Shown here: piece by piece, positions 1 to 63,123 of the stretch
Numbering within the stretch: the stretch's first letter is position 1
How the letters are laid out: each line of letters starts with the position of its first letter
Assembly (NCBI GenBank): GCA_031279415.1
Contig: JAITIP010000020.1
Coordinates: 1 to 63,123 of the forward strand
Direction of reading: 5' to 3'
Length of the DNA stretch: 63,123 nt
From: Candidatus Endomicrobium procryptotermitis
GTDB taxonomy: Bacteria; Elusimicrobiota; Endomicrobiia; Endomicrobiales; Endomicrobiaceae
Program-made: the position numbers and the translations under genes
Notes under the pieces: generated by a model
What the model was told of the DNA's origin: nothing
The model's database searches: none
Seen by the model: only the letters and a program-made list of their open reading frames with translations

Positions 1-216
1 ACTTTTAAAACCTTTCTCACTACCCACAACGCATAATCCGTAAGGTAGTGTGTCAAAGCCATAGTACTTTAAAACTGCTATAATCTATCAGAAAAATTTT
101 TTTCAAGATGTCAAGGGATTTATTTAGACTATAAATTTTAGTTATAGTTAAAAAGAAGCTTTTTTGTAACTTATTAGCCTGCAAAGCAAGCGCTGTCTTC
201 CGCATTTAAACCCGTT

Positions 217-259
217 AAGCCGAGTTCCGAAAAGAATTTTTTCGGAACCCGGACTCGTT
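217..259 (-). terminator. Hairpin after the rubrerythrin gene, probable operon terminator
   Basis: An inverted repeat (GTTCCGAAAA / TTTTCGGAAC with a very short loop, extended by GAG/CTC outside) lies just past the last gene of the minus-strand oxygen-defence operon. The T-run on the minus strand is weak, so it may act as a 3' end-protecting hairpin rather than a strict intrinsic terminator. Positions 1-216 hold no recognisable gene. Confidence 0.5.
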
Positions 260-269
260 AATTTGCAGC

Positions 270-848
270 TTAAAAATTGTCTGCCAACTCTTCCATAAAT
301 GACTGCGGGTGAAGGCAGGCCGGGCATTTTTCAAGTGCTTGTTTACCTTCATAAACATATCCGCAGTTACGGCATTTCCATCTTATAGGAGCATCTTTTT
401 TGAAAACTCTGTCATTATCCACATTGTCAAGAAGTTCCAGATATCTCGTTTCGTGATGCTTTTCAACTTCGGCAATAAACTTAAAACAGGCCGATATTTC
501 AGGGAAACCTTCCGACTCAGCAACCTTTGCAGCTTCAGGATAAAGTTTTGAATGCTCTTCATTTTCTCCCATAGCGGCAGCTTTTAAATTTTGCGCTGTA
601 GTGCCTATTTTTCCGGCGGGATACATTGCGGTAATTTCAAGGTCTCCTCCTTCCAAAAATTTAAAAAATCTTTTTGCATGTTCCTTTTCATTATCCGCAG
701 TTTCCTGAAAAATGGCCGAAATTTGCTCAAATCCCTCTTTCTTTGCAACAGATGCAAAATAAGTGTACCTGTTTCTAGCCTGCGACTCCCCCGCAAAAGC
801 CTCAAGCAACTTTTTCTCCGTCTTTGTTCCTTTCAATGATTTTGGCAT
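270..848 (-). CDS. rbr: Rubrerythrin
   Basis: 192 aa, the usual length. It is a cytoplasmic non-heme diiron peroxidase that reduces H2O2 with electrons from rubredoxin. The N-terminal four-helix ferritin-like domain (about 1-145) has the two diiron signatures: E-x-x-x-R-x-x-Y near residue 16 and EKEH near residue 54, with a further E-x-x-H near 128. The C-terminal rubredoxin-like knuckle (about 155-190) has CRNCGY and CPAC. It is the last gene of a nine-gene minus-strand operon with superoxide reductase, flavodiiron protein and ferritin, 26 bp after the superoxide reductase gene. This is the classical anaerobe enzyme for removing peroxide. PerR control is inferred from the operon. Confidence 0.97.
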
Positions 849-874
849 TTTACGTCCCCCTTTAATAAAATTTT

Positions 875-1315
875 TTAAAGCGTAACTTCGTTATACCAGT
901 CTCCGTGCAAATTACATTTTTCAATTATCTGAATTTTTCCTTTTGTACCTTCTTTAAGATGCACTACGGACGCAGGGTTTACATTCTCCGAAATATCGGT
1001 TGAAGCAATATATTTATTGTCATGATAAAACACGATTCTGACAATATGATGCTCGGCAAGCGACGGATGAAGTATTTCGCCTACTTTTACATGAACGTCT
1101 ACACACCCTTTTCCTTCAATCAACCCGCATTCTTCTACGATCGTAATCGCCGGAATATGTTTTTTTTCACTCTCCCCATTTTCAGACTTATACTCAGGCG
1201 TCTTATACGCGTTTTCTTTTTCGGAAAACATATTTGATAAGTGACATACAGGACAAACGTCCGTTTTTCCATCTAAAGACACATACCCGCAGACTTTACA
1301 TACTAAACCTTTCAT
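875..1315 (-). CDS. Superoxide reductase with an N-terminal rubredoxin-like knuckle
   Basis: 146 aa. The C-terminal part (about 50-146) is the superoxide reductase (neelaredoxin/desulfoferrodoxin) fold, which reduces superoxide to H2O2 without making O2. The iron-binding residues are visible: His in KHIPAI, three His in HPSLAEHHI, and Cys and His in CNLHGDW. The N-terminus has C6-x2-C9 ... C21-x2-C24, a rubredoxin-like spacing rather than the desulforedoxin pattern with adjacent cysteines seen in classical desulfoferrodoxin. It may therefore receive electrons differently. It lies between the flavodiiron and rubrerythrin genes, so the H2O2 it makes would pass to rubrerythrin from the same transcript. 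Confidence 0.9.
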
Positions 1316-1388
1316 TTTCTTTCCCCCGTATTGTTTTATTTACTGCTGATAAGGCATGCAAAATCATAAAAAAAACGGTGCATTCGTT

Positions 1389-2579
1389 TTACCCTTTTAT
1401 TTTCAATGCGAACTCTTTTCCGGTTTCATAACATTTTTTGAGTTCTTCATCTGAAGGTGCATAGACGGCTCTTATGCCGTCCAAAGTTTTTTCTATTCCA
1501 GATTGCATAAAAATTTCTTCGATATTTTTCACGCCCTCACCGCTCCATCCGTAAGATCCGAAAGCAAAAGCTTTGCGTCCTTTGGGCTTGAAACCTTTAA
1601 AATAATGTAAAAAACTCGCTATGATAGGAAGCATGTCGTTATCGTGCGTCGATGAACCAAAAACAAATCCTTTGGCATCTAGCATATATGCCGCCAAATC
1701 GGTTTTATTGCATTTCATAATGTCAAACAAAAAAGCTTCAACGCCTTCCGAAGTAATGCCTTCAAGAATCTTTTTTGCCATTTCATATGTAGAATTCCAC
1801 ATCGTTTCATAAACTATGGCAACTTTGTTCACTGTTGAATTTGCCGACCAAAAAAGATAATCATCCCAAATTTTTGAAATATGGCTGCGCCATACCAAAC
1901 CGTGACTCGGAGCAATCATATCTATAGCAAGATTTAATTTTTTAATCGCGTTAAGTTTTATCGTGATAAGATTTCCAAAAGGCCAAAGTATGTTTGCATA
2001 ATATTTTTTTGCTTCTTCCATTAACACGCTGTGATCTACTTCATCGTCAAAAATCTTATTTGTGGCATAATGCTGACCGAACGTGTCATTTGAAAACAAA
2101 ATTTTATCGAAAGATGAATAAGTAAGCATGCTGTCAGGCCAATGGATCATTGGAACGTCGATAAATTCCAAAGTTCTTTTTCCTATATTTATGTTCTGCC
2201 CGAACTTTACCGTGACAAAGTCTCCGCATACTCCGTAATATTTAAGCAGCCCCTGCCTGCTTTTTTCTGTACCGTAAACTTTTGCATTAGGACACAGTTT
2301 GATTATTTCCGCAAATACTCCTGAATGATCCGGCTCTATATGATTTATAATTATCATCTCAATTTTTGAGAGAACTGTAATCTGTTTTATGTTTTCAATA
2401 AAATCTTTTGCAAAATCTTTACAAACCATATCTATAAGTGTTACCTTTTCATCAAGAATAAGATATGAATTATACGTTACACCTCTGTTTGTTCTATAAG
2501 TGCTTCCGTGAAAATTTCTTGTGCCCCAGTCAACACATCCTACAGAATATACATTCTCTTTAATCAAGCGAGCCGCCAT
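1389..2579 (-). CDS. Flavodiiron protein (rubredoxin:oxygen oxidoreductase, FprA type)
   Basis: 396 aa, the size of a class A flavodiiron protein. It reduces O2 to water (or NO to N2O) with electrons from rubredoxin. The N-terminal metallo-beta-lactamase-like domain carries the diiron ligands H-x-E-x-D-H (NHIEPDHSG near residue 80), IHWPDSM, SNDTFGQH and APSHGLVWR. The flavodoxin domain (about 250-396) starts with VAIVYETMWNSTYEMA, the FMN phosphate loop, and later has SYGWSGEG. It has no fused C-terminal rubredoxin; a separate rubredoxin is encoded at 5048-5206 in the same operon and is the likely donor. Confidence 0.96.
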   Translation of the reverse strand: MAARLIKENVYSVGCVDWGTRNFHGSTYRTNRGVTYNSYLILDEKVTLIDMVCKDFAKDFIENIKQITVLSKIEMIIINHIEPDHSGVFAEIIKLCPNAKVYGTEKSRQGLLKYYGVCGDFVTVKFGQNINIGKRTLEFIDVPMIHWPDSMLTYSSFDKILFSNDTFGQHYATNKIFDDEVDHSVLMEEAKKYYANILWPFGNLITIKLNAIKKLNLAIDMIAPSHGLVWRSHISKIWDDYLFWSANSTVNKVAIVYETMWNSTYEMAKKILEGITSEGVEAFLFDIMKCNKTDLAAYMLDAKGFVFGSSTHDNDMLPIIASFLHYFKGFKPKGRKAFAFGSYGWSGEGVKNIEEIFMQSGIEKTLDGIRAVYAPSDEELKKCYETGKEFALKIKG

Positions 2580-2601
2580 TTTTAATTCTCCTTAATTATT
2601 T

Positions 2602-3105
2602 TCAGTCTTTTTTTCTTTTTCCCAGCTGTCTGTCTATAAATAAGAGGCTTCCTTTAGAGTTGATTGTCATTTCCAGTTGCGCAATTATCGTTTCGACCGC
2701 AGACTCTTCTTCAACCTGTTCATCGACAAACCACTGAAGAAAAGAAAGAGTTGCATAGTCTTTGTCTTCATTGGCAATATTGACCATATTGTTTATCAGA
2801 CCTGTAACATATTTTTCATGATTAAGCGCATCTTTATACATGTCAAGCGCAGTATTCCATTCATGCGGCGGCTGGTCTATCTGTAAAAGTTTTACTCTAG
2901 CGCTTCTTTCCGTCATGTATTTAAAAATTTTATCGCAATGAGAAAGTTCTTCTTCATACTGATACCTGAACCATTGCGCCATACCAATAAGATTTATGGC
3001 ATTGCAACAAGCCGACATCGACAAATAAAGATATGCCGAAAAATATTCATTTCTGATTTGTTCATTTAAAGCGTTATACATTCTTTCGGAAAATTTTCCC
3101 ATCAT
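2602..3105 (-). CDS. ftnA: Ferritin (non-heme, bacterial FtnA type)
   Basis: 167 aa, full length. A four-helix ferritin that stores iron and oxidises Fe(II), limiting Fenton chemistry. Ferroxidase residues are visible: N-x-E-Y in helix A, YEEELSHCDK (Glu, Glu, His) in helix B, and EQVEEE in helix D. It could start at either of the two tandem ATG codons (3105 or 3102). It lies 21-22 bp from its neighbours in the oxygen-defence operon, consistent with iron sequestration as part of the peroxide response. Confidence 0.95.
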   Translation of the reverse strand: MMGKFSERMYNALNEQIRNEYFSAYLYLSMSACCNAINLIGMAQWFRYQYEEELSHCDKIFKYMTERSARVKLLQIDQPPHEWNTALDMYKDALNHEKYVTGLINNMVNIANEDKDYATLSFLQWFVDEQVEEESAVETIIAQLEMTINSKGSLLFIDRQLGKRKKD

Positions 3106-3126
3106 AATAAACCTCCTATTGCAAAT

Positions 3127-3327
3127 TTATTTTTTGTTACGGATAGAAGCGGCAAGACAAGAAGGGCATTCATCATATTCAGCCGCATAACGTGCTTTGC
3201 AGCGGGCACATATTTTTATTTTTTCATTGGGAATAATACCGCACAATCTGCAAAACCCCGGATGGAAACAACCCATTTTAAGTTCCGTTTCACAATGCGG
3301 GCAGGAGCAACTTTTTATTTTCCGCAT
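3127..3327 (-). CDS. Small double zinc-ribbon protein
   Basis: 66 aa with four CxxC pairs (CPHC, CRLC, CARC, CPSC), giving two predicted zinc- or iron-binding knuckles. It starts 2 bp after the iscU stop and ends 21 bp before ferritin, so it is co-transcribed with Fe-S and iron genes. No specific family is recognised. It could be a metal-binding accessory protein of the operon; this is a guess from context only. The tight spacing and dense Cys pattern support it as a real gene. Confidence 0.7.
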   Translation of the reverse strand: MRKIKSCSCPHCETELKMGCFHPGFCRLCGIIPNEKIKICARCKARYAAEYDECPSCLAASIRNKK

Positions 3328-3329
3328 AA

Positions 3330-3704
3330 TTATTTACCTTTGGATTTATAATTTTCTATTGCTTTATGCAAAGCGGCGGCACCTAAATTTGAACAATGCA
3401 TTTTGTTCGGAGGTAATCCGCCTAAAGCTTCAGCAACTTGAGCATTTGTAAGCTGCATGGCTTCGTCAAGCGTTTTGCCTTTAGCCATTTCTGCTACCAT
3501 TGAAGATACAGCGATCGCGGCGCCGCAGCCAAAAGTTTTAAATTTAACGTCTTCAAGTATATTATCTTTAACTTTAATGTAAAAAGTCATCATATCGCCG
3601 CATATGGGATTACCGACTTCTCCTATGCCGTCGGCATCTTTTATTTCTCCGACATTACGTGGGTTTGCAAAATGATCCATAACTTTTTCCGAATAGAACG
3701 CCAT
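3330..3704 (-). CDS. iscU: IscU/NifU-N type Fe-S cluster scaffold
   Basis: 124 aa, standard length for IscU. The three cluster-ligand cysteines are present: GNPICGDMM (about 35), FGCGAAIA (about 60) and MHCSNLG (about 104), with the conserved Asp after the first. It builds 2Fe-2S and 4Fe-4S clusters on sulfur supplied by a cysteine desulfurase. It lies 78 bp downstream of an IscS-like gene whose product lacks the usual PLP lysine, so the sulfur source in this pair is open to question. AAAAAGGAGAA-type ribosome binding sequence precedes the ATG. Confidence 0.95.
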   Translation of the reverse strand: MAFYSEKVMDHFANPRNVGEIKDADGIGEVGNPICGDMMTFYIKVKDNILEDVKFKTFGCGAAIAVSSMVAEMAKGKTLDEAMQLTNAQVAEALGGLPPNKMHCSNLGAAALHKAIENYKSKGK

Positions 3705-3782
3705 CTTTTTTTCTCCTCAAAACTGCCGTTTTAAAAACAATTTTATTTTATAACGCAAATCTTAAATCGCTTAAAAAAATTA

Positions 3783-5039
3783 TCACTTCTCATCGCAAAT
3801 ATCACAGTGTTCATGGTCATTATCGTCATAATCCGTACCAGGTCCTGCTTTCATTCTGCTGCCTGTTTTAAGAAAATGTGAATATAGCGGTGACATATCT
3901 CTCAGTTTTTGTACAACAGGGGGAAATTCTTCAATTAGATAATCTATCTCTTCTTCGCTATTGTATTTTGAAAGCGTAAACAAAATAGAACCCTGCCCTA
4001 CGGCGACATCCACATTCATTGCGGTTAAAACATGAGAAATTTTAAGATTTTTATTTGCACACGCAGAACCGCTTGCTGCCATAATTCCTTTTGCATCCAA
4101 CAACAAAAACAGAGCTTCACCCTCAACAAATTCTATCGAAAAATTTATGTTTCCCGGAAGACGGTTTTTCTTGCTGCCGTTGAGATAAATGTAAGGGATT
4201 TTTTTTGGGAGTTCTGAAATCAGCTTATCCCTGAGATTTCTCATTTTTTCGGCATTTTTCACCATTTCAGATTTTGCAATCTCGCAGGCTTTTGCAAATC
4301 CTGCTATAGCCGCAACATTTTCTGTTCCTGAACGTTTCGAATTTTCTTGAACCCCGCCTTCAATCTGTGGCGTAATTTTTACGCCTTTTTTAAGATAAAG
4401 CGCAGCCGCGCCTTTTGGCCCGTACATAACGGAAGCGGAAAAAGTTAACGCGTCAACACCGAAATCTGCTGCATCAATGGGAATCGTCCCACATGCACTT
4501 ACCGCGTCCGTATGAAAAAGTGCTTTGCTTTGAGATTTAACTATTGAGACAAGTTTTTTGATATTTTGAATTGTGCCGACTTCCGGGTTTGCAGTCTGGA
4601 TTGACACTAAAATCGTATCATTTTTCAACGATTTTTTAAGTTCTTCCTCAAAAATGTTTCCCTCCTTGTCAACCGGAAGATAAGTTATTTCAAAACCGTC
4701 TTTTTCTAGTCTTCTTGCCGCATTCAATATTGAAATATGTTCTATGGCGGATACTATTATATGCTTGCCTGACTTTTTATAAGCGTCCGCAATACCTTTC
4801 AGCGCCAGATTATTTGATTCCGTCGCGCATGAAGTAAAAATTATTTCTTCTGGCTTAATGTTTATTAATGTGGCAACCTGTTTTCTGGCTTCTTCAACAG
4901 CATTTTTTGAAACCGAACCCAAAGAATAAATGCTTTGTGGATTACCATAATAATCCAAAAAATACGGTTTCATTGCTTTAAAAACATTTTCGTCAATTTT
5001 TGTATTTGACTGATTGTCAAAATAAATCTGTTTCATCAT
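3783..5039 (-). CDS. NifS/IscS-like cysteine desulfurase homologue lacking the PLP lysine
   Basis: 418 aa, an aminotransferase class V fold. Retained features are ATESNNLALKG, the stacking His in AIEH, HTDAV with the PLP Asp, KRSGTEN, and the active-site loop GSACANKNLKISHVL with its Cys. The position of the Schiff-base lysine is changed: the family has S-x-H-K-x-x-GPKG, but here it reads FSASVMYGPKG, so His-Lys has become Ser-Val (Val204, codon 4428-4430). The Gln after the PLP Asp and one Asn in the ANPEVG segment also differ. The reading frame is intact. The C-terminus adds an acidic, Cys/His-rich tail (HEHCDICDEK). It lies next to iscU and rubredoxin. It may be non-canonical or inactive as a desulfurase. 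Confidence 0.85.
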   Translation of the reverse strand: MMKQIYFDNQSNTKIDENVFKAMKPYFLDYYGNPQSIYSLGSVSKNAVEEARKQVATLINIKPEEIIFTSCATESNNLALKGIADAYKKSGKHIIVSAIEHISILNAARRLEKDGFEITYLPVDKEGNIFEEELKKSLKNDTILVSIQTANPEVGTIQNIKKLVSIVKSQSKALFHTDAVSACGTIPIDAADFGVDALTFSASVMYGPKGAAALYLKKGVKITPQIEGGVQENSKRSGTENVAAIAGFAKACEIAKSEMVKNAEKMRNLRDKLISELPKKIPYIYLNGSKKNRLPGNINFSIEFVEGEALFLLLDAKGIMAASGSACANKNLKISHVLTAMNVDVAVGQGSILFTLSKYNSEEEIDYLIEEFPPVVQKLRDMSPLYSHFLKTGSRMKAGPGTDYDDNDHEHCDICDEK

Positions 5040-5047
5040 CGTTTCCT

Positions 5048-5206
5048 TTATATCTTTTCAAACATTTCCTTGCTTACGCCGCAGATAGGGCAAGTCCAAT
5101 CATCGGGAATTTGCTCAAAAGGCGTTCCCGAAGCTATTCCTGAATCTGCATCACCTGTTGTAGGATCATAAATATAACCGCAGGCCGAACATTTCCATTT
5201 TTCCAT
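5048..5206 (-). CDS. Rubredoxin (52 aa)
   Basis: Found by reading the minus strand between the IscS-like gene and perR. The ATG is at 5206 and the TAA at 5048-5050, giving 52 aa, the classical rubredoxin length. It has the two iron-binding knuckles [10 protein letters not shown] (Cys6, Cys9) and [10 protein letters not shown] (Cys39, Cys42). A GGAGG-type ribosome binding site lies just upstream. It is a small one-electron carrier and the likely electron donor to the rubrerythrin, flavodiiron protein and perhaps superoxide reductase in the same operon. The gene is 42 bp after perR and 8 bp before the IscS-like gene. Confidence 0.95.
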
Positions 5207-5248
5207 AATTTTCCTCCCCCCATAAAAATTACTTCAATTTCAATTGTA

Positions 5249-5659
5249 TTATCCTTTTTTATTATCACTTTTGCAAGCTTTGCAAACGCCGCTGTAACAG
5301 ATAAAAACATCCTCTACTTTATGCCCATCAATAGCGTGTTTTAAAATATTTTTATAGCATATTTTCACATCGTATATTCTTCCGCATTTGCTACATACAA
5401 AATGGCAATGAGGTTCGGTATTCGCATCAAAACGCATTTCGGAATTCTTCATTTTAATACATTTTATTATTCTTTCTTTGACAAGTTTATTAACCGTATT
5501 ATATATAGTAGTTTTGGAAACCGTGGGAATATCTTTAACTATCCTTTTATAGATATTATAAGCCGTAGGATGGGAATCAGTATTCATAAGAAATTCTAAT
5601 ATCTTCCTGCGTTGAAAAGTCTGCCTTAAACCTAATGATAAAAACTTATTTGTAATCAT
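5249..5659 (-). CDS. perR: Fur-family peroxide regulator PerR
   Basis: 136 aa. An N-terminal winged helix (GLRQTFQRRKILEFL through TVSKTTIYNTVNKL, about 10-75) is followed by the dimerisation and metal domain. RFDANTEPHCHFVC holds the Asp and two His that form the Fe/Mn-sensing site in PerR, and CSKCG plus CYSGVCKAC form the structural zinc site. It represses by binding AT-rich Per boxes until iron-catalysed His oxidation releases it. It is the first gene of the oxygen-defence operon, consistent with autoregulation. Fur itself is a less likely alternative, because the sequence around the sensing site is PerR-like. Confidence 0.9.
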   Translation of the reverse strand: MITNKFLSLGLRQTFQRRKILEFLMNTDSHPTAYNIYKRIVKDIPTVSKTTIYNTVNKLVKERIIKCIKMKNSEMRFDANTEPHCHFVCSKCGRIYDVKICYKNILKHAIDGHKVEDVFICYSGVCKACKSDNKKG

Positions 5660-5666
5660 TACAATT

Positions 5667-5698
5667 TATAATTATAGCAAATAATTTTATTCTGTCAA
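5667..5698 (-). promoter_or_regulatory. Consensus sigma-70 promoter of the perR operon with overlapping AT palindrome
   Basis: On the minus strand, TTGACA (5693-5698), a 16-bp spacer and TATAAT (5671-5676) precede perR. The -10 is embedded in the perfect palindrome TATAATTATA (5667-5676), which resembles one half of a Per box (TTATAAT). A regulator bound there would block RNA polymerase, so PerR autoregulation of the nine-gene operon is a reasonable inference. Confidence 0.75.
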
Positions 5699-5745
5699 AC
5701 TTTTTGCCGCAAGTGGAGGGCGATTTTTAACCGATTTTTTAATGT

Positions 5746-5774
5746 TTGACTAAATTTTTATAAAATAGTATTAT
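5746..5774 (+). promoter_or_regulatory. Sigma-70 promoter for the PpiC lipoprotein operon
   Basis: TTGACT (5746-5751), a 17-bp spacer and TATTAT (5769-5774), about 42 bp before the ATG at 5816. It faces away from the perR promoter, so the two operons are divergent. Confidence 0.7.
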
Positions 5775-5815
5775 TGAAAAGTATTTTGTTTCAATAAATA
5801 AAAGGAGAAGTGTTG

Positions 5816-6727
5816 ATGAAAAAGATATTATTGTTATTGGTACTTGCCATATTTGTTCTGTCCGCTTGTAAAGAAAAGGCTATTGTAGTTGCAAAAGTGG
5901 GTGGAACGGAAATAACGGACAAAATGCTTGCCGGAAAATTACAAAACACGCCTCCCGCATACCAAAATTACGTAAATACAGCTTTGGGAAGAAAACAATT
6001 CGTTGAAGCCATAGTAAGAGAAAATATTATGATTGAAGCTGCCAAACAGGCCGGCGTAAGTAAAAGAAGCGAATATATAGAAACTTTGGCGGATTTCAAA
6101 CGCGAACAAGAACGACAATATAATGAATACCGTGATGGCCTTTTGATAGAGACATATCTCAGGGAAATACATACAGGAATAACGGCAAACGAATCGGATA
6201 TTGAACAGTATTATGCGGAAAATAAAGCAATTTTTGATGCGCCGATAGAATATATGGTGAAACATATTCTTGTTACGGATAAATCTGAAGCGGAAGCCGC
6301 TTATGCAAGACTTGAGAAAGGCGAAAAGTTTGACGATGTCGCAAAAGAAATTTCACAGGATACGGGTTCCGCGGCAAACGGCGGTTTAATAGGACCTTTT
6401 AAAAGGGGAGAGCTAGTTGCAGAATTTGAAAAAGCCGCGCTTGAACTTAAAAATAATGAGTTGTCCAATATAATTGAAACTTCTTACGGATATCATATAA
6501 TCTTTAAAGTTTCCGAAAATAAGCTTCCCAATATACAGTACGAACAGGCAAAACCTGAAATTAAGAGAATTTTAGAAAAAGAAAGGTTTGACAAATGGTT
6601 TGAAGACACAAGAAAAAAACTTGGTGTGACTGTCGATGAAGTTAAAGCTAGAGCTGTAACAATTATACCACAGATGGAAATTAATGAGTCTAAACTGCCT
6701 GCAAACAACGAATTTTCGGAAAATTAA
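5816..6727 (+). CDS. PpiC-type peptidyl-prolyl isomerase lipoprotein
   Basis: 303 aa from the ATG at 5816, which has AAAGGAGAA 8 bp upstream; in-frame GTG and TTG codons at 5810 and 5813 are weaker choices. It has a lipoprotein signal peptide with lipobox VLSAC (Cys18), a SurA-like helical N-terminal region, and a parvulin domain at about 140-235 (VKHILV, SQDTGSAANGGLIGPF, YGYHIIF). It is expected to fold or escort outer-membrane proteins from a lipid anchor in the periplasm. The next gene, 25 bp downstream, is a second parvulin, so the pair probably supplies foldase activity for the autotransporters and porin encoded elsewhere in the window. Confidence 0.9.
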   Translation: MKKILLLLVLAIFVLSACKEKAIVVAKVGGTEITDKMLAGKLQNTPPAYQNYVNTALGRKQFVEAIVRENIMIEAAKQAGVSKRSEYIETLADFKREQERQYNEYRDGLLIETYLREIHTGITANESDIEQYYAENKAIFDAPIEYMVKHILVTDKSEAEAAYARLEKGEKFDDVAKEISQDTGSAANGGLIGPFKRGELVAEFEKAALELKNNELSNIIETSYGYHIIFKVSENKLPNIQYEQAKPEIKRILEKERFDKWFEDTRKKLGVTVDEVKARAVTIIPQMEINESKLPANNEFSEN

Positions 6728-6752
6728 AAGAATTTTAATAGGAGAATGGGAA

Positions 6753-7811
6753 ATGGTAAAAAAATTATTGTCGGTGTTTATGTTATCGGTATTTGTAACG
6801 TGTAATGTTTTTGCAGTTGATTCAGATGTGGATAAAACAATTGCGGTAGTTAACAATGAACCTATAATGGCTTCGGAGTTTAACAAAGTTCTTATTCCAA
6901 TGCTTGAACAGTATAAACAGACGGTTCCTGTTTCAGAGCAAAGCGAAGCTAGAATTAATGAATTTAAGAAGGCCTTGCTTAATCAGAGAATAGAAGACAT
7001 TCTTTTAAAACAGCAAGCAAAAAAAAATAAAATAAAAGTTTCCAAAAAGGAGCTTGGAGATGGTATTGCCCAGATAAAAAAAAGATTTGCCAACGAAGCC
7101 GAATTTAATGCAGAACTTAAAAAAGAAGGCATTACGGCGGCAGAATTCGAAAAAAGGATTGATGAACAGATGTCTGTCATGAAACTTATCGAGCAGACAA
7201 TGAAATCAAAAACAAAAACTCCCGATGAAACTCAGGTAAAGAATTTTTTTGATTTGGTGCAGGTTAAAATGAAAGGCGGTGAAACGGGTCTTTCTAAAGA
7301 AGATGACGATATGGTTGCAAATGTTGCCAATTTCATTAAAAGAATGTCCTCGGAACAGGTAAGACTTAGACAGGTTTTTGTAAACTCGCCCAAAGGTTCG
7401 CCTGCGGAAGAAGTTAAAGCTGCCCAATCAAGAGTTGAAATAATAAAAAAAGCCGTTAAAAGTGGAGATAGTTTTGCCGATATAGCCGCTAAATATTCCG
7501 AAGATCCTGCTTCAAGAGCTAGAAACGGAGATATAGGCATAGTCGTTAAAGGCGATTTGCCTGTAGAAATAGATAAAGTTATTTTTAATATGAACGTTGG
7601 CGAATACACAAAAGATCCCATTAAGACAGATAACGGTTATCATTTCCTAAGAGTCGAAGAAAAGAGAGCCAGTAAAGCCTTTACTTTTGATGAAGTTAAA
7701 AATGATATAGGCGAACTTCTTTATCAGAATGAAGCAAAAAAAGCTTATGCGGCATGGATGCAGGAATTGAAATCAAAAGCTAATATAAAAGACAATTCAG
7801 ATTGGAAGTAA
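6753..7811 (+). CDS. SurA/PpiC-like periplasmic peptidyl-prolyl isomerase
   Basis: 352 aa from the ATG at 6753 (AATAGGAGAA upstream); a longer in-frame start at 6684 would overlap the previous gene and hide the signal peptide. It has a Sec signal (VKKLLSVFMLSVFVTCNVFA), a SurA-type N-terminal chaperone domain (IAVVNNEPIMASEF ... LLNQRIEDILLKQQAKK), and one parvulin domain at about 205-310 (VRLRQVFV, YSEDPASRARNGDIG, DNGYHFLRV). Likely role: periplasmic chaperone for outer-membrane proteins. It has one parvulin domain, against two in E. coli SurA. It is followed after 3 bp by pdxA, the same order as the surA-pdxA pair known in other bacteria. Confidence 0.9.
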   Translation: MVKKLLSVFMLSVFVTCNVFAVDSDVDKTIAVVNNEPIMASEFNKVLIPMLEQYKQTVPVSEQSEARINEFKKALLNQRIEDILLKQQAKKNKIKVSKKELGDGIAQIKKRFANEAEFNAELKKEGITAAEFEKRIDEQMSVMKLIEQTMKSKTKTPDETQVKNFFDLVQVKMKGGETGLSKEDDDMVANVANFIKRMSSEQVRLRQVFVNSPKGSPAEEVKAAQSRVEIIKKAVKSGDSFADIAAKYSEDPASRARNGDIGIVVKGDLPVEIDKVIFNMNVGEYTKDPIKTDNGYHFLRVEEKRASKAFTFDEVKNDIGELLYQNEAKKAYAAWMQELKSKANIKDNSDWK

Positions 7812-7814
7812 AAA

Positions 7815-8735
7815 ATGTCTAAACCCCGTATAGCGATTACACTGGGAGATCCTGCGGGAATAGGACCGGAGATAGTTTTCAGGGCTGTAAATTCTTTGAA
7901 AGTTAAAAGAGTTTGCAGCCCTGTGATTTTTGGCGATAGGCAGAATTTGAATAAATATTTCAAAAGCCGTAAAAACTGCGAATTGATTGAAAGCTCTTTT
8001 GTAAAGAAAAAAATATACATGGGCAGGCCTTCGGCTTTAAGTGGGAAAGCGGCTTTATCTGCGATAGAAAAAGCCGTTGAAAGCTGTGTGAAGGGATACG
8101 CAGAAGCTCTTGTTAACGCGCCGGTATCTAAAGAATCGTTTAAACTTGCCGGCTCAAATTATCCCGGACATACCGAGCTCTTGGCAGATTTAACCAATAG
8201 TAAGGAAGTTGCGATGATGATGGTTTGCGGTAAAATTTGCGGTGCAATGGTTACGCGGCATATTCCTTTATCCGCCATATCTTCAAATATTAAAACGAAG
8301 GATATAGTTGGAACAGTAATGATTGCACACGCTTTTTTTAATAAACGCGGTAAAAAAAATATAAGAACGGTTTTATGCGCTTTAAATCCACATGCCAGCG
8401 ATAACGGCATTTTAGGCATAGAAGAAAAGAAATTTATTTTTCCAGCTTATGAAATTTTAAAAAAAGCTGGTATTGACATATCAAAACCGCAGCCGGCAGA
8501 TTCGGCATGGCTTAAAACAAAAAATGGCGAATACGATTTAATCTGTACGATGTATCACGACCAGCTGATGATACCTTTGAAATGTATAGATGCTAAAAAA
8601 ATAGTTAATGTTACGGCGGGATTGCCTTTTGTCCGCACTTCTCCCGGTCACGGAACGGCATTCGATATAGCAGGAAAAGGTAAAGCATCGCCAGATTCAA
8701 TAATAGAGGCAATATTATATGCGGCAGGGAAGTGA
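7815..8735 (+). CDS. pdxA: 4-hydroxythreonine-4-phosphate dehydrogenase
   Basis: 306 aa. It makes the amino-ketone used by PdxJ in pyridoxal 5'-phosphate synthesis. Family signatures: ITLGDPAGIGPEI at the N-terminus, NAPVSKESF, YPGHTELLAD, LNPHASDNG, MYHDQLMIPLK (metal-binding His) and GLPFVRTSPGHGTAFDIAGKG at the C-terminus. The length is slightly under the usual 320-330. It starts 3 bp after the SurA-like gene and is followed by an acetyltransferase gene, within one plus-strand operon. Confidence 0.95.
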   Translation: MSKPRIAITLGDPAGIGPEIVFRAVNSLKVKRVCSPVIFGDRQNLNKYFKSRKNCELIESSFVKKKIYMGRPSALSGKAALSAIEKAVESCVKGYAEALVNAPVSKESFKLAGSNYPGHTELLADLTNSKEVAMMMVCGKICGAMVTRHIPLSAISSNIKTKDIVGTVMIAHAFFNKRGKKNIRTVLCALNPHASDNGILGIEEKKFIFPAYEILKKAGIDISKPQPADSAWLKTKNGEYDLICTMYHDQLMIPLKCIDAKKIVNVTAGLPFVRTSPGHGTAFDIAGKGKASPDSIIEAILYAAGK

Positions 8736-8784
8736 TAGCAGAAGGTTAGTAGAAATTTGGAAGTTTTTATTTAATAATAAAATT

Positions 8785-9213
8785 ATGAAAATAGAAGATT
8801 TTTCAAACGATCTTATAGATGATATCATGAAGATTGAATGGAAATCATTTAAAAAGGCTTGGACAAAAGATATGTTTTTAAGTTCCGCTTCAAATAAAAA
8901 CACACATTTTAAAGTTTATTTTGAAGATGGAAAAATCGCGGGTTTTTGTATATATTGGACATTTTCCGGTGAAACTGAAATACTTAATATTGCTGTTGAT
9001 CCTGATTTCAGAAGGCGCTCGATAGCCAAAAGTATGTTAAAATATATGGAAAATGATGTTAAAAATGAAAAATCGCGGACAATTTTTCTTGAAGTAAGAC
9101 ATAGCAACGCCGCCGCGATAAATTTGTATCTTGGTTTTGGATTTGAAAAAATAGGAATAAGAAAGAAATACTATATTGATGAAGATGCTATAGTTTTAAG
9201 GAAAATAATATAA
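8785..9213 (+). CDS. rimI: GNAT acetyltransferase, RimI-like
   Basis: 142 aa from the ATG at 8785. A longer in-frame start at 8719 overlaps pdxA and adds a non-homologous N-terminus, though it has a GAGG upstream. GNAT features: AGFCIYWTFSGETEILNIAVDP, the acetyl-CoA loop RRRSIAKSMLKYM (R/Q-x-x-G/A-like, with Ser where Gly is usual), and the C-terminal RHSNAAAINLYLGFGFEKIGIRKKYY typical of ribosomal-protein alanine N-acetyltransferase. The substrate (S18 N-terminus in E. coli) is inferred from the family. It joins the next gene directly: TAA then ATG. Confidence 0.8.
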   Translation: MKIEDFSNDLIDDIMKIEWKSFKKAWTKDMFLSSASNKNTHFKVYFEDGKIAGFCIYWTFSGETEILNIAVDPDFRRRSIAKSMLKYMENDVKNEKSRTIFLEVRHSNAAAINLYLGFGFEKIGIRKKYYIDEDAIVLRKII

Positions 9214-11421
9214 ATGAAAAAAATTATTTTTGTTATAATTTTTATAATTATTGCGCATCCGCTGCCGGCAGCTTCAGCAGTAAATTACAATGCGTATAAA
9301 GCTTATTTAAAAGCCGTGATGGCGGTAAAGGCAGGAGAATTAAATACCGCCGTAAAAGAATATGAAAAAGTAATTTCGCTTGATCCCGAAGCTGTAGCGG
9401 CGTATAAAGATTTGATGTACCTCTATTGGCAGGCGGGAAACAATAAAGAAGCTTTTGAAACGGCCGAAAAAATATATGCTCTTGACGTCGAAAACCCTAA
9501 AACTACAAATTATATAGCCACTTTTTATCTTGTGGCAAATCAACCCTACAAAGCAAAAAATTTCCTAAATAAAACGCTTGAATTGGATCCCGATAATGAA
9601 ACAGCGACAATATATCTTGCTGCATATTATTACTCCGACAACAAACTTGAAAAGTCTGCCGAGTATTGGAATAAATATCTTCAGCAGCAGCCGGATTCAT
9701 CCATAGGATATTTGCAGCTTGGAATGATTCAAGAAAAACTTAACATGGAGCAAGAGGCTTTAAAATCGTATGATAAAGTTATAGAGTTAAAACCAGAAGC
9801 AAGAGAAGCTTATCTTTCAAAAGCAAGAATTTATGAAAATATTAAACAAATTCCACTTGCTATTGTGGAATACGAAAAATATATTAAAGTTTTTCCCGAC
9901 AACGTTTATGTGTTAATGTTTCTGGGAAGATGTTATTTTGAAAATAACGAATATGTGAAAGCCAGAGCCAGTTTTCTTAAAGCTAAAAAAGGTTTAAGCA
10001 CAGCTGAAGCCGAAATGGTTTATTATTGGCTTGGGATAACTTATGAAAAAATGGGTGATATTGAAAAAGCGGCAGCAGAATTTGAAGATCTTTTAATAAA
10101 ACAGCCAGACAATATTTCCATAATCGCAAGGCTCGGATATTATTATTCGCTTTTAAAACAGTATTCCAAAGCTGACAAAAAATTTCAGCTTGCTTCGTTA
10201 AAGGAACCTCTAAATTATGAAGTTTTATATCTTCAAAGCCTGAATTATACCGACTGGGCAAAATATGATAAAGCTATTAAAACTTTGGAAAAAACCATAA
10301 ATTTAAAACCTGATTTTGACGATGCTTATTTTTTTCTCGGAGGCGCTTTTGACAAAAATGGGAATTTCGAAGATGCGGAAAAAGCTTTTCTACAGACGCT
10401 TGAAATAAATCCTGACCACACCAAAGCGATGAACTATTTGGGATACTCCTATGCAGACAGAAATATTAAACTTGCCGAAGCCGAAATTCTGCTCAACAAG
10501 GCGGTAAGTCTGGAGCCTCAAAATGCGGCTTATCTTGATTCTCTGGGATGGCTTTATTATAGGCAGAAAAAATATGAACTTGCAAAAAAATATATAGTTA
10601 TTGCGGCGAATTTTACTAGAGATGCTTTAATTTATGAACATCTCGGAGACGTATATGTAGAGTTGGGGCAGCTTAACGATGCATGGATAGCTTATGCTCT
10701 ATCATGCGATTCAGGAGGCGCGAAAGCCGCAGGCAAAAAGCTTAGCATGGTTCAAAGCAAACTTTCGGAAAAAGACTTTTATAATGCCGTTTTGTTCAGG
10801 GCAGACAGCAATTATAAAAAGCTTTTTTCACTTAAAGCTGGATACAAAATGAAAATAGGCGTCAGCGGCTATAATGTGGTAAAAGCATATTTGCCTTTTA
10901 ATTATGTCAAAGGCGAAGGAATAAGTATCGGCGTTCCGTCAAAATTCGTTTTGGCCGGGGCAAATATATATATGAAAAACGGAAATATAGATTTTGTACC
11001 TCAGGCAGTAAAGGATCAGATTCCGCAGGAGTTTAATGAAATTCTGGAGTTTGCTTCGGCCGTTTTCACTCCTGATTTTTTTCAGCAGTTCGCGAATAAT
11101 GTCGTCGGCAAAAAAGGTAAAAAAATTACGTATTTGGCAAATGGTTTTGAACTTGTGTTAAATTCCGACAACGGCAATATAGAAAAAATATCAAAAGGTT
11201 CCATTGTTGTATCGCTTTCAAAATATAAACCTTTTTTTAATAGCAAAGTGCCTTATGAGATAAGCGCTGTTTCAAAAATGTTTAAAATTAAATGTGTTTT
11301 TGAGGCGGTTAAAATTTCCTCTTTGAACAGTCCTGTTCGCGTCGATAAAAAAGAAATGAATATAAATACAGAAAAAGAGTCCATCGATGAAAGTCAATAT
11401 CCAAGCTCCAGCGAAAATTAA
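9214..11421 (+). CDS. Secreted TPR-repeat protein with a LolB-like C-terminal domain
   Basis: 735 aa. It has a Sec signal peptide (about 1-20) and then roughly a dozen tetratricopeptide repeats from about 30 to 500, recognisable by recurring motifs such as A-x-x-x-Y-x-K-x-I-x-L-x-P-x. The region after about 535 has the hydrophobic beta pattern of the LolA/LolB lipoprotein-carrier fold (YKMKIGVSGYN, GEGISIGVPSKFVLAGANIYM, GFELVLNS). It may act in lipoprotein or outer-membrane assembly in the periplasm; this is inference. Its 3' end overlaps ispE by 35 bp, so the two are translationally linked. Confidence 0.75.
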   Translation: MKKIIFVIIFIIIAHPLPAASAVNYNAYKAYLKAVMAVKAGELNTAVKEYEKVISLDPEAVAAYKDLMYLYWQAGNNKEAFETAEKIYALDVENPKTTNYIATFYLVANQPYKAKNFLNKTLELDPDNETATIYLAAYYYSDNKLEKSAEYWNKYLQQQPDSSIGYLQLGMIQEKLNMEQEALKSYDKVIELKPEAREAYLSKARIYENIKQIPLAIVEYEKYIKVFPDNVYVLMFLGRCYFENNEYVKARASFLKAKKGLSTAEAEMVYYWLGITYEKMGDIEKAAAEFEDLLIKQPDNISIIARLGYYYSLLKQYSKADKKFQLASLKEPLNYEVLYLQSLNYTDWAKYDKAIKTLEKTINLKPDFDDAYFFLGGAFDKNGNFEDAEKAFLQTLEINPDHTKAMNYLGYSYADRNIKLAEAEILLNKAVSLEPQNAAYLDSLGWLYYRQKKYELAKKYIVIAANFTRDALIYEHLGDVYVELGQLNDAWIAYALSCDSGGAKAAGKKLSMVQSKLSEKDFYNAVLFRADSNYKKLFSLKAGYKMKIGVSGYNVVKAYLPFNYVKGEGISIGVPSKFVLAGANIYMKNGNIDFVPQAVKDQIPQEFNEILEFASAVFTPDFFQQFANNVVGKKGKKITYLANGFELVLNSDNGNIEKISKGSIVVSLSKYKPFFNSKVPYEISAVSKMFKIKCVFEAVKISSLNSPVRVDKKEMNINTEKESIDESQYPSSSEN

Positions 11422-12238
11422 TCTTTATCTTGAAATAACGGGTAAGAGACCGGATGGTTACCATAATTTGGAATCGATAATGCAGACGGTAAGCCTGTTC
11501 GATGAAATTACAGTTGAGGACATTCCTGCCGGGATAGAACTGAAATGCGATAATGCACACATTCCTTTGGACAGTTCAAATCTTGCCTATAAAGCGGCTT
11601 TAGTGCTGCAAAAGCATTTCAATATACGAAAAGGCGTAAAAATCTCTTTAAAAAAAGTAATTCCAATTGGCGCAGGTCTTGGTGGAGGTTCTTCAGATGC
11701 GGCTGCAGTAATAAAAGCTCTTGTGCAGCTGTGGAATATAGATGTGGACAAATCCGTGCTTGAGCGGATAGCTGCAGGGCTTGGAGCGGATGTCCCATTT
11801 TTTTTTACAGGCGGAACGGCGGTATGTAAAGGCATTGGTGAAATCGTATTACCAATTACAAATATTAAAAAAATGTCTATAATTTTAGTAAATCCAGGAT
11901 TTGTCGTTTCAACTCCTTCTGTATATAGAAACATTAAGTTTCCATTGACAAAACCAAGAAAAATTCATATAATTAGAAACCTTATTTGTGGTGGTTCTTT
12001 TAATAAAAATGATGCTTTAAAGCATTGCTTTAACAGACTTGAAGAAATTGTGTTTCCAGTGTATCCTGAAATCGCAAAAATTAAAAGCATTATGACTGAT
12101 TTGGGTTGTGCAAGCCTTATGTCTGGCTCTGGCGCAACGGTTTTTGGCATCTTTGGCTCTGAATCTCAATCAGAAACAATAAAATCTAAGTTGCGTGAAT
12201 ATCACTGGGATACTTGGACGGTTTGTCCGGTTAAGTAA
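11387..12238 (+). CDS. ispE: 4-diphosphocytidyl-2-C-methyl-D-erythritol kinase
   Basis: 283 aa. A GHMP kinase of the non-mevalonate (MEP) isoprenoid pathway that phosphorylates CDP-methylerythritol. Motifs: APAKINLYLEITGKRPDGYHNLESI (motif 1), PIGAGLGGGSSDAAAV (ATP-binding glycine loop), GADVPFF, and LMSGSGATVFGIF near the C-terminus. The ATG lies inside the end of the TPR gene. It is followed after 26 bp by spoVG; ispE-spoVG adjacency is known in several phyla. Confidence 0.97.
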   Translation: MKVNIQAPAKINLYLEITGKRPDGYHNLESIMQTVSLFDEITVEDIPAGIELKCDNAHIPLDSSNLAYKAALVLQKHFNIRKGVKISLKKVIPIGAGLGGGSSDAAAVIKALVQLWNIDVDKSVLERIAAGLGADVPFFFTGGTAVCKGIGEIVLPITNIKKMSIILVNPGFVVSTPSVYRNIKFPLTKPRKIHIIRNLICGGSFNKNDALKHCFNRLEEIVFPVYPEIAKIKSIMTDLGCASLMSGSGATVFGIFGSESQSETIKSKLREYHWDTWTVCPVK

Positions 12239-12264
12239 AATCAAATTGATGCAGCGGAGGAGAG

Positions 12265-12573
12265 ATGAAAATAACCGAAGTCAGAGTATTTCTTAAAAAT
12301 GAAGAAAAACTTAAAGCTTATGCTGTAATTACTTTTGACGGATGTTTTGTCGTACATAATTTGAGAATAGTAAAAGGAAAAAAAGATTTAATGGTATGTA
12401 TGCCGTCGCGAAAGAAGAATGATGGAACATTTAAGGATATAGCACATCCAATTACAAACGATTTCAGAAGCGATTTAGAAAAGTTTGTTCTTAGAGCATA
12501 TGAAGATAAAGTTGAAGAAGCGGGAGTTCAGGTAAAATCTCCTCAGGAAGCAGATCCTGCCGAATCCTCATAG
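12265..12573 (+). CDS. spoVG: SpoVG family RNA/DNA-binding regulator
   Basis: 102 aa. Near full-length match to the SpoVG pattern: MKITEVRVFL, LKAYAVITFD, FVVHNLRIVKG, LMVCMPSRK, FKDIAHPI, and a C-terminal helix. In Firmicutes and spirochaetes SpoVG binds nucleic acids and alters gene expression. The target here is unknown. It has a good GGAGG site (GCGGAGGAGAG) and is followed 44 bp later by tRNA-Gln on the same strand. Confidence 0.95.
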   Translation: MKITEVRVFLKNEEKLKAYAVITFDGCFVVHNLRIVKGKKDLMVCMPSRKKNDGTFKDIAHPITNDFRSDLEKFVLRAYEDKVEEAGVQVKSPQEADPAESS

Positions 12574-12617
12574 TGCAAACCTGAAATACTATAAAAAATC
12601 AAAAAAACAAATCTAAT

Positions 12618-12688
12618 TCCGGGATGGTGTAACGGTAGCACAAGGGATTTTGGATCCCTTTGTCTAGGTTCGAGTCCTGGTCCCGGAG
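12618..12688 (+). tRNA. tRNA-Gln (anticodon TTG)
   Basis: A cloverleaf can be drawn. The acceptor stem is TCCGGGA (12618-12624) with TCCCGGA (12681-12687) and discriminator G. The anticodon stem AGGGA/TCCCT encloses the loop TTTTGGA, giving anticodon TTG (UUG) for Gln. The T arm is CTAGG-TTCGAGT-CCTGG. CCA is not encoded. No separate promoter is obvious, so it may be read through from spoVG. Confidence 0.95.
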
Positions 12689-12987
12689 TATTCCTTTACT
12701 AAACGACCTTTGGCAATTTTGTCAAAGAGTTTTTTTATATGTAAAATCAATACAATTTTTCCCACCTTAGAGTTGGAACCCACAGAAATCAAAATCTGAT
12801 TTTTTTGCTCCGAGTTTGAACTTTCAAACAATTTAAATACCGCCACAAGTGAAAAATTAACTTTGTTGTTGCCCTTAATTTAGTTAACATGGGTGTTTAT
12901 GCCAGCTGTGAGTATTAAAATATAAAATGATTACATTTTTATTAAATATAATTATATTTTTATAAATTTTATACTATTATATTTTCT
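12689..12987. other. Non-coding stretch between tRNA-Gln and the first R-M locus
   Basis: About 300 bp, very AT-rich towards its 3' end. A minus-strand ORF that could be drawn through it overlaps the tRNA and has no recognisable features. No copy of the tRNA 3' end was seen on the far side of the R-M locus, so there is no support for a tRNA-targeted integration. The last 90 bp probably hold the promoter of the HsdS-like gene, but no single clear -35/-10 pair stands out. Confidence 0.5.
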
Positions 12988-13587
12988 ATGAAAACATTAA
13001 AATTACAGGACATCTGCACGGACATATTTGCAGGAGCAGCTATTTTTGATAACGACAGACTTTCGCGGGAGTATAAAAATGGAGGATATAGAGTTATCCG
13101 ATTAGCCGATATTCAAAATAATGAAATTTATTTGAAAGATTGTATGTTTTATAATAAAACCGATTACAAGAAGAACCGATACCTTTTGCAAGACAACGAC
13201 ATTTTAATATCTTCCCGCGGAACTATTTTTAAAGTTGCAATTTATGCCAAAGACGGCAATTATAAGACAATCCCGTCGGGCTTCTTAACTTGTATAAGGA
13301 TAAACCCAGAATTAGACATCTCTGTCAATTATGTAGCTGCCTGCTTAAGACATAAAGAAAATAGTATAATATCAAAGTGCAAAACGGTAAAAAATATAGG
13401 CAACAAGAAGCCAAAAATCCAATTAAAACTTGCAGATATTTACAACATAGAAATTCCAATTGCTTCAAATAAAGTTCAAAAAGAAATAGATAAATTGTCG
13501 CAAGAAGTGACAAATTTTTTGAAACAAAGGATTGAAAAAACAAAAAAAATTGAAAATCTGATAAATAATTATCACTTGCAGGAGTAA
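12988..13587 (+). CDS. HsdS-like target-recognition protein (single recognition domain)
   Basis: 199 aa, half the length of a type I specificity subunit. It contains one target-recognition domain (about 1-150; GYRVIRLADIQNN, LLQDNDILISSRGTIFKVA, PSGFLTCIRIN, IQLKLADIYNIEIPI) followed by one coiled-coil arm (about 160-195; VQKEIDKLSQEV ... QRIEKTKKIENLI). Full HsdS proteins have two of each; a half protein would have to dimerise. It lies 4 bp before a short DNA methyltransferase and upstream of a broken restriction-endonuclease-like gene. Being beside a methyltransferase with no visible recognition domain suggests it supplies the DNA specificity in trans (inference). Confidence 0.75.
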   Translation: MKTLKLQDICTDIFAGAAIFDNDRLSREYKNGGYRVIRLADIQNNEIYLKDCMFYNKTDYKKNRYLLQDNDILISSRGTIFKVAIYAKDGNYKTIPSGFLTCIRINPELDISVNYVAACLRHKENSIISKCKTVKNIGNKKPKIQLKLADIYNIEIPIASNKVQKEIDKLSQEVTNFLKQRIEKTKKIENLINNYHLQE

Positions 13588-13591
13588 AATA

Positions 13592-14248
13592 ATGGGAAAT
13601 TTACAACTATATGGCAATGTCGTTAGAAGGATTTATTATGATGATGCTTTGAGATTATCTAAAATCTCAAACAAGGTTCATTGCGCTGATGCTTTATCTT
13701 TTCTTAAAAGAGTGCCTGATAATAGTTTTGATTTAGTTATAACTTCACCACCTTATTTTCAACAACGGGATTATGGCTGCGGCGGTATTGGAAATGAGAC
13801 TACAGAAGACGAATATATAAATAATTTAGTTCTTATATTCAATGAATGTTCGCGTGTTGTTAAACCAACAGGAGCAATAGTTTTTAATTTAGGAGATAAA
13901 TATCTTAACGGCAATTTGTCGTTAATCCCTTTTAGAAGAAACGGATTTACAATAATTAAGATAACAGGAAATGCTATGAAAAAAGATTTAATAGAAAGTC
14001 CTGTTGAAATAACAAAGGGTAATAAGCATACGGCAGTTTATCCGTTATATATAATACAAGAATTAGTAAAATTGTTATCTAATAGCGACGATATTGTATT
14101 AGACCCTTTTTGCGGAAGCGGAACTACTTGTGTTGCCGCTAAAAATCTTGGAAGAAAATATTTAGGGATAGAAATAAACCCTGAATATGTGTCTTTATCA
14201 GAAGAAAGAATAAAAGAAGCAGATAATCACGAGGAGTTTTTTATATGA
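13592..14248 (+). CDS. Short beta-class DNA methyltransferase (N4-cytosine or N6-adenine)
   Basis: 218 aa. Motif order is that of beta-class amino-methyltransferases: catalytic TSPPY at 51-55, then the SAM-binding DPFCGSGTT at 171-179 and GRKYLGIEINPEY. Only about 65 residues separate NLGDKY (about 100) from motif X (AVYPLYIIQELVKLL, about 148-162); relatives usually have a target-recognition domain there, making them 280-400 aa. The recognition domain thus appears absent, either by internal deletion or because the HsdS-like protein encoded 4 bp upstream replaces it. Its stop overlaps the start of the next, broken gene (ATGA). Confidence 0.85.
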   Translation: MGNLQLYGNVVRRIYYDDALRLSKISNKVHCADALSFLKRVPDNSFDLVITSPPYFQQRDYGCGGIGNETTEDEYINNLVLIFNECSRVVKPTGAIVFNLGDKYLNGNLSLIPFRRNGFTIIKITGNAMKKDLIESPVEITKGNKHTAVYPLYIIQELVKLLSNSDDIVLDPFCGSGTTCVAAKNLGRKYLGIEINPEYVSLSEERIKEADNHEEFFI

Positions 14249-14849
14249 GCGAAAGAGAACTTTTAGAACAGGCATGTAAGGACGCTGTTAAATTGAATGC
14301 CGACAATATCCCTGAAGTGATTAAAAAAGACATAGATACATTGATTGCAAATATAGAAAGTAATAAATTTTTGGTTTCTGCTTTGACCTCAAGTCTTTTA
14401 AAGAAAATAATAACTCCCAAGTAAGATATTCGTTTGCATAGAACAGATTTTGAAGGCGGCTATTCTGCAAGAGTTTTGGATACCCATATAACATCGCCTT
14501 TTTTAAAGACTATTTTCCAAAATATGCCAACAAAGAAAGCGCTTTCTTAACGTTAGCTATAAGAGAAAAAATAAAATGGAATAAAAAAGAAGGGATAAAT
14601 TTAAAGATACGAAATATAAAACTGAAAGAGGCTTTCTTAAACATACTTGATCAGATAGAAACTTTTAAGACAGAGCCTAAAAAATATCTTGTCTATCTAT
14701 TTTTAAAACTTATAAAATTATCAGAAAGCAGCGAGGATTTGTTTCAGAAAACGGTTCAACAAAAAACAAAAAATTCAAATAGTTTGAATATCAGTACAAT
14801 TCTTTCAATGCTTGCAGAATATATTGTGATTTGCGAGAAGACAGCATAG
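14245..14849 (+). pseudogene. Broken restriction-endonuclease-like gene (nonsense plus frameshift)
   Basis: It begins at the ATG that overlaps the methyltransferase stop. The first 59 codons end at TAA (14422-14424) in the context IITPK-stop-DIRLHR, where CAA for Gln is the natural ancestral codon. The frame then continues (DFEGGYSARVLDTHITSP) to a run of six T at 14499-14504. Adding one T restores the frame into FFKDYFPKYANKESAF and a further 110 codons to the TAG at 14847. The gene position and the D-I-R-L-H ... G-G-Y-S-x-R ... D-T-x-I-T-x-P-F stretch suggest a type II restriction enzyme; that family call is tentative. The C-terminal catalytic part may also be missing. Confidence 0.7.
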
Positions 14850-14997
14850 TAAAATTTATTTTAATGAATAATCCGTATCACATACAATTAAACAAAGCTT
14901 TATTATTCCAACATCTTCTTAAAAACTAAAATCTCCAATATGTTGTGATATTTTATATTTTTTGATTTTTAAGTCATTATTTGATACAAATATACTC

Positions 14998-15474
14998 ATG
15001 AAATTGTGTAAAATTCCAAGAAAAAGTGAAGAGCAAATCTATAAGGCCTTTACGGAAAAACAAAACAAATCCCAGCAAAAGAAGTTTGCCGCCGTTGCTT
15101 TTGACAAGCGTGTTGTTTTTGCTCCGCATTGTATGCGCAATACTGCGGTTTGCATTGCACAGGAAAAAGAAAGCTATTACATCTGCGGGGAATGCGGCGG
15201 ATGTAGCATAGATAAAATAAGCAAGCTCATAAAAAAGTTTGGTTATAAAGGACTTTTTATCGTTAAAGGCGGAAGATCTCTCATGAAGCTTGCAAATGAA
15301 GACCGTCCGGAAGCGGTTGTCGGAATTGCATGTTATTTTGAAGGAGAGCTCGGATTTAAAGCTTTTAAAGGCACAAATATCTCAGTGCAGTATGTTCCTC
15401 TCACAAAAGACGGTTGCTCCGCAACCGATGCGGACATAAAGGAAATAGAAACGATTTTGTCGCAAAAAATATAA
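14998..15474 (+). CDS. DUF116 family protein
   Basis: 158 aa from the ATG at 14998; an in-frame TTG at 14962 is possible but has no better context. The DUF116 pattern is clear: VVFAPHCMRNTAVC, YYICGECGGCSIDKI, LFIVKGGRSLMKLA, RPEAVVGIACYFEGELGF, and DGCSATDADIKEI. The conserved cysteines suggest metal or Fe-S binding. Many relatives have an N-terminal membrane segment, which is absent here. The function of the family is unknown. The helicase gene follows 27 bp later. Confidence 0.85.
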   Translation: MKLCKIPRKSEEQIYKAFTEKQNKSQQKKFAAVAFDKRVVFAPHCMRNTAVCIAQEKESYYICGECGGCSIDKISKLIKKFGYKGLFIVKGGRSLMKLANEDRPEAVVGIACYFEGELGFKAFKGTNISVQYVPLTKDGCSATDADIKEIETILSQKI

Positions 15475-15501
15475 AAAGGAAACACGGTATTTAAAGAACC
15501 C

Positions 15502-17214
15502 ATGAAAACATTAAAATTTGATGAACTAAATTTGTCAAACGAAATACTGAAAGCCATCGAAGATCTCGGTTTTGAAGAGGCCACGCCTATACAATCTTTG
15601 TCCATCCCCGTTATGATGACCGGTACGGATATTATAGGTCAGGCTCAGACGGGCACCGGAAAAACCGCGGCGTTTGGAATACCTCTTCTTGAAAAAATCG
15701 ACGCTAAAAATAAAAATGTTCAAGCTATAATTTTGTGTCCTACCAGAGAGCTTGCGATACAGGTATGCGAAGAGATCAAACTTTTTTCAAAATATAAAAG
15801 AGGCATAAACATTGTTCCGGTTTATGGCGGACAACCTATACAGAGACAGATGATGGCTCTTTCAAAAGTCGCGCAAATAGTCGTCGGTACTCCCGGCAGA
15901 GTAATAGATCATCTTGACAGAAAAACGTTAAAGCTTGAAAATGCGTCTACAATTGTTTTAGATGAAGCCGATGAGATGCTGGACATGGGATTTCGTGATG
16001 ACATAGAAATTATTCTTAAATCTCTACCGGAGAAAAGACAGACGGTGTTTTTTTCCGCCACGATGCCTAAAGAGTTTATGTTTCTTACCAGAAAATATCA
16101 GCATCATCCAGAAACGATAAAAGTCGTAAGCGAAAAGCTCACTGTTCCTTTAATCGAACAATACTATTTCGATATACGCGAGCATCAAAAACTCGAAGCT
16201 TTGGCAAGATGTCTTGACATGTATGATCCAAAACTGTCTCTTGTATTTTGTAATACCAAAAAGAAAGTTGATGAAGTTGTCGCGTCTTTACAGGTACGTG
16301 GCTATTCAGCAGACGCTCTTCACGGCGATATGAACCAATCTCAAAGGGACAGAGTCATGGCAAAATTTAGAAGCGGTTCAATAGAACTTCTTATAGCTAC
16401 AGACGTTGCGGCAAGAGGAATAGACGTAGACGATATTGACATGGTTTTTAACTTTGACGTCCCGAAAGACGATGAAGATTACGTGCACAGAATAGGAAGA
16501 ACCGGCAGAGCCGGAAAAGCAGGCAAAGCATATACTTTTGTTTCCGGAAAAGATATTTATAAGTTACGTGACATACAAAAATACACAAAAGTCAATATAA
16601 AAAGAGTGAGTGTTCCCTCGCTTGCTGATGTAGAAAATCTGAAAACAACGATGCTTCTTGAAAAAGTTAAAGAGATTCTTAAAGATAAAGGCACGGAAAA
16701 GTACACGCAGACTGTAGAATCTCTTATATCGGACGACGTTACGTCTTTAGATGTGGCTGCGGCGCTGTTAAAAATGTTTTTTGACAATGAAAAGAAAGAG
16801 CAGAAACAAAAAGAAGACGTTTTTGCAAAAAAAGTATATGAAAACACCGGCGCAAGAGATTACGGCATGACTCGTTTATTTATCAATATCGGCAAAAAAG
16901 ATGGAGTCAGAGCCGGTGATTTTGTCGGAGCGATAGCAGGAGAAACGGGTCTTAGCGGAGATATTGTGGGAAATATTAAGATTTTGGAATCTTTTTCGTT
17001 TGTTGAGGTTCCCAACGAATATGCAGAAAATGTGATAAACGCTTTAAGTTCAAGCAACATAAAAGGTAAAGTTGTTTTTGTGGAGCCTGCAAAAGAAATA
17101 AAAAAATCCGAAAAAAGTTATGGAAGGCAAAGAGAAGGCAGCGAAAACAAAAATGATGGGTACCGTTCAAAAGAAAACAAAAATTATAGGAAAAGATTTA
17201 ATAGAAGAGGATAA
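15502..17214 (+). CDS. deaD: DEAD-box ATP-dependent RNA helicase, CsdA/DeaD type
   Basis: 570 aa. A full set of helicase motifs: Q motif FEEATPIQ, motif I AQTGTGKT, PTRELAIQ, TPGR, DEAD (with DEADEML), SAT, then in domain 2 the motifs ATDVAARGIDV and HRIGRTGRAG. The C-terminal region (about 455-540, MTRLFINIGKKDGV ... VFVEPA) is the DbpA/CsdA-type RNA-binding domain, followed by a basic Arg/Lys/Asn-rich tail. Likely role: ribosome assembly and RNA unwinding, often cold-induced. The stop is 1 bp before the FmdB gene. Confidence 0.96.
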   Translation: MKTLKFDELNLSNEILKAIEDLGFEEATPIQSLSIPVMMTGTDIIGQAQTGTGKTAAFGIPLLEKIDAKNKNVQAIILCPTRELAIQVCEEIKLFSKYKRGINIVPVYGGQPIQRQMMALSKVAQIVVGTPGRVIDHLDRKTLKLENASTIVLDEADEMLDMGFRDDIEIILKSLPEKRQTVFFSATMPKEFMFLTRKYQHHPETIKVVSEKLTVPLIEQYYFDIREHQKLEALARCLDMYDPKLSLVFCNTKKKVDEVVASLQVRGYSADALHGDMNQSQRDRVMAKFRSGSIELLIATDVAARGIDVDDIDMVFNFDVPKDDEDYVHRIGRTGRAGKAGKAYTFVSGKDIYKLRDIQKYTKVNIKRVSVPSLADVENLKTTMLLEKVKEILKDKGTEKYTQTVESLISDDVTSLDVAAALLKMFFDNEKKEQKQKEDVFAKKVYENTGARDYGMTRLFINIGKKDGVRAGDFVGAIAGETGLSGDIVGNIKILESFSFVEVPNEYAENVINALSSSNIKGKVVFVEPAKEIKKSEKSYGRQREGSENKNDGYRSKENKNYRKRFNRRG

Positions 17215-17215
17215 T

Positions 17216-17431
17216 ATGCCTATTTTTGAGTTCATATGCAAAAAATGCAGCGAAAAATTTGAAACACTTGTTCTAAATGACGCAGAAAGAGTCGAATGCC
17301 CGAAATGTAAAAATGGCGAAGTGTCTAAACAATTTTCTGTATTTTCCGCTTCTTCCGGCTCAAATTGTACAAATTATGATGCCTGCCGTCCGAAAAGCAA
17401 ACACAAATGCAGCGGTGGCTGTTGCCATTAA
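17216..17431 (+). CDS. FmdB-type zinc-ribbon protein
   Basis: 71 aa from the ATG at 17216, one base after the deaD stop; the longer frame upstream lies inside deaD. It has the typical FmdB/CxxC_CxxC_SSSS start MPIFEFICKKC, CPKC, and a Ser/Cys-rich tail ending GGCCH. It is a single zinc ribbon of unknown function, thought to be regulatory. GAAGAGGATAAT precedes the start. Confidence 0.85.
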   Translation: MPIFEFICKKCSEKFETLVLNDAERVECPKCKNGEVSKQFSVFSASSGSNCTNYDACRPKSKHKCSGGCCH

Positions 17432-17452
17432 TTTGTAAACCTGTTGCTTTTA

Positions 17453-17481
17453 TTGACTTTAAAGCTAAAATCGAATAAAAT
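17453..17481 (+). promoter_or_regulatory. Sigma-70 promoter for tRNA-Arg
   Basis: TTGACT (17453-17458), a 17-bp spacer and TAAAAT (17476-17481), about 20 bp before the mature tRNA 5' end. Confidence 0.7.
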
Positions 17482-17500
17482 AGATTCCTAATAAGCTTTT

Positions 17501-17574
17501 GCGCCCATAGCTCAATTGGATAGAGCATTTGACTACGAATCAAAAGGTTAGAGGTTCGACTCCTCTTGGGCGCG
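17501..17574 (+). tRNA. tRNA-Arg (anticodon ACG)
   Basis: Acceptor stem GCGCCCA (17501-17507) with TGGGCGC (17567-17573), discriminator G. The anticodon arm TTTGA-CTACGAA-TCAAA gives anticodon ACG (Arg, inosine-modified in bacteria). The T arm contains GGTTCGACTCC. CCA is not encoded. Confidence 0.96.
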
Positions 17575-17624
17575 CTTAGCGTTAAGCGATACTGTCCCGT
17601 CATCTCCCGATGTAGTGTCGCACT

Positions 17625-17653
17625 TTGACAGTAAATTATAAAAAAATTATAAT
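17625..17653 (+). promoter_or_regulatory. Perfect-consensus promoter before the Rrf2 regulator
   Basis: TTGACA (17625-17630), 17 bp, TATAAT (17648-17653), 33 bp before the Rrf2 ATG at 17687. ACTGTC at 17591 and GACAGT at 17627 form an interrupted palindrome overlapping the -35, a possible operator. Confidence 0.8.
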
Positions 17654-17686
17654 ATACTATAGAATACATTCTGATAGAGAAAAGAT

Positions 17687-18133
17687 ATGAGACTATCAAC
17701 AAAAACTCGTTATGGGACAAGAGCAATGATTGAATTGGCTGACAATTATGGGATAAGAGTCTCTCCCGTAAACGTTATAGCCAAAAATCAAAATATCTCT
17801 GAAAGGTATTTGCAAAATATTCTTCTTATACTTGTAAATGCGGGACTTGTAAAAAGCGTAAGAGGTAAAAACGGCGGTTTTGCGCTTGCAAAACATCCAT
17901 CTGAAATTAATCTTGCTGAAATTGTGCTGGTTTTGGAAGAAGATAAGGCTCTGTTTGAGTGCGCTGACGAAGATATCTCATCTGAAAAATCATCTTCATG
18001 TGTTGTGAGCAAGATATGGGAAATGGTTTCTGAAAATCTATATAGTTTTTTAAGCAGGATAAAGCTGTGTGACCTAGTAAAAATGAGCAATGAAAAAGAG
18101 TATGGAGAAAAAATATTAGATTTTTATATTTGA
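17687..18133 (+). CDS. Rrf2-family transcriptional regulator (CymR/IscR-like)
   Basis: 148 aa. The N-terminal winged helix is typical of Rrf2: MRLSTKTRYGTRAMIELA, ISERYLQNILLILVNAGLVKSVRGKNGGFALAK. The C-terminal half has Cys residues at about 85 and 104 but not the three-Cys spacing of IscR, so 2Fe-2S binding is uncertain. It is 26 bp before a cysteine-synthase-like gene, as in the CymR/CysK arrangement, where CysK forms a complex with the regulator to signal cysteine status. A role in sulfur-gene control is therefore likely but inferred. Confidence 0.88.
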   Translation: MRLSTKTRYGTRAMIELADNYGIRVSPVNVIAKNQNISERYLQNILLILVNAGLVKSVRGKNGGFALAKHPSEINLAEIVLVLEEDKALFECADEDISSEKSSSCVVSKIWEMVSENLYSFLSRIKLCDLVKMSNEKEYGEKILDFYI

Positions 18134-18159
18134 AATAAATATTGAAAAGGAAATTTCAG

Positions 18160-19077
18160 ATGGCCAAAGCGTATGGCGATATAACCGAGACCGTTGGAAA
18201 TACTCCTCTTGTGAAAATCAACAAACTTTCAAGCGGTCTTCATGGTAATATATACGTTAAGGCTGAATTTATTAATCCTCTTTCAAGTATTAAAGACAGA
18301 GTAGCAGTTGCACTTATTGAGGACGGCGAAAAAAAAGGTCTTATAAATAGAGATACTTTGATAATCGATGCGACAAGGGGAAATGAAGGCATTGCTCTTT
18401 CTTTCGTATGCGCTCAAAAAGGGTATAATCTTTTGCTTACCATGCCGGATACGGTAACGGATGAAAGAAAACGGCTTTTGCATATGTTTGGAACAAAAGT
18501 AGTTTTGACAGAAGGGAAAAAAGGTATGACCGGTGCTGTTGTAAAAGCCCAAGAGTTTGCTAAAACTTATCCAAACAGTTTTATTCCGTGTCAGTTTACA
18601 AGTAAAGAAGCGAGCGACGTTCACAAAAGAACTACAGCGGTTGAAATATGGGAAGCTCTTGACGGCGAGATCGACTATTTTATTGCAGGTGTCGGCAGCG
18701 GTGGAACGATAACAGGAGTCGGCGAATTTTTAAAAGAGCACAGGCCAAAAGTAAAAATCGTGGCTGTTGAACCCGAAGATTGTGCAGTTTTATCTGGAGG
18801 TGTTTCTGGTTCACATACAATATACGGCATTGGCGCAGGTTTTGTGCCAGAAATATTAAACAGAGATATTATAAATGAAATAATAAAAATCGGATTTGAA
18901 AACGCATATATAACGACAAGTCGACTTGCCAAAGAAGAGGGGATTTTAGCAGGTATTTCTTCCGGCGGAAATCTTTGGGCGGCTTTACAAATTGCAGCAA
19001 GACCTGAAACAGAAGGTAAAAATATAGTTACAATCCTTTGTGATAGCGGCGAAAGATATATAATGCATTTCTATTAA
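18160..19077 (+). CDS. Cysteine synthase-like PLP enzyme with an altered substrate loop
   Basis: 305 aa from the ATG at 18160 (AAAAGGAAA 9 bp upstream); the upstream TTG at 18142 is a poorer start. Fold type II PLP enzyme: TVGNTPLVKI, PLP lysine in SSIKDRVAVA, phosphate loop GVGSGGTITG, and C-terminal ISSGGNLWAAL. The asparagine loop that binds the amino-acid substrate, normally T-S-G-N-T-G, reads TRGNEG here: Ser to Arg and Thr to Glu. This suggests a changed substrate (for example O-phosphoserine or another donor) or a mainly regulatory role with the upstream Rrf2 protein. Cysteine synthase remains the nearest family. Confidence 0.82.
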   Translation: MAKAYGDITETVGNTPLVKINKLSSGLHGNIYVKAEFINPLSSIKDRVAVALIEDGEKKGLINRDTLIIDATRGNEGIALSFVCAQKGYNLLLTMPDTVTDERKRLLHMFGTKVVLTEGKKGMTGAVVKAQEFAKTYPNSFIPCQFTSKEASDVHKRTTAVEIWEALDGEIDYFIAGVGSGGTITGVGEFLKEHRPKVKIVAVEPEDCAVLSGGVSGSHTIYGIGAGFVPEILNRDIINEIIKIGFENAYITTSRLAKEEGILAGISSGGNLWAALQIAARPETEGKNIVTILCDSGERYIMHFY

Positions 19078-19079
19078 TA

Positions 19080-19108
19080 TTGACAAAAACCAAAAAAGTT
19101 TATATTAT
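19080..19108 (+). promoter_or_regulatory. Promoter with a long leader for metY
   Basis: TTGACA (19080-19085), 17 bp, TATTAT (19103-19108), directly after the cysK-like stop codon. Transcription would start near 19115 and leave about 340 nt of 5' leader before the metY ATG at 19454. Confidence 0.75.
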
Positions 19109-19114
19109 TAGCAA

Positions 19115-19453
19115 CAACATATAAACTAAACATATAAACAATGAATAATTTATTACAACGCTTTAATTTTTATACGGTTTTTTTCTCTTCAATCACAACT
19201 CTTGAAGTCGTGATTCGAATGCATATCTTTTATTGCTGAGATATTCGTTCGAATTATAAATTCAAGAGGTAAACCAACAATGTCATCCAACAAAACAAAT
19301 AAAAAAGATTTCTTTAAGACTATTCCGTTTTCATTCGTCAATGGCCGAATGCGCGTTTGCTAATGCGCAAACATACATTATTATAATATATGTATAAAAA
19401 ACAAAAAATCATAATGATAAAATAATATAAAATGTTTCAAAAGGAGAAATTAA
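19115..19453 (+). promoter_or_regulatory. metY leader with hairpins and two tiny ORFs ending in Cys-stop
   Basis: Hairpin 1 (19191-19215) pairs AATCACAACT with AGTCGTGATT. Hairpin 2 (19213-19227 with 19240-19254) pairs ATTCGAAT...ATATC with GATAT...TTCGAAT. They share three bases and so compete slightly. A 32-codon ORF (19141-19239, no good ribosome site) contains hairpin 1 and ends FYC-stop. A 27-codon ORF (19280-19363) has AAGAGGT 9 bp upstream and ends RMRVC-stop. A further stem GTTTGC/GCAAAC lies at 19355-19372. No SAM or T-box riboswitch core was recognised. Cysteine-responsive attenuation is a hypothesis. Confidence 0.45.
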
Positions 19454-20743
19454 ATGTCAAAAATAGACAATAAACTTGCAACAGAGAGTCTTTTAATTCA
19501 CGGTGGGCAACAGCCTGATACTATTACAGGATCCGTAGCAGTGCCGATTTACCAGACGACGTCTTTTAAATTTAACAATGCCGAGCATGCGGCAAACCTT
19601 TTCGGACTGAAAGAGTTCGGAAACATATATTCAAGACTTACAAATCCTACAAATGATATTCTTGAAAAAAGAATAGCTTTAGTTGACGGTGGAGCGGCTG
19701 CATTATCTTTTGCCAGCGGTGCCGCGGCGATTACGGCATCAATACTTACTTTGACGCAAAATGGAGATGAGATAGTTTCCGCAGATAACCTTTACGGTGG
19801 AACCTATTCTCTTTTTGCAAATACCATAAGTAAGTTCGGCATAAAAGTTAATTTTGTAGATTCGGCAAATTTGGACTCTATTAAAAAAGCCATAACGCCT
19901 AAAACAAAGGCCGTTTATGCGGAAAGTATCGGAAATCCTAAACTTGACATAGCAGATGTTGAAGCTTTGTCGAAAATAGCGCACGATGCGGGGCTTCCTC
20001 TTATAATAGATAATACGGTATCTCCCTATCATTTTAAACCCATAAAATACGGGGCAGATATCGTTGTTTATTCTGCTACAAAACTTATAGGCGGTCACGG
20101 AACGACTTTGGGTGGTTTGATAGTTGACGCTGGAAAATTCAATTGGGCAAGCGGAAAGTTCCCTTTAATTTCCGAGCCGGATCAGGCATATCACGGTTTA
20201 AAATTTACTGAAGCTTTCGGAAATCTTGCCTACATACTCAAAGCCAGAGCCGGGATTTTGAGAGATACCGGAGCGGCTTTGTCGCCTTATGCGGCATTTT
20301 TGCTTCTGCAGGGTCTCGAAAGCCTGCACGTGAGAGCTGAAAGACATAATGAAAACGCTTTAAAAGCCGCACAGTTTTTGGAAAAACATCCTTTGGTTAC
20401 ATGGGTAAATTATCCCGGTCTTGCCAGCAGCAAAGAAAATGCAAAAGCTAAAAAATACCTCGGCGGCAGAGGTGGATTTATTATAGGTTTCGGCATAAAA
20501 GGCGGAAAAGAATCCGGCAAAAAGTTTATAGATTCCGTTGAACTTGCCACGCATTTGGCAAATGTCGGCGATGCAAAAACTCTTGTAATACATCCTGCTA
20601 CGACAACTCATTCGCAGCTTGAAGAAAAAGAACTTCTCTCGACTGGAGTAACGCCAGACTATGTAAGACTTTCAATCGGTATAGAAAATATAGATGATAT
20701 TATAGCCGACATAGACCAGTCGCTTAAAAAATCGCAGGCTTGA
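19454..20743 (+). CDS. metY: O-acetylhomoserine sulfhydrylase
   Basis: 429 aa. A Cys/Met-metabolism PLP enzyme (fold type I) that condenses O-acetylhomoserine with sulfide to homocysteine. Signatures: ESLLIHGGQQPD, VPIYQTTSF, YSRLTNPTNDILEKRIA, VYSATKLIGGHGTTLGG with the PLP lysine, HPATTTHSQL, and VRLSIGIENIDDIIADI. The length and the insert after residue 240 match the OAH sulfhydrylase branch rather than the shorter cystathionine synthases. Ribosome site AAAAGGAG. It probably shares sulfur-dependent control with the adjacent Rrf2/cysK-like pair. Confidence 0.95.
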   Translation: MSKIDNKLATESLLIHGGQQPDTITGSVAVPIYQTTSFKFNNAEHAANLFGLKEFGNIYSRLTNPTNDILEKRIALVDGGAAALSFASGAAAITASILTLTQNGDEIVSADNLYGGTYSLFANTISKFGIKVNFVDSANLDSIKKAITPKTKAVYAESIGNPKLDIADVEALSKIAHDAGLPLIIDNTVSPYHFKPIKYGADIVVYSATKLIGGHGTTLGGLIVDAGKFNWASGKFPLISEPDQAYHGLKFTEAFGNLAYILKARAGILRDTGAALSPYAAFLLLQGLESLHVRAERHNENALKAAQFLEKHPLVTWVNYPGLASSKENAKAKKYLGGRGGFIIGFGIKGGKESGKKFIDSVELATHLANVGDAKTLVIHPATTTHSQLEEKELLSTGVTPDYVRLSIGIENIDDIIADIDQSLKKSQA

Positions 20744-20775
20744 TGCGAAACGCGAAATAAATTAGTATAATAAAT

Positions 20776-20812
20776 GAAAAAGCGGGATTAGAAAAAATTA
20801 ATCCCGCTTTTC
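20776..20812 (+). terminator. Intrinsic terminator after metY
   Basis: AAAAGCGGGATTA pairs with TAATCCCGCTTTT around the loop GAAAAAAT, ending in a short T-run. A clear Rho-independent terminator. Confidence 0.88.
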
Positions 20813-20857
20813 ACATTTCAAAAGCAGTAAAACGACAATAAGATTAATGGAACTTTT

Positions 20858-22234
20858 ATGAAAAAAAGTGGCGCTCCTCTTACATTGGCAACATCGGACA
20901 TAGGAAAATTATTAATACAATATGCGGTGCCTGCGGTAATCGCAATGACGGCGGCCTCTCTTTATAATATTACGGATGGCATTTTTATAGGGCACGGTGT
21001 TGGTCCGCTTGCACTATCCGGTCTAGCGATAACTTTTCCGATAATGAATTTAGCGGCGGCCTTCGGTTCTCTTGTGGGGATGGGCGGTGCGGCTCTTTTA
21101 TCGTTAAGATTGGGGCAAAAAGATTATGAGTCTGCAAATAGAATTTTAGGCAATGTTCTGGTACTAAACATAATTATCGGCTCTCTTTTTACTCTATGCG
21201 CTTTAATATTTCTTGAACCTTTGCTACGCTTTTTTGGAGCAAGTAATGAAATGCTTCCTTATGCACGCGATTTCATGGTAATCATTCTCATCGGCAATGT
21301 AATTACTCATATATATATGGGGCTTAACACTCTTTTGCGTTCCGCAGGGCACCCTAAAAAAGCGATGTTTGCGACAATACTTACCATTATTATCAATATT
21401 ATTTTAAACCCGTTATTTATTTTTGGTTTCGGTTTGGGAATACGCGGAAGCGCTCTTGCAACCGTCATATCGCAAAGTGTTGTTTTAGTTTGGCAGTTTA
21501 AATTTTTCAGTGATAAAGAAAGCTTTATATGTTTCAGAAAAGGCATATACAAATTAAAAAGTAAAGTAGTCAAAGGAATCATTTCGATAGGGCTTGCCCC
21601 GTTTCTTCTTAACGCAGCCGCCTGCATTGTAGTAGTGCTTGTAAATAAGCAGCTTACTTCTTACGGCAGCGATTTAGCTGTCGGTGCTTATGGCATAGTC
21701 AACCGTGTGGCATTTTTGTTTGTGATGATAGTTTTTGGAATAAATCAGGGAATGCAGCCGATAGCCGGATATAATTATGGAGCGGCTCTTTATTTACGTA
21801 CGTCTGAAGTTTTAAAAAAGTCCATATTTCTTGCCACGTCGGTTATGTCTATCGGATTTGTTTTCGTGGAGCTATTCCCGCATGCCGTTGCCTCCATATT
21901 TACAAGAGATGAAGAACTTATCAATTTATCCGTCACAGGGTTACGCTACACATTTTTATTCTTTCCCATCGTAGGTTTTCAAATGGTTACTTCGACATTT
22001 TTTCAAAGTATCGGAATGGCGGTAAAAACTATATTTCTTACTTTGACAAGACAAGTCTTATTTTTAATTCCATTGCTCATAATACTTCCTAAACATTTCG
22101 GCATAAAAGGCGTGTGGCTTAGCATGCCACTGGCGGATTTTACTGCGGGGATTTTGGCTTTTATTTTGCTTTTCACGCAGCATTGCAGGTTAAAAGAAAA
22201 CAATGAAATTAAACAGGAGAGCATGAGTCCATGA
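20858..22234 (+). CDS. MATE family multidrug/Na+ efflux transporter
   Basis: 458 aa, usual MATE length, with about 12 hydrophobic segments in two similar halves. Typical stretches: LLIQYAVPAVIAMTAASLYNITDGIFIGH, LAITFPIMNLAAAFGSLVGMGGAALLSL, GINQGMQPIAGYNYGAA, and FQMVTSTFFQSIGMAVKTIFLTLTRQ. The sequence is closest in style to the MepA-like branch of Na+-coupled drug exporters in the inner membrane; substrate unknown. It overlaps the next gene by 4 bp (ATGA). Confidence 0.95.
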   Translation: MKKSGAPLTLATSDIGKLLIQYAVPAVIAMTAASLYNITDGIFIGHGVGPLALSGLAITFPIMNLAAAFGSLVGMGGAALLSLRLGQKDYESANRILGNVLVLNIIIGSLFTLCALIFLEPLLRFFGASNEMLPYARDFMVIILIGNVITHIYMGLNTLLRSAGHPKKAMFATILTIIINIILNPLFIFGFGLGIRGSALATVISQSVVLVWQFKFFSDKESFICFRKGIYKLKSKVVKGIISIGLAPFLLNAAACIVVVLVNKQLTSYGSDLAVGAYGIVNRVAFLFVMIVFGINQGMQPIAGYNYGAALYLRTSEVLKKSIFLATSVMSIGFVFVELFPHAVASIFTRDEELINLSVTGLRYTFLFFPIVGFQMVTSTFFQSIGMAVKTIFLTLTRQVLFLIPLLIILPKHFGIKGVWLSMPLADFTAGILAFILLFTQHCRLKENNEIKQESMSP

Positions 22235-22863
22235 GTAAAAAATTTGTAATAAATATCGGACGTGAGTTCGGAAGCGGAGGCTTTAAAATTGCAGAAAAAC
22301 TGTCAAAAAAGATGGGGATAAATTTTTATGATAAAAAACTCATAGAGCTTTCCGCACAAAAAAGCGGTCTGTGCAAAGAATATTTCGAAAATTCCGAAGA
22401 GAAGACTCAAATAGGGCTTATCGGCGATTTATCAGGCGTAGCTTCAAATATTTTCAGCGCGGGCTATTGCTCCAAAAGGTATTTTATAGATGAATTTCTT
22501 TTTAAAATCCAAAGCGATATTATAAGACAGTTTGCAAGAAAAGAGTCATGTATTTTTGTAGGCAGATGCGCCGATTATGTGTTAAGAGAGCATCCATGCG
22601 CCATAAATGTTTTTATTTGCGCGAACATAGATGACAGAGTCAAAAGGATAATGGAACTAAGAGGGGAAGCTGATTTTGAGAAAATCAAAAAAGAAATTGA
22701 AAAGACTGACAAAAACCGCTCTAAATATTACGATTTTTACACAAACAAGGTATGGGGAGCTGCATCATCCTATCATATTTGTATAAACTCTTCTATTCTC
22801 GGGCTTGATGCAACAGCATGTTTTATTCATTCTTTTGCAGAAAGAAGAATCGGGAAAAAATAA
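22231..22863 (+). CDS. Cytidylate kinase-like protein
   Basis: 210 aa. Matches the cytidylate-kinase-like family often found beside MATE or regulatory genes: INIGREFGSGGFKIAEKLSKKMGINFYDKKLIELSA (P-loop variant G-R-E-F-G-S-G-G), IFVGRCADYVLREHP, VNVFI-like strand (INVFICANIDDRVKRIM) and a C-terminal DLCINSSILG-like strand (YHICINSSILG). The canonical CMP kinase (Cmk) has a different P-loop, so the substrate of this branch is unknown. Translationally coupled to the MATE gene. Confidence 0.85.
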   Translation: MSKKFVINIGREFGSGGFKIAEKLSKKMGINFYDKKLIELSAQKSGLCKEYFENSEEKTQIGLIGDLSGVASNIFSAGYCSKRYFIDEFLFKIQSDIIRQFARKESCIFVGRCADYVLREHPCAINVFICANIDDRVKRIMELRGEADFEKIKKEIEKTDKNRSKYYDFYTNKVWGAASSYHICINSSILGLDATACFIHSFAERRIGKK

Positions 22864-23013
22864 AAACTTATTAATAAATCAGGTATATCAAATTCATAAA
22901 CGACGTAAAAAATGGTATAATAACAACATTGTCGGGAAATATGGATTTTTTTGTCAGGAATCCGCTTAATTTTATTGTTTTTTTAATAATCATTTTTAAC
23001 GGGGGCAGTGTTC

Positions 23014-23805
23014 ATGGACAAGATTTACGAAGTGTTGGAAAGGGTAAGAAAGCAGTCGCCTTTGGTTCACCATATTACAAACTGGGTAACTATTTCCGAT
23101 TGTGCCAATATCGTGAAAGTTTTCGGCGGGTCTCCTGTGATGGCACATGCTAAAGAAGAAACGTCCGATATGGCTTTGATAGCGGACGCTGTCGTAATAA
23201 ATATAGGCACTTTGAACTCTTTTACCATAGAGGCCATGAAGCTTGCCGTTGGTATGGCAAACAAAAGAAACATACCCGTAGTTTTGGATGCAGTTGGCGC
23301 TGGCGCTACAAAGTTCAGAAACGATATGATTAAAGAACTTTTAAAATATAAAATTGACATTATAAAAGGAAACCATTCCGAAATAGCGGCCGCCGCTGGA
23401 ATTAATGTTACCACAAAAGGAGTGGACAGCGGCCATGTTTCTGGAAATATGATTGAAATAGCAAAAAGTTTTGCAAACGAAAGGGAATGCGTAGTAGTAG
23501 TTACCGGAAAAGAAGACATTTGTACAAACGGCGAAGACATTTTTTTGGTAAAAAATGGTACACCTCTGATGTCAAAAGTCGTCGGAACAGGCTGTATGGC
23601 AGGTTCGGTAATCGCAACATTCTGTGCAGTTGAAAAAGATTACCTTTTTGCCTCCGCTGCGGCTCTAGTATGTTTTGAAATAGCGGCCGAAAACGCTGAT
23701 AAAACTTCTGAAGGTCCGGGCACTTTCAAAAATAAACTTTTTGACAAAATAAGTACTTTAAGCGATATTTCGATAAATAAAATGAAGAAGATAGAGAAGA
23801 AATGA
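23014..23805 (+). CDS. thiM: Hydroxyethylthiazole kinase
   Basis: 263 aa from the ATG at 23014 (GGGGGC upstream); a GTG at 23008 is also possible. It phosphorylates 4-methyl-5-(2-hydroxyethyl)thiazole for thiamine salvage. Motifs: SPLVHHITNWVTISDCANIVKVFGGSPVMAHA, VINIGTL, VLDAVGAGATKFR, IKGNHSEIAA, and GTGCMAGSVIATFCAV with the catalytic Cys. No thiD or thiE is adjacent and no TPP riboswitch core was seen in the 150 bp upstream. Confidence 0.95.
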   Translation: MDKIYEVLERVRKQSPLVHHITNWVTISDCANIVKVFGGSPVMAHAKEETSDMALIADAVVINIGTLNSFTIEAMKLAVGMANKRNIPVVLDAVGAGATKFRNDMIKELLKYKIDIIKGNHSEIAAAAGINVTTKGVDSGHVSGNMIEIAKSFANERECVVVVTGKEDICTNGEDIFLVKNGTPLMSKVVGTGCMAGSVIATFCAVEKDYLFASAAALVCFEIAAENADKTSEGPGTFKNKLFDKISTLSDISINKMKKIEKK

Positions 23806-23921
23806 ATAACGGCATAACTGCGGATGACTAGCAAAGATAGAATGACGTAAATCGCAGAATCTTGACAGGAACTCGTAAACGCAGTTTTTGTCTCCCTGCT
23901 TCTCAGCTTCTAAATAATACC

Positions 23922-24842
23922 ATGAGTAAAGAAACCATTGAAAGGCTTAACAAACTTAAAAAAGAGCGTAATGCGGTAATTTTATCGCATATATATCAAC
24001 TGCCCGAAATACAGGATATTGCCGATTTTGTCGGCGATTCTTTGGATTTAAGCAGAAAAGCTGCCAAAACGAAAGCCGATATTATAGTTTTTTGTGGAGT
24101 TCATTTTATGGCCGAAACGGCCGCAATACTAAGTCATGATAAAAAAGTTCTCATCCCTGACACGCATGCAGGTTGCCCGATGGCGGACATGATTACAGCG
24201 CAGCAGTTGAAAGAATTTAAAAAGCGATATAAAAATCCGGTAGTCGTAGCTTATGTAAATACTTCAGCAGCGGTTAAAGCTGAAAGCGATATATGCTGCA
24301 CTTCTTCGAATGCCGTGAATGTTTTAAAAAGTATTGATGCGCAGGCGAAAGACTCGGAAATCATTTTTGTTCCGGACAGAAATCTCGGCTCTTACGTGCA
24401 GAAAATGTCAGGGAGAAAAATGGAAATATGGAACGGTTTTTGTCCAACGCATAACAATATGCTTCCCGAAATGGTTTTAAAAGCAAAAAATGAACACCCA
24501 GAAGCAGAAATTTTAGTGCATCCTGAATGCCGTCCGGAAGTCATTGAACTGGCAGACCATGCTTTGTCCACAGGCGGAATGTGCAAACATGTTCTTTTAA
24601 GTTCCAAAAAAGAGTTCATAATAGGCACGGAAAGCGGTATTTTATATAAATTGAAAAAAGAAAATCCCGGCAAAAACTTTTATCCGATTTTTCCGCACGC
24701 CATATGCCCTAATATGAAAAAAATTACTCTGTCCAAAGTGTTTGATGTTTTGACAAATATAAAAAATATTGTGACAGTCAAACAAGATATAAGAGAAAAA
24801 GCCTATCCTCCGATAGAACGTATGCTAAAAGTGAATGCTTAA
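23922..24842 (+). CDS. nadA: Quinolinate synthase A
   Basis: 306 aa from the ATG at 23922; the longer frame upstream is not NadA-like. It condenses iminoaspartate with dihydroxyacetone phosphate to quinolinate for de novo NAD synthesis, using an oxygen-sensitive 4Fe-4S cluster. The three cluster cysteines are visible in HAGCPMAD, HPECRPEV and GGMCKHV. Other motifs: AVILSHIYQLPEIQDIADFVGDS and FVPDRNLGSYV. nadB and nadC are not in the window. Confidence 0.96.
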   Translation: MSKETIERLNKLKKERNAVILSHIYQLPEIQDIADFVGDSLDLSRKAAKTKADIIVFCGVHFMAETAAILSHDKKVLIPDTHAGCPMADMITAQQLKEFKKRYKNPVVVAYVNTSAAVKAESDICCTSSNAVNVLKSIDAQAKDSEIIFVPDRNLGSYVQKMSGRKMEIWNGFCPTHNNMLPEMVLKAKNEHPEAEILVHPECRPEVIELADHALSTGGMCKHVLLSSKKEFIIGTESGILYKLKKENPGKNFYPIFPHAICPNMKKITLSKVFDVLTNIKNIVTVKQDIREKAYPPIERMLKVNA

Positions 24843-24907
24843 TGAAATAGAAGATTCGATGATTATAAATTTCTGCCGTTTAGCCGTTTGCAGATACTTG
24901 GCTTTCT

Positions 24908-25312
24908 TTAAATCGAAAACATATTGAAAGAAGCGTTGTGTATGCCTTTTATGCCTTTAATACGCGAAAAAAGGCGTTCAGTTTCTTTTTTTATCCCTTT
25001 GACAATAATTATTTCAAAACAGTCGCGATGACTGACATGAATATGCTGGGAAGAAAGTATCAATTCTTGAAAATCGTGTTGTACACAGGTAAGTTTTTTT
25101 AAAAGTTCTCTTTTATTGTGATCGTAAATAATATTAATTGTCCCGATAATTAATATTTTATCATCGGTGAGATTCTCGCCGGTGATATAGTGATTGATTA
25201 AATCTTCTATGGCTTTTGACCGCGTCGGATATTCCTGATCATTTATAAGCCTGTCAAACTTGTCCAAAATATCGGCGTTTAACGATACTCCGAAACGTGA
25301 AAGTTTAGACAT
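24908..25312 (-). CDS. nikR: Nickel-responsive regulator NikR
   Basis: 134 aa. An N-terminal ribbon-helix-helix (RFGVSLNADILDKFDRLI ... YPTRSKAIEDLI) and a C-terminal ACT-like nickel domain. The nickel ligands match NikR: His in VQHDF, the two His in QHIHV and the Cys in HRDCFEII. It represses nickel uptake when nickel is plentiful. No nickel transporter or nickel enzyme is adjacent. It is 3 bp downstream of the ftsB-like gene on the same strand. Confidence 0.93.
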   Translation of the reverse strand: MSKLSRFGVSLNADILDKFDRLINDQEYPTRSKAIEDLINHYITGENLTDDKILIIGTINIIYDHNKRELLKKLTCVQHDFQELILSSQHIHVSHRDCFEIIIVKGIKKETERLFSRIKGIKGIHNASFNMFSI

Positions 25313-25315
25313 ATT

Positions 25316-25654
25316 TTAATCCTCTAAAATTTTACTGCGCGACGACTCTACCGATGGATTCTTTAATTTTTGTTCGGTTTCTTTCGTATGAAATCTGTAC
25401 TCTATTTCTCCATGAGCTATAACGTTTAACTCTCTGCGTACCATTCTTTCTATGTAGGAAGGTTCATTTTCCAGATAATAAATTCTTTTTTTGAGCAGTT
25501 CATTTTGATATTGGGCGCTTTTTATGTCTGAATCCAATTTTCTCTGCTCAAAAAACCGCCTTATCAGCGTCCTTGAACCTCCGTTGAAAATTAACACCGA
25601 TAAAATAATTATTAAAGCGACATAATAGCGAAAGCGTATTTTGAGTTTTTTCAT
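25316..25654 (-). CDS. FtsB/DivIC-family septum formation initiator
   Basis: 112 aa. A short cytoplasmic N-terminus, one membrane segment (about 8-24) and a periplasmic coiled coil (FEQRKLDSDIKSAQYQNELLKKRIYYLENEP) followed by YIERMVRRELNVIAHGEIEYRF, the usual FtsB/DivIC arrangement. It acts in the divisome linking FtsQ and FtsL. It is downstream of eno, as ftsB is in proteobacteria, but a terminator lies between them here. Confidence 0.88.
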   Translation of the reverse strand: MKKLKIRFRYYVALIIILSVLIFNGGSRTLIRRFFEQRKLDSDIKSAQYQNELLKKRIYYLENEPSYIERMVRRELNVIAHGEIEYRFHTKETEQKLKNPSVESSRSKILED

Positions 25655-25692
25655 AAAAAATGAACGCAGTCTGGAAATATTCCAGACTGCAG
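25655..25692 (-). terminator. Intrinsic terminator between eno and ftsB
   Basis: A perfect hairpin GCAGTCTGGAA / TTCCAGACTGC (25666-25690) with a 3-base loop, followed on the minus strand by a T-run. It sits immediately before the ftsB start and should reduce read-through from the strongly expressed eno gene. Confidence 0.85.
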
Positions 25693-25705
25693 GCAGACAT
25701 ATTAT

Positions 25706-27010
25706 TTACTTTATGCTTGAAAAAGCAGCTTTTCCCAAATAGCTTGCTTTTGATCCAAGCTCTTCTTCAATTCTTAAAAGTTGATTGTATTTACACATTC
25801 TGTCCGTTCTTGAAGCTGAGCCTGTTTTAATCTGTCCAGTATTTAAAGCTACTGCCAAATCAGCAATAATCGAATCTTCGGTTTCGCCAGAACGGTGCGA
25901 CATGATAGCCGTATAGCCCGCGTCATATGCCATCTGTACCGCAGCAACGGTTTCCGACAGAGAGCCTATTTGATTTACTTTAATGAGAATTGAATTTGCT
26001 ATTCCTTTTTCGATTCCTTCTTTAAATATTTTTGTGTTTGTAACGAAAAGATCATCTCCTACCAGCTGCATTTTTGACTTTAAGGTATCAGTAAGAGGTT
26101 TCCAGCTTGCCCAATCTTTTTCACTGAGACCGTCTTCCATAGATATAACGGGATATTTTTTAAGCCATTCTTCATAGAATTTTATCATTTCCTGCGAAGT
26201 TTTTACTTTGTCTGATAGTTCGCCTTCCAAAGTATATTTCCCATCCTCATAAAGTTCGCTTGCTGCACAGTCTAAAGCCAAAAGAATATCTTTTCCGAGT
26301 TCATATCCCGCGACTTTTACGGCTTCGGAAATAACTTCAAGCGCTTCTATATTCGATTTCAAATTAGGCGCAAATCCGCCTTCATCACCTACTCCCGTTG
26401 CATACCCTTTATTGTTTAAAACTTTTTTCAGGTTGTGAAAAACTTCGCAGCCCATTCTTAGAGCTTCACGGAAATTCGGGGTACTTACGGGTGCGATCAT
26501 AAACTCTTGCAAATCAACGTTATTGTCGGCATGTTCTCCTCCGTTGATGATGTTCATCAAAGGCACAGGAAGCACATATTTGTCGGTTTTTATGCCGTAA
26601 ATTTCTCTTACATATTCGTAAACAGGAAGCTTTTTTGAATTTGCGCCGGCTTTTGCACAGGCAAGCGAGACACCGAGAATAGCATTTGCGCCAAGGTTGA
26701 CTTTGAAATCGGTTCCGTCAAGTTTAATCATTATATCGTCGATCTCTTTTTGCTGCGTTATTTCTTTGTCGATGAGGTTAGCTGCTATAATCTCATTGAT
26801 ATTTCTAACGGCTTTTAAAACTCCTTTTCCGCCGAACCTTTTTTTGTCTCCATCCCTGAGTTCCAAAGCTTCTCTTTCGCCGGTTGACGCACCCGAAGGA
26901 ACTGCTGCTCTTCCGATAGCGCCGTCGTCGAGTTTTATATCGACTTCAACCGTAGGGTTTCCGCGGGAATCTATTATTTCCCTGCCGATAATTTTTTTAA
27001 TCTTTGCCAT
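25706..27010 (-). CDS. eno: Enolase
   Basis: 434 aa from the ATG at 27010, which has a perfect AGGAGG site; the frame extends upstream but the extra residues are not enolase-like. It converts 2-phosphoglycerate to phosphoenolpyruvate. Motifs: [83 protein letters not shown] (catalytic Lys), and [10 protein letters not shown]. Complete and canonical. Confidence 0.98.
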
Positions 27011-27078
27011 CTTTGCTGCCTCCTGTAAGAAATTTTTAATAATAAACGGAATTATTATAGAAGTTTTGTTTAGTTTAG

Positions 27079-27510
27079 TCAAAGTTGTTCGTCTTCTGAA
27101 TTTTTTGGCGGATTAAGCATTAAAGTGAAATATTGTTCCGACAGATTTTGCGCAAGCAGCGAATTATTGCAGATTACCGTAATTTTTACCTGCTTTCCAG
27201 TAATTTCTTCAATAAAAAAACCTGCTTCTGTAGAATCTAAACAATAATCAAAACTTTTTGCAAAATCGAAAGCTGTTATGTAGTTCTTTTTATAGCTTTT
27301 ACTTGTTGTTCTGGCTTTTAAAAATTTTATTATAAGTAAAGTTCTGTCAAAACTTTCTTTTTTTGTCAGATTAAAAGTTTGCGAATATCTTCCTTTTTGT
27401 TCTTTTTCAAATTTTTGAATGGAATATCCCGCTGCACGTTTCGGGAAGTCCACAAGAGCGCAGGATGACAGAAAAAACAAAAATGGAAAAATAAAGATAA
27501 GTTTAAACAT
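27079..27510 (-). CDS. Hypothetical lipoprotein
   Basis: 143 aa. It has a lipoprotein signal with lipobox FLSSC (Cys17). The rest contains a central helix and strands with no family recognised ([21 protein letters not shown] ... [27 protein letters not shown]), reminiscent of small envelope lipoproteins. It is 68 bp upstream of eno on the same strand. The function cannot be given from sequence. Confidence 0.7.
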
Positions 27511-27898
27511 TCTTTAATCTGCAAAATCGAACAAGTCGGCAATCTTATCAAATAAATTCTTGCAATCTCCTTCTCTTCGCTTGCAAAATTCGTTTTGAAA
27601 AAGCTCAATATTTTGAAATTTTTATTTTCATAGCCCGAAAAAAATAAACATTTCGCTAATATCCACTTTTTCCTATGAAGAAGGATGTGAGACTTCAAAA
27701 CCTAGAACCAATTTTGGTATTTAAAGTATTGATTAAGATCTTATTTTTTTGAACATGAGCATAATATGAGAGCGAATAAGAAAAACACACAGGCAAAAAT
27801 ATTCTTCGGCATATAGTTTCTTTTATATTTGTATTATTTATAATGGATTATAACAAATAGTATAAGGCAAGTAAATAAACGAAACGTCGTTATGCTGT
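27511..27898. other. Intergenic region with a possible gene remnant
   Basis: On the minus strand, about 35 codons ending in TAA at 27514-27516 read like a genuine C-terminus (NIELFQNEFCKRREGDC, then a DKIADLFDF-type amphipathic helix). Stops and frame changes lie immediately upstream. This may be the tail of a decayed gene. The rest, to 27898, shows nothing recognisable. Confidence 0.3.
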
Positions 27899-27998
27899 TT
27901 GACAAAGCAAAAGAATTCATATATAATTTTGTATTCAAAACACTATGATTTAAGGTAGTGTGCGCCTGAGCAGCGGATTTACAAGCGTATTTATCCGC
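27899..27998 (+). promoter_or_regulatory. Perfect-consensus promoter and structured leader of the rpsP operon
   Basis: TTGACA (27899-27904), 17 bp, TATAAT (27922-27927). The leader of about 105 nt contains a hairpin GCGGAT...ATCCGC (27973-27998), with an inner TAC/GTA stem and apical AAGC. It could be a ribosomal-protein leader; no known leader class was recognised. Confidence 0.7.
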
Positions 27999-28040
27999 AC
28001 ATTATCTGACATTAAGTGTAAGCATATACGGAGGTAGAAG

Positions 28041-28304
28041 ATGGCTGTCAAACTGCGTCTGCAGAGAAGGGGCAAACCAAAGAGACCTTTTTACAGGGTT
28101 GTAGCAATTGATCAAAGGGCAAAAAGAGATGGAGAACCTATTGAAATTCTTGGACAATATGATCCTATCGCGCAAGAAAATAAGTTTAATGTCAATATGG
28201 GCAGAGTGAATTATTGGTTGACAGTGGGAGCGAAAGCATCTGAAACGGTTGCAGTCCTAATTAAAAAATCGCAGCCGTCCGAAACAGAAGCGGAAAATAA
28301 GTAA
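28041..28304 (+). CDS. rpsP: 30S ribosomal protein S16
   Basis: 87 aa. Typical S16: VKLRLQRRGKPKRPFYRVVAID, KRDGEPIEILGQYDP, and VNMGRVNYWLTVGAKASETV. It is the first gene of the conserved rpsP-khpA-rimM-trmD-rplS cluster. Ribosome site ACGGAGG 9 bp upstream. Confidence 0.98.
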   Translation: MAVKLRLQRRGKPKRPFYRVVAIDQRAKRDGEPIEILGQYDPIAQENKFNVNMGRVNYWLTVGAKASETVAVLIKKSQPSETEAENK

Positions 28305-28344
28305 ATCAGTGAAAAATTAAACACCTTAGACTATGGGAGGAAGT

Positions 28345-28575
28345 ATGAAAGATTTGGTTCTTTACATCGCAAAAGCATTAGTTGATAATCCGGAACATGT
28401 TGAAGTTAAAGAAATTGCGGGTGAAAAAGCTACGGTTTTAGAGCTTAAAGTTGCCGATGGAGACAGAGGAAAAATTATAGGAAAAGAAGGCAGAATTATA
28501 AAAGCCATAAGAATTATAATAAATTCGGCTTCAGCAAAACTTGATAAGAGAGCAACAGTAGAAATAGTAGAGTAA
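28345..28575 (+). CDS. khpA: KH-domain RNA-binding protein KhpA
   Basis: 76 aa from the ATG at 28345 (GGGAGGAAGT upstream). It starts MKDLVLYIAKALVDNPEHVEV and has the KH core DRGKIIGKEGRIIKAIRIII with its GxxG loop. KhpA pairs with KhpB (encoded here at 48185) to bind RNA in other bacteria. It lies between rpsP and rimM as usual. Confidence 0.95.
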   Translation: MKDLVLYIAKALVDNPEHVEVKEIAGEKATVLELKVADGDRGKIIGKEGRIIKAIRIIINSASAKLDKRATVEIVE

Positions 28576-28585
28576 AGCAAAAAAA

Positions 28586-28909
28586 ATGGCGCAGAAAAAA
28601 AAAATAAACTCTCTAAGCAAAACTTGGAAAGTTTCTGATATTTTGGGTTTTGAAGTTTTTAACCAAGCGGGCGAGAGACTTGGAGTTCTTTCCGATGTAG
28701 TCTCAACCGGAAGCAATGATGTCTGGGTTGTCAAATATGATGGAGAAGAGTATCTCATTCCAGCTTTAAAAAATGTAATAAAAGAAGTAAATGTTTTAAG
28801 AAAAAAGATATTTGTCGAATTGCCGAACGGTTTTGATTCGGTTTATGGTTCGGCAAAATCGGCAGACGGGACTCTTGAATATAACGGTTATTTGGTTTAT
28901 GAAGATTGA
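28586..28909 (+). CDS. rimM: RimM-like ribosome maturation protein reduced to the PRC-barrel domain
   Basis: 107 aa, against about 165-180 for RimM. After about 14 basic residues it goes directly into the C-terminal PRC barrel (DILGFEVFNQAGERLGVLSDV, VWVVKYDGEEYLIPAL, VIKEVNVLRKKIFVELPNGF). The N-terminal RimM domain, which binds ribosomal protein S19, is missing, and only 10 bp separate it from khpA, so there is no room for it. The PRC barrel and synteny (khpA-rimM-trmD) make the identity secure. Whether it still supports 30S assembly is unknown. Confidence 0.85.
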   Translation: MAQKKKINSLSKTWKVSDILGFEVFNQAGERLGVLSDVVSTGSNDVWVVKYDGEEYLIPALKNVIKEVNVLRKKIFVELPNGFDSVYGSAKSADGTLEYNGYLVYED

Positions 28910-29618
28910 CGTGCTGACAATATTTCCTGCGATGTTTGAAGGTCCGTTAACTGAAAGCCTTATAGGGAAAGCGAGGCAAAAAGAAATTCTTAAAATTAAT
29001 ATGATAGATATAAGATCTTTCTCTAAAGATAAGCACGGAAAAGTTGACGATAAATCATTTGGCGGCGGCGCGGGTATGATAATGAAACTCGAACCTGTTT
29101 ATGATGCAATAAAAAGCACGGGTGTAAAAAAAAAAAATAAGGATTATAAAAATTTTTACAATAAACCCTACGTTATTTATATGTCCCCGCAAGGCAGGAC
29201 TCTCAACTGTAATATCGTAAAAGAACTGTCAAAATTTAAACATTTAGTAATTTTATGCGGTCATTACGAAGGAATAGATGAACGCATAATGAACTTTGTT
29301 GACGATGAAATTTCCATAGGCGATTATGTGCTTACCGGAGGCGAGCTTCCCGCAATGGTGTTAATAGATTGCATGGCAAGAATGGTGTCTGGAGTCATAA
29401 AAGAAAAATCTTCGGTAGAAAATGATTCGTTTTATAATAATTTATTGGATTATCCGCATTATACAAGGCCGTCAGTTTTTAAAGGCATTAAAGTGCCTGA
29501 AATTTTGTTGTCCGGCAACCATAAAAAAATAGAACAGTGGCGAAAAAAAGAGTCTGCTGAAAGAACAAAAAAACGCAGACCCGATTTGTTGAAAAGAATA
29601 CGACATTGTTGTTGTTGA
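28899..29618 (+). CDS. trmD: tRNA (guanine-N1)-methyltransferase
   Basis: 239 aa from the ATG at 28899, overlapping rimM by 11 bp. It methylates G37 of tRNAs read next to G. SPOUT-fold signatures: IDVLTIFPAMFEGPL, DDKSFGGGAGMIMK, ILCGHYEGIDERI, EISIGDYVLTGGELPAM, and the trefoil-knot region. The final residues (RIRHCCC) are unusual but after the catalytic domain. Confidence 0.97.
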   Translation: MKIDVLTIFPAMFEGPLTESLIGKARQKEILKINMIDIRSFSKDKHGKVDDKSFGGGAGMIMKLEPVYDAIKSTGVKKKNKDYKNFYNKPYVIYMSPQGRTLNCNIVKELSKFKHLVILCGHYEGIDERIMNFVDDEISIGDYVLTGGELPAMVLIDCMARMVSGVIKEKSSVENDSFYNNLLDYPHYTRPSVFKGIKVPEILLSGNHKKIEQWRKKESAERTKKRRPDLLKRIRHCCC

Positions 29619-29890
29619 CGCTACAAAATTCTTTGAATGCGTAGATAAACAACATTATTGCAAGGATAATAAAGCGGGAAAATAAGAAATATTATTACAA
29701 AATATGACATCCTAAAATTGTATTTTTTGAATTAAGTTAAGAAAGTGGAACTATGGTTATTGTTACGGAAACGGCTATTGTCATGAATCGGACGACTCTT
29801 TTTAGGATATTCTGAAGCAGCAGGTTTCTTAAAAGATATGTATAATGCCGTTTCATTTTGATATTCGCTATTAAATAAAGGAGCAGTAAA
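29619..29890. other. Intergenic stretch between trmD and rplS
   Basis: About 270 bp with no recognisable gene. It interrupts an otherwise tight cluster and ends with AAAGGAGCAG, the ribosome binding site of rplS. A promoter for rplS probably lies here but no clear -35/-10 pair stands out. Confidence 0.4.
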
Positions 29891-30328
29891 ATGTCATTAT
29901 TAGAGCAAGTTCAAGCAGCACAGAAAAGGGAGTTAGCGGTTGATTTTAAGCCCGGCGATCAAATTAAAGTACATTTTAAAGTTGTTGAAGGCGGAAATGA
30001 AAGAATACAGGTTTTTGAAGGCGTTGTAATAAGAAGAAAAGGCAGCGGACTTTCGGAGACTTTTACGGTAAGAAAAATTTCTTTCGGAGTAGGCGTTGAA
30101 AGAATTTTCCCGATTCATTCGCCCAGAATAGATAAAATTGAAATTTCAAGACGCGGAAAAGTGCGCAGAGCAAAACTTTATTATCTCAGAAAGCTTTCCG
30201 GAAAAGCCGCAAGAATCGTCGAAGATTCTTCAAGAATAAAAAAGTCTGAAACTAAGAAAACTGAAACCGAGCCTGCTTCTTTCCAAGCCGAGATGGAAGT
30301 GGCAGCTGAAACGCCGTCGGCAAATTAA
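29891..30328 (+). CDS. rplS: 50S ribosomal protein L19
   Basis: 145 aa. L19 core: [55 protein letters not shown], and [28 protein letters not shown]. It has an extra acidic, Glu/Thr/Ala-rich C-terminal tail of about 30 residues. The length of L19 is usually about 115. Confidence 0.97.
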
Positions 30329-30345
30329 AATTTACGGAGAAGCGG

Positions 30346-30981
30346 GTGTGTCCATTCTTCTTCGATAAAAATTATTACGACAGGGGACTCTGTTCTATTG
30401 CGGGTATTGACGAAGCAGGACGGGGACCTTTGGCAGGACCAGTAACGGCAGCCGCAGTAATCCTTCCTAAAGATATAAATATCGCTTATCTTAACGATTC
30501 CAAAAAATTAACTGAAAAAAGAAGAAACGAGCTTTTTGTGATTATAAAAGAAAATGCGGTTGATTATTCTGTTTCAACTATCGACAATATAATAATTGAC
30601 GAAGTAAATATACTTCATGCGACTTTTATGGCGATGAAACAGGCTGTTTTAAATTTAAAAATCTCTCCTCAATTATGTCTTGTGGATGGAAATTATAAAA
30701 TACCAAACCTAGATTTAAAACAGGAAGCCATAATAGACGGCGATGCAAAAAGCGCGTCGGTCGCCGCGGCTTCGATATTGGCAAAGGTTACAAGAGACGC
30801 AATAATGTATGAATATGCGAAACGGTTTCCGCAATACGGTTTTGACAAACATAAAGGATACGGAACAAGAGCGCATATGGACGCTTTAAAAAAGTACGGC
30901 TCCTGTCCTATACACAGACAGAGTTTTGCACCCGTAAAACTTTGCTCACAGGAGCAAAAATGGTTGATACCAGAACAGTAG
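30346..30981 (+). CDS. rnhB: Ribonuclease HII
   Basis: 211 aa starting at GTG 30346 with GGAG upstream. It removes RNA (including single ribonucleotides) from RNA-DNA hybrids. Motifs: IAGIDEAGRGPLAGPV with the catalytic Asp-Glu, LNDSKKLTEKRR, LVDG, and IDGDAKSASVAAASILAKVTRD. The 3' end overlaps yraN by 22 bp. Confidence 0.97.
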   Translation: MCPFFFDKNYYDRGLCSIAGIDEAGRGPLAGPVTAAAVILPKDINIAYLNDSKKLTEKRRNELFVIIKENAVDYSVSTIDNIIIDEVNILHATFMAMKQAVLNLKISPQLCLVDGNYKIPNLDLKQEAIIDGDAKSASVAAASILAKVTRDAIMYEYAKRFPQYGFDKHKGYGTRAHMDALKKYGSCPIHRQSFAPVKLCSQEQKWLIPEQ

Positions 30982-31322
30982 GTTTTGAGAAAGAAAAAGA
31001 AGCCATAAAATTTCTTCAAAAACGTGGATATAAAATAATCGGAACGAATTATGTTACGATTTTTGGAGAGATAGACATAATTGCAAAAAATAAAGGCAAT
31101 ATTGTCTTTATCGAAGTAAAGTACAGAAAAAATTTGTCGGGAGGAACTCCTCAGGAAGCGGTAACTAAATCCAAGCGGAAAAAAATCATAAAATCTGCAG
31201 TTCTCTATGTAAAACAAAACGGGCTTAAAGATAGTAATATCCGCTTTGATGTAGTGTCAATTAATGATGACAAATTTGAAATAATTGAATCTGCATTTTT
31301 TGCGTCCGGATATTTTATATAA
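30960..31322 (+). CDS. yraN: YraN/UPF0102 family endonuclease-like protein
   Basis: 120 aa from the ATG at 30960 (CAGGAGC 6 bp upstream). It has the nuclease-like core GFEKEKEAIKFLQKRGYKIIGTNY, GEIDIIAKNKGNIVFIEVKYR (Asp, Glu-x-Lys), and QEAVTKSKRKKIIKSAVLYV. Its biological role is unclear in most bacteria. rnhB-yraN pairing is common. Confidence 0.92.
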   Translation: MVDTRTVGFEKEKEAIKFLQKRGYKIIGTNYVTIFGEIDIIAKNKGNIVFIEVKYRKNLSGGTPQEAVTKSKRKKIIKSAVLYVKQNGLKDSNIRFDVVSINDDKFEIIESAFFASGYFI

Positions 31323-31383
31323 ATAACTTTACAAAATGGAATTCTTCAAAATGTAAAAAAATTTCGAAATATGCCATTTTTTG

Positions 31384-31412
31384 TTGCTAACACTTTAAAA
31401 TACGGATATAAT
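31384..31412 (+). promoter_or_regulatory. Promoter for the response-regulator pair
   Basis: TTGCTA (31384-31389), 17 bp, TATAAT (31407-31412), 35 bp before the ATG at 31448. Confidence 0.6.
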
Positions 31413-31447
31413 ATTTCCAAATACAATATTTGTTGGAGTTTTCTGAA

Positions 31448-31825
31448 ATGATAAAAATTTTACTCGTGGACGATGAAATTTACGCAAGGGACAATATGGC
31501 AAAACTTATTCAAAGAAGAGGCTTTGATGTATGCGTAGCCGGAAATGCCGACGAATGTCTTAAAGTGTTAAAAGAAGAAAATCCCGATATTATTTTTCTT
31601 GATATCATGCTTCCGGATCTTGACGGGGACCATTTATTTCATTATATAAAAGAAATAAATACAACCGTGCTTATTTATTTTATTACTGGGTCGGGCGCAA
31701 TTTTTACGGAAGAACATGCAAAAGAACTGGGAGCCGCTGGATATATGCAAAAGCCTGTTTATGTGGAAAATCTCTTTGCTCTTCTTGATGAAATAAAAAG
31801 TAAAATAACAAAAGAGGTGTCATGA
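31448..31825 (+). CDS. Single-domain response regulator (CheY-like receiver)
   Basis: 125 aa from the ATG at 31448. Receiver domain only: acidic pair in LLVDDE, phospho-acceptor Asp in IIFLDIMLPDLDG, Thr/Ser in ITGSG, and Lys in YMQKPV. There is no output domain, so it would signal by protein contact. No histidine kinase is nearby. It overlaps the next gene by 4 bp, so the membrane protein downstream may be a partner (inference). Confidence 0.9.
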   Translation: MIKILLVDDEIYARDNMAKLIQRRGFDVCVAGNADECLKVLKEENPDIIFLDIMLPDLDGDHLFHYIKEINTTVLIYFITGSGAIFTEEHAKELGAAGYMQKPVYVENLFALLDEIKSKITKEVS

Positions 31826-32649
31826 AAAAAATAGTTTGTATTGTTTTGGCGGTATTTATTTATGCACATACGGCTTTTGGATATGGAAGTGTTCAATATG
31901 ACGATTTTAACGAATATAAATCAAAATACAGAATACTTTATGGAGCATTGCTTTTGATAGGCGGAACCCTGCTTGCTTATGATGGATTCAGAACTATACA
32001 GGTAGACATATCCAGACCATCGGTTAACATGAATTTTTCATCTTTTTGGTATAAAAACCTCGGCGCCAATAAATATGTGATAAATATGAGCGGTGCAATA
32101 GTAAATACCGGTAATGTTGATTTGCAAAATGTGAATGTTTGGATAAGATATAAAACAGTAGCTCAGGACGGCAGCCCCAGCAGCTATTATGTGCCTAGTG
32201 ATCAAGGCAAAATGATAAAATATGACGGCAATCCGACAGGATCTCCTCTTGCAAATCTTTCCGCAGGAGAAACAAAAGGTCTTAGCGATGTGACCGAGTA
32301 TGACACTTTTGCGCCGGGCCAATCAAAAAATCCTCCAGCAGGAAGCGAAGCCAACAGTAGTAATCCTGATGAGAATGTTTATCATGAACAATATCCTTCG
32401 GCAACGCCTACGACACTTGTGGATGTAGTAAAAATCGATTATGAATATAAGAAAAGATATAAAGATGAAATGAACAATGCTTATGAGGGCATACTCGGAC
32501 TGCTTCTCGTAGCGGGCGGAACGTATTTGTTGATAGATTATGTTATCAGCATGAAAAAATTCGATTATTATATGAAGAAAAACAATATGAGTCTTTACGT
32601 TGAAAATACTTTTGATGAATTTAAGTTGATGCTTTCAAAAAGACTCTGA
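31822..32649 (+). CDS. Two-helix membrane protein of unknown function
   Basis: 275 aa. It has a signal peptide (about 1-20), a membrane segment at about 36-54 (LLLIGGTLLAYDGF), a beta-rich domain (VINMSGAIVNTGNVDLQNVNVWIRYK, resembling FxLYD/CARDB-like Ig folds) with a Ser/Pro/Asn-rich loop, and a second membrane segment near 225-245 (GILGLLLVAGGTYLLIDYVI). No family is recognised. It is translationally coupled to the receiver-only response regulator. Confidence 0.7.
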   Translation: MKKIVCIVLAVFIYAHTAFGYGSVQYDDFNEYKSKYRILYGALLLIGGTLLAYDGFRTIQVDISRPSVNMNFSSFWYKNLGANKYVINMSGAIVNTGNVDLQNVNVWIRYKTVAQDGSPSSYYVPSDQGKMIKYDGNPTGSPLANLSAGETKGLSDVTEYDTFAPGQSKNPPAGSEANSSNPDENVYHEQYPSATPTTLVDVVKIDYEYKKRYKDEMNNAYEGILGLLLVAGGTYLLIDYVISMKKFDYYMKKNNMSLYVENTFDEFKLMLSKRL

Positions 32650-33051
32650 TACAAGAACATCAGCTGCAATGATTTCGAAAAAATCCATGTATATTTTTAT
32701 TATATAGCCGACTTTCATGTTTTTTCTGATTTTAAACTCTTCCTATATTGCCTGTCAAAAATTACCAACTTCAACATGTTTAATGAGACGTTTGAAAGCA
32801 AACCTCAAATATCCGTTATTGCTTGTCGTTAAGCTTTTAAAGACAAAGGAAGCCATTGCAGCAGGCAGTGTCGTTATTTCTTTTTTTGCTGATAGAAAAA
32901 GGTTTTTAATTCTTCTGCTGCATTGGCAACTTGAATCTACCTATTTGTTTTTTTTATAGTTTATGGCAGAAATTTAATGTATAATAATAATGTCAAGATA
33001 ATCGGAGTTATGGCTGTTTATATATTAATTTATAGAAAAAACGGGTGTAAA
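32650..33051. other. Gap before the GH81 gene
   Basis: About 400 bp. An 80-codon plus-strand ORF (32717-32959) has no good start site, composition or homology and is taken as chance. A short minus-strand run with coding-like composition (VANAAEELKTFF) is too small to call. The GH81 frame extends upstream to 32977, but the signal peptide begins at 33052. Confidence 0.4.
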
Positions 33052-36000
33052 ATGACATTAAAAAATACAAAAAAAAGCCTAATTGCATTTGCGGCATTAT
33101 TGTTTTTTGTTTTAGCGGGTTTTGCGGCTCCCTCGCCGGGCGGCAAAGGCCGCATAGGTTCATACAATTCGACAATGCAGCATTCAAGAGTAACCTCAAA
33201 CGTAAGTTTCCCGTATCCGACAAACAGATGGTTTAGTTCGATTTTTACCAAGCATGGTGATATACATCATTCCTCCTTTAGAATGTCGCCGTCTCCGTGG
33301 ATAATAAACACAAATACTGGGACAACTCAGCAGGGGGGGGCATATTCAAGCATAGGGTATCTTTTAGGATATCCGGAAATAACCTTTTCTGCGGACAGTG
33401 TACATAATGCGGTCAGTCTAGAGCATCCAGTGAAGCAATTTGCAGCCGTAATATCAGGGAATATATCCCCTGCCGAAGTGCTTTTAGACAGCTATTCGGA
33501 TTGGTCGGCAACTTTTATAAGCAGGAATCAAAGTGATAATACAAAATGGATAAAAACTACCATCGGTAAAGGCTTTATTTTTACTTATAATGAATATTCC
33601 GATACGGTAAATCCTTCTATACATACTTGCCTAAACACCCCAAACCCCGAACCTTTCGTCGTATATGATTCATCGGGCAATCCTCTTTCCGGAGTATATC
33701 AAGGCGATCGTATTCTTATAAGAGGTTATGATGGAGGCACATCCGGCCGCTATGTTTATTATGCCATTTACGCTCCTGAAAATACGACATTTAATATTAT
33801 CTCTGTACCTCCCGTAAATACAAGAATAGAAATCTCTTTTACTTCAGCCGATAGATATCTTTCCATAGCATTGATAACCGCAGGAGACGACAGTTCTGCT
33901 GCAAAAGATGATGCCATAGAAATTTTCAATGAATATTATAAGTACGCATATAATTTTATTACCGATACTAAAATGTCGTATGTTTTTGACAAACAAAATT
34001 CAAAGGTTAAAACTACTTTTAACTTTACTACGACGCCAAAGAGAACCGGTGCAAGTTTTCTGCCCGGCACGGTTTTTGCACTTTTTCCACATCAATGGAA
34101 AAACTCTTCCATGGCTTTAAGACCTGAAAAATATAATTTCCGTACACTTAGAGGTACGCTGAAAGTCGGGACGGGTTTTTCATTTACTACGGAAAATAAA
34201 TTTTTCGGCATCATGCCCAATCTTACGTATGAAGTGCCCGAAACTTCAAGAAACACAATGCAAAACTATATAAATACCGACAAAAATTTTTCCGCGCAGG
34301 GTTCGGCTGCAGACACGTATTACAGCGGCAAAGCTTTGGCAAAAGCGGCAAATCTCATACCGATTTTTCATCAGTTCGGGGATATTTCAAGCAGAAATCA
34401 GATGATTGAAAAATTAAAAGCCCAACTGGAGCTATGGTATAAAAACGGTTCGGGCTCAAAATATTTTGCTTATGATTCAAACTGGGGCGGCATTATCGGC
34501 ATACCTCATGCTTTCGGTTCAGAAAACTATAATGACCATCATTTTCATAATGGATACTTTATATATGCGTCTGCGATTCTTGCACTGTTTGACCCGCAGT
34601 TTGCCGACAGCAGCGAATATAAAGGAATTGTAGATTTGCTTGTAAGAGACAGTTACAGCCATATTCGCAATGATACGGATTTCCCATATTTAAGGTGTTT
34701 TGACATCTATGAAGGACATTCATGGGCAAACGGCGCGGGCGGCTCCAACGACAAAGGTATTGACCAAGAATCGTCATCAGAAGCCATGAACGCTTGGTCA
34801 GGAATATATTTATGGGGTCTTGCGTCAAACAATCAGGATTTAATGGATCTTGGCGCATACGGATACACTACGGAATATGAGGCGACAAAAGAATATTATT
34901 TAGACACTTCCGGCGAAATTTATGGCGGCACGCCTTATGCGCATAAAAGTATAGGAATACTTTGGGATAACGCAGCTGAGTATGTAGTTCATTGGAATGC
35001 CGGCGGAGAGCCACAGCAGATTATGGGTATTCAGGTGCTTCCTTTAACTCCTGCAATGCTTTACCATGGATATGATACATCTTATGCTCAAAGTTTCTAT
35101 AGTGAAATGTACGCTAATAGGACTGGTCAATTGAACAGATGGAGAGACATATGGCTTAGATATAAAGCTCTCTTTGACGCCGCAGGCGCATTGACCGATT
35201 TTATCGCAGGCGGTTTTTCAGCTGATGATGATGGCACTTCTCTGACTTTTTCTTATCATTTCATAAATTTTTTCAAGGAATATGGTACGGTTGACACAAG
35301 TATAGCTGCGGATGGTGAGTCTTTTTGTGTTATGAATAAAGGCGGCACAAAAAGCTATATAGCGTTTAACGCTTCCACAGACTCTTATAAAACCGTTACT
35401 TTCAAACCCGTAGGAGGAAGCATGCAAGTTCCCCCTATGACAACGGCCGTAACAAAAGATTTTGTAAATTTTAAATACGATTCTTTAAGAACATTGTGTG
35501 CCGACGGAAACAATTACGCTCTATTTATGAACAAATATTCGGATTTAATAACAGTATCAACTGTTTCTGTTCCTTTGATAGATTCAACGTATTATAAGAC
35601 TCTGCCTTTTGCTTTTACTGTTGAAAATTTGGAAAAGGATGTAACGGGCTATGTCTGGCTTTCAAGCATTACCATTCCCTCGGGATTTACAGCCGATCAA
35701 ATAAAAATTGCTGTTTACAATTCTGTAAATGAGTTTCCTGAGAAAACATATCCGCCGCAAGATATTATTTTTAAATCCGAAAGCGGCTCTTCCGCGACCG
35801 TTTTAATACAATCTACGTTTACGAGAACAGCAACGTACGTTCTAGTTATTCCCACGGGTTTACAGCCGCCCAACTTGAAAATAATAAGCGGTACTTTGAC
35901 AAATGCCAAAGACACATCCAATGTTTATGCGTCAATAGATCTTTACGATTCACTTAGCAAATCTACCATTACTGTATTGTCGTCTGACGGTTCGTATGAA

Positions 36001-36651
36001 ATAGAAGTTATCGAAGGCAGGAGTTATATTATTACTCCTTTTGCGGACGCATTCAAGTTTGAACCTGAAAATTATTCATTTACGACATACAATACGGATA
36101 TAACTAAACACTTTAGCGCTTTTCAAGAATATATGCTCAGCGGGATAATCTCTTTTAATGCGAAAGGACTGGGAAATTTAAAAATAAATATTTATGAAAA
36201 TGAGGGGAGTACCGCTACGATAACAACTGCAATCGATGGCAGCTATCGCGGCGAAATATATTATGGGAAAACTTATACGATAACTCCGCAATCCTCGGAA
36301 TACGATTTTTTTCCGCCCTTTCAAATTCTTAATACCGTAGGGCAATCGGATTTGAATATGAATTTTTATGCCCAAATAGCGGCCGATAGATTTATCGTTT
36401 ATCCCAACCCTTATAAACCGTCAAAGCACGGAAATATTGGGATAATGTTTTCAGGTTTAAAAAGCGGGGCCGAAATCAAGATTTATAACATTGCCGGCGA
36501 ACTTGTTTTTGAAGATAAAACTGCTATTGATGGTCCGTATGCATGGTATGGCGAAAATAATTCAGGTTATCAAGCTGCTTCTGGAATTTATATTTATTAC
36601 ATAAAATCCGGTGGAAAAGTACAAAAAGGCAAAGTGGTCATAGAAAGATAA
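33052..36651 (+). CDS. Secreted GH81 endo-beta-1,3-glucanase with C-terminal sorting-like domain
   Basis: 1199 aa from the ATG at 33052. It has a Sec signal (about 1-27), then a glycoside hydrolase family 81 domain (about 45-830). Key signatures: YPTNRWFSSIF, NYNDHHFHNGYFIYA with Asp495, RCFDIYEGHSWANG, and DQESSSEAMNAW with Glu573/Glu577, the catalytic region of GH81. GH81 enzymes cut laminarin, curdlan and fungal or yeast beta-1,3-glucan. Two carboxypeptidase-regulatory-like modules follow (about 940-1110). The last 80 residues (VYPNPYKP ... ASGIYIYYIKSGGKVQKGKVVI) resemble FlgD-Ig/type A sorting domains. A run of eight G (33333-33340) lies near the 5' end. Confidence 0.9.
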   Translation: MTLKNTKKSLIAFAALLFFVLAGFAAPSPGGKGRIGSYNSTMQHSRVTSNVSFPYPTNRWFSSIFTKHGDIHHSSFRMSPSPWIINTNTGTTQQGGAYSSIGYLLGYPEITFSADSVHNAVSLEHPVKQFAAVISGNISPAEVLLDSYSDWSATFISRNQSDNTKWIKTTIGKGFIFTYNEYSDTVNPSIHTCLNTPNPEPFVVYDSSGNPLSGVYQGDRILIRGYDGGTSGRYVYYAIYAPENTTFNIISVPPVNTRIEISFTSADRYLSIALITAGDDSSAAKDDAIEIFNEYYKYAYNFITDTKMSYVFDKQNSKVKTTFNFTTTPKRTGASFLPGTVFALFPHQWKNSSMALRPEKYNFRTLRGTLKVGTGFSFTTENKFFGIMPNLTYEVPETSRNTMQNYINTDKNFSAQGSAADTYYSGKALAKAANLIPIFHQFGDISSRNQMIEKLKAQLELWYKNGSGSKYFAYDSNWGGIIGIPHAFGSENYNDHHFHNGYFIYASAILALFDPQFADSSEYKGIVDLLVRDSYSHIRNDTDFPYLRCFDIYEGHSWANGAGGSNDKGIDQESSSEAMNAWSGIYLWGLASNNQDLMDLGAYGYTTEYEATKEYYLDTSGEIYGGTPYAHKSIGILWDNAAEYVVHWNAGGEPQQIMGIQVLPLTPAMLYHGYDTSYAQSFYSEMYANRTGQLNRWRDIWLRYKALFDAAGALTDFIAGGFSADDDGTSLTFSYHFINFFKEYGTVDTSIAADGESFCVMNKGGTKSYIAFNASTDSYKTVTFKPVGGSMQVPPMTTAVTKDFVNFKYDSLRTLCADGNNYALFMNKYSDLITVSTVSVPLIDSTYYKTLPFAFTVENLEKDVTGYVWLSSITIPSGFTADQIKIAVYNSVNEFPEKTYPPQDIIFKSESGSSATVLIQSTFTRTATYVLVIPTGLQPPNLKIISGTLTNAKDTSNVYASIDLYDSLSKSTITVLSSDGSYEIEVIEGRSYIITPFADAFKFEPENYSFTTYNTDITKHFSAFQEYMLSGIISFNAKGLGNLKINIYENEGSTATITTAIDGSYRGEIYYGKTYTITPQSSEYDFFPPFQILNTVGQSDLNMNFYAQIAADRFIVYPNPYKPSKHGNIGIMFSGLKSGAEIKIYNIAGELVFEDKTAIDGPYAWYGENNSGYQAASGIYIYYIKSGGKVQKGKVVIER

Positions 36652-36688
36652 CTCGCAGAGGTATGCGCACATTTTTCAGGAGAAGCTG

Positions 36689-39469
36689 ATGCGGAAAATT
36701 TTGAAATTTTTAGTTTTTTTATATATTTGTTTTTTATTGACGGATGCTCAGGCTGACGTTTATGTTTCGAGCGCCGCCGGATTATCAAAGGCAATATCCG
36801 ATAACGAAAGCGGCATTTTGGTTCAAAATGGAGGATTTTCTCTGGGAAGCGCTATAAACATTGCAAACTATCCCGCACAATTACATATACGCGCCGATTC
36901 AACTGCGGCAAATTTTTTTGGCAGCTCTTACGGACAGATATTTGTCATCAACGCTTCCAGTATAACTTTTCAAGATATAAATTTTAAAAATATGCAGGGA
37001 AATATTTTTATTGAATCAAAAAATTCATCCTTAAATTTTAATAATACCATATTTGAAAATAATGATTCTGGTTTTGCGCATTCGGCTTTCATGTTTGACA
37101 AAAATTCTAAAGTCAATTTTAATGAAAAAACGGAATTTGCCGATAATAAAGGCAGAGATGGCGGCGGTTTTCATACCGCATACGCGGATATGACGTTTAA
37201 CGGCAAAACTGCATTTATAAATAATAAAGCCGAAAGCGGCGGCGGTTTTTTTTCAATGGGAATATATGACGATGGCAGTTGGAACCGTTCAGCGATTAAT
37301 TTTAATGAAGAAGTAATTTTTGCCTCAAATACAGCTTCTTTATCGGGCGGGGGTTTTTTTGTTTCTGCAAGCGGCATTAATTTTAAAGAAAGTATCTTCA
37401 AATACAATAAAGCGAAAACTGACGGCGGAGCCGGTATTGTTTCCGGCGCAAGCGTAAATTTCGGCGGGGTTGCCTTATTTGAAAAAAATAAATCAGACAG
37501 AAATGGCGGTGCTTTATATATTACGATGAATTATGTAGATACCGTTGATTTTCAGTCCACTTCGGAGTTTAAGGAAAATAACTCGGGAGGCAGCGGCGGA
37601 GCGATATATATGTACGATTCAGTAGTAAATCTGAAAAATGCAAATTTTACAGGCAATAAAGCGGGAGAAAACGGTGGTGCGGTTTTTCTGCGCGGTGATG
37701 CGGAATATGAAAGTTACGCGCAGTTGAATATTAATACGGTTAATAATAGCGCGTCAGACAATAAAACCATTTTTCAGGGCAATATGGCAGCAAGTGAGTC
37801 AAACGCCTTATATCTTGCCGAGTATTCAAGAGTAACTTTTATGACGAATACAGGCGCTTCCGTTGAGATATATGATGGCATTAACTCCGATACGAATACG
37901 GCTTTTATGGTTATAAAAGGAGCGGGCAATTTTAATCTTTATGCGGACGCTTCTCTTTATAATCTTGAATTAAACACGGGCAATTTTAATCTTGGGCCAT
38001 CAAGCAGGGTTGAAGTTATAAATTTGGATGTGGATAAAGATTCAGTTTTAAATATGCGTAGTTTGTCGGCTTCAAACCTGTTAAACGTCAAAAATTTTAA
38101 TTTTGACGGTACTTTAAAAGTTGATGGGAACAAAATAGTTGCAGTGACGACCAAATTGGGAGCAAATAGCAGGCTTGATATACAAACGGATGCGGCTGTA
38201 AATGCTTCGAAAAATTACAGAAAAAGGTATTACAAAATTCTCAATTATGAAACATTAAACGGTTCTTTCGGATATATAACGCTTAATAATGGTTTATCTT
38301 TGTCAGCGCTGAGTGTTGACAGTTCTATATTGAATATTGACAATTGGCTTGTTGTGTCTTTGAAGGGAAACGACACTTCGACAAAATTTTCTGAAATTTC
38401 CGGACTTTCATATAATCAGATGCAGGTCGCAAAAACTTTTGACAGTATTTCTTCCCGGACGATAAGCTTTGACCTTGACGAACAAATCTCAGCTATTGAA
38501 GTTCTTGACAATGATGATCTTAAAAAGTCGGCTTTTCTTGACGCTTCGGGATATTTTCTTGCCAATATCATAAGAAGCGCGGCTTTTGAAAGCGGTAAAC
38601 AGGATATTTATAACAGAATAAGATATCAAGATATCAATACTCGTAACGTAAACGGAATATGGGTGCAGGCAACAGTTCAAAATAGCGAAATTGATGAAGA
38701 TGAAAATTCGGCTGACAAATATAAAGATTACGAAACAGGCGCTCTTTCCGGATGGGACATAATGTTCGATGATTATGGTTTTCTTTTAGGCGTATATGGA
38801 AAATACGCAAAACATCATATACAGCAGGATTTAAAAAATGAAGCGGTGCTTGAAGGTTTTGGTGCAGGCATTTATATGGGAATTCTTAAAGATGATTGGG
38901 AAATAAAATCTTTTCTATCAGCCGGTAGGAATAATTTTGTTGCTGAAAGATACATAAATTATGCCTCTCGTACGGCTGAATCAGATTTTTCTGCAATGAC
39001 CGTTTCGGCTGATTTTGAAGGCGCTATAAGAAGTTATGTTACAGAAGCTGTGTTATTAAGACCTTTTACTGGAATCGAATTTAAAAATGTTGCTTATGAT
39101 TCTTTTAACGAAAAAAACGCCGGCGGCTTGTCTTTAAACGTCAACAATGGGAACTATTCCAGAAGCACTGCGCGCATAGGGTTGAGCGTAGGAAGCGATG
39201 AAGACGTCTCATTTGAGTGGTATGCTGCAGTTGAAGGAAAATATCTTTTAACCGATGAAACTTCAGAAATAATTTCTTCTTTTGCGGCTGCGCCGGACAA
39301 ATTTACAAGTAAAGGTGCCAAAGAGGGAAGCACAATAATAAGTTTCGGCGCAGGCAGCTCTTACAGAATTCTGCACAGTTTTAAAATTTTTGCCAATATG
39401 AGTTATCAGTATTCTGATGGTTATCACAATATCTATACATCCGCAGGCATAAGAGCGATGATTGACTGA
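36689..39469 (+). CDS. Autotransporter with Pmp-like beta-helix passenger
   Basis: 926 aa. It has a Sec signal (about 1-22) and a beta-helical passenger (about 25-520) with many G-G-A/G-G-G-F and F-x-x-N repeats (DGGGFHTAY, SGGGFF, DGGAGIV, NGGALY, SGGAIYMY, NGGAVFL), the pattern of chlamydial polymorphic membrane proteins. It ends in a 12-stranded autotransporter barrel (about 655-926; NGIWVQATV ... FLLGVYGKYAKH ... FKIFANMSYQYSDG ... SAGIRAMID). Likely a surface adhesin. Short homopolymers occur in the passenger (T8 near 37248, T7 near 37353). A barrel-only relative follows 49 bp later. Confidence 0.88.
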   Translation: MRKILKFLVFLYICFLLTDAQADVYVSSAAGLSKAISDNESGILVQNGGFSLGSAINIANYPAQLHIRADSTAANFFGSSYGQIFVINASSITFQDINFKNMQGNIFIESKNSSLNFNNTIFENNDSGFAHSAFMFDKNSKVNFNEKTEFADNKGRDGGGFHTAYADMTFNGKTAFINNKAESGGGFFSMGIYDDGSWNRSAINFNEEVIFASNTASLSGGGFFVSASGINFKESIFKYNKAKTDGGAGIVSGASVNFGGVALFEKNKSDRNGGALYITMNYVDTVDFQSTSEFKENNSGGSGGAIYMYDSVVNLKNANFTGNKAGENGGAVFLRGDAEYESYAQLNINTVNNSASDNKTIFQGNMAASESNALYLAEYSRVTFMTNTGASVEIYDGINSDTNTAFMVIKGAGNFNLYADASLYNLELNTGNFNLGPSSRVEVINLDVDKDSVLNMRSLSASNLLNVKNFNFDGTLKVDGNKIVAVTTKLGANSRLDIQTDAAVNASKNYRKRYYKILNYETLNGSFGYITLNNGLSLSALSVDSSILNIDNWLVVSLKGNDTSTKFSEISGLSYNQMQVAKTFDSISSRTISFDLDEQISAIEVLDNDDLKKSAFLDASGYFLANIIRSAAFESGKQDIYNRIRYQDINTRNVNGIWVQATVQNSEIDEDENSADKYKDYETGALSGWDIMFDDYGFLLGVYGKYAKHHIQQDLKNEAVLEGFGAGIYMGILKDDWEIKSFLSAGRNNFVAERYINYASRTAESDFSAMTVSADFEGAIRSYVTEAVLLRPFTGIEFKNVAYDSFNEKNAGGLSLNVNNGNYSRSTARIGLSVGSDEDVSFEWYAAVEGKYLLTDETSEIISSFAAAPDKFTSKGAKEGSTIISFGAGSSYRILHSFKIFANMSYQYSDGYHNIYTSAGIRAMID

Positions 39470-39518
39470 GTAAATAAAAGGGGTTAATATTTTTTTATAT
39501 TTGAAGCTCGGAGGGGTT

Positions 39519-40499
39519 ATGCAGTTAAAAAAATTATTACTTATTTTAATGTTTTTATTTTTATCTACATCGGCGGCATTTGCGCAGTCTTACGGTTTTG
39601 CCGCCAATATCATAAATGCCGTAGGCAGTCGAAGCGACAGAACAAAAATATATGATAAACTTGCGATAGTTACTCATGGCAATCAAAAGTATATCAATGA
39701 TATATGGCTTCAAACAAAATATGAAAATTTCAATCTTGTAAACGATGAAAACTCAAAAGGTAGTTTTAATGATGATGTCGGCGGTCTAAGTTTTGGTTGT
39801 GAAAAGGAAATCTTTAAGAATATTTTACTTGGCTTTTTCGGCAAATATGATAGTCATTCGATATCACAGGAAAATAGCAGGGCTAGTGTTAACTCTTATG
39901 GCATAGGCGCATATGGGAGCTATTTGTACGGTGATTTTGATTTTAGAGGGATGCTCAGTTTTTCTGGTTTACAGTATGTCACTTCGCGAAATATAGCAAA
40001 TAATGATAAAGCGAGAGCCGATTTTAACGGCTATGGAATCGCCGCTGATATTGAAGCTGTTATGTGGTTTGAAATGACTTCGGAAATTAATCTGAGACCT
40101 TTTTTTGGTATAAATATATCTCACAGTGGATATGGCAGTTCAAATGAAATCGGAGCAGGCAGCATGAACCTCAATACTGAAGGTGGAAATTTTTTAAGAA
40201 GTGCTATGCGCATAGGTGCTGGTTTGAATGGGAAATATGAGAAGTTCGGCTGGTATAGCGGGCTTGAAATGGAATATATAATTTCGGGACAATATACAGA
40301 AATAGAAAGTAGACTCAGCGGCACAAATGTTAAAATTAAATCTAAAGGCGGGAAAAATGCTGCCGCTTTGGCAGGCATAAACGCCGGCTGTGATTATGAT
40401 ATAACAAAGCAGATAAAAACTTATGTAAATTTAGGTTATAAAGTTAACTATTCCGTAAGCGATTTCGGTGCAAATACGGGAATTATTTTTATTTTTTGA
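39519..40499 (+). CDS. Barrel-only autotransporter-type outer membrane protein
   Basis: 326 aa from the ATG at 39519 (GGAGGGG upstream). It has a Sec signal (about 1-23) and then an autotransporter barrel with the same strand pattern as the preceding protein (INDIWLQTKYENFN, FKNILLGFFGKYDSH, NSYGIGAYGSYLY, GGNFLRSAMRIGAGL, IKTYVNLGYKVNYS). It has no passenger domain: only about 40 residues precede the barrel. It probably arose by duplication of the neighbour with loss of the passenger. It could be a stand-alone porin or translocator. Confidence 0.8.
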   Translation: MQLKKLLLILMFLFLSTSAAFAQSYGFAANIINAVGSRSDRTKIYDKLAIVTHGNQKYINDIWLQTKYENFNLVNDENSKGSFNDDVGGLSFGCEKEIFKNILLGFFGKYDSHSISQENSRASVNSYGIGAYGSYLYGDFDFRGMLSFSGLQYVTSRNIANNDKARADFNGYGIAADIEAVMWFEMTSEINLRPFFGINISHSGYGSSNEIGAGSMNLNTEGGNFLRSAMRIGAGLNGKYEKFGWYSGLEMEYIISGQYTEIESRLSGTNVKIKSKGGKNAAALAGINAGCDYDITKQIKTYVNLGYKVNYSVSDFGANTGIIFIF

Positions 40500-40534
40500 T
40501 TCGTTTTAAATATTAAAAATTTTGGTGGAAAAAT

Positions 40535-41248
40535 ATGGAAGGACTTGGGAAGTTTCCTGTTTTGACAAGTTTTGCGGCGGGCATATTAACTTTTGTCAGT
40601 CCTTGTATTTTACCCTTGATTCCCGCTTTTGTCTCATTCATAACTGGTACGTCCATAGAAGATTTACGTGGATATAAGACTTCTCTCGGCAGCACGTTTT
40701 TAAAATCTTTAATTTTTATTTTAGGGTTTAGCACGGTTTTTATAATTTTCGGTATGTCGGCGAGCTGGTTGGGCGGGCTGCTGATTGAATACAGGGATTG
40801 GCTGCGTTATGGCGGCGGTGCTGTAGTAATAATTCTGGGCGTCCATATGACCAGCCTTGTCAGGATAAAATTTTTATACAGGCAGGTTTCCGTTTTCGGA
40901 AAAATTAAATCTAGCGTAACATGGATAGGCACATTTTTTGTGGGTTCTGCTTTTGTTTTAGGCTGGACTCCTTGTGTTGGACCTGTGCTTGCTTCAATAT
41001 TGATTTTGGCTTCAACTCAAGAGAACGCTAAAAGCGGTTTTTGGCTTTTGTCGGTCTATTCGCTCGGACTTGCCGTTCCTTTTATGCTTACTTCGCTTTT
41101 TATTAACCGCTTTTTAAAATTTTTTAACTTTATAAAAAATTATTACAAAATTATTGAAATTATCTCTGGGATTCTTTTAGTTGCCGTAGGAATACTTATC
41201 ATTACAGATGGCATGATGAGAATAACAGAATTCCTTTTAAAAATATAG
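40535..41248 (+). CDS. ccdA: CcdA-like thiol:disulfide transmembrane reductase
   Basis: 237 aa with six predicted membrane segments. The two redox cysteines are in the conserved places: TFVSPCILPLIPAF in helix 1 and LGWTPCVGPVLASIL in helix 4. CcdA passes electrons from cytoplasmic thioredoxin to periplasmic thiol proteins, for cytochrome c or disulfide reduction. No thioredoxin-like partner or cytochrome gene is adjacent. It is upstream of tatA/tatC and periplasmic Fe-S genes on the same strand, but separated by 259 bp. Confidence 0.93.
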   Translation: MEGLGKFPVLTSFAAGILTFVSPCILPLIPAFVSFITGTSIEDLRGYKTSLGSTFLKSLIFILGFSTVFIIFGMSASWLGGLLIEYRDWLRYGGGAVVIILGVHMTSLVRIKFLYRQVSVFGKIKSSVTWIGTFFVGSAFVLGWTPCVGPVLASILILASTQENAKSGFWLLSVYSLGLAVPFMLTSLFINRFLKFFNFIKNYYKIIEIISGILLVAVGILIITDGMMRITEFLLKI

Positions 41249-41507
41249 GGCAGAGTGGTGAGAAGATTGGAAATTTAGCGATGACAATTTCCTTGTTTAT
41301 CATTGTGTGTGTAAGTCGCACCATCTTTACATGAACTCGAAAAGTCGGTTCTCAAATCCCGTCGCGTAATGTCTTAATACGGGGTTGTCAAACTTCTAAG
41401 TTTGTGTAGTTTAGTAACTGCATCGGATTTTGTCGGTTCATCGTCAGTATTGCCATAAAAATGAAGAAGCAATCAATAATAAAATAACAGCCGTAACGGA
41501 GGCTCAA
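41249..41507. other. Intergenic stretch between ccdA and tatA
   Basis: About 260 bp with no recognisable gene or RNA. It contains GAAAAG-x-CGGTTCTC, which also occurs near 53028 before the porin gene in an otherwise weakly similar setting. This may be chance or a faint repeat. Confidence 0.35.
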
Positions 41508-41723
41508 ATGTTCGGGATAGGATGGCAGGAAGTATTGGTGATTCTTATTTTGGCATTGCTTTTATTCGGGGCAAAAAGGCTGCCTGGAATAGCAAAATCG
41601 CTTGGAAGTTCCATTCAGGAATTTAAAAAAGGAATGGATGCCAATAATAAAGCCGAAAACGATGAAAAAAGTGAAACAAATAAAATTGAAGATAAAAAAG
41701 ATGAAATAAAACCACAAAAATGA
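41508..41723 (+). CDS. tatA: Twin-arginine translocase subunit TatA
   Basis: 71 aa from the ATG at 41508 (CGGAGG upstream). Single N-terminal membrane helix (WQEVLVILILALLLFGAKRLPGIA), amphipathic helix (LGSSIQEFKKGM), and an acidic Lys/Glu tail. It forms the protein-conducting assembly of the Tat system. No separate tatB is present. It overlaps tatC by 4 bp. Confidence 0.95.
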   Translation: MFGIGWQEVLVILILALLLFGAKRLPGIAKSLGSSIQEFKKGMDANNKAENDEKSETNKIEDKKDEIKPQK

Positions 41724-42466
41724 GAATGAGTGTAACCGACCATCTTGAAGAGCTAAGATGGCGCATAATCCGCTGTGTAATATATATTGCCGCTGCTTCC
41801 GCTGTTTCGCTGTTTTTTACTGAAAAGATTCTTTATATTATAAAACTTCCTTCACAAAATATAATAGAAAATTTTTTAATACTCAAACCGGCGCAATCCA
41901 TAGCTATTTATATCAAAATCGCTTTTTTTTCTGGATTAGCCGCGGCGGCTCTGCCGATTTGGTATGAACTGTTCGCTTTTATAAAGCCTGCTGCTTTAAA
42001 AGAGCAAAATATATCCGCAATAAAATGGATGTTTTCGGCGTTTGTTTTATTTGTATCTGGGATGTTGTTTACATATTTTGTGATTTTACCTAAAGCTATC
42101 GGTTTTCTTATGGGGTTGTCGCAAAATCTTACGGGAACGCCGAACCAGATAACTTTAACTTCATATGTTTCTTTTGTAGCTGCTTTGATTTTTTGTGGCG
42201 GAACGATATTTCAGATTCCTCTTATGGTTTATATTCTTACAAAACTCGATTTGATTACTCCAAAACTTTTGGCGGGAAAAAGAAAAGAAGCATATTTTGT
42301 TTTGTGCATAATAGCTGCAGTAATTACGCCGACCACTGACGTTTTCAGTATGGCTTTGTTTATTTGCCCGATGATAATTTTGTACGAATTTGGAGTCATT
42401 CTTTCAAAAACGGTCTATAAAAAAAGGATTGTTCCGGGAGGAGAAGTTTATGAACAAAAAGATTGA
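41720..42466 (+). CDS. tatC: Twin-arginine translocase subunit TatC
   Basis: 248 aa with six membrane segments. TatC features: MTDHLEELRWRI-like start (SVTDHLEELRWRIIRC) and the conserved Glu/Pro residues of the signal-recognition face (FAFIKPAALKEQ). It recognises twin-arginine signal peptides. It is followed by two genes whose products carry Tat-like signals with Arg-Lys. The stop lies inside the next gene. Confidence 0.96.
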   Translation: MRMSVTDHLEELRWRIIRCVIYIAAASAVSLFFTEKILYIIKLPSQNIIENFLILKPAQSIAIYIKIAFFSGLAAAALPIWYELFAFIKPAALKEQNISAIKWMFSAFVLFVSGMLFTYFVILPKAIGFLMGLSQNLTGTPNQITLTSYVSFVAALIFCGGTIFQIPLMVYILTKLDLITPKLLAGKRKEAYFVLCIIAAVITPTTDVFSMALFICPMIILYEFGVILSKTVYKKRIVPGGEVYEQKD

Positions 42467-43457
42467 AAAAGCCGTTTCAAAAGCGAAAAAAATACTGTCG
42501 ACTGAACTTACAAGAAAAACATTTCTTAAAACTTTGGTTGCCGGCGGCGCATTTTTGGCGTTTTCGTCAAACACGGCAAAAAAAGTTTTTGCCCAAAATG
42601 GCAAAACCATTGATCCCAGAAAAAAAAGAGAAACTCCCATTATGGATTATGAACTTACTGCGGTTACGGGCGGCGACATAGAAAAAATAACCCGACAAAG
42701 CGTAGATTTGCTCGGCGGAATGGGCAAATTCGTAAAAAATGGGGATACAGTTGTCGTAAAACCAAACATGGGCTGGAACAGAACGCCGGAATATGCCGCA
42801 AACACAAATCCAGCTGTTGTTGCCGCTGTAGTCAAAATGTGTTTTGAAAGCGGCGCAAAAACGGTGAAAGTTTTTGACAATACGTGTAATGAAAAAAAAC
42901 TTTGTTATCAGAATTCCGGTATTATGGAAGCGGCAAAAGCTGCTGGCGCCACCGTGTTTTATATGGATGATTGGAAGTATATGCCGGCAAGATTTATGAG
43001 AGTGGACGCTCTTATGCAGGGTTGGCCGCTTTTTAGGGATGCGATAGAATGCAACGCTTTTATTAACGTGCCTATAGCAAAAACACACGGTCACGGAACG
43101 CTGACTTTATCGATAAAAAATCTCATGGGCATATGCGGTGGCAACAGAGGCCAGATGCACTGGGAAATGGACAAAAAACTTCCCGAAGTTTACGATTTCG
43201 TAAAACCAGATTTAAATATTATAGACGCTTACAGAATACTTACCGCAAATGGTCCACGCGGTGGAAATCTTAAAGATGTTGCGATGAAAAATACGATTAT
43301 CGCTTCTTCAGACCCAGTTTTGGCCGACAGTTATGTTTCGGAAACTTTTTTTAACATCAAAGGTTCAACCATTGCACATATAAAACGTTCTCAGGAATAC
43401 GGTTTAGGAAAATTTTATTCTTCAGCAAATACAAAGATTAAAATAGAAAAAATATAG
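42450..43457 (+). CDS. Periplasmic DUF362 protein with a Tat-like signal
   Basis: 335 aa from the ATG at 42450 (GGGAGGAGAAG upstream), overlapping tatC by 17 bp. The N-terminus has a Tat-like signal ELTRKTFLKTLVAGGAFLAF with Arg22-Lys23 in place of Arg-Arg, then an A-x-A-type cleavage region (KKVFAQ). The rest is DUF362 (GDTVVVKPNMGWNR, NPAVVAAVVKMCFESGAKTVKVFDNT, INVPIAKTHGHGTLTLSIKNLMG, and a C-terminal SSDPVLADSYVS). The family is often linked to Fe-S proteins but its reaction is unknown. The polyferredoxin gene follows 2 bp later. Confidence 0.85.
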   Translation: MNKKIEKAVSKAKKILSTELTRKTFLKTLVAGGAFLAFSSNTAKKVFAQNGKTIDPRKKRETPIMDYELTAVTGGDIEKITRQSVDLLGGMGKFVKNGDTVVVKPNMGWNRTPEYAANTNPAVVAAVVKMCFESGAKTVKVFDNTCNEKKLCYQNSGIMEAAKAAGATVFYMDDWKYMPARFMRVDALMQGWPLFRDAIECNAFINVPIAKTHGHGTLTLSIKNLMGICGGNRGQMHWEMDKKLPEVYDFVKPDLNIIDAYRILTANGPRGGNLKDVAMKNTIIASSDPVLADSYVSETFFNIKGSTIAHIKRSQEYGLGKFYSSANTKIKIEKI

Positions 43458-43459
43458 TC

Positions 43460-44971
43460 ATGAAAAAATTAAAAGCCACGCGCGTAATATCGCAGATATT
43501 TTTCTTTTTGCTTGTTGCAGCGGCATTTACGGTTTTGACTTTTCCGATTAAATTTATCGATACAAAAGAATTTTTTTTAACTTCGCCCTCCCTTCTTATT
43601 TTTTCCGAAATTTCTGCAGTTTACCTGACAAAAGGCATGGCTGTTCTTTTGATTTTTATTATTATTGCATTTCTTTTTGGAAGAGTTTTTTGCGGCTGGA
43701 TTTGTCCGTTCGGCGCGGTTATGGATTTTTTTGTTTTTCTTTTAAAACCGTTAAGAAAATATAAAGAGTCCAAACCGGACAAAAAGCTTATGATAAAGTA
43801 TTACGCACTTGCAGTATTTGCTGTTCTTGCTGTTTTGGGTTATCAGTTTGTATGGATTTTTGAGCCTATAACGGTTTTTTCAAGATTTTTTCATCTCAGC
43901 CTTTTTCCTTTTTTTAATGCCGTTACAGATAAATTTTTTCAATACATAATAATGAATCATGATTTCGGCGAAAATATATATTATGCAATAAGCAATAACA
44001 TTTTTTCTGCAAGAAGCATATCGTTTAAATATTCGTTTGCATTTTTTGTTCTTTTTATGATTCCTCTGCTGGCGGCAGCATTTCGTAGACGTTTTTGGTG
44101 TAGATATATTTGTCCTTTGGGCGCCTCTTTGGGAATTTTATCAGTAAATCCAAAATTTGCTTTAAGAAAAAAAGCCTGTAGTTCAGATTGCGGCAGATGC
44201 GAACAAATATGTCGTTCAAACGCCATAAAGCATGACGGATCGTATATATCAAGCGAATGCGTAATGTGCATGGACTGCACAATATTAAAATGTTATAAGC
44301 CTATTGAAAACAAAAAACCCTGTCAAAAAGAGATTGTCCAAAATTCTGGACTTTGTCAGCGGCAAAACAAAGGCATTTCCAGAAAACAGTTTTTTTTATG
44401 GATCAGCGGCGCCGTTGCCGCGATATATGTTTTAGTAAGAAAAGCTTATGCTGCTTCGCACTTTTCAAAAAACTCTGTTATTCGTCCGCCAGGAGCGATG
44501 AAAGAAAAAGAATTCAAGGCAGCATGTGTTCGTTGCGGAAACTGCATGAAAGCGTGCATAACAAACGGATTACAGCCTGTAATGTTTGAAAGCGGATTTG
44601 ATGGAATTTGGACTCCGAAAATTGATAATATAACAGGCTACTGCGAATATAATTGTAATGCCTGTGGACAGGTATGTCCAACGCAGGCTATAAAAGCGCT
44701 CACTCCGGAAGAAAAGCTGAAACAAAAGCTCGGTAAAGCGGATATAGTAAAAAATGTCTGCGTGCCATGGAAAGACGGAATAGAGTGCCTTGTATGTGAA
44801 GAACATTGTCCTGTTGCGGAAAAAGCCATAAAATTCGTAAAAGAAATTATAAACGGGAAAGAAACAGACGTTCCTATTGTCGATGCGGATTTATGTATAG
44901 GCTGCGGAGTCTGTGAAAACAAATGCCCGGTAGAAGGCAGAAAACGCGGAATAACCGTCAATCCGATATAA
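43460..44971 (+). CDS. NapH/NapG-like membrane polyferredoxin
   Basis: 503 aa. The N-terminal part (about 1-300) is NapH-like: four or five membrane helices, cytoplasmic motifs GRVFCGWICPFGA and FWCRYICPLGA, then two ferredoxin sites (CGRCEQICRSNAI; CVMCMDCTILKC). Near residue 305 there is an internal Tat-like signal (GISRKQFFLWISGAVAAIYVLV). The C-terminal part is NapG-like, with several 4Fe-4S sites (CVRCGNCMKACITNG, CNACGQVCPTQAI, CLVCEEHCPV, CIGCGVCENKCPV). It looks like a fusion that carries electrons from the membrane to periplasmic clusters. Its partner is probably the DUF362 protein; the pathway is unknown. Confidence 0.85.
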   Translation: MKKLKATRVISQIFFFLLVAAAFTVLTFPIKFIDTKEFFLTSPSLLIFSEISAVYLTKGMAVLLIFIIIAFLFGRVFCGWICPFGAVMDFFVFLLKPLRKYKESKPDKKLMIKYYALAVFAVLAVLGYQFVWIFEPITVFSRFFHLSLFPFFNAVTDKFFQYIIMNHDFGENIYYAISNNIFSARSISFKYSFAFFVLFMIPLLAAAFRRRFWCRYICPLGASLGILSVNPKFALRKKACSSDCGRCEQICRSNAIKHDGSYISSECVMCMDCTILKCYKPIENKKPCQKEIVQNSGLCQRQNKGISRKQFFLWISGAVAAIYVLVRKAYAASHFSKNSVIRPPGAMKEKEFKAACVRCGNCMKACITNGLQPVMFESGFDGIWTPKIDNITGYCEYNCNACGQVCPTQAIKALTPEEKLKQKLGKADIVKNVCVPWKDGIECLVCEEHCPVAEKAIKFVKEIINGKETDVPIVDADLCIGCGVCENKCPVEGRKRGITVNPI

Positions 44972-45113
44972 AAGCAGCATAGGCAATACGGTAAAACGCA
45001 AAGCTGAAAAGTCAGCAACCGCAAAAGATGCTTTTAAACTCTGAAAAAATAATTTTTGGAATTTTGGCAGTTATGACAAGGTACTATTTTTGTCTTTTAG
45101 GCTGGATTTTTTA

Positions 45114-46563
<1,450 letters not shown>

Positions 46564-46593
46564 CAAATTTACATAAACTTGTCGTATATAAAA

Positions 46594-46625
46594 AGAGGGC
46601 GGTAAATACAAATACCGTCCTTTTT
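46594..46625 (+). terminator. Intrinsic terminator after gdhA
   Basis: GGGCGGTA pairs with TACCGTCC across an AATACAAA loop, followed by TTTTT. Confidence 0.85.
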
Positions 46626-46735
46626 CTATGGAAAAGCAGGTATGCGGCTTGCTTACTTCTTTAGTAATTATCGGATTTTAAAATATTTTTTATACAATAT
46701 ATATAATGTCCGTTAAGTTGTTTATGGAGGGGTAA

Positions 46736-47692
46736 ATGAAACGATTATCTCCAAAAGTCTCAATAATCGGCTGTGGGAACGTTGGCATGCGTTATGCTTA
46801 TTCGATGATAATAAAAGGAATTGCCAGAGAACTTGTTTTAGTCGATTATAACAAGAAAAAAGCAGAAGGTGAAGCCATGGACTTGTCGCATGGCGCACCA
46901 TACGTGTCTCCGGTAAATGTTTATGCAGGCGATTATTCCGATACAACGGATTCAAATTTGGTTGTTATAACCGCGGGCAGAGGACAAAAGCCTGGTGAGA
47001 CAAGAATAGATCTGGTTAAGGGAAATGCCGAAATATTAAAAAGCATAGTTCCGCAGTTAGTCAAATATTCGCCAAAAGCGATAATTCTTGTTGCATCAAA
47101 TCCTGTGGACATTTTATCTTATATCACATATAAAATTTCCGGAAAATCATCTAACGAAGTTATAGGTTCCGGTACGGTTCTTGATTCAGCACGGTTTCGA
47201 TATCTTATAGGCAAACACTGCAATGTGGATTCGAGAAGCATACATGCTTCGATTCTAGGTGAGCATGGAGATACGGAATTTCCGATGTGGAGCAAAGCGA
47301 TGATAGGTGGCATATTGTTCAGCCATTATTGTGATGTCTGTAAAAATCAGTGCAGAGAAAATCAAAAAAACAAATTAGAAAAAATATTTACCGATGTAAG
47401 AGATTCGGCTTATGAGATTATCGAAAAGAAAGGGGAAACATCTTACGGAATAGGTCTGGCACTTACAAAGATATCAAAAGCCGTGCTGAAAGACGAAAAT
47501 ACTGTTCTGCCTGTTTCTTCGCTTCTTGAAAACTATCACGGCATAAGCGATATATATTTAAGTGTTCCTGCCGTTGTTCACAGAACGGGCATAAGGCAGA
47601 CACTTGAAGTGGATTTTAACGAAGAAGAATTACAGGCTTTCCTGCATTCCGCACGGCAAGTCAAAAAAATAATCAAAAAAAGTGGTTTTTAA
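46736..47692 (+). CDS. ldh: L-lactate dehydrogenase
   Basis: 318 aa. An NAD-dependent 2-hydroxyacid dehydrogenase: VSIIGCGNVGMRYAYSM, AMDLSHGAPY, TAGRGQKPGETRIDLV, ASNPVDILSYI, GSGTVLDSARFR, and GEHGDTEFPMWS with the catalytic His. The specificity position is Gln (RGQKPGETR), which indicates lactate rather than malate dehydrogenase. This suggests fermentation of pyruvate to lactate. GGAGGGG precedes the ATG. Confidence 0.92.
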   Translation: MKRLSPKVSIIGCGNVGMRYAYSMIIKGIARELVLVDYNKKKAEGEAMDLSHGAPYVSPVNVYAGDYSDTTDSNLVVITAGRGQKPGETRIDLVKGNAEILKSIVPQLVKYSPKAIILVASNPVDILSYITYKISGKSSNEVIGSGTVLDSARFRYLIGKHCNVDSRSIHASILGEHGDTEFPMWSKAMIGGILFSHYCDVCKNQCRENQKNKLEKIFTDVRDSAYEIIEKKGETSYGIGLALTKISKAVLKDENTVLPVSSLLENYHGISDIYLSVPAVVHRTGIRQTLEVDFNEEELQAFLHSARQVKKIIKKSGF

Positions 47693-47703
47693 ACAAAAAA
47701 GCT

Positions 47704-48003
47704 GTGCGATATAAATTTATTTGTGATGGGCAAGGCTCTGTTGGGTATCATAATTATATGGACAAAGACTTTATAGGTTCTACAACTTTATCTGTAGGAT
47801 ATAATGATAATTTGAACCAGTATAATGGTTTATTTTTAACAGCAGCTTTAGATATGGAACGTCCGAAATATTCGTATGGAAGAAAATACAAGAAAAATTT
47901 GTCAACTGCTAAAATTAAACTTCCTGTAGATAAAAAAAGGGAAACTGATTGGAAGTATATGGAAGATTATATAAAGTCATTGCCATATGCAGATTTGATT
48001 TAA
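47704..48003 (+). pseudogene. C-terminal remnant of an R-M specificity/type IIG protein
   Basis: About 99 codons after a GTG, without a proper N-terminus. The sequence is the last recognition-domain stretch of type I/IIB-type R-M specificity proteins: GSTTLSVGYNDNLNQYNGLFL, KYSYGRKYKKN, and the characteristic ending IKLPVDKKRETDWKYMEDYI, then KSLPYADL. No partner methyltransferase or nuclease is nearby. Some short coding-like fragments follow up to 48180. It is best read as the tail of a deleted R-M gene. Confidence 0.75.
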
Positions 48004-48184
48004 GCAAAAATGCAGTTAGAGACAAGTGAATTAAAAGCATTAGCGCTGTTGTTTATATGAAAGCGGAACTCGTTGATATAATTTTGAAGGATTCAATGCC
48101 GTTAAAAGCAGAGTATTGACCAAGAGAATGATTTCGGAAGGACGTATGAAGTGCAGCCTGTAAAGTGTCAGTATAGACAGTTTA

Positions 48185-48880
48185 TCAGCTTCTGGCATCA
48201 ATCGCACTATTTTTTTGGAAAGTTTTTATGCCTACTTTGCGCAGAACGCCTTCGCCTTCTGAAAAAGTTTCTATATTAGAATTGTTCTTCAGATATGTGT
48301 GTATTATTTTTCTTTCTTTGGCGCTCATCGGTTCGAAACGGTAAATTTTTCCGGTACGGCTTACGTATTCTACGGCTTTATCCGCTAAAACTTTTAATTT
48401 CTCATTTTGTTTCTGCCTGTATTTTTCACAATCAAGATTAACTTTTATTTTTGAATTTAAAATATTATTGGCAATTATCTGCGTTAAATATTCAATTGAG
48501 TCCAGAGTCTGGCCGTTTTTGCCTATAACATAACCGCTTTCCTCTGTTTCTATTTCGGCATCTAAGCTGTCTGTATTAAATTCAGTTTTTACACTTTTTA
48601 AGCACATACCCATTTTATTGATAATTTCCGATAAAATTTTTTCAACCGTTTGACAGGCTTTTTTAGCGTCCACTTCAACAGAAATTTCTTCTTTTTTGCA
48701 GTCTGCGCTTTTAGTTGTAATAAGAATCCTTGCAGGTTTTGCTCCCATTAAACCGAACAGCCCGGATGTGCCTTCGTCAATAACTTTTATTTCGGCCTGA
48801 TTGCGTGTACAGTTAAGTTTTTCCAGTCCTTTTTGTATTGCTTCTTCTACGTTTTTACCTTTCATTTCGATTTCAGGCAT
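48185..48880 (-). CDS. khpB: Jag/KhpB RNA-binding protein
   Basis: 231 aa. An N-terminal Jag domain (EIEMKGKNVEEAIQKGLEKLNC), a type II KH domain (YVIGKNGQTLDSIEYLTQII), and a C-terminal R3H domain (FEPMSAKERKIIHTYL). It forms the RNA-binding partner of KhpA (gene at 28345) in other bacteria. It is downstream of yidC as usual in the rpmH-rnpA-yidD-yidC-jag cluster. Confidence 0.95.
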   Translation of the reverse strand: MPEIEMKGKNVEEAIQKGLEKLNCTRNQAEIKVIDEGTSGLFGLMGAKPARILITTKSADCKKEEISVEVDAKKACQTVEKILSEIINKMGMCLKSVKTEFNTDSLDAEIETEESGYVIGKNGQTLDSIEYLTQIIANNILNSKIKVNLDCEKYRQKQNEKLKVLADKAVEYVSRTGKIYRFEPMSAKERKIIHTYLKNNSNIETFSEGEGVLRKVGIKTFQKNSAIDARS

Positions 48881-48956
48881 ATGGTTCCCTCTTTACTTTT
48901 TTATTCCCCCACACTCAACCCCAAACTTGTCGTACAAACGCTCATTTAAAGCGATT

Positions 48957-50528
48957 TTACGCGTGTTTTACCTTTACTGCATCTTTTTTTATTATAAAAT
49001 ATTGTTCTATCATTGAAATCACGCTGTTTGTCAGCCAGTAAAGAACAAGCCCAGATGGAAAAGTCCAGAACATAAACGTGAACACTATCGGCATTATATA
49101 CATTATTTTTTTCTGTGTAGGATCTGAAGTAGCCGCGGTCATTTTCTGCTGCAAAAACATTCCGATACCCATTATTAATGGCAACAGATTTAAATTGAAA
49201 GAGCCCAGATGCATAAACTGGTCGGCTGCGGACAAATCTTTTACCCATAAAATCCAGCCTTCATTTCTGAGTTCATAAGCGTTTCTAAGCATGGTAAAAA
49301 ACGCCCAGAAAATCGGAAGCTGAAAAAGCATCGGCAGACAACCACCCAAAGGGTTGACTTTTTGACTCTTGTAAACATTTAACATTTCCGCATTAAGTCT
49401 TTGAGGATTTCCTTTATATTTTTCTTGAATTTCTTTTATCTTTGGCTGTATGCGTTTCATTGCTGCGGCCGACTTTAAACTTTTTAATGTCAAAGGCATC
49501 ATGATAATTTGAAGAATAACGGTTAAAATTATGATGGACCAGCCGTAGTTGCCAGTAAGAGCGCGAAAAAAAGTTAAAACGGAAAAAGCTATTTTACCCA
49601 AAAAGCCAAAAAAACCGAAATCAACGGTTTTTTCAAGAGCTAAATCATAAGTTTTTAAATAAGTGTATCCTTTCGGGCCTAAATAAAAATTGATGGAATA
49701 TTCTTTCTTTTCGTCATCTTTGGGCATAAACGCTGTAATAGTCATAGAATAGGGGTGTTTTTTGTCTGTTCTTGAAGGTGTTATTTGGTCGAAATCTATT
49801 GATTTTTCAGGTATGAATGCAGCAAGAAAATATCTATTATCTAATGCTGCCCATCTGAACAAAGAAGCGGCTTCTGAGTCTTTTTTAAGTTTTTTCAGTT
49901 TACCGGGTTTTCCCGCAGTATAAGCTATTACCCTTGTAGTCGCCGTATTTTCTTTCATCTCTTTCATGTCGGTGCCAAGTCCTGGACCCCATTCGAGTTC
50001 TATGCGTGGCATAGAAGCGCTTTCGTTGACTTTTTCAATTATTATATTGAGATTATGCATGTAAGAATCTGGTGAAAGTGAGAAAGTTTTTGTTATTTTC
50101 CAGCCTTCGTGAGAGGTATATTCGAAAACTATTTTCTCATTGGATTTTGAAACGATTTTATAATTTGAGCCTGGAAAATTTGCCATAGCCGGGGCAGTCT
50201 GCGGAAGAACCAAATCTACCCATTCGCCATTCTTTTCTTTTATAAACCAATTCAATATTGATGCACCTTTGTTTGAAAATATGGCTTTATATTTTTCTGT
50301 TTTGACTTCAATTTCTTCTTCTTCAATTTTTATATTTTCTTTAAGAAGTTTTGTATTAGCAGAGTTTAAAGAAAGCGGTTCTGACGGCGAATCTGCTTCC
50401 TGAACACTTTGTTTTTCTTCGATTTGCCGCTGAGTTTGTTGCTGAGGCTGCTGAGGAGCAATAAAAAAATACCATATAAAAATAGTTAAAGATGAGCAAA
50501 CTACAAACAAAATCGTGTTTTTATTCAT
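48957..50528 (-). CDS. yidC: Membrane protein insertase YidC
   Basis: 523 aa, Gram-negative type. It has an N-terminal membrane helix (about 4-20), a large periplasmic P1 domain (about 60-310), and the conserved five-helix insertase core (NYGWSIIILTVILQIIMMPLTLKSLKSAAAMKRIQPKIKEIQ, GGCLPMLFQLPIFWAFFTML, FWTFPSGLVLYWLTNSVISM). It inserts proteins into the inner membrane alone or with SecYEG. Its start overlaps the end of yidD. Confidence 0.97.
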   Translation of the reverse strand: MNKNTILFVVCSSLTIFIWYFFIAPQQPQQQTQRQIEEKQSVQEADSPSEPLSLNSANTKLLKENIKIEEEEIEVKTEKYKAIFSNKGASILNWFIKEKNGEWVDLVLPQTAPAMANFPGSNYKIVSKSNEKIVFEYTSHEGWKITKTFSLSPDSYMHNLNIIIEKVNESASMPRIELEWGPGLGTDMKEMKENTATTRVIAYTAGKPGKLKKLKKDSEAASLFRWAALDNRYFLAAFIPEKSIDFDQITPSRTDKKHPYSMTITAFMPKDDEKKEYSINFYLGPKGYTYLKTYDLALEKTVDFGFFGFLGKIAFSVLTFFRALTGNYGWSIIILTVILQIIMMPLTLKSLKSAAAMKRIQPKIKEIQEKYKGNPQRLNAEMLNVYKSQKVNPLGGCLPMLFQLPIFWAFFTMLRNAYELRNEGWILWVKDLSAADQFMHLGSFNLNLLPLIMGIGMFLQQKMTAATSDPTQKKIMYIMPIVFTFMFWTFPSGLVLYWLTNSVISMIEQYFIIKKDAVKVKHA

Positions 50529-50775
50529 TTAGTTTTCCTATGGGTTTTTCACCCTTTTGATTTTTCGGTAGTGGAACTGGATCTATGCCGCCTTTACAAA
50601 AAGGTTGGCAGCGTATGATTCTTTTAAAAGCCAGAAAAGATCCTTTTAAAAAACCGTAAATTTCTATTGCTTGATAAGCATAAGTCGAACAACTCGGCTG
50701 GAAACGGCATCTTGCAGGGAATACTGAAGATAAAACTTTATAATATTTAATTAAAAAAAGCGCTAAACGCTTCAT
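50521..50775 (-). CDS. yidD: Membrane protein insertion efficiency factor YidD
   Basis: 84 aa from the ATG at 50775 (TTGAGGCAAG upstream); the frame extends into rnpA but that part is not conserved. It has the YidD signature LIKYYKVLSSVFPARCRFQPSCSTYAYQAI and then GSFLAFKRIIRCQPFCKGGIDPVP. Overlaps yidC by 8 bp. Confidence 0.95.
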   Translation of the reverse strand: MKRLALFLIKYYKVLSSVFPARCRFQPSCSTYAYQAIEIYGFLKGSFLAFKRIIRCQPFCKGGIDPVPLPKNQKGEKPIGKLNE

Positions 50776-50782
50776 TCTTGCC

Positions 50783-51145
50783 TCAAGCTTTGTAAAGCCC
50801 TGCGCTTTCAAGCGAATTAAGTATAATCTTTTTTAAACTTCCGTAATTCAGCGATGCAGTTTCCGGTTTAGAGATAAAAATTAAGTCTAACCCCGGATGT
50901 AACGAATGTTTATTTGTCCTGAAAATTTCTCTCAGCCTTCTTTTTGTTCTATTTCTTATAACAGCTTTCCCAACTTTGTGCGGGGTAACCAGTCCAAGCC
51001 GTCTGATGTGCTGCTCTTTATTTATATAAGCCAAAATTTTTACGGCTTTACTATCAATTTTCAATCCTTTTTTAAATACCGTATTGAAATCTTTTTGAAG
51101 ATGCAATCTTTCGCGGTATGAAAAGGACTGGCTTTTCGGCTGCAT
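50783..51145 (-). CDS. rnpA: Ribonuclease P protein component
   Basis: 120 aa from the ATG at 51145; the longer frame upstream runs through rpmH in another register. It binds RNase P RNA to process tRNA 5' ends. Motifs: LQKDFNTVFKKG, RLGLVTPHKVGKAVIRNRTKRRLREIFR (the RNR motif), and GLDLIFISKP. Lies 5 bp after rpmH. Confidence 0.95.
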   Translation of the reverse strand: MQPKSQSFSYRERLHLQKDFNTVFKKGLKIDSKAVKILAYINKEQHIRRLGLVTPHKVGKAVIRNRTKRRLREIFRTNKHSLHPGLDLIFISKPETASLNYGSLKKIILNSLESAGLYKA

Positions 51146-51150
51146 TTTAA

Positions 51151-51285
51151 TTATGCACTTATAGTTTTGCGGCCTTTTCTTCTGCGCGCAGAAATCACCC
51201 TTCGTCCGCCTGGAGCAGCCATTCTTGCCATAAATCCAATTTTCTTTTTTCTTCTGTCTTTGTTGGGCTGAAACGTTCTTTTCAT
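51151..51285 (-). CDS. rpmH: 50S ribosomal protein L34
   Basis: 44 aa, found by reading the minus strand upstream of rnpA. ATG at 51285, TAA at 51151-51153. Classic L34: [49 protein letters not shown] ribosome site. It is the first gene of the rpmH-rnpA-yidD-yidC-khpB cluster. dnaA, often next to it, is not present here. Confidence 0.97.
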
Positions 51286-51377
51286 TTTGTAATAATCCTT
51301 TTATTTGTAAAGGTTCAGCTTTTTTGTCCATGAAATGCGGCTTCTATTTACAAAACACTGTGTCCCGCTGTTCCCTT

Positions 51378-51406
51378 TTGAATATTTAAAAATACTTTGG
51401 TATTAT
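51378..51406 (+). promoter_or_regulatory. Promoter of the secreted hydrolase gene
   Basis: TTGAAT (51378-51383), 17 bp, TATTAT (51401-51406), 42 bp before the ATG at 51448. Confidence 0.6.
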
Positions 51407-51447
51407 ATCTAAAATCGCATTAAAAAATCAACTACGGATACAAAGAT

Positions 51448-52848
51448 ATGAAAGCAATAATATTTATATTAATATCAGCCTGCTTTTTAGTTTTAAATGT
51501 TTTTGCCGCAGACTTGCCTGACATTTCCGGGAAATGGTACGGTCAGCTTAAAGAACACGGCGTATATTTAAAAATAGCGCTTAACATAAAAAAGAATGAA
51601 AATGTTTATCATGCCTCGCTCGACAGCCTTTTGCAAAATACTTATAACATTGCGGTAAGCACTTTTTCTTTTGACAATCAGGCTGTAAATTTTACGATTA
51701 CTGATCTTGTGATTGAATACAAAGGCACACTAGAGAAAAATGGGAACATAAAGGGCATTTTTCGTCAGCATGGACAAGATTTTAATGTGACTTTTTCAAA
51801 AACTCAAATCGGAAGACCTCAAGAACCGGCAAAACCTTACCCTTACATTGAAGAAAAAATCGTTTTTGAAGACAAGAAGTCCGGCATAAAAATTGATGGA
51901 ACTTTAACTTTACCGCATGCCAAAGGCTCTTTTCCCGCAGTAATATTGATAAGCGGCAACGGTCCACAAAACAGGGACGGAGAAATTTTCGGGCATAAAC
52001 CGTTTCTTGTTATTGCGGACTACCTTACAAATAACGGTATTGCTGTTTTACGATATGACGACATAGGAACCGCTTATTCTTCTGGACATTTCGCTTCTGC
52101 GACGATTGCAGATTTTGCCGCAGCAGCAGAATCTGCCTTAGCATATCTTAAAAACAGAAAAGAAATCAATAAAAAAAATATAGGTTTTATTGCTCACAGC
52201 GAAGGAGCTGCGTCAGCTTCAATAATAGCCGCACAAAATGAGGATGTTGCTTTTATGGTTTTTCTGTCGGCCTGCGGGCTTCCGGGAAAAGATATAATTG
52301 TGAAACAGTATGAACTTATTGGCAAAGCATCAAAAATCGAAAAAAAATATTTTAAAAGAGATTTGCAGATAAATAAAAAAGCCACTGAAATCGTTTCTAC
52401 TGCGCCGGACATAGGGCAGCTGAGAAGTTTGCTGTTTAACTATCTGGGAAAAACTTTTGACGGTTTCAGCCCTTCAGTTATACCTAGAGGAATTGGAAAA
52501 GCCGATTTTATGCGTACCTATACAAATATATACACGACTCCATCGATGATATATTTTTTAAAGTATAACCCCACAGACAGCCTTAAAAGAGTTAAATGTC
52601 CAGTATTTGCCGTATGGGGCGGCAAAGATTTGCAGGTATCGGCCAAAGAAAATTTAAAAGCTGTGAAAAAAGCTCTGAAAGCAGGCGATAATAAAGATGT
52701 TACGTTAAAAATATTTCCAAATTTGAATCATTTGTTTCAAGAATGCAAAAGTGGTCTTCCTGAAGAATATTCACAAATAGAACAAACTTTTTCTCCTGAA
52801 GTTTTATCAGAAATTACCGATTGGATAACTTTGAGAACGGCAAATTAG
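51448..52848 (+). CDS. Secreted alpha/beta hydrolase (S9-like)
   Basis: 466 aa. It has a Sec signal (about 1-20), then an N-terminal beta-rich domain (about 25-125; DISGKWYGQLKEHGVYLKIAL, of the type that precedes such hydrolases), and an alpha/beta hydrolase domain (about 140-465). Likely catalytic residues: Ser in IAHSEGAAS, Asp in VWGGKDLQV, His in NLNHLFQE. GNGPQNRDGEIFGHKPF is typical of this secreted esterase/peptidase group. The substrate is unknown. Confidence 0.88.
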   Translation: MKAIIFILISACFLVLNVFAADLPDISGKWYGQLKEHGVYLKIALNIKKNENVYHASLDSLLQNTYNIAVSTFSFDNQAVNFTITDLVIEYKGTLEKNGNIKGIFRQHGQDFNVTFSKTQIGRPQEPAKPYPYIEEKIVFEDKKSGIKIDGTLTLPHAKGSFPAVILISGNGPQNRDGEIFGHKPFLVIADYLTNNGIAVLRYDDIGTAYSSGHFASATIADFAAAAESALAYLKNRKEINKKNIGFIAHSEGAASASIIAAQNEDVAFMVFLSACGLPGKDIIVKQYELIGKASKIEKKYFKRDLQINKKATEIVSTAPDIGQLRSLLFNYLGKTFDGFSPSVIPRGIGKADFMRTYTNIYTTPSMIYFLKYNPTDSLKRVKCPVFAVWGGKDLQVSAKENLKAVKKALKAGDNKDVTLKIFPNLNHLFQECKSGLPEEYSQIEQTFSPEVLSEITDWITLRTAN

Positions 52849-53095
52849 GATGACAAAAACAGATGCTGAAACAAGTTTAAGAAATGAGCAAGGGAGAGAA
52901 TATTTTTTTGCATTAGTTGCAAGGAAGTTTGAAAAAGGAAAAAGCAGAAGTTTAAAACTTATATAAATATTTGCCTTATTTGTCGCTGCACACTTTAATT
53001 GCGTAATCTTAATTAATAGCAGCTAGAAAAGGCGGTTCTCGGAGTATGTCCCGCTCTTGATATGGGGATAATCTTCCAAAATAAAAGAGGCGGAA

Positions 53096-54388
53096 ATGAA
53101 AAAAATTTTATTTGTGATTATAGCAGTTTTAATTGTGAAACAATCGGTATTTTCTCAAGATGCGTTCGAGAAAATAAGTTTTAATTTTGATGGACTTGCA
53201 CGCATACGTTATGAATTTCTTAACAATAATTCCTCTTTAGGCATATCAAACGATGAACGCGATTATTTTAGGTTTAAATTTTCAGGAGGCGTTTTGGCAG
53301 ATTTTTTTAGCATTTTTTCGGTTTATGGAAAAGCCACCACGGAAAGCCGTTCATACATATATAATGCTGACGGTGATACTCGCTATGATATAAATGAAGT
53401 TATTATTGACAGCCTTTTTATAAATTTTCCAAAACTGTTGGGGACTTTTGACGTAAAAGTAGGAAGAATAGATTTGGCGGCAAATGAGTATGGTGAAGGC
53501 TTTTTGTTTGCTGACGGAACCCCTTTGGACGGCTCAAGAACGTTTTATTTTAATGCTGCAAGACTCAGATATACTATGCCTCAGTCAAGTATAGAGTTTA
53601 TGACAATTTATAATTCGGAATTTGATGAACTGCCAGTTATAAATTCTCTAGACAGAAAACTTAATGATTCGCAGGAATCGGCGCTTGTTCTTTATGCAAG
53701 ATCTCAGATAACAAACAGATTGTACATAGAACCTTACTATATATGGAAAAATGAAAAAACTGACAACAATATATTGTATTTAAATAAAGATGTATCGATT
53801 AACACTATCGGCTCTTATCTAAGGTATGATTTAACTTCAATCGCTTTTCGGGCGCAGGCGGCGGCACAGCTCGGCAATTATGATGATGAAACCGGTCGTG
53901 CTTTTGGCGGATATGTTTATGCGGATTTACCGCTTTTAAATATTTTTAAACCTTTAAGTGTTGGATACATATATCTTTCTGGAGATGATCCCAACACTAA
54001 AAACGTTGAAGCGTGGAATCCTCTTTTTTCACGTTATCCATGGGTCTCCGAAATTCTTGCCACTTTATATTCGAGCGAGTCTGCTGTAGCGTATTGGACA
54101 AATTTGCAGCTTGCAAGAATAGAAGCAAATTTTAAACCGTATAAAAAAGTTTCAATCAACACAAGTTACGATTTCATTTATGCAAACGCTGCCATACAAA
54201 ATTCGACAAATAACATCTTCGGCGACGGCTTAAATAGAGGAAATCTTATACGCTGCAAAATTTCGTACGGTTTTTCCAATAATTTTGGTGCTTCTGCTTT
54301 AGTCGAATATTTTATACCTGGCGATTTTTATTATAAAGATGCACAAGATGCATCTTTTTTCCGTTTCGAATTCGCAGCAAAAATATAA
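53096..54388 (+). CDS. Alginate-export-type outer membrane porin
   Basis: 430 aa. Sec signal (about 1-20) followed by beta-strands of an AlgE-like/alginate_exp barrel: FNFDGLARIRYEFLNN, DYFRFKFSGGVLADF, KVGRIDLAANEYGEGFLFADGTPLDGSRTFYFNAAR, SIGYIYLSGD-like strand (LSVGYIYLSGDDP), ending in an aromatic residue-rich last strand (FFRFEFAAKI). Such channels pass acidic sugars or other solutes. GAGGCGG ribosome site. No polysaccharide-export genes are next to it. Confidence 0.8.
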   Translation: MKKILFVIIAVLIVKQSVFSQDAFEKISFNFDGLARIRYEFLNNNSSLGISNDERDYFRFKFSGGVLADFFSIFSVYGKATTESRSYIYNADGDTRYDINEVIIDSLFINFPKLLGTFDVKVGRIDLAANEYGEGFLFADGTPLDGSRTFYFNAARLRYTMPQSSIEFMTIYNSEFDELPVINSLDRKLNDSQESALVLYARSQITNRLYIEPYYIWKNEKTDNNILYLNKDVSINTIGSYLRYDLTSIAFRAQAAAQLGNYDDETGRAFGGYVYADLPLLNIFKPLSVGYIYLSGDDPNTKNVEAWNPLFSRYPWVSEILATLYSSESAVAYWTNLQLARIEANFKPYKKVSINTSYDFIYANAAIQNSTNNIFGDGLNRGNLIRCKISYGFSNNFGASALVEYFIPGDFYYKDAQDASFFRFEFAAKI

Positions 54389-54508
54389 ATACAAATACCT
54401 GATAATCCCGCGCCAAACATATTTGTTAAAAATTGCCAAAATACAATAAAAATGATAGATAATATCATAATTAAATCGATATGACTTTTTAATTATGGGA
54501 TAAAAATT

Positions 54509-55558
54509 ATGAAAATGGTTGACGCAAAATCCGAAGCGCAGAAAATCGCTTTTTCGCCGCTGACTTTTCAGGCGGTTCGCTCAATGATAAATCTTGGCAT
54601 ATTAAAAGTTTTAGACGATGCTGGCAAAGACGGCGTGGAGACTTCCGTTGTAGAAAAATCGCTAAATCTGTCGGAATATACAGTTACGACTCTGCTTGAA
54701 GCTGCGGAAAGCGCCGGCATTATTTTGGCAAAAGATGGAAAATATTTTACTTCAAAAATTGTCCAGTGTTTTTTATACGACCCGATGACGCGGATAAATA
54801 TGAATTTTGTTCATGACGTTTGTTATCGGGGCGCTTTTTATCTTCAGGAATCTTTTGCAAACGGTCGTCCGGAAGGTTTGCAAACGTTTGGGAAATGGGC
54901 TACAGTTTACGAAGGTCTTTTGCAGCTTCCGCCGCAAGTTCAAAAAAGTTGGTTTGCTTTTGACCATTTTTATTCTGATAACGCTTTTGACGATGTTATC
55001 AAAATTCTTCTTGAAAACAGTCCGCAGACGGTTTTTGACATTGGCTGCAATACGGGCAAGTTTGAACTTGCGTTATTTTCAAAAGGGTTTAAAGGGCAGA
55101 TGACGCTTCTTGATTTGCCGCAGCAGTTAAAGAAAGCCGAAGAAAATTTGAAAGCGGCGGGATTTAGCGGCAGCTGCGTTTTTTATCCGATAGACGTTCT
55201 GAAACAGGAAACAAAATTTCCAAAAAATCCAGATGCAGTTTTAATGAGCCAGTTTCTCGACTGCTTTTCAAAAGAGCAGATAATTTCGATAGTTAAAAAA
55301 GCTTTTGAGTCGATGAACAAAAAATCAAAGCTTTATATTCTGGAACCTTTCTGGGATAATCAAAAGTTTGAAGCCGCAAAACTTTCGCTCACACACACCT
55401 CTCTATATTTTACGGCCATAGCAAACGGCAGCAGTAAAATGTACGGCCGTACAGAAATGGAAAAATACATCCGCGCCGCTGGCCTCCATATTGCAAAAAT
55501 CCATGAAAATATCGGAACCCACGAATACACTCTTCTGGAATGTGTGAAATGTTATTAA
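54509..55558 (+). CDS. SAM-dependent methyltransferase, hydroxyindole O-methyltransferase-like
   Basis: 349 aa. An N-terminal winged-helix dimerisation domain (about 1-100; LTFQAVRSMINLGILKVLDDA, LSEYTVTTLLEAAESAGII) and a class I methyltransferase domain (about 165-345; TVFDIGCNTGKFELAL as SAM motif I, TLLDLPQQLKKAEENL, VLMSQFLDCFSKEQI, YILEPFWDN). It belongs to the plant/bacterial O-methyltransferase-2 family by architecture. The substrate is unknown. It stands alone with no biosynthetic cluster beside it. Confidence 0.85.
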   Translation: MKMVDAKSEAQKIAFSPLTFQAVRSMINLGILKVLDDAGKDGVETSVVEKSLNLSEYTVTTLLEAAESAGIILAKDGKYFTSKIVQCFLYDPMTRINMNFVHDVCYRGAFYLQESFANGRPEGLQTFGKWATVYEGLLQLPPQVQKSWFAFDHFYSDNAFDDVIKILLENSPQTVFDIGCNTGKFELALFSKGFKGQMTLLDLPQQLKKAEENLKAAGFSGSCVFYPIDVLKQETKFPKNPDAVLMSQFLDCFSKEQIISIVKKAFESMNKKSKLYILEPFWDNQKFEAAKLSLTHTSLYFTAIANGSSKMYGRTEMEKYIRAAGLHIAKIHENIGTHEYTLLECVKCY

Positions 55559-55897
55559 AACTCAAACTAAACTATTTTTTGGCCAAAATAATATAATAGA
55601 TTATATACAATTAATCTTCTGCTGCTCTTCATAAATTGCTTTTGTCATTCCATAAATAAGCGCCCATACTATGTATTGCAATAAAAATATATAAGGAGTA
55701 AAGGTATATGCAGCCGTTTTGCATATTATAACAGCCTTTTAGTATAATCTTTTTGAATACGGAAAAGATAGAGATGATATAAGCCGTGTTAGAGGTCGTA
55801 AAATCAGCATATTGTTAACTGTAGGAATGAAAAACCCGTTCCACAGCATGTTGATGACTTTTGCCATTTTAACTTGTGTTTTATTCTAGATATTTTT
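55559..55897. other. Intergenic region containing the left direct repeat
   Basis: About 340 bp. It contains the first copy of a repeat of about 100 bp (55681-55783). On the minus strand there is a hydrophobic run (PYIFLLQYIVWALIYGMTKA ...) ending at a stop near 55601, which might be a remnant of a membrane-protein gene. No complete gene is seen. Confidence 0.4.
55681..55783 (+). repeat. Direct repeat, left copy, flanking the second R-M locus
   Basis: Contains AATATATAAGGA, TATATGCAGCC, TTTTGCATATTATAACAGCC and TTTTAGTATAATCTTT, then AATACGGAAAAGATAGA and GATGATATAAGC. The same order recurs at 57777-57878 with a few substitutions and small indels. The R-M genes lie exactly between the two copies. 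Confidence 0.85.
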
Positions 55898-56967
55898 ATG
55901 TTAAAAAATTTAGAGTGTTTAACTATTAAAAAAGCAAGCCTGCGCACAGCTGATTATACAGGGGAAAAAATTACAACTTCAAACTCCTATATTATTAAAC
56001 ACAGCAGGTCTGACAATGGCTCAACTAAAATCGAAAAATATTTAAGCTCAAAAGATGTGGCTAAGCCTTTTTTAAAGTGGGTAGGAGGCAAAAGGCAGCT
56101 TTTGGAACAGTTAAAAAATTTTTATCCAAAAGAGCTTAAAGACGGAAAGATAAAAAAATATATTGAACCTTTCCTTGGCGGGGGGGGGCAGTGTTTTTTG
56201 AAATTATATCAAAGTATAAAATTGAAAAAGCCTACCTTTCAGACATCAATAAAGATTTGATTTTAACGTATATTGTAATACAACAAAAACCGCATAAACT
56301 TATAGATAAATTAGCGGATTATCAAAAGGATTTTGATAATAAAAATCAAGCAGAGAGACTGAATTTATTTTTAACCGTTAGGAAAGAACTTAACGAAACG
56401 GAAATAAAGATAAACTATAAAAAGCTGACAGACCTATTGATAAAACGGGCGGCTCAATTTATTTTTTTAAATAAAACATGTTTTAACGGTCTTTTTCGGT
56501 TAAATTCAAAAGGTAAGTTTAACGTTCCCTATGGGAAATATAAGACGGCGTCAATTTGTGATGCTGAAAATATCTCAGCGGCATCGCAAAGTTTGAATAA
56601 AGCGGAAATTTATCAGGCATCTTATGGCGAATGTTATCAAAGAATTAACGATGCTGCGTTTGTTTATTTTGATCCGCCGTATAAACCTATATCGAAAACT
56701 GCAAGTTTTACGACTTATACAGGATTTGAATTTGCCGATAAACAACAACAAGAGTTGTCGTTATTTTTTAAGAAGATAGATAAAGAACTTGGAGCAAAAT
56801 TAATGCTTTCTAATTCTAATCCAAACGATGGCTTTTTTCAAAAAATTTATAAAGGATATAATATTTCAAAGGTTTATGCCAACAGATATGTCAATTGCAA
56901 CGGCGATAAACGCGGAAAAATCAGCGAGCTGGTAATAACAAACTATTTGAAAAGTACGATAAAATGA
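55898..56967 (+). pseudogene. Dam-type N6-adenine methyltransferase, out of frame at a G9 tract (possible phase-variable gene)
   Basis: Two overlapping frames together make one alpha-class (D12) DNA adenine methyltransferase of about 355 aa. The first frame (from 55898) holds AKPFLKWVGGKRQLL and YIEPFLGGGG. The second (to 56967) holds FFEI, AYLSDINKDLIL, TCFNGLFRLNSKGKFNVPYG, the catalytic FDPPY, and a normal C-terminus. The break is exactly at nine G (56180-56188). Seven or ten G would rejoin the frames into FLGGGAVFFE or FLGGGGAVFFE. All motifs are otherwise intact, so slipped-strand phase variation is more likely than decay; a sequencing error is the alternative. An N-terminal extension of about 50 residues precedes the usual start of the domain. 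Confidence 0.82.
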
Positions 56968-57728
56968 ATCACAAACCTTGGCAAGCAATTTTTAACAAAT
57001 ATAAAATACAAAAACACGATTTCTCTAAATCGCCTTTTATAATAACGGCAGAGCAAATTAAATCTGCGACAGCGCATTTTAAAACTACTAATGAACGCGA
57101 AGTGCGTGTATTGTGTAAACAAGATACAAGAGAATCTCGTCCTGAAGTATTTGTTGAAAATGACTTATTTTTATTACCAATTAAAAATGGCTCTTATGCC
57201 ATTATACAAGGAGAAGGCTATATTGATATACCTGATATATCAGGCAAAATAAATACTTATAATTCAAAACTTGATTTTGAACTTGAAACGTCTAAAATAG
57301 GCAATTCTGAAATGCAGCATCTTGATTTTGCCTATGCTTCAAGTTTAATTAGAACATTTCTAAAAGACCGCTCGCTTGTATTGACTATTCGCGGTAGAAA
57401 ATATACCCCGTAATTTAAATTTACAGCTGGTAAATTTAATCAAACTATTGTCACTAAAAGTGTCCAAACCGAAGTTGACGCCGGTTATGAAGGTAAAAAT
57501 TCTATCATTTTAATAAAAGCAAAAAATTCTCAAACAAAAAATACAATTATAAGACAATTGTATTATCCGTATCGCCAATGGCAAATTCATACTTCTAAAA
57601 AAGTAAAAGTTTTATTTTTTGAGAAGAGACAAAATATTTATTCTTTATGGGTTTTTGGATTTACAAATCAAAAGGATTATAACAGTATTGTTCTTATTGA
57701 CAGTGCAAAGTATGAGATTATTGAATGA
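56964..57728 (+). pseudogene. Type II restriction endonuclease gene with an in-frame stop
   Basis: It overlaps the methyltransferase stop by 4 bp. The first 149 codons (WQAIFNKYKIQKHDFSKSPF ... LTIRGRKYTP) end at TAA (57411-57413). The same frame then continues for 104 further codons with coding sequence (SVQTEVDAGYEGKNSI, IIRQLYYPYRQW, KKVKVLFFEK) to TGA at 57726-57728. The TAA is probably a changed GAA. The protein would be about 254 aa. The nuclease-like segment reads DAGYEG ... ILIKAKN; the family would be expected to have Glu-x-Lys there, so a catalytic acid may also be lost. No specific recognition sequence can be given. Confidence 0.75.
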
Positions 57729-58076
57729 ATATTTTAAGGATAAACTGATTAAATAAAAAATTGCCGACTATTCTGTAATAGAAATATATAAGGAATAAAA
57801 GTATATGCAGCCAGTTTTGCATATTATAACAGCCTTTTAGTATAATCTTTAAATACGGAAAAGATAGATGATATAAGCATCGCGTTAAATATTGTAAGTT
57901 TAACATATCGTTTATCAACAGCTAATGGAAAAAGTAATTCTTGTCGGGGTTTATAAAAAATGCAGACAAAGCAGGAGGTTTTAACTTCACTTGCGAATTG
58001 GAACGACTGTGTAGTACTGACGGAATAATAAGAGTTAAAATTGTTATAATGTTAAAAATTTAGAAAACGGGAAAAT
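57729..58076. other. Intergenic region with right direct repeat and a possible hflX remnant
   Basis: About 350 bp. After the right repeat copy there is an ATG at 57925 reading MEKVILVGVYKKC and, after a one-base shift, TKQEVLTSLANW, ending near 58028. This is reminiscent of the N-terminus of the GTPase HflX, but it is short and out of frame. A minus-strand hydrophobic ORF (57718-57918) lies across the repeat and is not convincing. Confidence 0.35.
57777..57878 (+). repeat. Direct repeat, right copy, flanking the second R-M locus
   Basis: Second copy of the repeat at 55681-55783, starting 49 bp after the restriction gene. The conserved blocks are in the same order, with small indels (for example one extra A after GCAGCC and three fewer T before AATACGG). 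Confidence 0.85.
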
Positions 58077-58412
58077 ATGAACATAGGTGCCGATATAGAA
58101 GAAATTAAAAGATTTCAAAAATATGTAAAAGACAAAGAGCGGCTTGAAAAACTTTTTTCAGAAGACGAAATTTCTTTTTGTCTTTCAAAAAAAAATCCGG
58201 CGCAGCATCTTGCCGCGCGTTTTGCAGCCAAAGAAGCCATCTGGAAGTCCATAGGTGACAAACATAAAAAACTTATCATAACGGATATATCCATAAAGAA
58301 CGCTCAGTCAGGAAAACCTGAAGTTTATATCAAAAACAAAAGATATAAAAAAATTGACGTTTCTTTATCTCACGCTGACAAATATGTAGTAGCTGTAGCG
58401 ATAGCTTTTTAA
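58077..58412 (+). CDS. acpS: Holo-[acyl-carrier-protein] synthase
   Basis: 111 aa. It transfers 4'-phosphopantetheine to acyl carrier protein. Motifs: NIGADIEEIKRFQK (Mg-binding Asp), FSEDEISFC, HLAARFAAKEAIWKSIG (the catalytic Glu), and VSLSHADKYVVAVAI. Followed 2 bp later by nnrD, a common pairing. Confidence 0.96.
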   Translation: MNIGADIEEIKRFQKYVKDKERLEKLFSEDEISFCLSKKNPAQHLAARFAAKEAIWKSIGDKHKKLIITDISIKNAQSGKPEVYIKNKRYKKIDVSLSHADKYVVAVAIAF

Positions 58413-58414
58413 CA

Positions 58415-59257
58415 ATGAATAAAAGAGATATAAAAAATTTTACTTTAAAACTTATAAGAAAGGCAGAAAGCCATAAATATGATTACGGACACGCGCTTAT
58501 TATCGCAGGCTGTAAACGTATGCCGGGTGCAGGAGTTCTTTGCTGCAATGCTGCATTGCGTAGCGGTGCGGGTCTTGTAACATATGCTGTAAAAGAAAAT
58601 TTTCTGCAAAATGCATGTTCAGTGTCAAAACCGGAAACAATGTTTTTTATATATAAGAACGTTTCAGAAATTCTTGATTTTATCGTAAAAAGAAAAGTCT
58701 CTTCCGTTGTCATAGGGCCGGGCTTAAACGCGGATAGAAGTTTAAAACATTTCATAGAAAAGATTATTTTTTCAGTTAAAATTCCGGTTATTTTGGATGC
58801 AGGTGGAATTTCGTCCTTCAGTGGAAAATATGACAGCTTTCAAGAGTCAAAAGCAAAACTTATAATAACTCCACATCTGGGAGAATTCTCAAAATTGGCG
58901 GGTAAAAAAGTTCCCAACACTAAAAAAGATAAAATTTTAACTGCCGGCAGATTTGCTTTTGAAAATCATGTTATCTGCATTTTGAAAGGGCATAACACCA
59001 TAGTTGCAAGTGGAAAAAATATTTATGTAAATAAAAGTGGAACGCCGGCAATGGCAAAAGCCGGCAGCGGAGACGTTTTAAGTGGAATTCTGGCTGCTTT
59101 TGTTGGTATTGACGGAGATTTATTTGAATCTTCAAAATTTGCCGTTTATGTACACGGTTTGGCGGGAGAAATATCGGAAAAGGAAAAAGGCAGTTGTGGC
59201 GTGATTGCAAGCGACATTATCGAAAATATTCCTTTGGCTATAAGGAGACTCAAATGA
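58415..59257 (+). CDS. nnrD: ADP-dependent NAD(P)H-hydrate dehydratase (YjeF C-terminal type)
   Basis: 280 aa. A ribokinase-like fold that repairs hydrated NAD(P)H. Motifs: YDYGHALIIAGCKRMPGAGVLCCNAALRSGAGLVTY, VVIGPGL, VILDAGGISSF, IITPHLGEFSKLAG, CILKGHNTIVA, and GSGDVLSGILAAFVG near the C-terminus. Only the dehydratase half is present; the N-terminal epimerase domain often fused to it is absent here. Overlaps the next gene by 4 bp. Confidence 0.95.
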   Translation: MNKRDIKNFTLKLIRKAESHKYDYGHALIIAGCKRMPGAGVLCCNAALRSGAGLVTYAVKENFLQNACSVSKPETMFFIYKNVSEILDFIVKRKVSSVVIGPGLNADRSLKHFIEKIIFSVKIPVILDAGGISSFSGKYDSFQESKAKLIITPHLGEFSKLAGKKVPNTKKDKILTAGRFAFENHVICILKGHNTIVASGKNIYVNKSGTPAMAKAGSGDVLSGILAAFVGIDGDLFESSKFAVYVHGLAGEISEKEKGSCGVIASDIIENIPLAIRRLK

Positions 59258-60402
59258 CTATAGACAATGAGATAATACGGATAAGAAGACATATACATCA
59301 ATATCCAGAAACGGGCGGTAATGAATATAAGACGGCTGATTTTATAGAATCAAAATTAAAAGCGCTGAAAATACCTTATAAACGCGTTTCAAAAACCGGG
59401 GTAATCGGAGTTTTAAAAGGAGCAAAAGCAGGCAAAACCGTTGCTTTAAGAGCGGATATTGATGCTTTACCGGTGCAGGAAGACAATAAAATAGAGTATA
59501 AGTCGAAGAACAATGACATTATGCACGCCTGTGGTCATGATGCGCATACAGCGATAATGCTGGGGGTTGCCAAATCGTTGTCCGTCAAAAAAAATAAATT
59601 AAACGGAAATGTAAAATTTTTGTTCCAGCCGAGCGAAGAAACTGCTGACGGCGCACAAAATCTCATAAAAGAAGGTGCGTTAAAAAATCCTGATGCAGAT
59701 GTGATTTTGGGCGTACATGTATGTCCTTGGATAAAATCTGGAAAAATAGGTTTAAGATACGGCGAAATGATGGCTGCCGTAGATAAGCTCAAGATAGATA
59801 TTGAAGGTGAAATGTCGCATGGAGCATATCCGCATCTGGGCAAGGACGCGCTTATTGCTGCTATGTCGTTTATTAATTCCACCCAGCATATAATTTCAAG
59901 GGAAGTCAATCCGGTTTTTCCAGCGGTAATAACTTTTGGGAAAATAACAGGCGGTGATGGGTACAATATAATATGCGAAAATATAGCAATTGAAGGCACT
60001 GTCAGAACACTGAACAATGAAGTGAGAAAACTTGTAAAAGAAAGCATTATACGAAAACTTAAAGTTGTGGAACTAGCTTATGGAGTGAAATATAAGCTGA
60101 GATATCAGGCGGTAGGAAACCCTTTGATAAACACTAAAGAGATAACAGAATTTTGTCATAAAACAGCAAAAGAGTTTTACGGAAAAACAAACATTGTCAT
60201 AATCGACAAACCTTCGATGGGCGGCGAAGATTTTGCCGAATACTTAAACGAAGTCCCAGGAAATTTTATGTATATAGGCACGTCAAAAAACAAAGCGACT
60301 TCATACCCATGGCACCACAGCAACTTTAATATTGATGAAACCGCTTTGCCTAAAGCGGCAAAATATATAGAGCATAGTGTCGAATCTTTCTTTAAAAAAT
60401 AA
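59254..60402 (+). CDS. M20-family amidohydrolase/aminoacylase
   Basis: 382 aa from the ATG at 59254 (TAAGGAG 9 bp upstream). Metal-dependent deacylase: RRHIHQYPETGGNEYKTADFIES, LRADIDALPVQE, MHACGHDAHTAIMLG, QPSEETADGAQNLIKEGAL, GVHVCPWIKSG, and PSMGGEDFAEYL. It is of the hippurate hydrolase/N-acetyl-diaminopimelate deacetylase group; the exact substrate cannot be told from the sequence. Confidence 0.92.
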   Translation: MTIDNEIIRIRRHIHQYPETGGNEYKTADFIESKLKALKIPYKRVSKTGVIGVLKGAKAGKTVALRADIDALPVQEDNKIEYKSKNNDIMHACGHDAHTAIMLGVAKSLSVKKNKLNGNVKFLFQPSEETADGAQNLIKEGALKNPDADVILGVHVCPWIKSGKIGLRYGEMMAAVDKLKIDIEGEMSHGAYPHLGKDALIAAMSFINSTQHIISREVNPVFPAVITFGKITGGDGYNIICENIAIEGTVRTLNNEVRKLVKESIIRKLKVVELAYGVKYKLRYQAVGNPLINTKEITEFCHKTAKEFYGKTNIVIIDKPSMGGEDFAEYLNEVPGNFMYIGTSKNKATSYPWHHSNFNIDETALPKAAKYIEHSVESFFKK

Positions 60403-60470
60403 GTATAAATTTTCAATTTCTTTATATTAATATTGTTGCAGATTCTTAAAATTTAGTGTATAAATTAGAT

Positions 60471-60962
60471 ATGAACATTAAAAAACTATTGGCTGTCATT
60501 AGCTGTACATTTGTGTTGATACCTTTTGCTGCAAAAATCGTATCCTCAAATCAAGTGTATCAATTATGCGTAAACAGTGGAATTATAAGCCATTATGCAT
60601 CTCTTTCAGGTGTGCTTCTCAAAATGGTTAACAAAATATCCAACGATTTGGCAGATATTGACGCGTTAAAAAATACCTCAGTTCCCGTCAAAGACAAAAT
60701 GGAAAATACTATGGAAAAGGATTTTTCAGAAGCGGTATTGACTGTTTCTTCTACTTCGGATAAAATAGCAAAAGTAAAGGATAAGGCATTGTTACTTTTT
60801 ACTTATAACGGCAATTATAGCGGTATTGTCCGTGCAGAAAAGTTTTCTTTTAAAGAAAAAGTTTTTTTTAGCAGCTGGATGCTATTATTAATAACTGTAT
60901 TGCTGTTATCGGTAAGAAAGAGTGACACTGATATTGCAGCCATAAACTATTTTTGTATATAA
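60471..60962 (+). CDS. Small two-helix membrane protein of unknown function
   Basis: 163 aa from the ATG at 60471. An N-terminal hydrophobic segment (LLAVISCTFVLIPFAAKIV) and a C-terminal membrane helix (FFSSWMLLLITVLLLSV) enclose an extracytoplasmic helical region (MVNKISNDLADIDALK ... KVKDKALLLFTYNGNYSG). No family is recognised. A strong terminator follows, so it is separated from the large ORF downstream. Confidence 0.65.
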   Translation: MNIKKLLAVISCTFVLIPFAAKIVSSNQVYQLCVNSGIISHYASLSGVLLKMVNKISNDLADIDALKNTSVPVKDKMENTMEKDFSEAVLTVSSTSDKIAKVKDKALLLFTYNGNYSGIVRAEKFSFKEKVFFSSWMLLLITVLLLSVRKSDTDIAAINYFCI

Positions 60963-60965
60963 GTG

Positions 60966-60998
60966 ACACTCGATTGTCAATTCAATCGGGTGTTTTTC
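60966..60998 (+). terminator. Intrinsic terminator
   Basis: ACACTCGATTG (60966-60976) pairs with CAATCGGGTGT (60983-60993) with one G-T pair, followed by TTTTTCTTTT. Confidence 0.9.
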
Positions 60999-61032
60999 TT
61001 TTATAAAATTAAATTTTAATACGGAGAAAATT

Positions 61033-63123
61033 ATGTTAAATCTTTTCAAATCTTTGAAATTTACAAAATTTGTATCGTTGTTTACGGTTTTATGTTTTAC
61101 CGTATCAAATTTTACGTCAAACGGTTTTGCCGCGTCGCCTGCCGCTGTTGTTGCCGGTGCGCAAAATATCAATGCGTCAGCCGCTTTAAATCCAGAAAAT
61201 TTCGTTATACCTTTTAACATAGGGAGAATTACGGATTCAGTAAACTTTAATACCAACAGGCTTATCGTACAGATTCAGGATCTTCACGCACATGAAGAAA
61301 CGCAGCGCAATATAGCAAGCATATTGTCGTTTTTAGATGCACATTATAAAATCAACAATATTTATGTGGAAGGAGCATCTGGTCAGGTTGACACTTCATG
61401 GCTTGCCGATATAAAAGACGAATCTTTAAAGGGTTCGATACTAAATTCACTTGTGAGCAAAGGCATTTTAACCGGTTCGGAACTATTTTCGATTACTTCA
61501 GGAAAAACGAAAATATTGAAAGGAATAGAAGATAAAAAAACTTATCTTGAAAATTTCCAAAGGCTTATAACCATAGATTCGAAGAAAGAAGAAATAAAAG
61601 AACTTTTTCCACCATTGAAGGAAATATTAGCATATCTGTCTGATTCCATATATAGCAATGAGAATAAAAAAATCGACAGGGTAATAAAAAGATACAAGGA
61701 TGGAAAAATCTCGTTTGGGAAATATTTTGCCTACATGTTAAAAAAAGCGAAAAGTCAAAAAGTGTATTTTGGTTTTTATCCGTCAATAATTTTGCTTTCG
61801 CAGATAACAGATGTTCAGAATAAGCTCGATAAGAATAAAATCAACTCCCAGATAGAAAGTCTTATGAATGATATTAAAAACAATTATTCTTATGGCCAAT
61901 ATAAAGAGCTTATCGAAGGTTCTTCCTCTCCAGAAACCCAAGGGATTTTTTATTTTAAACTTGCCAACTTTTATAATAAGTCTGCAGATAAGAACAAGTA
62001 CAAAGAGCTCGGGAAATTTTTGCAGTTTATAAACTTGAATCAGGAAATCAATCCACTTGATTTGGTTAGTGAAGAAAGATCGCTTATATGGGAAATAAAA
62101 AATAATGCAGCGCAGACAAAAAAAGAAAAAGAATTGATTTTTTTAAGTTCGTTTCTAGATATAATCGAAGCATTTTTAGACAACAAAATTTCTTATGTTG
62201 AATATAAACATATCCAAAGGGAATTGCCGAAATTTAAAAAATTGTGGACAAAATATACAAGAATGTCTGAAGTGCCGGGACTTGCACAATATTTTCCTTT
62301 ATTTAAAGAGTTTTATAAAGTAAATGAAGATAGAAATAATATTTTCATAAAAGAAATAAACGGAAAAATTCCTCAAAAAAGCGAAGAGGTTTTGACGTTT
62401 TCCAAAGACATGGTAATGACGAATGTTTCAGGACTTTTGCAAAACGCAAAAGAGATAGATATAGTCATAACGGGCGGATTTCATACGCATGATGTGTCAA
62501 GAATATTGCAAAATGCGCATCAAAGCTATTTGGTAATAACCCCAAACGTAACACAGGGAGCTGCAGAAGCGGACAGACTTTTTACCGAAGATGTGATGAG
62601 AAAGGCGCAGTATATGCCAGCAAACGCTTTTCAAAAAGCGCTCTTGACGGCTGTTGCATCAGAGAATTTTCAACAACTTACAAACAGCGATGACAAAACC
62701 ATAATAGGAATCTTTTTCCAAAAAAGCATTATAGATGCGCTGGTCTCAAAAGAAGCCGAGGAAAAAGGGCTTGACAAAGAAGAAGTGTCCAAATATCTGA
62801 AAGATATGGAATTTCTTAAAGGCGTGCTTGAGTTGGCCGATGAATTAAAAACTGCTATTAAAAATAAAGGAATAACATTAGAGTTGACAGATATTAAGGT
62901 CACAGACAAAGGTGAAGGTTATAGAATAACCGCAAATGGAAATGAATATATTGTAAGTGATAAAGGCGTTGAAGATGCCGATCAATATAATGTCAAAGAA
63001 GCCAATATCTATGGGATTGCAGGAATTATTACGGGTGCAATTGTTGCCGCCACTTCTGTTTTCGGTATAGTCGCCTCTGTTTCCATAGTTGCTCCTGTAA
63101 TTGCCGTTTTGGGATTAAGCGTG
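61033..63123 (+). CDS. Very long secreted protein with an EreA/ChaN-like N-terminal domain (partial, runs off the window)
   Basis: At least 697 codons from the ATG at 61033 (ACGGAGAAA upstream), with no stop before the window ends. It has a Sec signal (about 1-34, ending NGFAASP). A domain from about 75 to 510 has VQIQDLHAHEETQRNIASIL, IYVEGASG near the start and IVITGGFHTHDVSRIL, then YLVITPNV near the end, resembling the EreA/ChaN/TraB-like fold, in which His and Glu residues bind a ligand. A helical region follows, then a hydrophobic segment (about 675-697) and the window edge. Related N-termini occur on giant proteins in Elusimicrobiota/Omnitrophota-like genomes (from memory). Function unknown. 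Confidence 0.75.
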   Translation, partial: MLNLFKSLKFTKFVSLFTVLCFTVSNFTSNGFAASPAAVVAGAQNINASAALNPENFVIPFNIGRITDSVNFNTNRLIVQIQDLHAHEETQRNIASILSFLDAHYKINNIYVEGASGQVDTSWLADIKDESLKGSILNSLVSKGILTGSELFSITSGKTKILKGIEDKKTYLENFQRLITIDSKKEEIKELFPPLKEILAYLSDSIYSNENKKIDRVIKRYKDGKISFGKYFAYMLKKAKSQKVYFGFYPSIILLSQITDVQNKLDKNKINSQIESLMNDIKNNYSYGQYKELIEGSSSPETQGIFYFKLANFYNKSADKNKYKELGKFLQFINLNQEINPLDLVSEERSLIWEIKNNAAQTKKEKELIFLSSFLDIIEAFLDNKISYVEYKHIQRELPKFKKLWTKYTRMSEVPGLAQYFPLFKEFYKVNEDRNNIFIKEINGKIPQKSEEVLTFSKDMVMTNVSGLLQNAKEIDIVITGGFHTHDVSRILQNAHQSYLVITPNVTQGAAEADRLFTEDVMRKAQYMPANAFQKALLTAVASENFQQLTNSDDKTIIGIFFQKSIIDALVSKEAEEKGLDKEEVSKYLKDMEFLKGVLELADELKTAIKNKGITLELTDIKVTDKGEGYRITANGNEYIVSDKGVEDADQYNVKEANIYGIAGIITGAIVAATSVFGIVASVSIVAPVIAVLGLSV

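Follow-up and report, generated by a model that had tools for sequence, protein, structure and literature searches.

A lysine-less IscS as the probable assembly partner of the only recognised iron–sulfur scaffold in Candidatus Endomicrobium procryptotermitis

The IscS-like protein encoded beside iscU in Candidatus Endomicrobium procryptotermitis is, by comparison with its homologues, probably a desulfurase-dead IscS serving IscU as an assembly partner (a probability of roughly 60%), and a role as cysteine desulfurase is very unlikely. In textbook ISC assembly, the partner bound to IscU must be a cysteine desulfurase. The one scaffold system recognised in this genome has an IscS partner that lacks the residues for this chemistry but keeps its cysteine and is under strong selection. 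Proteins of this kind are already known from Archaeoglobus fulgidus IscS, in which the lysine is replaced by aspartate; the bacterial spread, the coordinated loss of residues, the sole-system status, the operon and the lineage-specific His/acid-rich tail are new here. The K-less (lysine-less) IscS and its partner have the following features in the window, that is, the whole stretch of 63,123 nucleotides that was analysed.

3783 to 5039, minus strand: K-less iscS, 418 amino acids (open reading frame; Pfam Aminotran_5 2e-76; NCBIfam FeS_nifS 476 bits)
4428 to 4430, minus strand: codon GTT of Val204, at the PLP-lysine position (E. coli K206; sequence and alignment)
4059 to 4061, minus strand: Cys327, the persulfide or cluster-ligand cysteine (kept in 109/109 K-less homologues)
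3981 to 3983, minus strand: codon of Leu353, at the position of the substrate-binding arginine (E. coli R354; alignment column)
3786 to 3845, minus strand: His/acid-rich C-terminal tail, residues 399–418, predicted to be disordered
3330 to 3704, minus strand: iscU, encoding the scaffold; the genome has no other NifU_N protein (TIGR03419)

The iscS frame is intact over 418 codons from an ATG start, and Cys327 sits in the active-site loop SGSACANKN, as the sequence-only reading of this DNA had stated for both the frame and the loop. Canonical class V cysteine desulfurases read LSxSxHKxYGPKG at the PLP-lysine site. The window protein reads S-A-S-V where S-x-H-K is expected (context LTFSASVMYGPKG), and the GTT codon confirms that valine stands in place of the lysine. 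A shifted alignment masking the lysine was ruled out, since GPKG, Ser201 and the flanks align gap-free there. The earlier reading had also named the Gln that follows the PLP Asp and an Asn contact as differing; these positions hold Ser181 and Pro152, respectively. One loss was absent from the earlier reading, namely, Leu353 at the aligned position of E. coli R354, the arginine that binds the substrate carboxylate. As a candidate class V cysteine desulfurase, the protein thus has the Cys loop and the class V aminotransferase fold (Pfam 2e-76; AlphaFold and Foldseek) and is without the lysine and the substrate arginine, and it scores under the NCBIfam equivalog cut-offs (FeS_nifS, 476 versus 530.75 bits; IscS, 376.9 versus 643.2 bits). 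The fold, Cys loop and PLP-ring contacts are common to canonical IscS/NifS and the window protein, whereas the Lys, the substrate Arg and the Gln, His and Asn contacts are lost in the latter.

Loss of the lysine is coordinated with loss of R354 and, largely, of Q183 and H205. Residue statistics were obtained from 167 aligned homologues (58 K-bearing and 109 K-less), many of which are near relatives within the family; in this set, the R354-equivalent column separates the two groups perfectly, with Arg in 58/58 K-bearing and 0/109 K-less proteins. Q183 is kept in 57/58 K-bearing versus 6/109 K-less sequences, H205 in 58/58 versus 8/109 and N155 in 57/58 versus 21/109, and Cys328, Asp180 and His104 (E. 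coli numbering) are invariant in both groups (n = 167). The E. coli IscS variants K206A, H104Q and Q183E are each without desulfurase activity (PMC9978102). Together with these mutant data, the residue losses indicate that desulfurase chemistry has very likely been lost, with the Cys and the contacts to the PLP ring retained; the earlier reading that the protein does not work as an ordinary desulfurase is supported.

PLP may still be bound non-covalently by the K-less IscS, without Schiff-base chemistry on cysteine, since the ring contacts Asp178 and His101 are invariant, and such strict invariance would be odd if PLP were wholly unneeded. The same two residues, together with the retained PLP binding and Cys-adduct formation of E. 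coli K206A (PMC9978102), could be read as signs of another kind of PLP enzyme, acting without a Schiff base on cysteine or another substrate with a different residue as the base. We regard this as improbable. The carboxylate-binding arginine is gone in 109/109 K-less homologues, and the Lys site drifts among V, A, S, T, I and Q, so that no conserved replacement base or substrate anchor is present there.

All 77 family genomes examined have a match, approximately 60 of them with a high-scoring ortholog. Every ortholog read in family f1 is without the lysine (mostly V, with a few A, S, T or I), which answers the proposal that homologues in related genomes be aligned, and H-K, Q and R are all present in every paralogous canonical copy that was read in this family. 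Gln stands at the Lys site (e.g. SGSQFYGPKG) in other families of the class, as well as in some elsewhere in the phylum. Pairwise dN/dS of the gene within the family is about 0.08–0.2, indicating purifying selection. A pseudogene, or a sequencing or assembly error, was therefore ruled out: nothing favours it beyond the missing lysine itself, and the K-less state recurs with low dN/dS in independent genomes of more than 20 genera across the phylum and elsewhere, which excludes chance or sequencing error and leaves this explanation a negligible probability.

Genome contigs were also scanned with an alignment whose first sequence was the A. fulgidus protein. Among the best 80 matches, a sample rather than a census, K-less homologues were found in Bathyarchaeota, Lokiarchaeota, Methanocellales, ANME-2, Stahlbacteria, Dehalococcoidia, Clostridia, Acidobacteria, Thermodesulfovibrionia, Aquificaceae and others, and they mostly adjoin iscU. 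In a tree built without the trait columns (quick search, SH-aLRT support only), two well-supported K-less clades were recovered, namely, an archaeal D/E type including A. fulgidus (100) and a bacterial Q/V/L/R/P type (99) in which the window protein falls. A single origin of all K-less proteins was neither demonstrated by this tree nor rejected when they were constrained to one clade (p-AU 0.195).

The partner scaffold scores above the TIGR03419 (NifU_clost) cut-off (210.4 versus 187.9 bits) and keeps Cys35, Asp37, Cys60 and Cys104. It had been called a normal IscU, which is right for these residues and not for its affiliation, as the alignment places it in a distinct, co-diverged subfamily that travels with K-less IscS. 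Compared with the partners of canonical IscS, the diagnostic positions are Met38 (V/I), Val66 (S/T), Asn100 in the LPPxK motif (V/I), Asn106 (V) and Gly108-Ala109 (A-E). The earlier suggestion of a partnership with IscU is borne out, and the partnership is conserved.

The window genome (2.0 Mb, rated 100% complete) contains one NifU_N protein, and genome-wide searches that gave matches in control genomes found in it no second IscU, no SufB/D and no IscA-type protein (PF01521, 0 matches). On these counts, the K-less IscS and IscU form the only recognised Fe–S scaffold system, bearing in mind that a genome rated complete can miss a contig or hide an unrecognised scaffold. One canonical, K-bearing NifS is encoded elsewhere (C6:27647-28813), unlinked to the K-less iscS; the second canonical iscS that the sequence-only reading had advised looking for is thus present. 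A census of 49 family genomes at least 85% complete gave a similar picture: nearly all have a single full-length NifU_N, SufB/D occurs in 7 of the 49, all of one genus, and most have one IscU and no SufB/D. Of 29 further phylum members, those belonging to the class mostly combine a single NifU_N with the absence of SufB/D as well. A small number of genomes (G276 within the class, and some beyond it) have two NifU_N genes; several of them combine a canonical IscS–IscU pair with a K-less one. As a separate observation, genus g13 (G065–G071) has a single distant SufB/D-like protein of approximately 313 amino acids that was found in no other genus of the family, and a canonical iscS adjoining the K-less iscS.

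Several described systems resemble the window pair, and the idea that this class is unprecedented was not sustained: Archaeoglobus IscS, Methanosarcina acetivorans IscS1 and the PDB 9WFY series all exist. A. fulgidus IscS (IscS 2; structures PDB 4EB5, 4EB7 and 4HVK, and D199K mutant 4R5F) is without desulfurase activity (PMC7585200), and in its solved complex, IscS Cys321 ligates a [2Fe-2S] cluster on IscU, the D35A variant of IscU having been used (PMC9769115). It shares with the window protein the IscS fold, a replaced lysine (Asp199; SSNDIYGPKG), the retained Cys loop, work with IscU, Leu at the R354-equivalent and a replaced Q183-equivalent. The window protein has the marks of the A. fulgidus kind: the lysine is lost, the cysteine is kept and the gene adjoins iscU. 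The two proteins differ in that they are 45% identical, carry Asp versus Val at the Lys site and belong to different K-less clades, and the solved A. fulgidus sequence is without the AGPGTDY-His/acid tail. In addition, A. fulgidus encodes the SUF-like SmsC (PMC12192291), whereas the window genome has no SufB/D. M. acetivorans IscS1 is likewise reported to be without the catalytic lysine and encoded with IscU (PMC7585200); unlike the window protein, it is archaeal, belongs to one of three IscSU pairs and is insoluble if expressed alone.

Among bacterial proteins, the Aquificaceae-like IscS of PDB 9WFY carries Leu in place of the Lys and Val in place of the Arg, the state also seen in natural Aquificaceae, and its relatives are placed with the window protein among the bacterial K-less sequences. 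Entries 9WEP, 9WER, 9WEW, 9WF8, 9WFB and 9WFE differ from the window protein in having Lys, and some also Arg, at the catalytic positions. The 9WEP–9WFY series looks like a stepwise reactivation (reversion) study, with Leu/Val changed to Lys/Arg, and the six Lys-bearing entries therefore suggest that biochemical work on the K-less kind exists; our literature search found no paper on the series or on bacterial K-less IscS. Finally, the minimal ISC system (MIS; MisS–MisU) is, like the window pair, a two-gene IscS–IscU unit without the carrier IscA, and in the window genome, iscS and iscU are adjacent and PF01521 has no match. MIS has been described with a cysteine desulfurase, whereas the IscS paired here is without the catalytic residues.

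The A. fulgidus complex fits a structural or cluster-ligand role better than a regulatory one. This precedent is weakened by the position of A. fulgidus IscS in the other, archaeal D/E clade, and the ligand role of the cysteine may be partly an artefact, since the complex was obtained with IscU D35A. The main rival to a cluster ligand is a persulfide relay, in which persulfide would pass from the canonical NifS to Cys327 and on to IscU, the K-less IscS being a trans-persulfidase derived from a dead desulfurase. Canonical iscS, K-less iscS and iscU are clustered on one strand in at least four lineages, including genomes of genus g13/g14 (L075, L172, L173 and L182–L185), G282 (L056:4486-7550), a Hydrothermarchaeote (L083:2574-5600) and Dehalococcoidium (L144:2318-7000); in L186, also of g13/g14, canonical and K-less iscS are clustered and the contig ends before iscU. 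Such clusters in several lineages fit the earlier suggestion of a carrier fed by another desulfurase, and the Cys loop of K-less IscS is invariant. With canonical NifS in practically all of these genomes, a relay is compatible with much of the data. Against it, nifS and the K-less iscS are unlinked in the window genome and most relatives, and the solved A. fulgidus complex is without such a donor. We consider the relay possible and of rather low probability, and prefer the assembly partner that contributes a ligand.

The AlphaFold model of the K-less IscS (28 sequences) has a mean pLDDT of 89. The Cys loop (326–330) is the only internal stretch with pLDDT below 50, as expected of a mobile loop, and residues 221–240 average 65–74. 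The top Foldseek matches were human NFS1 complexes and A. fulgidus IscS (4HVK, 4R5F and 4EB5), with rmsd of 1.3–1.9 and, for 4HVK/4EB5, a TM of 0.97 by target. At the C-terminus, K-less orthologs of the lineage share the extension xKTGxRxxAGPGTD[YF], after which His and acidic residues alternate; exact GPGT occurs in 52 of the 63 lineage K-less rows listed, with a near match in several others. The tail HEHCDICDEK had been singled out as unusual and Cys/His-rich. It is lineage-specific, the AGPGTD[YF]-His/acid tail being found in 0/46 K-less proteins outside the lineage, and it is not private to this protein, as nearly all lineage K-less orthologs have it and a terminal HC motif is common in the protein's own family. 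Metal binding by the tail is a guess.

The pair lies in a minus-strand cluster in the order perR-type regulator, rubredoxin, K-less iscS, iscU, ferritin, fprA, desulfoferrodoxin-type gene and rubrerythrin. The neighbouring features in the window are as follows.

5671 to 5698, minus strand: promoter TTGACA-16-TATAAT with TG before the -10 (extended -10; 12/12 sigma-70 consensus matches)
5650 to 5664, minus strand: PerR-box-like 7-1-7 inverted repeat TTGTAATGATTACAA, overlapping the perR start codon (2 mismatches to TTATAATNATTATAA)
5249 to 5659, minus strand: PerR/Fur-family regulator (Pfam FUR; best NCBIfam PerR, 93.7 bits, under the cut-off)
5048 to 5206, minus strand: rubredoxin, 52 amino acids, 8 bases before iscS (CxxC...CPxC motif in translation)
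2602 to 3105, minus strand: ferritin (Pfam 1.6e-41)
1389 to 2579, minus strand: FprA-type flavodiiron protein with ODP and flavodoxin domains (Pfam)
875 to 1315, minus strand: desulfoferrodoxin-type protein with an N-terminal Cys4 rubredoxin-like domain (Pfam)
270 to 848, minus strand: rubrerythrin (NCBIfam RuberyRbr 299 bits, cut-off 200)

Intergenic gaps in the cluster are 8–78 bases, except for 224 between iscU and ferritin, and the genes from perR to rubrerythrin are probably cotranscribed. The repeat is a perfect 7-1-7 and the promoter lies directly 5′ of it (5650–5698), a sequence arrangement that points to probable autoregulation of a PerR-type operon whose leader is very short. The desulfoferrodoxin-type protein carries the metal-domain motif CKVCGY...CPVC at its N-terminus and scores under the NCBIfam desulfoferrodoxin cut-offs. 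The oxygen-stress operon described by the sequence-only reading is borne out by the PerR-type regulator and the oxygen-defence neighbours. In a survey of 70 K-less and 44 K-bearing loci, rubrerythrin, desulfoferrodoxin, flavodiiron, ferritin or PerR genes were near 27/70 versus 0/44 (Fisher p about 2e-7, uncorrected for relatedness).

Sharing a cluster with such genes could point to a regulatory decoy that keeps IscU inactive under oxygen stress. The K-less IscS is, against this, the only IscS adjoining the genome's only IscU, and a decoy would have no need of an invariant cysteine. The regulatory role raised earlier has nothing positive beyond the operon, and we hold it to be highly improbable.

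As the assembly partner, the K-less IscS, which retains the IscS fold with its mobile Cys loop, would most likely form an (IscS)2(IscU)2 complex with IscU. Cys327 would reach into the IscU site and supply a fourth ligand to the nascent [2Fe-2S] cluster, the other three being IscU cysteines, and sulfur would come from free sulfide, or as persulfide or sulfide from cysteine via the separate K-bearing NifS. As the only recognised scaffold pair, the two proteins would make essentially all cellular Fe–S clusters, and location in a PerR-type operon would fit the rebuilding of clusters after oxygen exposure. We extend this tentatively, as less likely than not, to many anaerobes, including most of the bacterial class, in which the obligatory partner of IscU may be a desulfurase-dead IscS that gives a Cys ligand, and perhaps iron via the His/acid tail, rather than sulfur, with sulfide or an unlinked desulfurase supplying the latter; a once exceptional archaeal case would then become a general mode of Fe–S assembly. 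Confirmation of the assembly partner in the window genome would mean that IscS has a second, separable function in cluster assembly, as ligand or sulfur acceptor, that can carry a whole organism, and many proteins of anaerobes annotated as cysteine desulfurases would not be desulfurases. The K/R pair offers a simple sequence test for separating desulfurases from desulfurase-dead IscS.

Follow-up and report, generated by a model that had tools for sequence, protein, structure and literature searches.

A possible mutable OFF allele of a Dam-type methyltransferase in a putatively restriction-dead type II unit of Candidatus Endomicrobium procryptotermitis

Does a homopolymer that breaks the reading frame of a DNA methyltransferase gene mark a switch, a gene in decay or an error of assembly? 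The question is raised by a tract of nine Gs (G9) in a 63,123-nt stretch of DNA from Candidatus Endomicrobium procryptotermitis, analyzed here at its full length and referred to as the window. The original prediction placed the tract inside the conserved E-P-F-L-G-G-G motif of a Dam-type (D12) methyltransferase gene, with the gene out of frame, and proposed a candidate phase-variable switch. Sequence and frame comparison bear out the location and the broken frame. The proposal of a switch stands only in part: poly-G tracts in restriction-modification (R-M) and sugar genes across the genome speak for it, and a premature stop in the partner endonuclease, the recent insertion of the unit and a tract in a degenerate gene fragment speak against it.

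The broken gene is a predicted N6-adenine methyltransferase of the DpnM/Dam type (D12). The two pieces together cover the D12/Dam-family profile TIGR00571 end to end, the second taking up where the first leaves off (Table 1), and the 3′ piece alone scores above the curated cut-off of this profile (205.6 vs 114.85 bits). The best solved structural relative is DpnM (2dpm). The start of the gene is ambiguous, either the ATG at 55898 or a later GTG directly before AKPFLKW. In an alignment of 28 homologues, nearly all near-invariant residues were retained outside the tract and a variable SNSD loop. The statement that every methyltransferase motif is present therefore needs a qualification at this loop, which is short and reads SNSN in place of the usual SNSD(P). 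The missing aspartate of SNSD, together with a five-residue gap, was considered here as a second lesion and rejected as such, because relatives with SNSN and short loops exist. To judge from the alignment, such near-complete retention would be unexpected for a long-dead relic and counts against reading the gene as one.

Table 1. Features of the methyltransferase-endonuclease unit and its flanks, in window coordinates.
Feature	Position	Strand	Basis
Left direct repeat flanking the R-M unit	55677..55816	+	84.6% identity over 143 aligned columns to 57774-57912
Methyltransferase 5′ part, D12/DpnM-type	55898..56179	+	PF02086 1-32, TIGR00571 2-43, alignment
G9 homopolymer in FLGGG motif, breaks frame	56180..56188	+	sequence
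Methyltransferase 3′ part, other frame, 258 aa, DPPY intact	56191..56967	+	TIGR00571 44-267, E=1.1e-60; 2dpm E=2.1e-38
Type II endonuclease 5′ part (PF22515/PF22518), ends at in-frame TAA 57411-57413	56964..57413	+	profile matches; intact homologues read through
Endonuclease 3′ part, open past the stop	57414..57728	+	PF22518 73-174/175, E=2.8e-34; PADLOC REase_II
Right direct repeat flanking the R-M unit	57774..57912	+	alignment to left copy

The frames that enter and leave the tract are mismatched, the former belonging to an ORF at 55874-56260 and the latter to the 3′ ORF of Table 1, so that no single uninterrupted frame for a D12/Dam-family methyltransferase is present. Upstream of the break, the first frame encodes the N-terminal portion, PFLKWVGGKRQLL...YIEPFLG; downstream, the other frame runs from VFFE through the C terminus. 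The product of the G9 allele terminates about 24 codons past the tract, and the downstream ORF is without the cofactor-binding motif. Both the Pfam D12 profile and TIGR00571 match the two pieces in register. The arithmetic of the original prediction, by which seven or ten Gs would restore the frame, is correct. No other G/C run in the window is as long, and the tract shares one feature with the simple sequence repeats (SSRs) that mediate phase variation: it is an intragenic G/C tract of at least 7-8 whose length sets the frame (cut-offs taken from PMC6321876). Among the homologues with a readable FLGGG motif, none carried a run of more than six Gs at this position (maximum 6), and the G9 is therefore peculiar to this genome.

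Directly downstream, and overlapping the methyltransferase gene by 4 bases, lies an endonuclease gene of the DUF6996/DUF6997 family (PADLOC call REase_II). It aligns over its full length with intact homologues, at up to ~75-77% identity. Intact endonucleases sit beside the equivalent methyltransferase in other phyla, with examples from Cytophagales, Fibrimonadaceae, Spirochaetales and others, and the adjacent M-R pair, as expected of type II systems, recurs in roughly ten genomes from other groups. The intact endonuclease of a type II R-M system is missing here owing to the in-frame TAA; homologues L047 and L062-L065 are intact. The premature stop would leave the unit unable to restrict, and the unit is thus predicted to be restriction-dead.

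The R-M unit lies between direct repeats of about 140 bp that are 2.1 kb apart, ~85% identical and share an exact 37-nt match (55716-55752 and 57814-57850). It is missing from G002, the closest relative that was found. The genes that flank the unit are 79-82% identical there but are divided between contigs: acpS comes right after glmS, and the FlxJ-family methyltransferase gene is on a different contig. In the genome of the window, glmS is located on contig C36 and adjoins a different R-M pair (EcoRI-type methylase/HNH). An exact match of 42 bp joins the start region of the methyltransferase gene (55904-55945) to contig C36 (L185 3560-3601), where the copy is located just after this EcoRI-type pair beside glmS. 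Together with the acpS/glmS adjacency in the relative, the 42-bp match marks a rearrangement. The direct repeats and the absence from G002 point to a recent insertion at or near the rearrangement point, and we regard the unit as probably acquired horizontally. This agrees with Zheng et al. (2016), as cited in PMC11257099, by whom R-M systems have been implicated in genome rearrangement in this lineage. Two other R-M remnants occur in the window: a lone specificity half with a short DNA methylase (TSPPY) at 12988-14248, and a specificity-subunit remnant, from the C-terminal end, at 47704-48003 next to a malate/lactate dehydrogenase-like gene.

Long G-runs are overrepresented in this genome. Pattern searches, with a block at the end of contig C24 counted once, recovered ten sites of at least nine Gs in 2.0 Mb, against ~0.2-1.2 expected from Markov models of order 1-4 trained on the window and scaled to the whole genome. 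An order-5 expectation (9.8 runs) was discarded, as the training data of this model included the G8 and G9 of the window itself. The methyltransferase G9 is the shortest of the ten, with far longer runs in other DNA-modification genes and in surface-sugar genes, and four of the ten are near contig ends. One of the latter, the C24 block of 133 nearly pure G bases, was set aside as artefact-like. Tracts in or beside sugar-metabolism or surface genes were found on contigs C2, C7 and C24, and also in genomes G014 and G009. The surface-polysaccharide contigs C2 (L180, both ends), C7 (L179 end) and C24 (L181 end) terminate at poly-G/C or within about 100 bases of it, as if the assembly breaks there, and their end tracts touch epimerase and membrane-protein genes. 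On contig C36, a G10 stands a few bases upstream of the start codon of feoA (L156 1499-1508), possibly as a variable leader. Another G10 occurs on contig C1, inside a short remnant of an evidently truncated nucleotidyltransferase gene, which shows that tracts arise in dead genes too. In the congeners G004 and G002, tracts are mostly in frame within large ORFs or beside gene starts and so are not by themselves proof of switching. In genome G014, a recurrent intergenic motif, approximately AGGGATACA(C/T)TTATA-C(n)-GAATATTTTTCGG, surrounds a C9-C13 tract (L161, L159, L166), and a G11 puts a spoVG-like gene out of frame (L167 1571-1581); this gene is intact in the window (12265-12573).

The closest counterparts of the G9 elsewhere in the genome lie in specificity genes. 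A G17 on contig C28 (14528-14544; L155 1502-1518) and a G14 on contig C37 (65703-65716; L157 1502-1515) each split a BcgI-like specificity gene exactly between its two target-recognition domains. In both operons the specificity gene follows a gene for a fused restriction-methylation protein (N6_Mtase, 680 and 640 aa), the N-terminal part of which, from its length and the gene layout, presumably acts as the nuclease, as in BcgI. Methylase_S (PF01420) matches both halves at C37 and only the 3′ half at C28, where the 5′ half has no Pfam match, resembles specificity subunits and comes after the restriction-methylation gene. At both loci, two of the three phases reach a TAA within a few codons past the tract, and the remaining phase links both domains. 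This is the layout known from NgoAV, in which a tract that separates recognition domains 1 and 2 decides whether a half subunit or a fused one is made. At C37 the second half has, in the phase now present, an ATG of its own that overlaps the tract, and both halves could be made separately. The target of a half subunit is expected to be symmetric and that of a fused subunit split. A third related operon, on contig C4, has an intact specificity gene free of tracts. A search for invertible repeats near convergent specificity-domain matches on contig C37 (114.6-115.5 kb) found none. A similar arrangement occurs in a family-mate: in G008 (contig C203, L317 4361-5640), a type I hsdS gene is put out of frame by a run of 14 C at its recognition-domain junction and adjoins a tract-free paralogous hsdS that reads NPR there. 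From these sequences, it is credible that R-M genes of this genome vary by poly-G. Tracts of at least 14 Gs at recognition-domain junctions suggest that the R-M tracts here are not all products of decay, which counts against reading the G9 as a mere relic.

We give about an even chance to the reading that the window holds a slippage-inactivated, potentially revertible methyltransferase within a restriction-dead, acquired type II unit, in other words a mutable OFF allele and not a demonstrated switch. The G-run would have grown from the three glycine codons of the cofactor-binding motif by synonymous drift, as a Campylobacter study has proposed for the genesis of tracts, from three glycine codons to nine Gs (PMC6321876). 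A run of this length may then have slipped, turning the methyltransferase OFF by slipped-strand change. With a nonsense codon in the endonuclease gene, an OFF methyltransferase would be harmless and the OFF allele could spread; the G9 would be long enough to slip back, and reversion may be possible. In an ordinary type II system, loss of the methyltransferase in the presence of a working nuclease is lethal, and by the established logic of such systems a nonsense mutation in R lifts the penalty of losing M. With the nuclease dead, the OFF allele would thus be tolerated, which fits a mutable relic as well as a maintained on/off methyltransferase. The two other R-M remnants of the window and the G10 in the nucleotidyltransferase fragment on C1 speak for the relic. 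The sequence shows the tract, the frame break, the nonsense codon, the insertion and a protein that is otherwise intact. That the frame was broken by slippage, the obvious candidate, is what we infer, as are the sequence of events and the capacity for reversion.

Against this mutable OFF allele stands the possibility that the gene is a maintained, phase-variable orphan methyltransferase, with the G-tract toggling methylation, and perhaps expression, across the population, a reading that we find plausible but on the whole doubtful. The excess of long G-runs speaks for it, as do the tracts between the recognition domains of two specificity genes and of the G008 hsdS, those in or beside surface-sugar genes, and the otherwise intact methyltransferase. 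It gains from the recurrence of tracts in the R-M genes of this genome and family. In Campylobacter, moreover, tracts are most often G9 or G10 in length, and those of at least eight vary in strain NCTC 11168 (PMC6321876). On the other side, the G9 is the shortest of its set and sits in a natural Gly-Gly-Gly motif, the partner endonuclease gene is broken, and the tract is found in no relative with a readable motif. A relic is slightly favored over a switch since the unit is young and foreign, has already lost one gene and carries the shortest of the tracts.

The remaining explanations concern the G9 allele itself. An assembly or sequencing error, with a true tract that is in frame and a methyltransferase that is on, could be suspected from the artefact-like poly-G at the end of C24 and from the four sites near contig ends, but we consider it improbable. 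The tract lies deep within a 63-kb contig and is short enough to be spanned by ordinary short reads. Furthermore, a scan of the window placed 21 homopolymers besides the G9, which are most of the others in the window, within intact ORFs, making a general homopolymer error in the assembly unlikely. Programmed ribosomal or transcriptional slippage, by which some full-length enzyme would be made from the G9 allele, seems to us more improbable still: a long G-run is a possible slip site for polymerase or ribosome, but the tract is conserved in none of the homologues with a readable motif.

The wider meaning depends on which of these readings is right. If the G9 tract switches, it would represent a phase-variable methyltransferase of a nuclease-dead type II unit, in a genome that also has two candidate poly-G switches of specificity; for this phylum, our search found no report of phase variation. 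A full-text search for Elusimicrobia together with phase variation returned papers with passing mentions only, and a 2024 paper on Endomicrobia genomes mentions neither phase variation nor homopolymers (PMC11257099). Cells of one gut symbiont population would then differ in their methylation patterns. If the tract is a relic only, it would show how a dying R-M unit comes to break first at a glycine-rich motif. We entertain, with somewhat short of even confidence, the broader view that the lineage runs multi-locus poly-G/C switching over its DNA-modification genes: the 14-17-base tracts of BcgI-like and type I specificity genes would switch between half and fused subunits, the G9 would add an on/off state, and together with the surface-sugar tracts these would form a phasome like that of Campylobacter, but in symbionts that are uncultured and non-pathogenic. 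Taken alone the locus in the window is of moderate interest, and the putative poly-G specificity switches on contigs C28 and C37 are the part worth pursuing.

The gene is closely comparable with the D12 enzymes M.DpnM and Dam (TIGR00571; 2dpm), with which it shares the fold, the motif order, the DPPY and FxGG motifs and a type II endonuclease partner; its reading frame, unlike theirs, is interrupted by the G9 within the cofactor-binding motif. The comparison with pathogens made in the original prediction does not transfer directly, as the organism appears to be a gut bacterium of the Endomicrobiaceae type. The Campylobacter phasome likewise consists of G/C tracts of at least eight in R-M and surface-sugar genes, in a genome that is also AT-rich, but switching there is documented by longitudinal isolates (PMC6321876), whereas the locus in the window is known from the sequence of one assembly. 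Type III mod phasevarions also carry a frameshift tract in the methyltransferase gene (PMC13076061); the unit in the window differs in being type II with a separate enzyme. Methyltransferases that turn on and off are mostly type III, and type II examples are limited (PMC13076061). A close parallel to the specificity genes on C28 and C37 is hsdS of NgoAV in Neisseria gonorrhoeae, with poly-G between its recognition domains, where two half genes become one when a single G is lost, with a change of target (PMC9577141). In contrast to NgoAV, the tract in the window belongs to a type II unit of an unrelated phylum and lies in the methyltransferase itself, where it would set an on/off state and not specificity.

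What the first reader, a model, noticed from the sequence alone, without database searches (positions are those of the whole stretch)
61033..63123. Start of a possible giant secreted protein with an EreA/ChaN-like domain
An open frame of at least 697 codons has a signal peptide, an H-x-H-E-E motif and a G-G-F-H-T-H motif bracketing one domain, and then a hydrophobic segment at the window edge. It is not interrupted, and it follows a strong terminator, so it is a new transcription unit. Very long proteins with similar N-termini occur in candidate phyla near Elusimicrobiota (from memory).
Basis: partly seen in the sequence, partly recalled or inferred. Interest (0 to 1): 0.5.

Follow-up and report, generated by a model that had tools for sequence, protein, structure and literature searches.

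The report
Giant modular exported proteins of Endomicrobia
The sequence holds the first third of one of about a dozen very large, probably exported proteins in a termite-gut type bacterium, which share the same enzyme-like front end and mostly the same last few residues but carry different cargo in between, some of it copies of everyday sugar-metabolism enzymes.

Summary
The open frame is real and stops only because the contig stops (exactly 63123 bases). The assembly broke at a repeat: this contig and C21 end in the same 119-mer, contigs C39 and C22 begin with another shared 119-mer, and one frame in a relative (L039) spans the junction, about 4 residues missing. The full protein is about 2,320 or 2,410 aa.

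It belongs to an unnamed family: 12 other places in this genome, 30 of 99 Elusimicrobiota genomes, frames up to 12,656 aa. Shared: signal-peptide-like start; a Tiki/Ere/ChaN-superfamily head with catalytic-type residues invariant in 57 of 57; in about half a hydrophobic block and HExxH site; a C-terminal tag, about [IV][KR]AILSAA, in 26 of 30 giants with a closed 3' end against 2 of 784 other frames, both tails of giants. Bodies vary; relatives carry PGI, PGM, PGK and SecA-like domains, and PGI-PGM is under purifying selection in the pair tested.

The EreA/ChaN reading is supported. Best mechanism, inferred: exported, self-processing multi-domain effectors or envelope enzymes. Nothing was tested at the bench; I found no description in print.

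The parts
60965..60994 (+). terminator-like hairpin before the gene
   Evidence: 12 pairs then T-run; 1 found, 0.7 expected in shuffles
61033..63123 (+). 5' part (697 codons) of a giant modular protein gene; runs off the contig end
   Evidence: paralogues
61033..61134 (+). signal-peptide-like N-terminus, aa 1-34
   Evidence: n-region with K, hydrophobic core, small residues before S35, judged by eye; similar starts in the own paralogues printed
61186..62613 (+). head domain, aa ~52-527: Tiki/Ere/ChaN-superfamily core split by a helical insertion
   Evidence: model pLDDT 88.4, pTM 0.87; best folds ChaN and EreC
61276..61299 (+). motif QDLHAHEE, aa 82-89, with D83 and H85 invariant in 57 of 57
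61369..61371 (+). E113, invariant in 57 of 57, 28 residues after H85 (same spacing as EreC H50/E78, RRSP H3902/E3930, Bcr135 H85/E113)
61531..62424 (+). about 300-residue helical insertion, aa ~167-464
   Evidence: secondary structure of the model
62332..62334 (+). R434, invariant in 57 of 57; possible counterpart of EreC R261
   Evidence: counterpart assignment is inference
62473..62490 (+). motif GGFHTH, aa 481-486, with G481, G482, H484 invariant in 57 of 57
63001..63123 (+). charge-free hydrophobic block, aa 657-697 (cut by the contig end)
   Evidence: a block of this kind in 48 of the 92 frames scanned in that call
63005..63123 (+). terminal 119 bases identical to the end of contig C21: the repeat at which the assembly broke

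Best explanation
SHOWN: the gene is a member of a multi-copy family of very large proteins of Endomicrobia and some other Elusimicrobiota. Architecture: signal-peptide-like start, Tiki/Ere-superfamily head with an intact catalytic-type constellation, in about half of the members a hydrophobic block and an HExxH site, a variable body, and in most members a short C-terminal tag. The window protein continues on C39 or C22 (about 2,320 or 2,410 aa), with HExxH soon after the hydrophobic block, a TIM-barrel-like tail domain (moderate-confidence model of C39) and the ending GVRAMLSAA. INFERRED: the chain is exported by Sec; the head (Ere/RRSP-like hydrolase) and the HExxH domain are peptidases or esterases that process the chain or a target; the hydrophobic block anchors it in, or carries part of it across, a membrane; the C-terminal tag is read by one dedicated sorting or processing partner; the body modules (sugar-phosphate and nucleotide enzymes, ATPase-like domains) do their work outside the cell's own cytoplasm, in the envelope or in a neighbouring cell. 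That is a constant-ends, swappable-middle delivery logic like that of MARTX proteins, reached with unrelated parts. Confidence: family and architecture about 0.9; this mechanism about 0.35.
For: Head fold and invariant residues. Tag in 26 of 30 giants with a closed 3' end and in 2 of 784 other frames, both of which align to giant tails. HExxH in 39 of 79 frames, shuffled mean 0.51, maximum 4; 35 of these 39 also have the hydrophobic block. P-loop-like motif after HExxH in 18 of 35 (L111 is a loose match and four read MGKGKQ without T or S). Roughly the first 500-600 aa are shared by nearly all, the rest by few. Paralogue mosaics: C39/C22 alternate between 0.99 and 0.37 DNA identity. PGI and PGM active-site motifs kept; PGI modules of L038 and L052 pass NCBIfam's glucose-6-phosphate isomerase cut-off, 613 and 651 against 492 bits. 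L047/L052 aa 1475-2379 (most of PGI, first part of PGM): second-position divergence 0.06-0.09 against 0.42-0.53 at four-fold sites. L038 has a signal-like start and no other hydropathy-predicted membrane segment.
Against: No export, processing or delivery was tested. Most recognised body enzymes need ATP, UTP or sugar phosphates, which are cytoplasmic; export would waste them unless delivered into another cell. Flank charges do not settle topology and lean against an odd number of spans: of 48 blocks 13 have more K/R after, 29 more before (two rows, the window and C21b, lack the downstream flank). No partner gene for the tag and no immunity genes were sought systematically. The HExxH region has no confident Pfam match in the 10 segments searched. 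Four of 30 lack the tag (L062, L065, L074, L085; in L074 a separate frame downstream is the tagged tail). Pfam saw the head only as a weak ChaN hit in one own paralogue (E 0.0012, below its cut-off). Some bodies evolve almost neutrally.
Confidence: 0.4

Rival explanations
1. Membrane-anchored multi-enzyme scaffolds facing the bacterium's own cytoplasm: the head lies outside, the hydrophobic block crosses the membrane an odd number of times, and the body (PGI, PGM, UDPGP, PGK, PEP-synthase-like, SecA-like) works inside.
For: Enzymes need cytoplasmic substrates. In L038 the order UDPGP, PGI, PGM would serve F6P to G6P to G1P to UDP-glucose. A giant lies 0.65-2.4 kb downstream of the normal pgi gene on the same strand in 9 of 22 genomes that have heads and this pgi type (G000, G015, G018, G024, G048, G050, G058, G062, G101). 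The block is 41-62 residues in 34 of 48, long enough for two or three spans.
Against: L038, the enzyme-rich case, has no hydropathy-predicted membrane segment after its signal-like start; 44 of 92 frames have no block; flank charges do not favour it; separate ordinary pgi and pgk genes exist in all 5 genomes looked at.
Confidence: 0.25
2. Surface or cell-contact proteins (adhesin, armour) in which enzyme folds are borrowed as building blocks without catalysis, as proposed for other giant bacterial proteins.
For: Giant proteins in Omnitrophota and related lineages are read this way (PMC10066038, PMC12057145; passages). GA modules in 2 of 21 members scanned. Some bodies evolve fast: second-position divergence about equal to four-fold-site divergence in L093/L097 from aa 1501 (0.07 against 0.08).
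Against: Catalytic motifs of PGI and PGM are kept and that stretch is the most conserved part in the Ruminimicrobiellum pair L047/L052; the head keeps a full catalytic-type constellation in 57 of 57.
Confidence: 0.2
3. The tag is a degradation signal (ssrA-like or read by a periplasmic tail-specific protease), so these are short-lived or regulated proteins.
For: Among the 26 tagged, A at -1 in 26 and at -2 in 23; nonpolar C-termini as protease signals is recalled knowledge.
Against: The tmRNA of this genome reads, by my hand translation...GFGFMPIAA, and ARAGORN reads ...GFGAMPIAA in the relative L072: I at -3, where the giants have S in 13, A in 5, R in 4 and Q, K, E, G in one each.
Confidence: 0.1
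4. An ordinary 700-800 aa protein, or an assembly artefact.
For: The contig ends inside the frame.
Against: Both tail contigs found are open in frame for 1,622 and 1,711 aa and end in the tag; L039 spans the junction in one frame; complete members of 1,276-10,971 aa lie inside contigs of the same genome.
Confidence: 0.03

Closest known systems
Erythromycin esterases (EreC) and Bcr135
   Same: Core fold (Z 6.5-7.3) and His-28-Glu spacing with a distal His (and an invariant Arg)
   Different: About 300-residue helical insertion; no family profile match for the window protein; sits at the head of proteins of 1,276 to over 12,000 aa
ChaN (Cofac_haem_bdg, PF04187)
   Same: Best fold match (2g5g, Z 7.5); weak PF04187 hit in one own paralogue (E 0.0012)
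   Different: Keeps an Ere-type hydrolase constellation; heme binding not tested
MARTX proteins (with the RRSP effector of the Tiki superfamily)
   Same: Constant ends, swappable multi-domain middle, a Tiki-superfamily part (MARTX layout partly recalled; RRSP from PMC6254334, passages)
   Different: No RTX or cysteine-protease family among the Pfam rows shown; the Tiki-like part is the constant head, not a cargo; Sec-type start; different C-terminus
Giant proteins of Omnitrophota, Elusimicrobiota and relatives (PMC11573180, PMC10066038, PMC12057145, passages; West-Roberts 2023 preprint, not seen)
   Same: Very long frames in these and related phyla; Elusimicrobiota listed among bacteria rich in proteins over 5,000 aa, without COG assignment (PMC11573180)
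   Different: No passage seen describes this head, tag or enzyme content
Polymorphic toxins (PMC3482391, passages)
   Same: Constant N-terminus, variable remainder
   Different: The constant C-terminal tag is the opposite of a variable C-terminal toxin tip; immunity genes not tested

Membership tests
Tiki/Ere/ChaN superfamily | parallel beta-sheet core fold | tested here: met
   Top VIA-align rows are ChaN and EreC, Z 7.5-7.1, then Bcr135 6.6/6.5; Z is middling and Foldseek E was 0.2 at best
Tiki/Ere/ChaN superfamily | catalytic acid-x-His, Glu 28 residues on, distal His | tested here: met
   D83, H85, E113, H484 in 57 of 57 heads; reference residues from PMC7979712 and PMC6254334; Asp instead of Glu before the His; activity not tested
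Erythromycin esterase family proper | profile match to the curated family (Pfam/NCBIfam) | tested here: not met
   No such match for the window protein
ChaN family PF04187 | match over the gathering cut-off | tested here: not met
   19.3 bits against 27.7 in paralogue C18; none for the window protein
MARTX | RTX repeats and cysteine protease domain | tested here: inconclusive
   None among the families shown for 70 of 80 relatives, 10 own frames and the two tails; one search shows 25 of 30 families
Polymorphic toxin | variable C-terminal toxin domain with adjacent immunity gene | tested here: inconclusive
   C-terminus is constant in 26 of 30; neighbours not examined for immunity
Zinc metallopeptidases (zincins) | HExxH plus family profile | tested here: inconclusive
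   HExxH in 39 of 79; no confident profile in 10 segments; one relative matched Peptidase_M48 (E 2.3e-11), place in the protein not seen
Glucose-6-phosphate isomerase (body module of relatives L038, L052) | equivalog cut-off and active-site motifs | tested here: met
   613 and 651 bits against 492; motifs kept except GTAGT for GEPGT in L047 and L052; which residue is the catalytic base is from recall
Described Omnitrophota giant proteins | sequence relation | not tested
   Their sequences were not compared; the preprint is not held

The most novel reading that the evidence does not exclude
A lineage-wide export and delivery system of Elusimicrobiota built on one catalytic head and one eight-residue C-terminal tag, which carries sugar-phosphate enzymes, in L038 a run of UDPGP, PGI and PGM, as parts of single polypeptides out of the cell, possibly into protist or bacterial partners, with modules exchanged between paralogues by recombination.
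Probability: 0.2. Interest if true: 0.93.

Novelty: new variant of a known kind. Interest (0 to 1): 0.7.

Why it matters
Elusimicrobiota are known to be rich in huge proteins that could not be assigned to functional groups (PMC11573180, passages). This gives a large set of them a common handle: a head with predicted catalytic residues, a tag that can be searched and tested, and bodies with nameable enzymes. In this genome the pieces found add up to 105.9 kb, 5.3% of the assembly. It turns 'what do giant proteins in these phyla do' into tests on single domains of ordinary size.

Tried and rejected
Ordinary short protein: rejected by the tail contigs. Pfam and NCBIfam on the window protein: nothing over a cut-off. 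Profile search of solved structures with the head: three weak, unrelated matches. Tail of C39 by fold: a generic TIM barrel, with fucosidase, GH18, GH84 and pyruvate kinase rows between Z 13.2 and 11.4, model pLDDT only 66.6; no family assigned. Recent self-capture of neighbouring genes: the PGI modules are 39-50% identical to ordinary PGIs and nest inside Endomicrobia PGIs on a long branch (3 giant and 15 ordinary sequences), so they look like old paralogues; only 15 of the 30 fetched ordinary loci entered the tree, most of the rest because my script read the + strand only, three (L140, L142, L155) for another reason, probably its seed motifs. PGK modules are 31-33% (L035's protein) and 48-49% (G002) identical to ordinary PGKs. 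A 2,990-aa stretch of the C19 body matched only itself in the genome. Flank charges for topology: unclear. Phage or plasmid link: one IMG/VR contig with a remote member, no plasmid match; the phage collection was not searched. Literature: searches and a word search of one paper; only open-licence PubMed Central is held, no preprints, so 'not described' is limited to that. Two capped searches gave little for the question: SecA_DEAD over the phylum (ordinary SecA in every genome, a few weak matches in long frames) and NCBIfam on the first five frames.

Absent fold rows: no animal Tiki, HopBA1 or PMT structure appeared among the rows shown; this excludes nothing.
Full report
WHAT IS IN THE WINDOW. 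An ATG frame of 697 codons starts at 61033 and runs off the end of the sequence. The genome holding the window, G000, has 2,009,061 bases in 46 contigs, and the window is the whole of contig C20, 63,123 bases. So the edge is an assembly break. A 12-pair terminator-like hairpin precedes the gene at 60965-60994; shuffles give 0.7 such sites, so only its strength and place speak for it. The start has a typical signal-peptide pattern, judged by eye.

HOW LONG IT IS. The last 119 bases of C20 are identical to the last 119 of contig C21, which ends inside a paralogue (61% identical). Contigs C39 and C22, read on the minus strand, begin with a 119-mer common to both and are open from the first bases for 1,622 and 1,711 aa. 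Equal 119-base ends point to a k=119 assembly graph cut at a shared repeat; that is inference. C20 and C39 or C22 do not overlap directly. One frame of Ca. Endomicrobium neocapritermitis (L039) aligns to the window protein up to its residue 701 and to C39 and C22 from its residue 706. So about four residues are missing and the whole protein has about 2,320 (C39) or 2,410 (C22) residues. I cannot tell which tail belongs to which head, and did not join them. Near relatives of the head (60-64% identical) belong to frames of 2,908 (L037), 3,727 (L038), 3,830 (L041) and 5,222 aa (the frame of L035).

THE FAMILY. In G000 the protein matches 12 other places at E <= 1.2e-19, one of them (C33) a fragment with a stop. 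Frames complete within their contigs have 1,276 to 10,971 aa. With pieces on C39, C22 and C17 the family takes 105.9 kb, 5.3% of the assembly. A scan of species genomes with the 12-row head alignment gave 281 confirmed relatives of 290 stretches; the best 80 were kept, and their titles name Endomicrobia, Elusimicrobia or genera of Endomicrobiaceae (Ruminimicrobiellum, Praeruminimicrobium and Proruminimicrobium placed there). The other 201 were not shown. Across 99 Elusimicrobiota genomes 30 have it: 20 of 30 in the window's family, 5 of 5 in other families of its order, 2 of 9 others in its class, 3 of 55 elsewhere in the phylum. 17 of the 30 give 10-16 matches, scoring being limited to 14 candidates in the first look. 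The longest frame listed is 12,656 aa (G079). In genus g2, with small genomes, counts are 0 to 4 in 15 genomes; the one-contig 1.6-Mb genome G027, perhaps the isolate E. proavitum (a guess from size), has none. A contrast between free-living lineages and reduced endosymbionts would fit Mies et al. 2024 (PMC11257099, passages), but that g2 is the endosymbiont genus is my guess. A word search of that paper for giant, large protein, long protein and three similar terms found nothing.

THE HEAD. A model from 57 heads has pLDDT 88.4 and pTM 0.87. The best solved-structure matches are ChaN (2g5g, Z 7.5, 179 residues, 5.7 A), EreC (6xcq, Z 7.3, 172 residues, 4.8 A; 6xcs, 7.1) and Bcr135 (3b55 6.6, 2rad 6.5); a helical sensor domain (3o1i, 7.1) matches only the insertion. 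Foldseek alone ranked EreC first at E 0.2, not significant. Z near 7 is middling, but five entries of three proteins of one superfamily, spanning both halves of the domain, plus the residues, make it convincing. The core is split by a helical insertion of about 300 residues. D83, H85, E113 and H484 are invariant in 57 of 57, as are R434 and others. EreC uses H50, E78, R261 and H289 (PMC7979712, passages); RRSP needs E3900, H3902, E3930 and H4030, and Bcr135 has H85 and E113 (PMC6254334, passages). The His-to-Glu spacing is 28 in all. So the head is most likely a hydrolase, peptidase or esterase; this is prediction.

AFTER THE HEAD. 48 of 92 frames have a charge-free hydrophobic block, 41-62 residues long in 34 of the 48 and starting 125-200 residues after GGFH in 40; several of the 44 without one are cut off by contig ends. 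In 39 of 79 frames with enough sequence an HExxH follows, 36 of them 250-460 residues after GGFH; shuffles give 0.51 on average, at most 4. 35 of the 39 also have the block. C39 and C22 have HExxH near residue 100, NHELMHIKG and NHELVHIKG, so the window protein has it whichever tail is right. Pfam does not name this region in 10 segments searched. In 18 of 35 frames a P-loop-like motif follows, such as TGAGKT, TSGGKT or MGKGKQ; L111 is a loose match, and the four MGKGKQ cases lack the usual T or S. SecA_DEAD matches C13 and at least 4 of 70 relatives scanned (five of 30 families are not shown).

THE BODY. All-against-all comparison shows that roughly the first 500-600 residues are shared by nearly all frames (in the own frames 89-91 of 91 others), with few matches beyond. 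Pfam was run on 70 of the 80 relatives and on 10 frames of G000 plus the two tails. Hits include PGM/PMM domain I in 7 of 70, PGI in 3, PGK in 2, and one or two cases each of adenylate kinase, NUDIX, GH94, starch-synthase domain, HD, ABC1 kinase, M48, metallophosphatase, cytidine deaminase and others; in G000 PEP-synthase-like domains (C37), GT2 (C18), MFS (C36), and sub-threshold RelA/SpoT and DUF218 (C19). The window protein's own tails match nothing. In L038 the order UDPGP, PGI, PGM covers F6P to UDP-glucose (UDPGP is weak, E 3.4e-5, with no NCBIfam match).

ARE THE ENZYMES REAL? PGI modules of L038 and L052 exceed NCBIfam's cut-off for glucose-6-phosphate isomerase (613 and 651 against 492 bits) and, with L047, keep SKTFTT.ET, GGR[YF]S, QQ.YMES, QHS and FDQ.GV.LGK; L047 and L052 have GTAGT where ordinary enzymes have GEPGT. 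TASHN of PGM is kept in L038, L047, L052 and L054. Between L047 and L052 the stretch aa 1475-2379, most of PGI and the first part of PGM, is 80-86% identical, more than the head (66-72%), with second-position divergence 0.06-0.09 against 0.42-0.53 at four-fold sites; the window before it, which holds the start of PGI, is only 48% identical. In other pairs bodies diverge almost neutrally (L093/L097), so bodies differ in constraint. Ordinary pgi and pgk genes exist besides in all five genomes looked at. In a tree of 3 giant and 15 ordinary PGIs the giant ones form one group (support 1.00) among the Endomicrobia enzymes; its exact place is less sure (0.83) and no outgroup from another phylum was used.

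THE TAG. The last residues of the tagged giants follow about [IV][KR]AIL[SAR]AA: L at -4 in 25 of 26, A at -1 in 26 of 26. The pattern [ILMVA][LMI].[AS]A-end occurs in 26 of 30 giants with a closed 3' end (four of them open at the 5' side: L051, L105, C39, C22) and in 2 of 784 other frames of at least 120 aa from the same loci. Both of those align along their length to tails of giants (L043 to C22 and L037, L074 to L064). The four exceptions are L062, L065, L085 and L074; L074's head frame is followed by the tagged tail frame just named. The tmRNA found in G000 encodes, by my hand reading, a tag ending MPIAA, as ARAGORN reads in L072, so the motif is not a plain copy of it.

MOSAICS. C39 and C22 alternate between blocks of 0.99 and 0.37 DNA identity, and C20/C21b and C4/C37b share near-identical patches in otherwise diverged genes. 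This suggests exchange between paralogues. Since assemblies break exactly at such patches, their number here is biased upward.

MECHANISM. I favour export with processing: signal peptide, catalytic head, membrane-active block, second peptidase-like site, swappable cargo, constant tag. Against it stands the need of most cargo enzymes for cytoplasmic substrates. The rival with the body inside the cell solves that but not L038, which shows no membrane segment after its signal-like start by hydropathy. I could not decide it by sequence.

NOVELTY. Elusimicrobiota are known to be rich in proteins over 5,000 aa without COG assignment (PMC11573180, passages), and giant proteins in sister lineages are read as predation or adhesion proteins (PMC10066038, PMC12057145, passages). 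The preprint by West-Roberts and others is cited there; I have not seen it, and it may contain members. In the searches I saw no description of this head, tag or enzyme content. I rate it a new variant of a known kind.

Noticed in passing
L168 (IMG/VR contig, 17371 b) 1567-7884: A remote family member of 2,106 aa with IQDAHCN and GGFHTE motifs and two HExxH sites but no tag, on a contig filed as viral; probably bacterial, perhaps of another phylum.
   Followed up: partly
L167 (G000 contig C17, 7150 b): A frame of 2,383 aa fills the contig (7150 b) and has a PEP-synthase-like domain 38% identical to that of giant C37a: probably an inner piece of another giant.
   Followed up: partly
window 60456-60962: A 168-aa frame with hydrophobic stretches at both ends directly upstream of the giant; only a weak Pfam match (DUF603, E 0.021, below cut-off).
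   Followed up: no
g2 genomes: 15 small genomes (0.6-1.3 Mb) keep 0-4 copies, one copy (G085:C20) with five stops in the frame: a possible series of decay of the family with genome reduction.
   Followed up: no
window 32935-36648 and 36644-39466: Two neighbouring large open stretches (1,238 and 941 codons) with signal-like starts, not among the family matches; not examined.
   Followed up: no
L169 (tmRNA of G000): Rfam finds tmRNA at 172 bits but ARAGORN does not call it; tag read by hand as ending GFGFMPIAA.
   Followed up: partly
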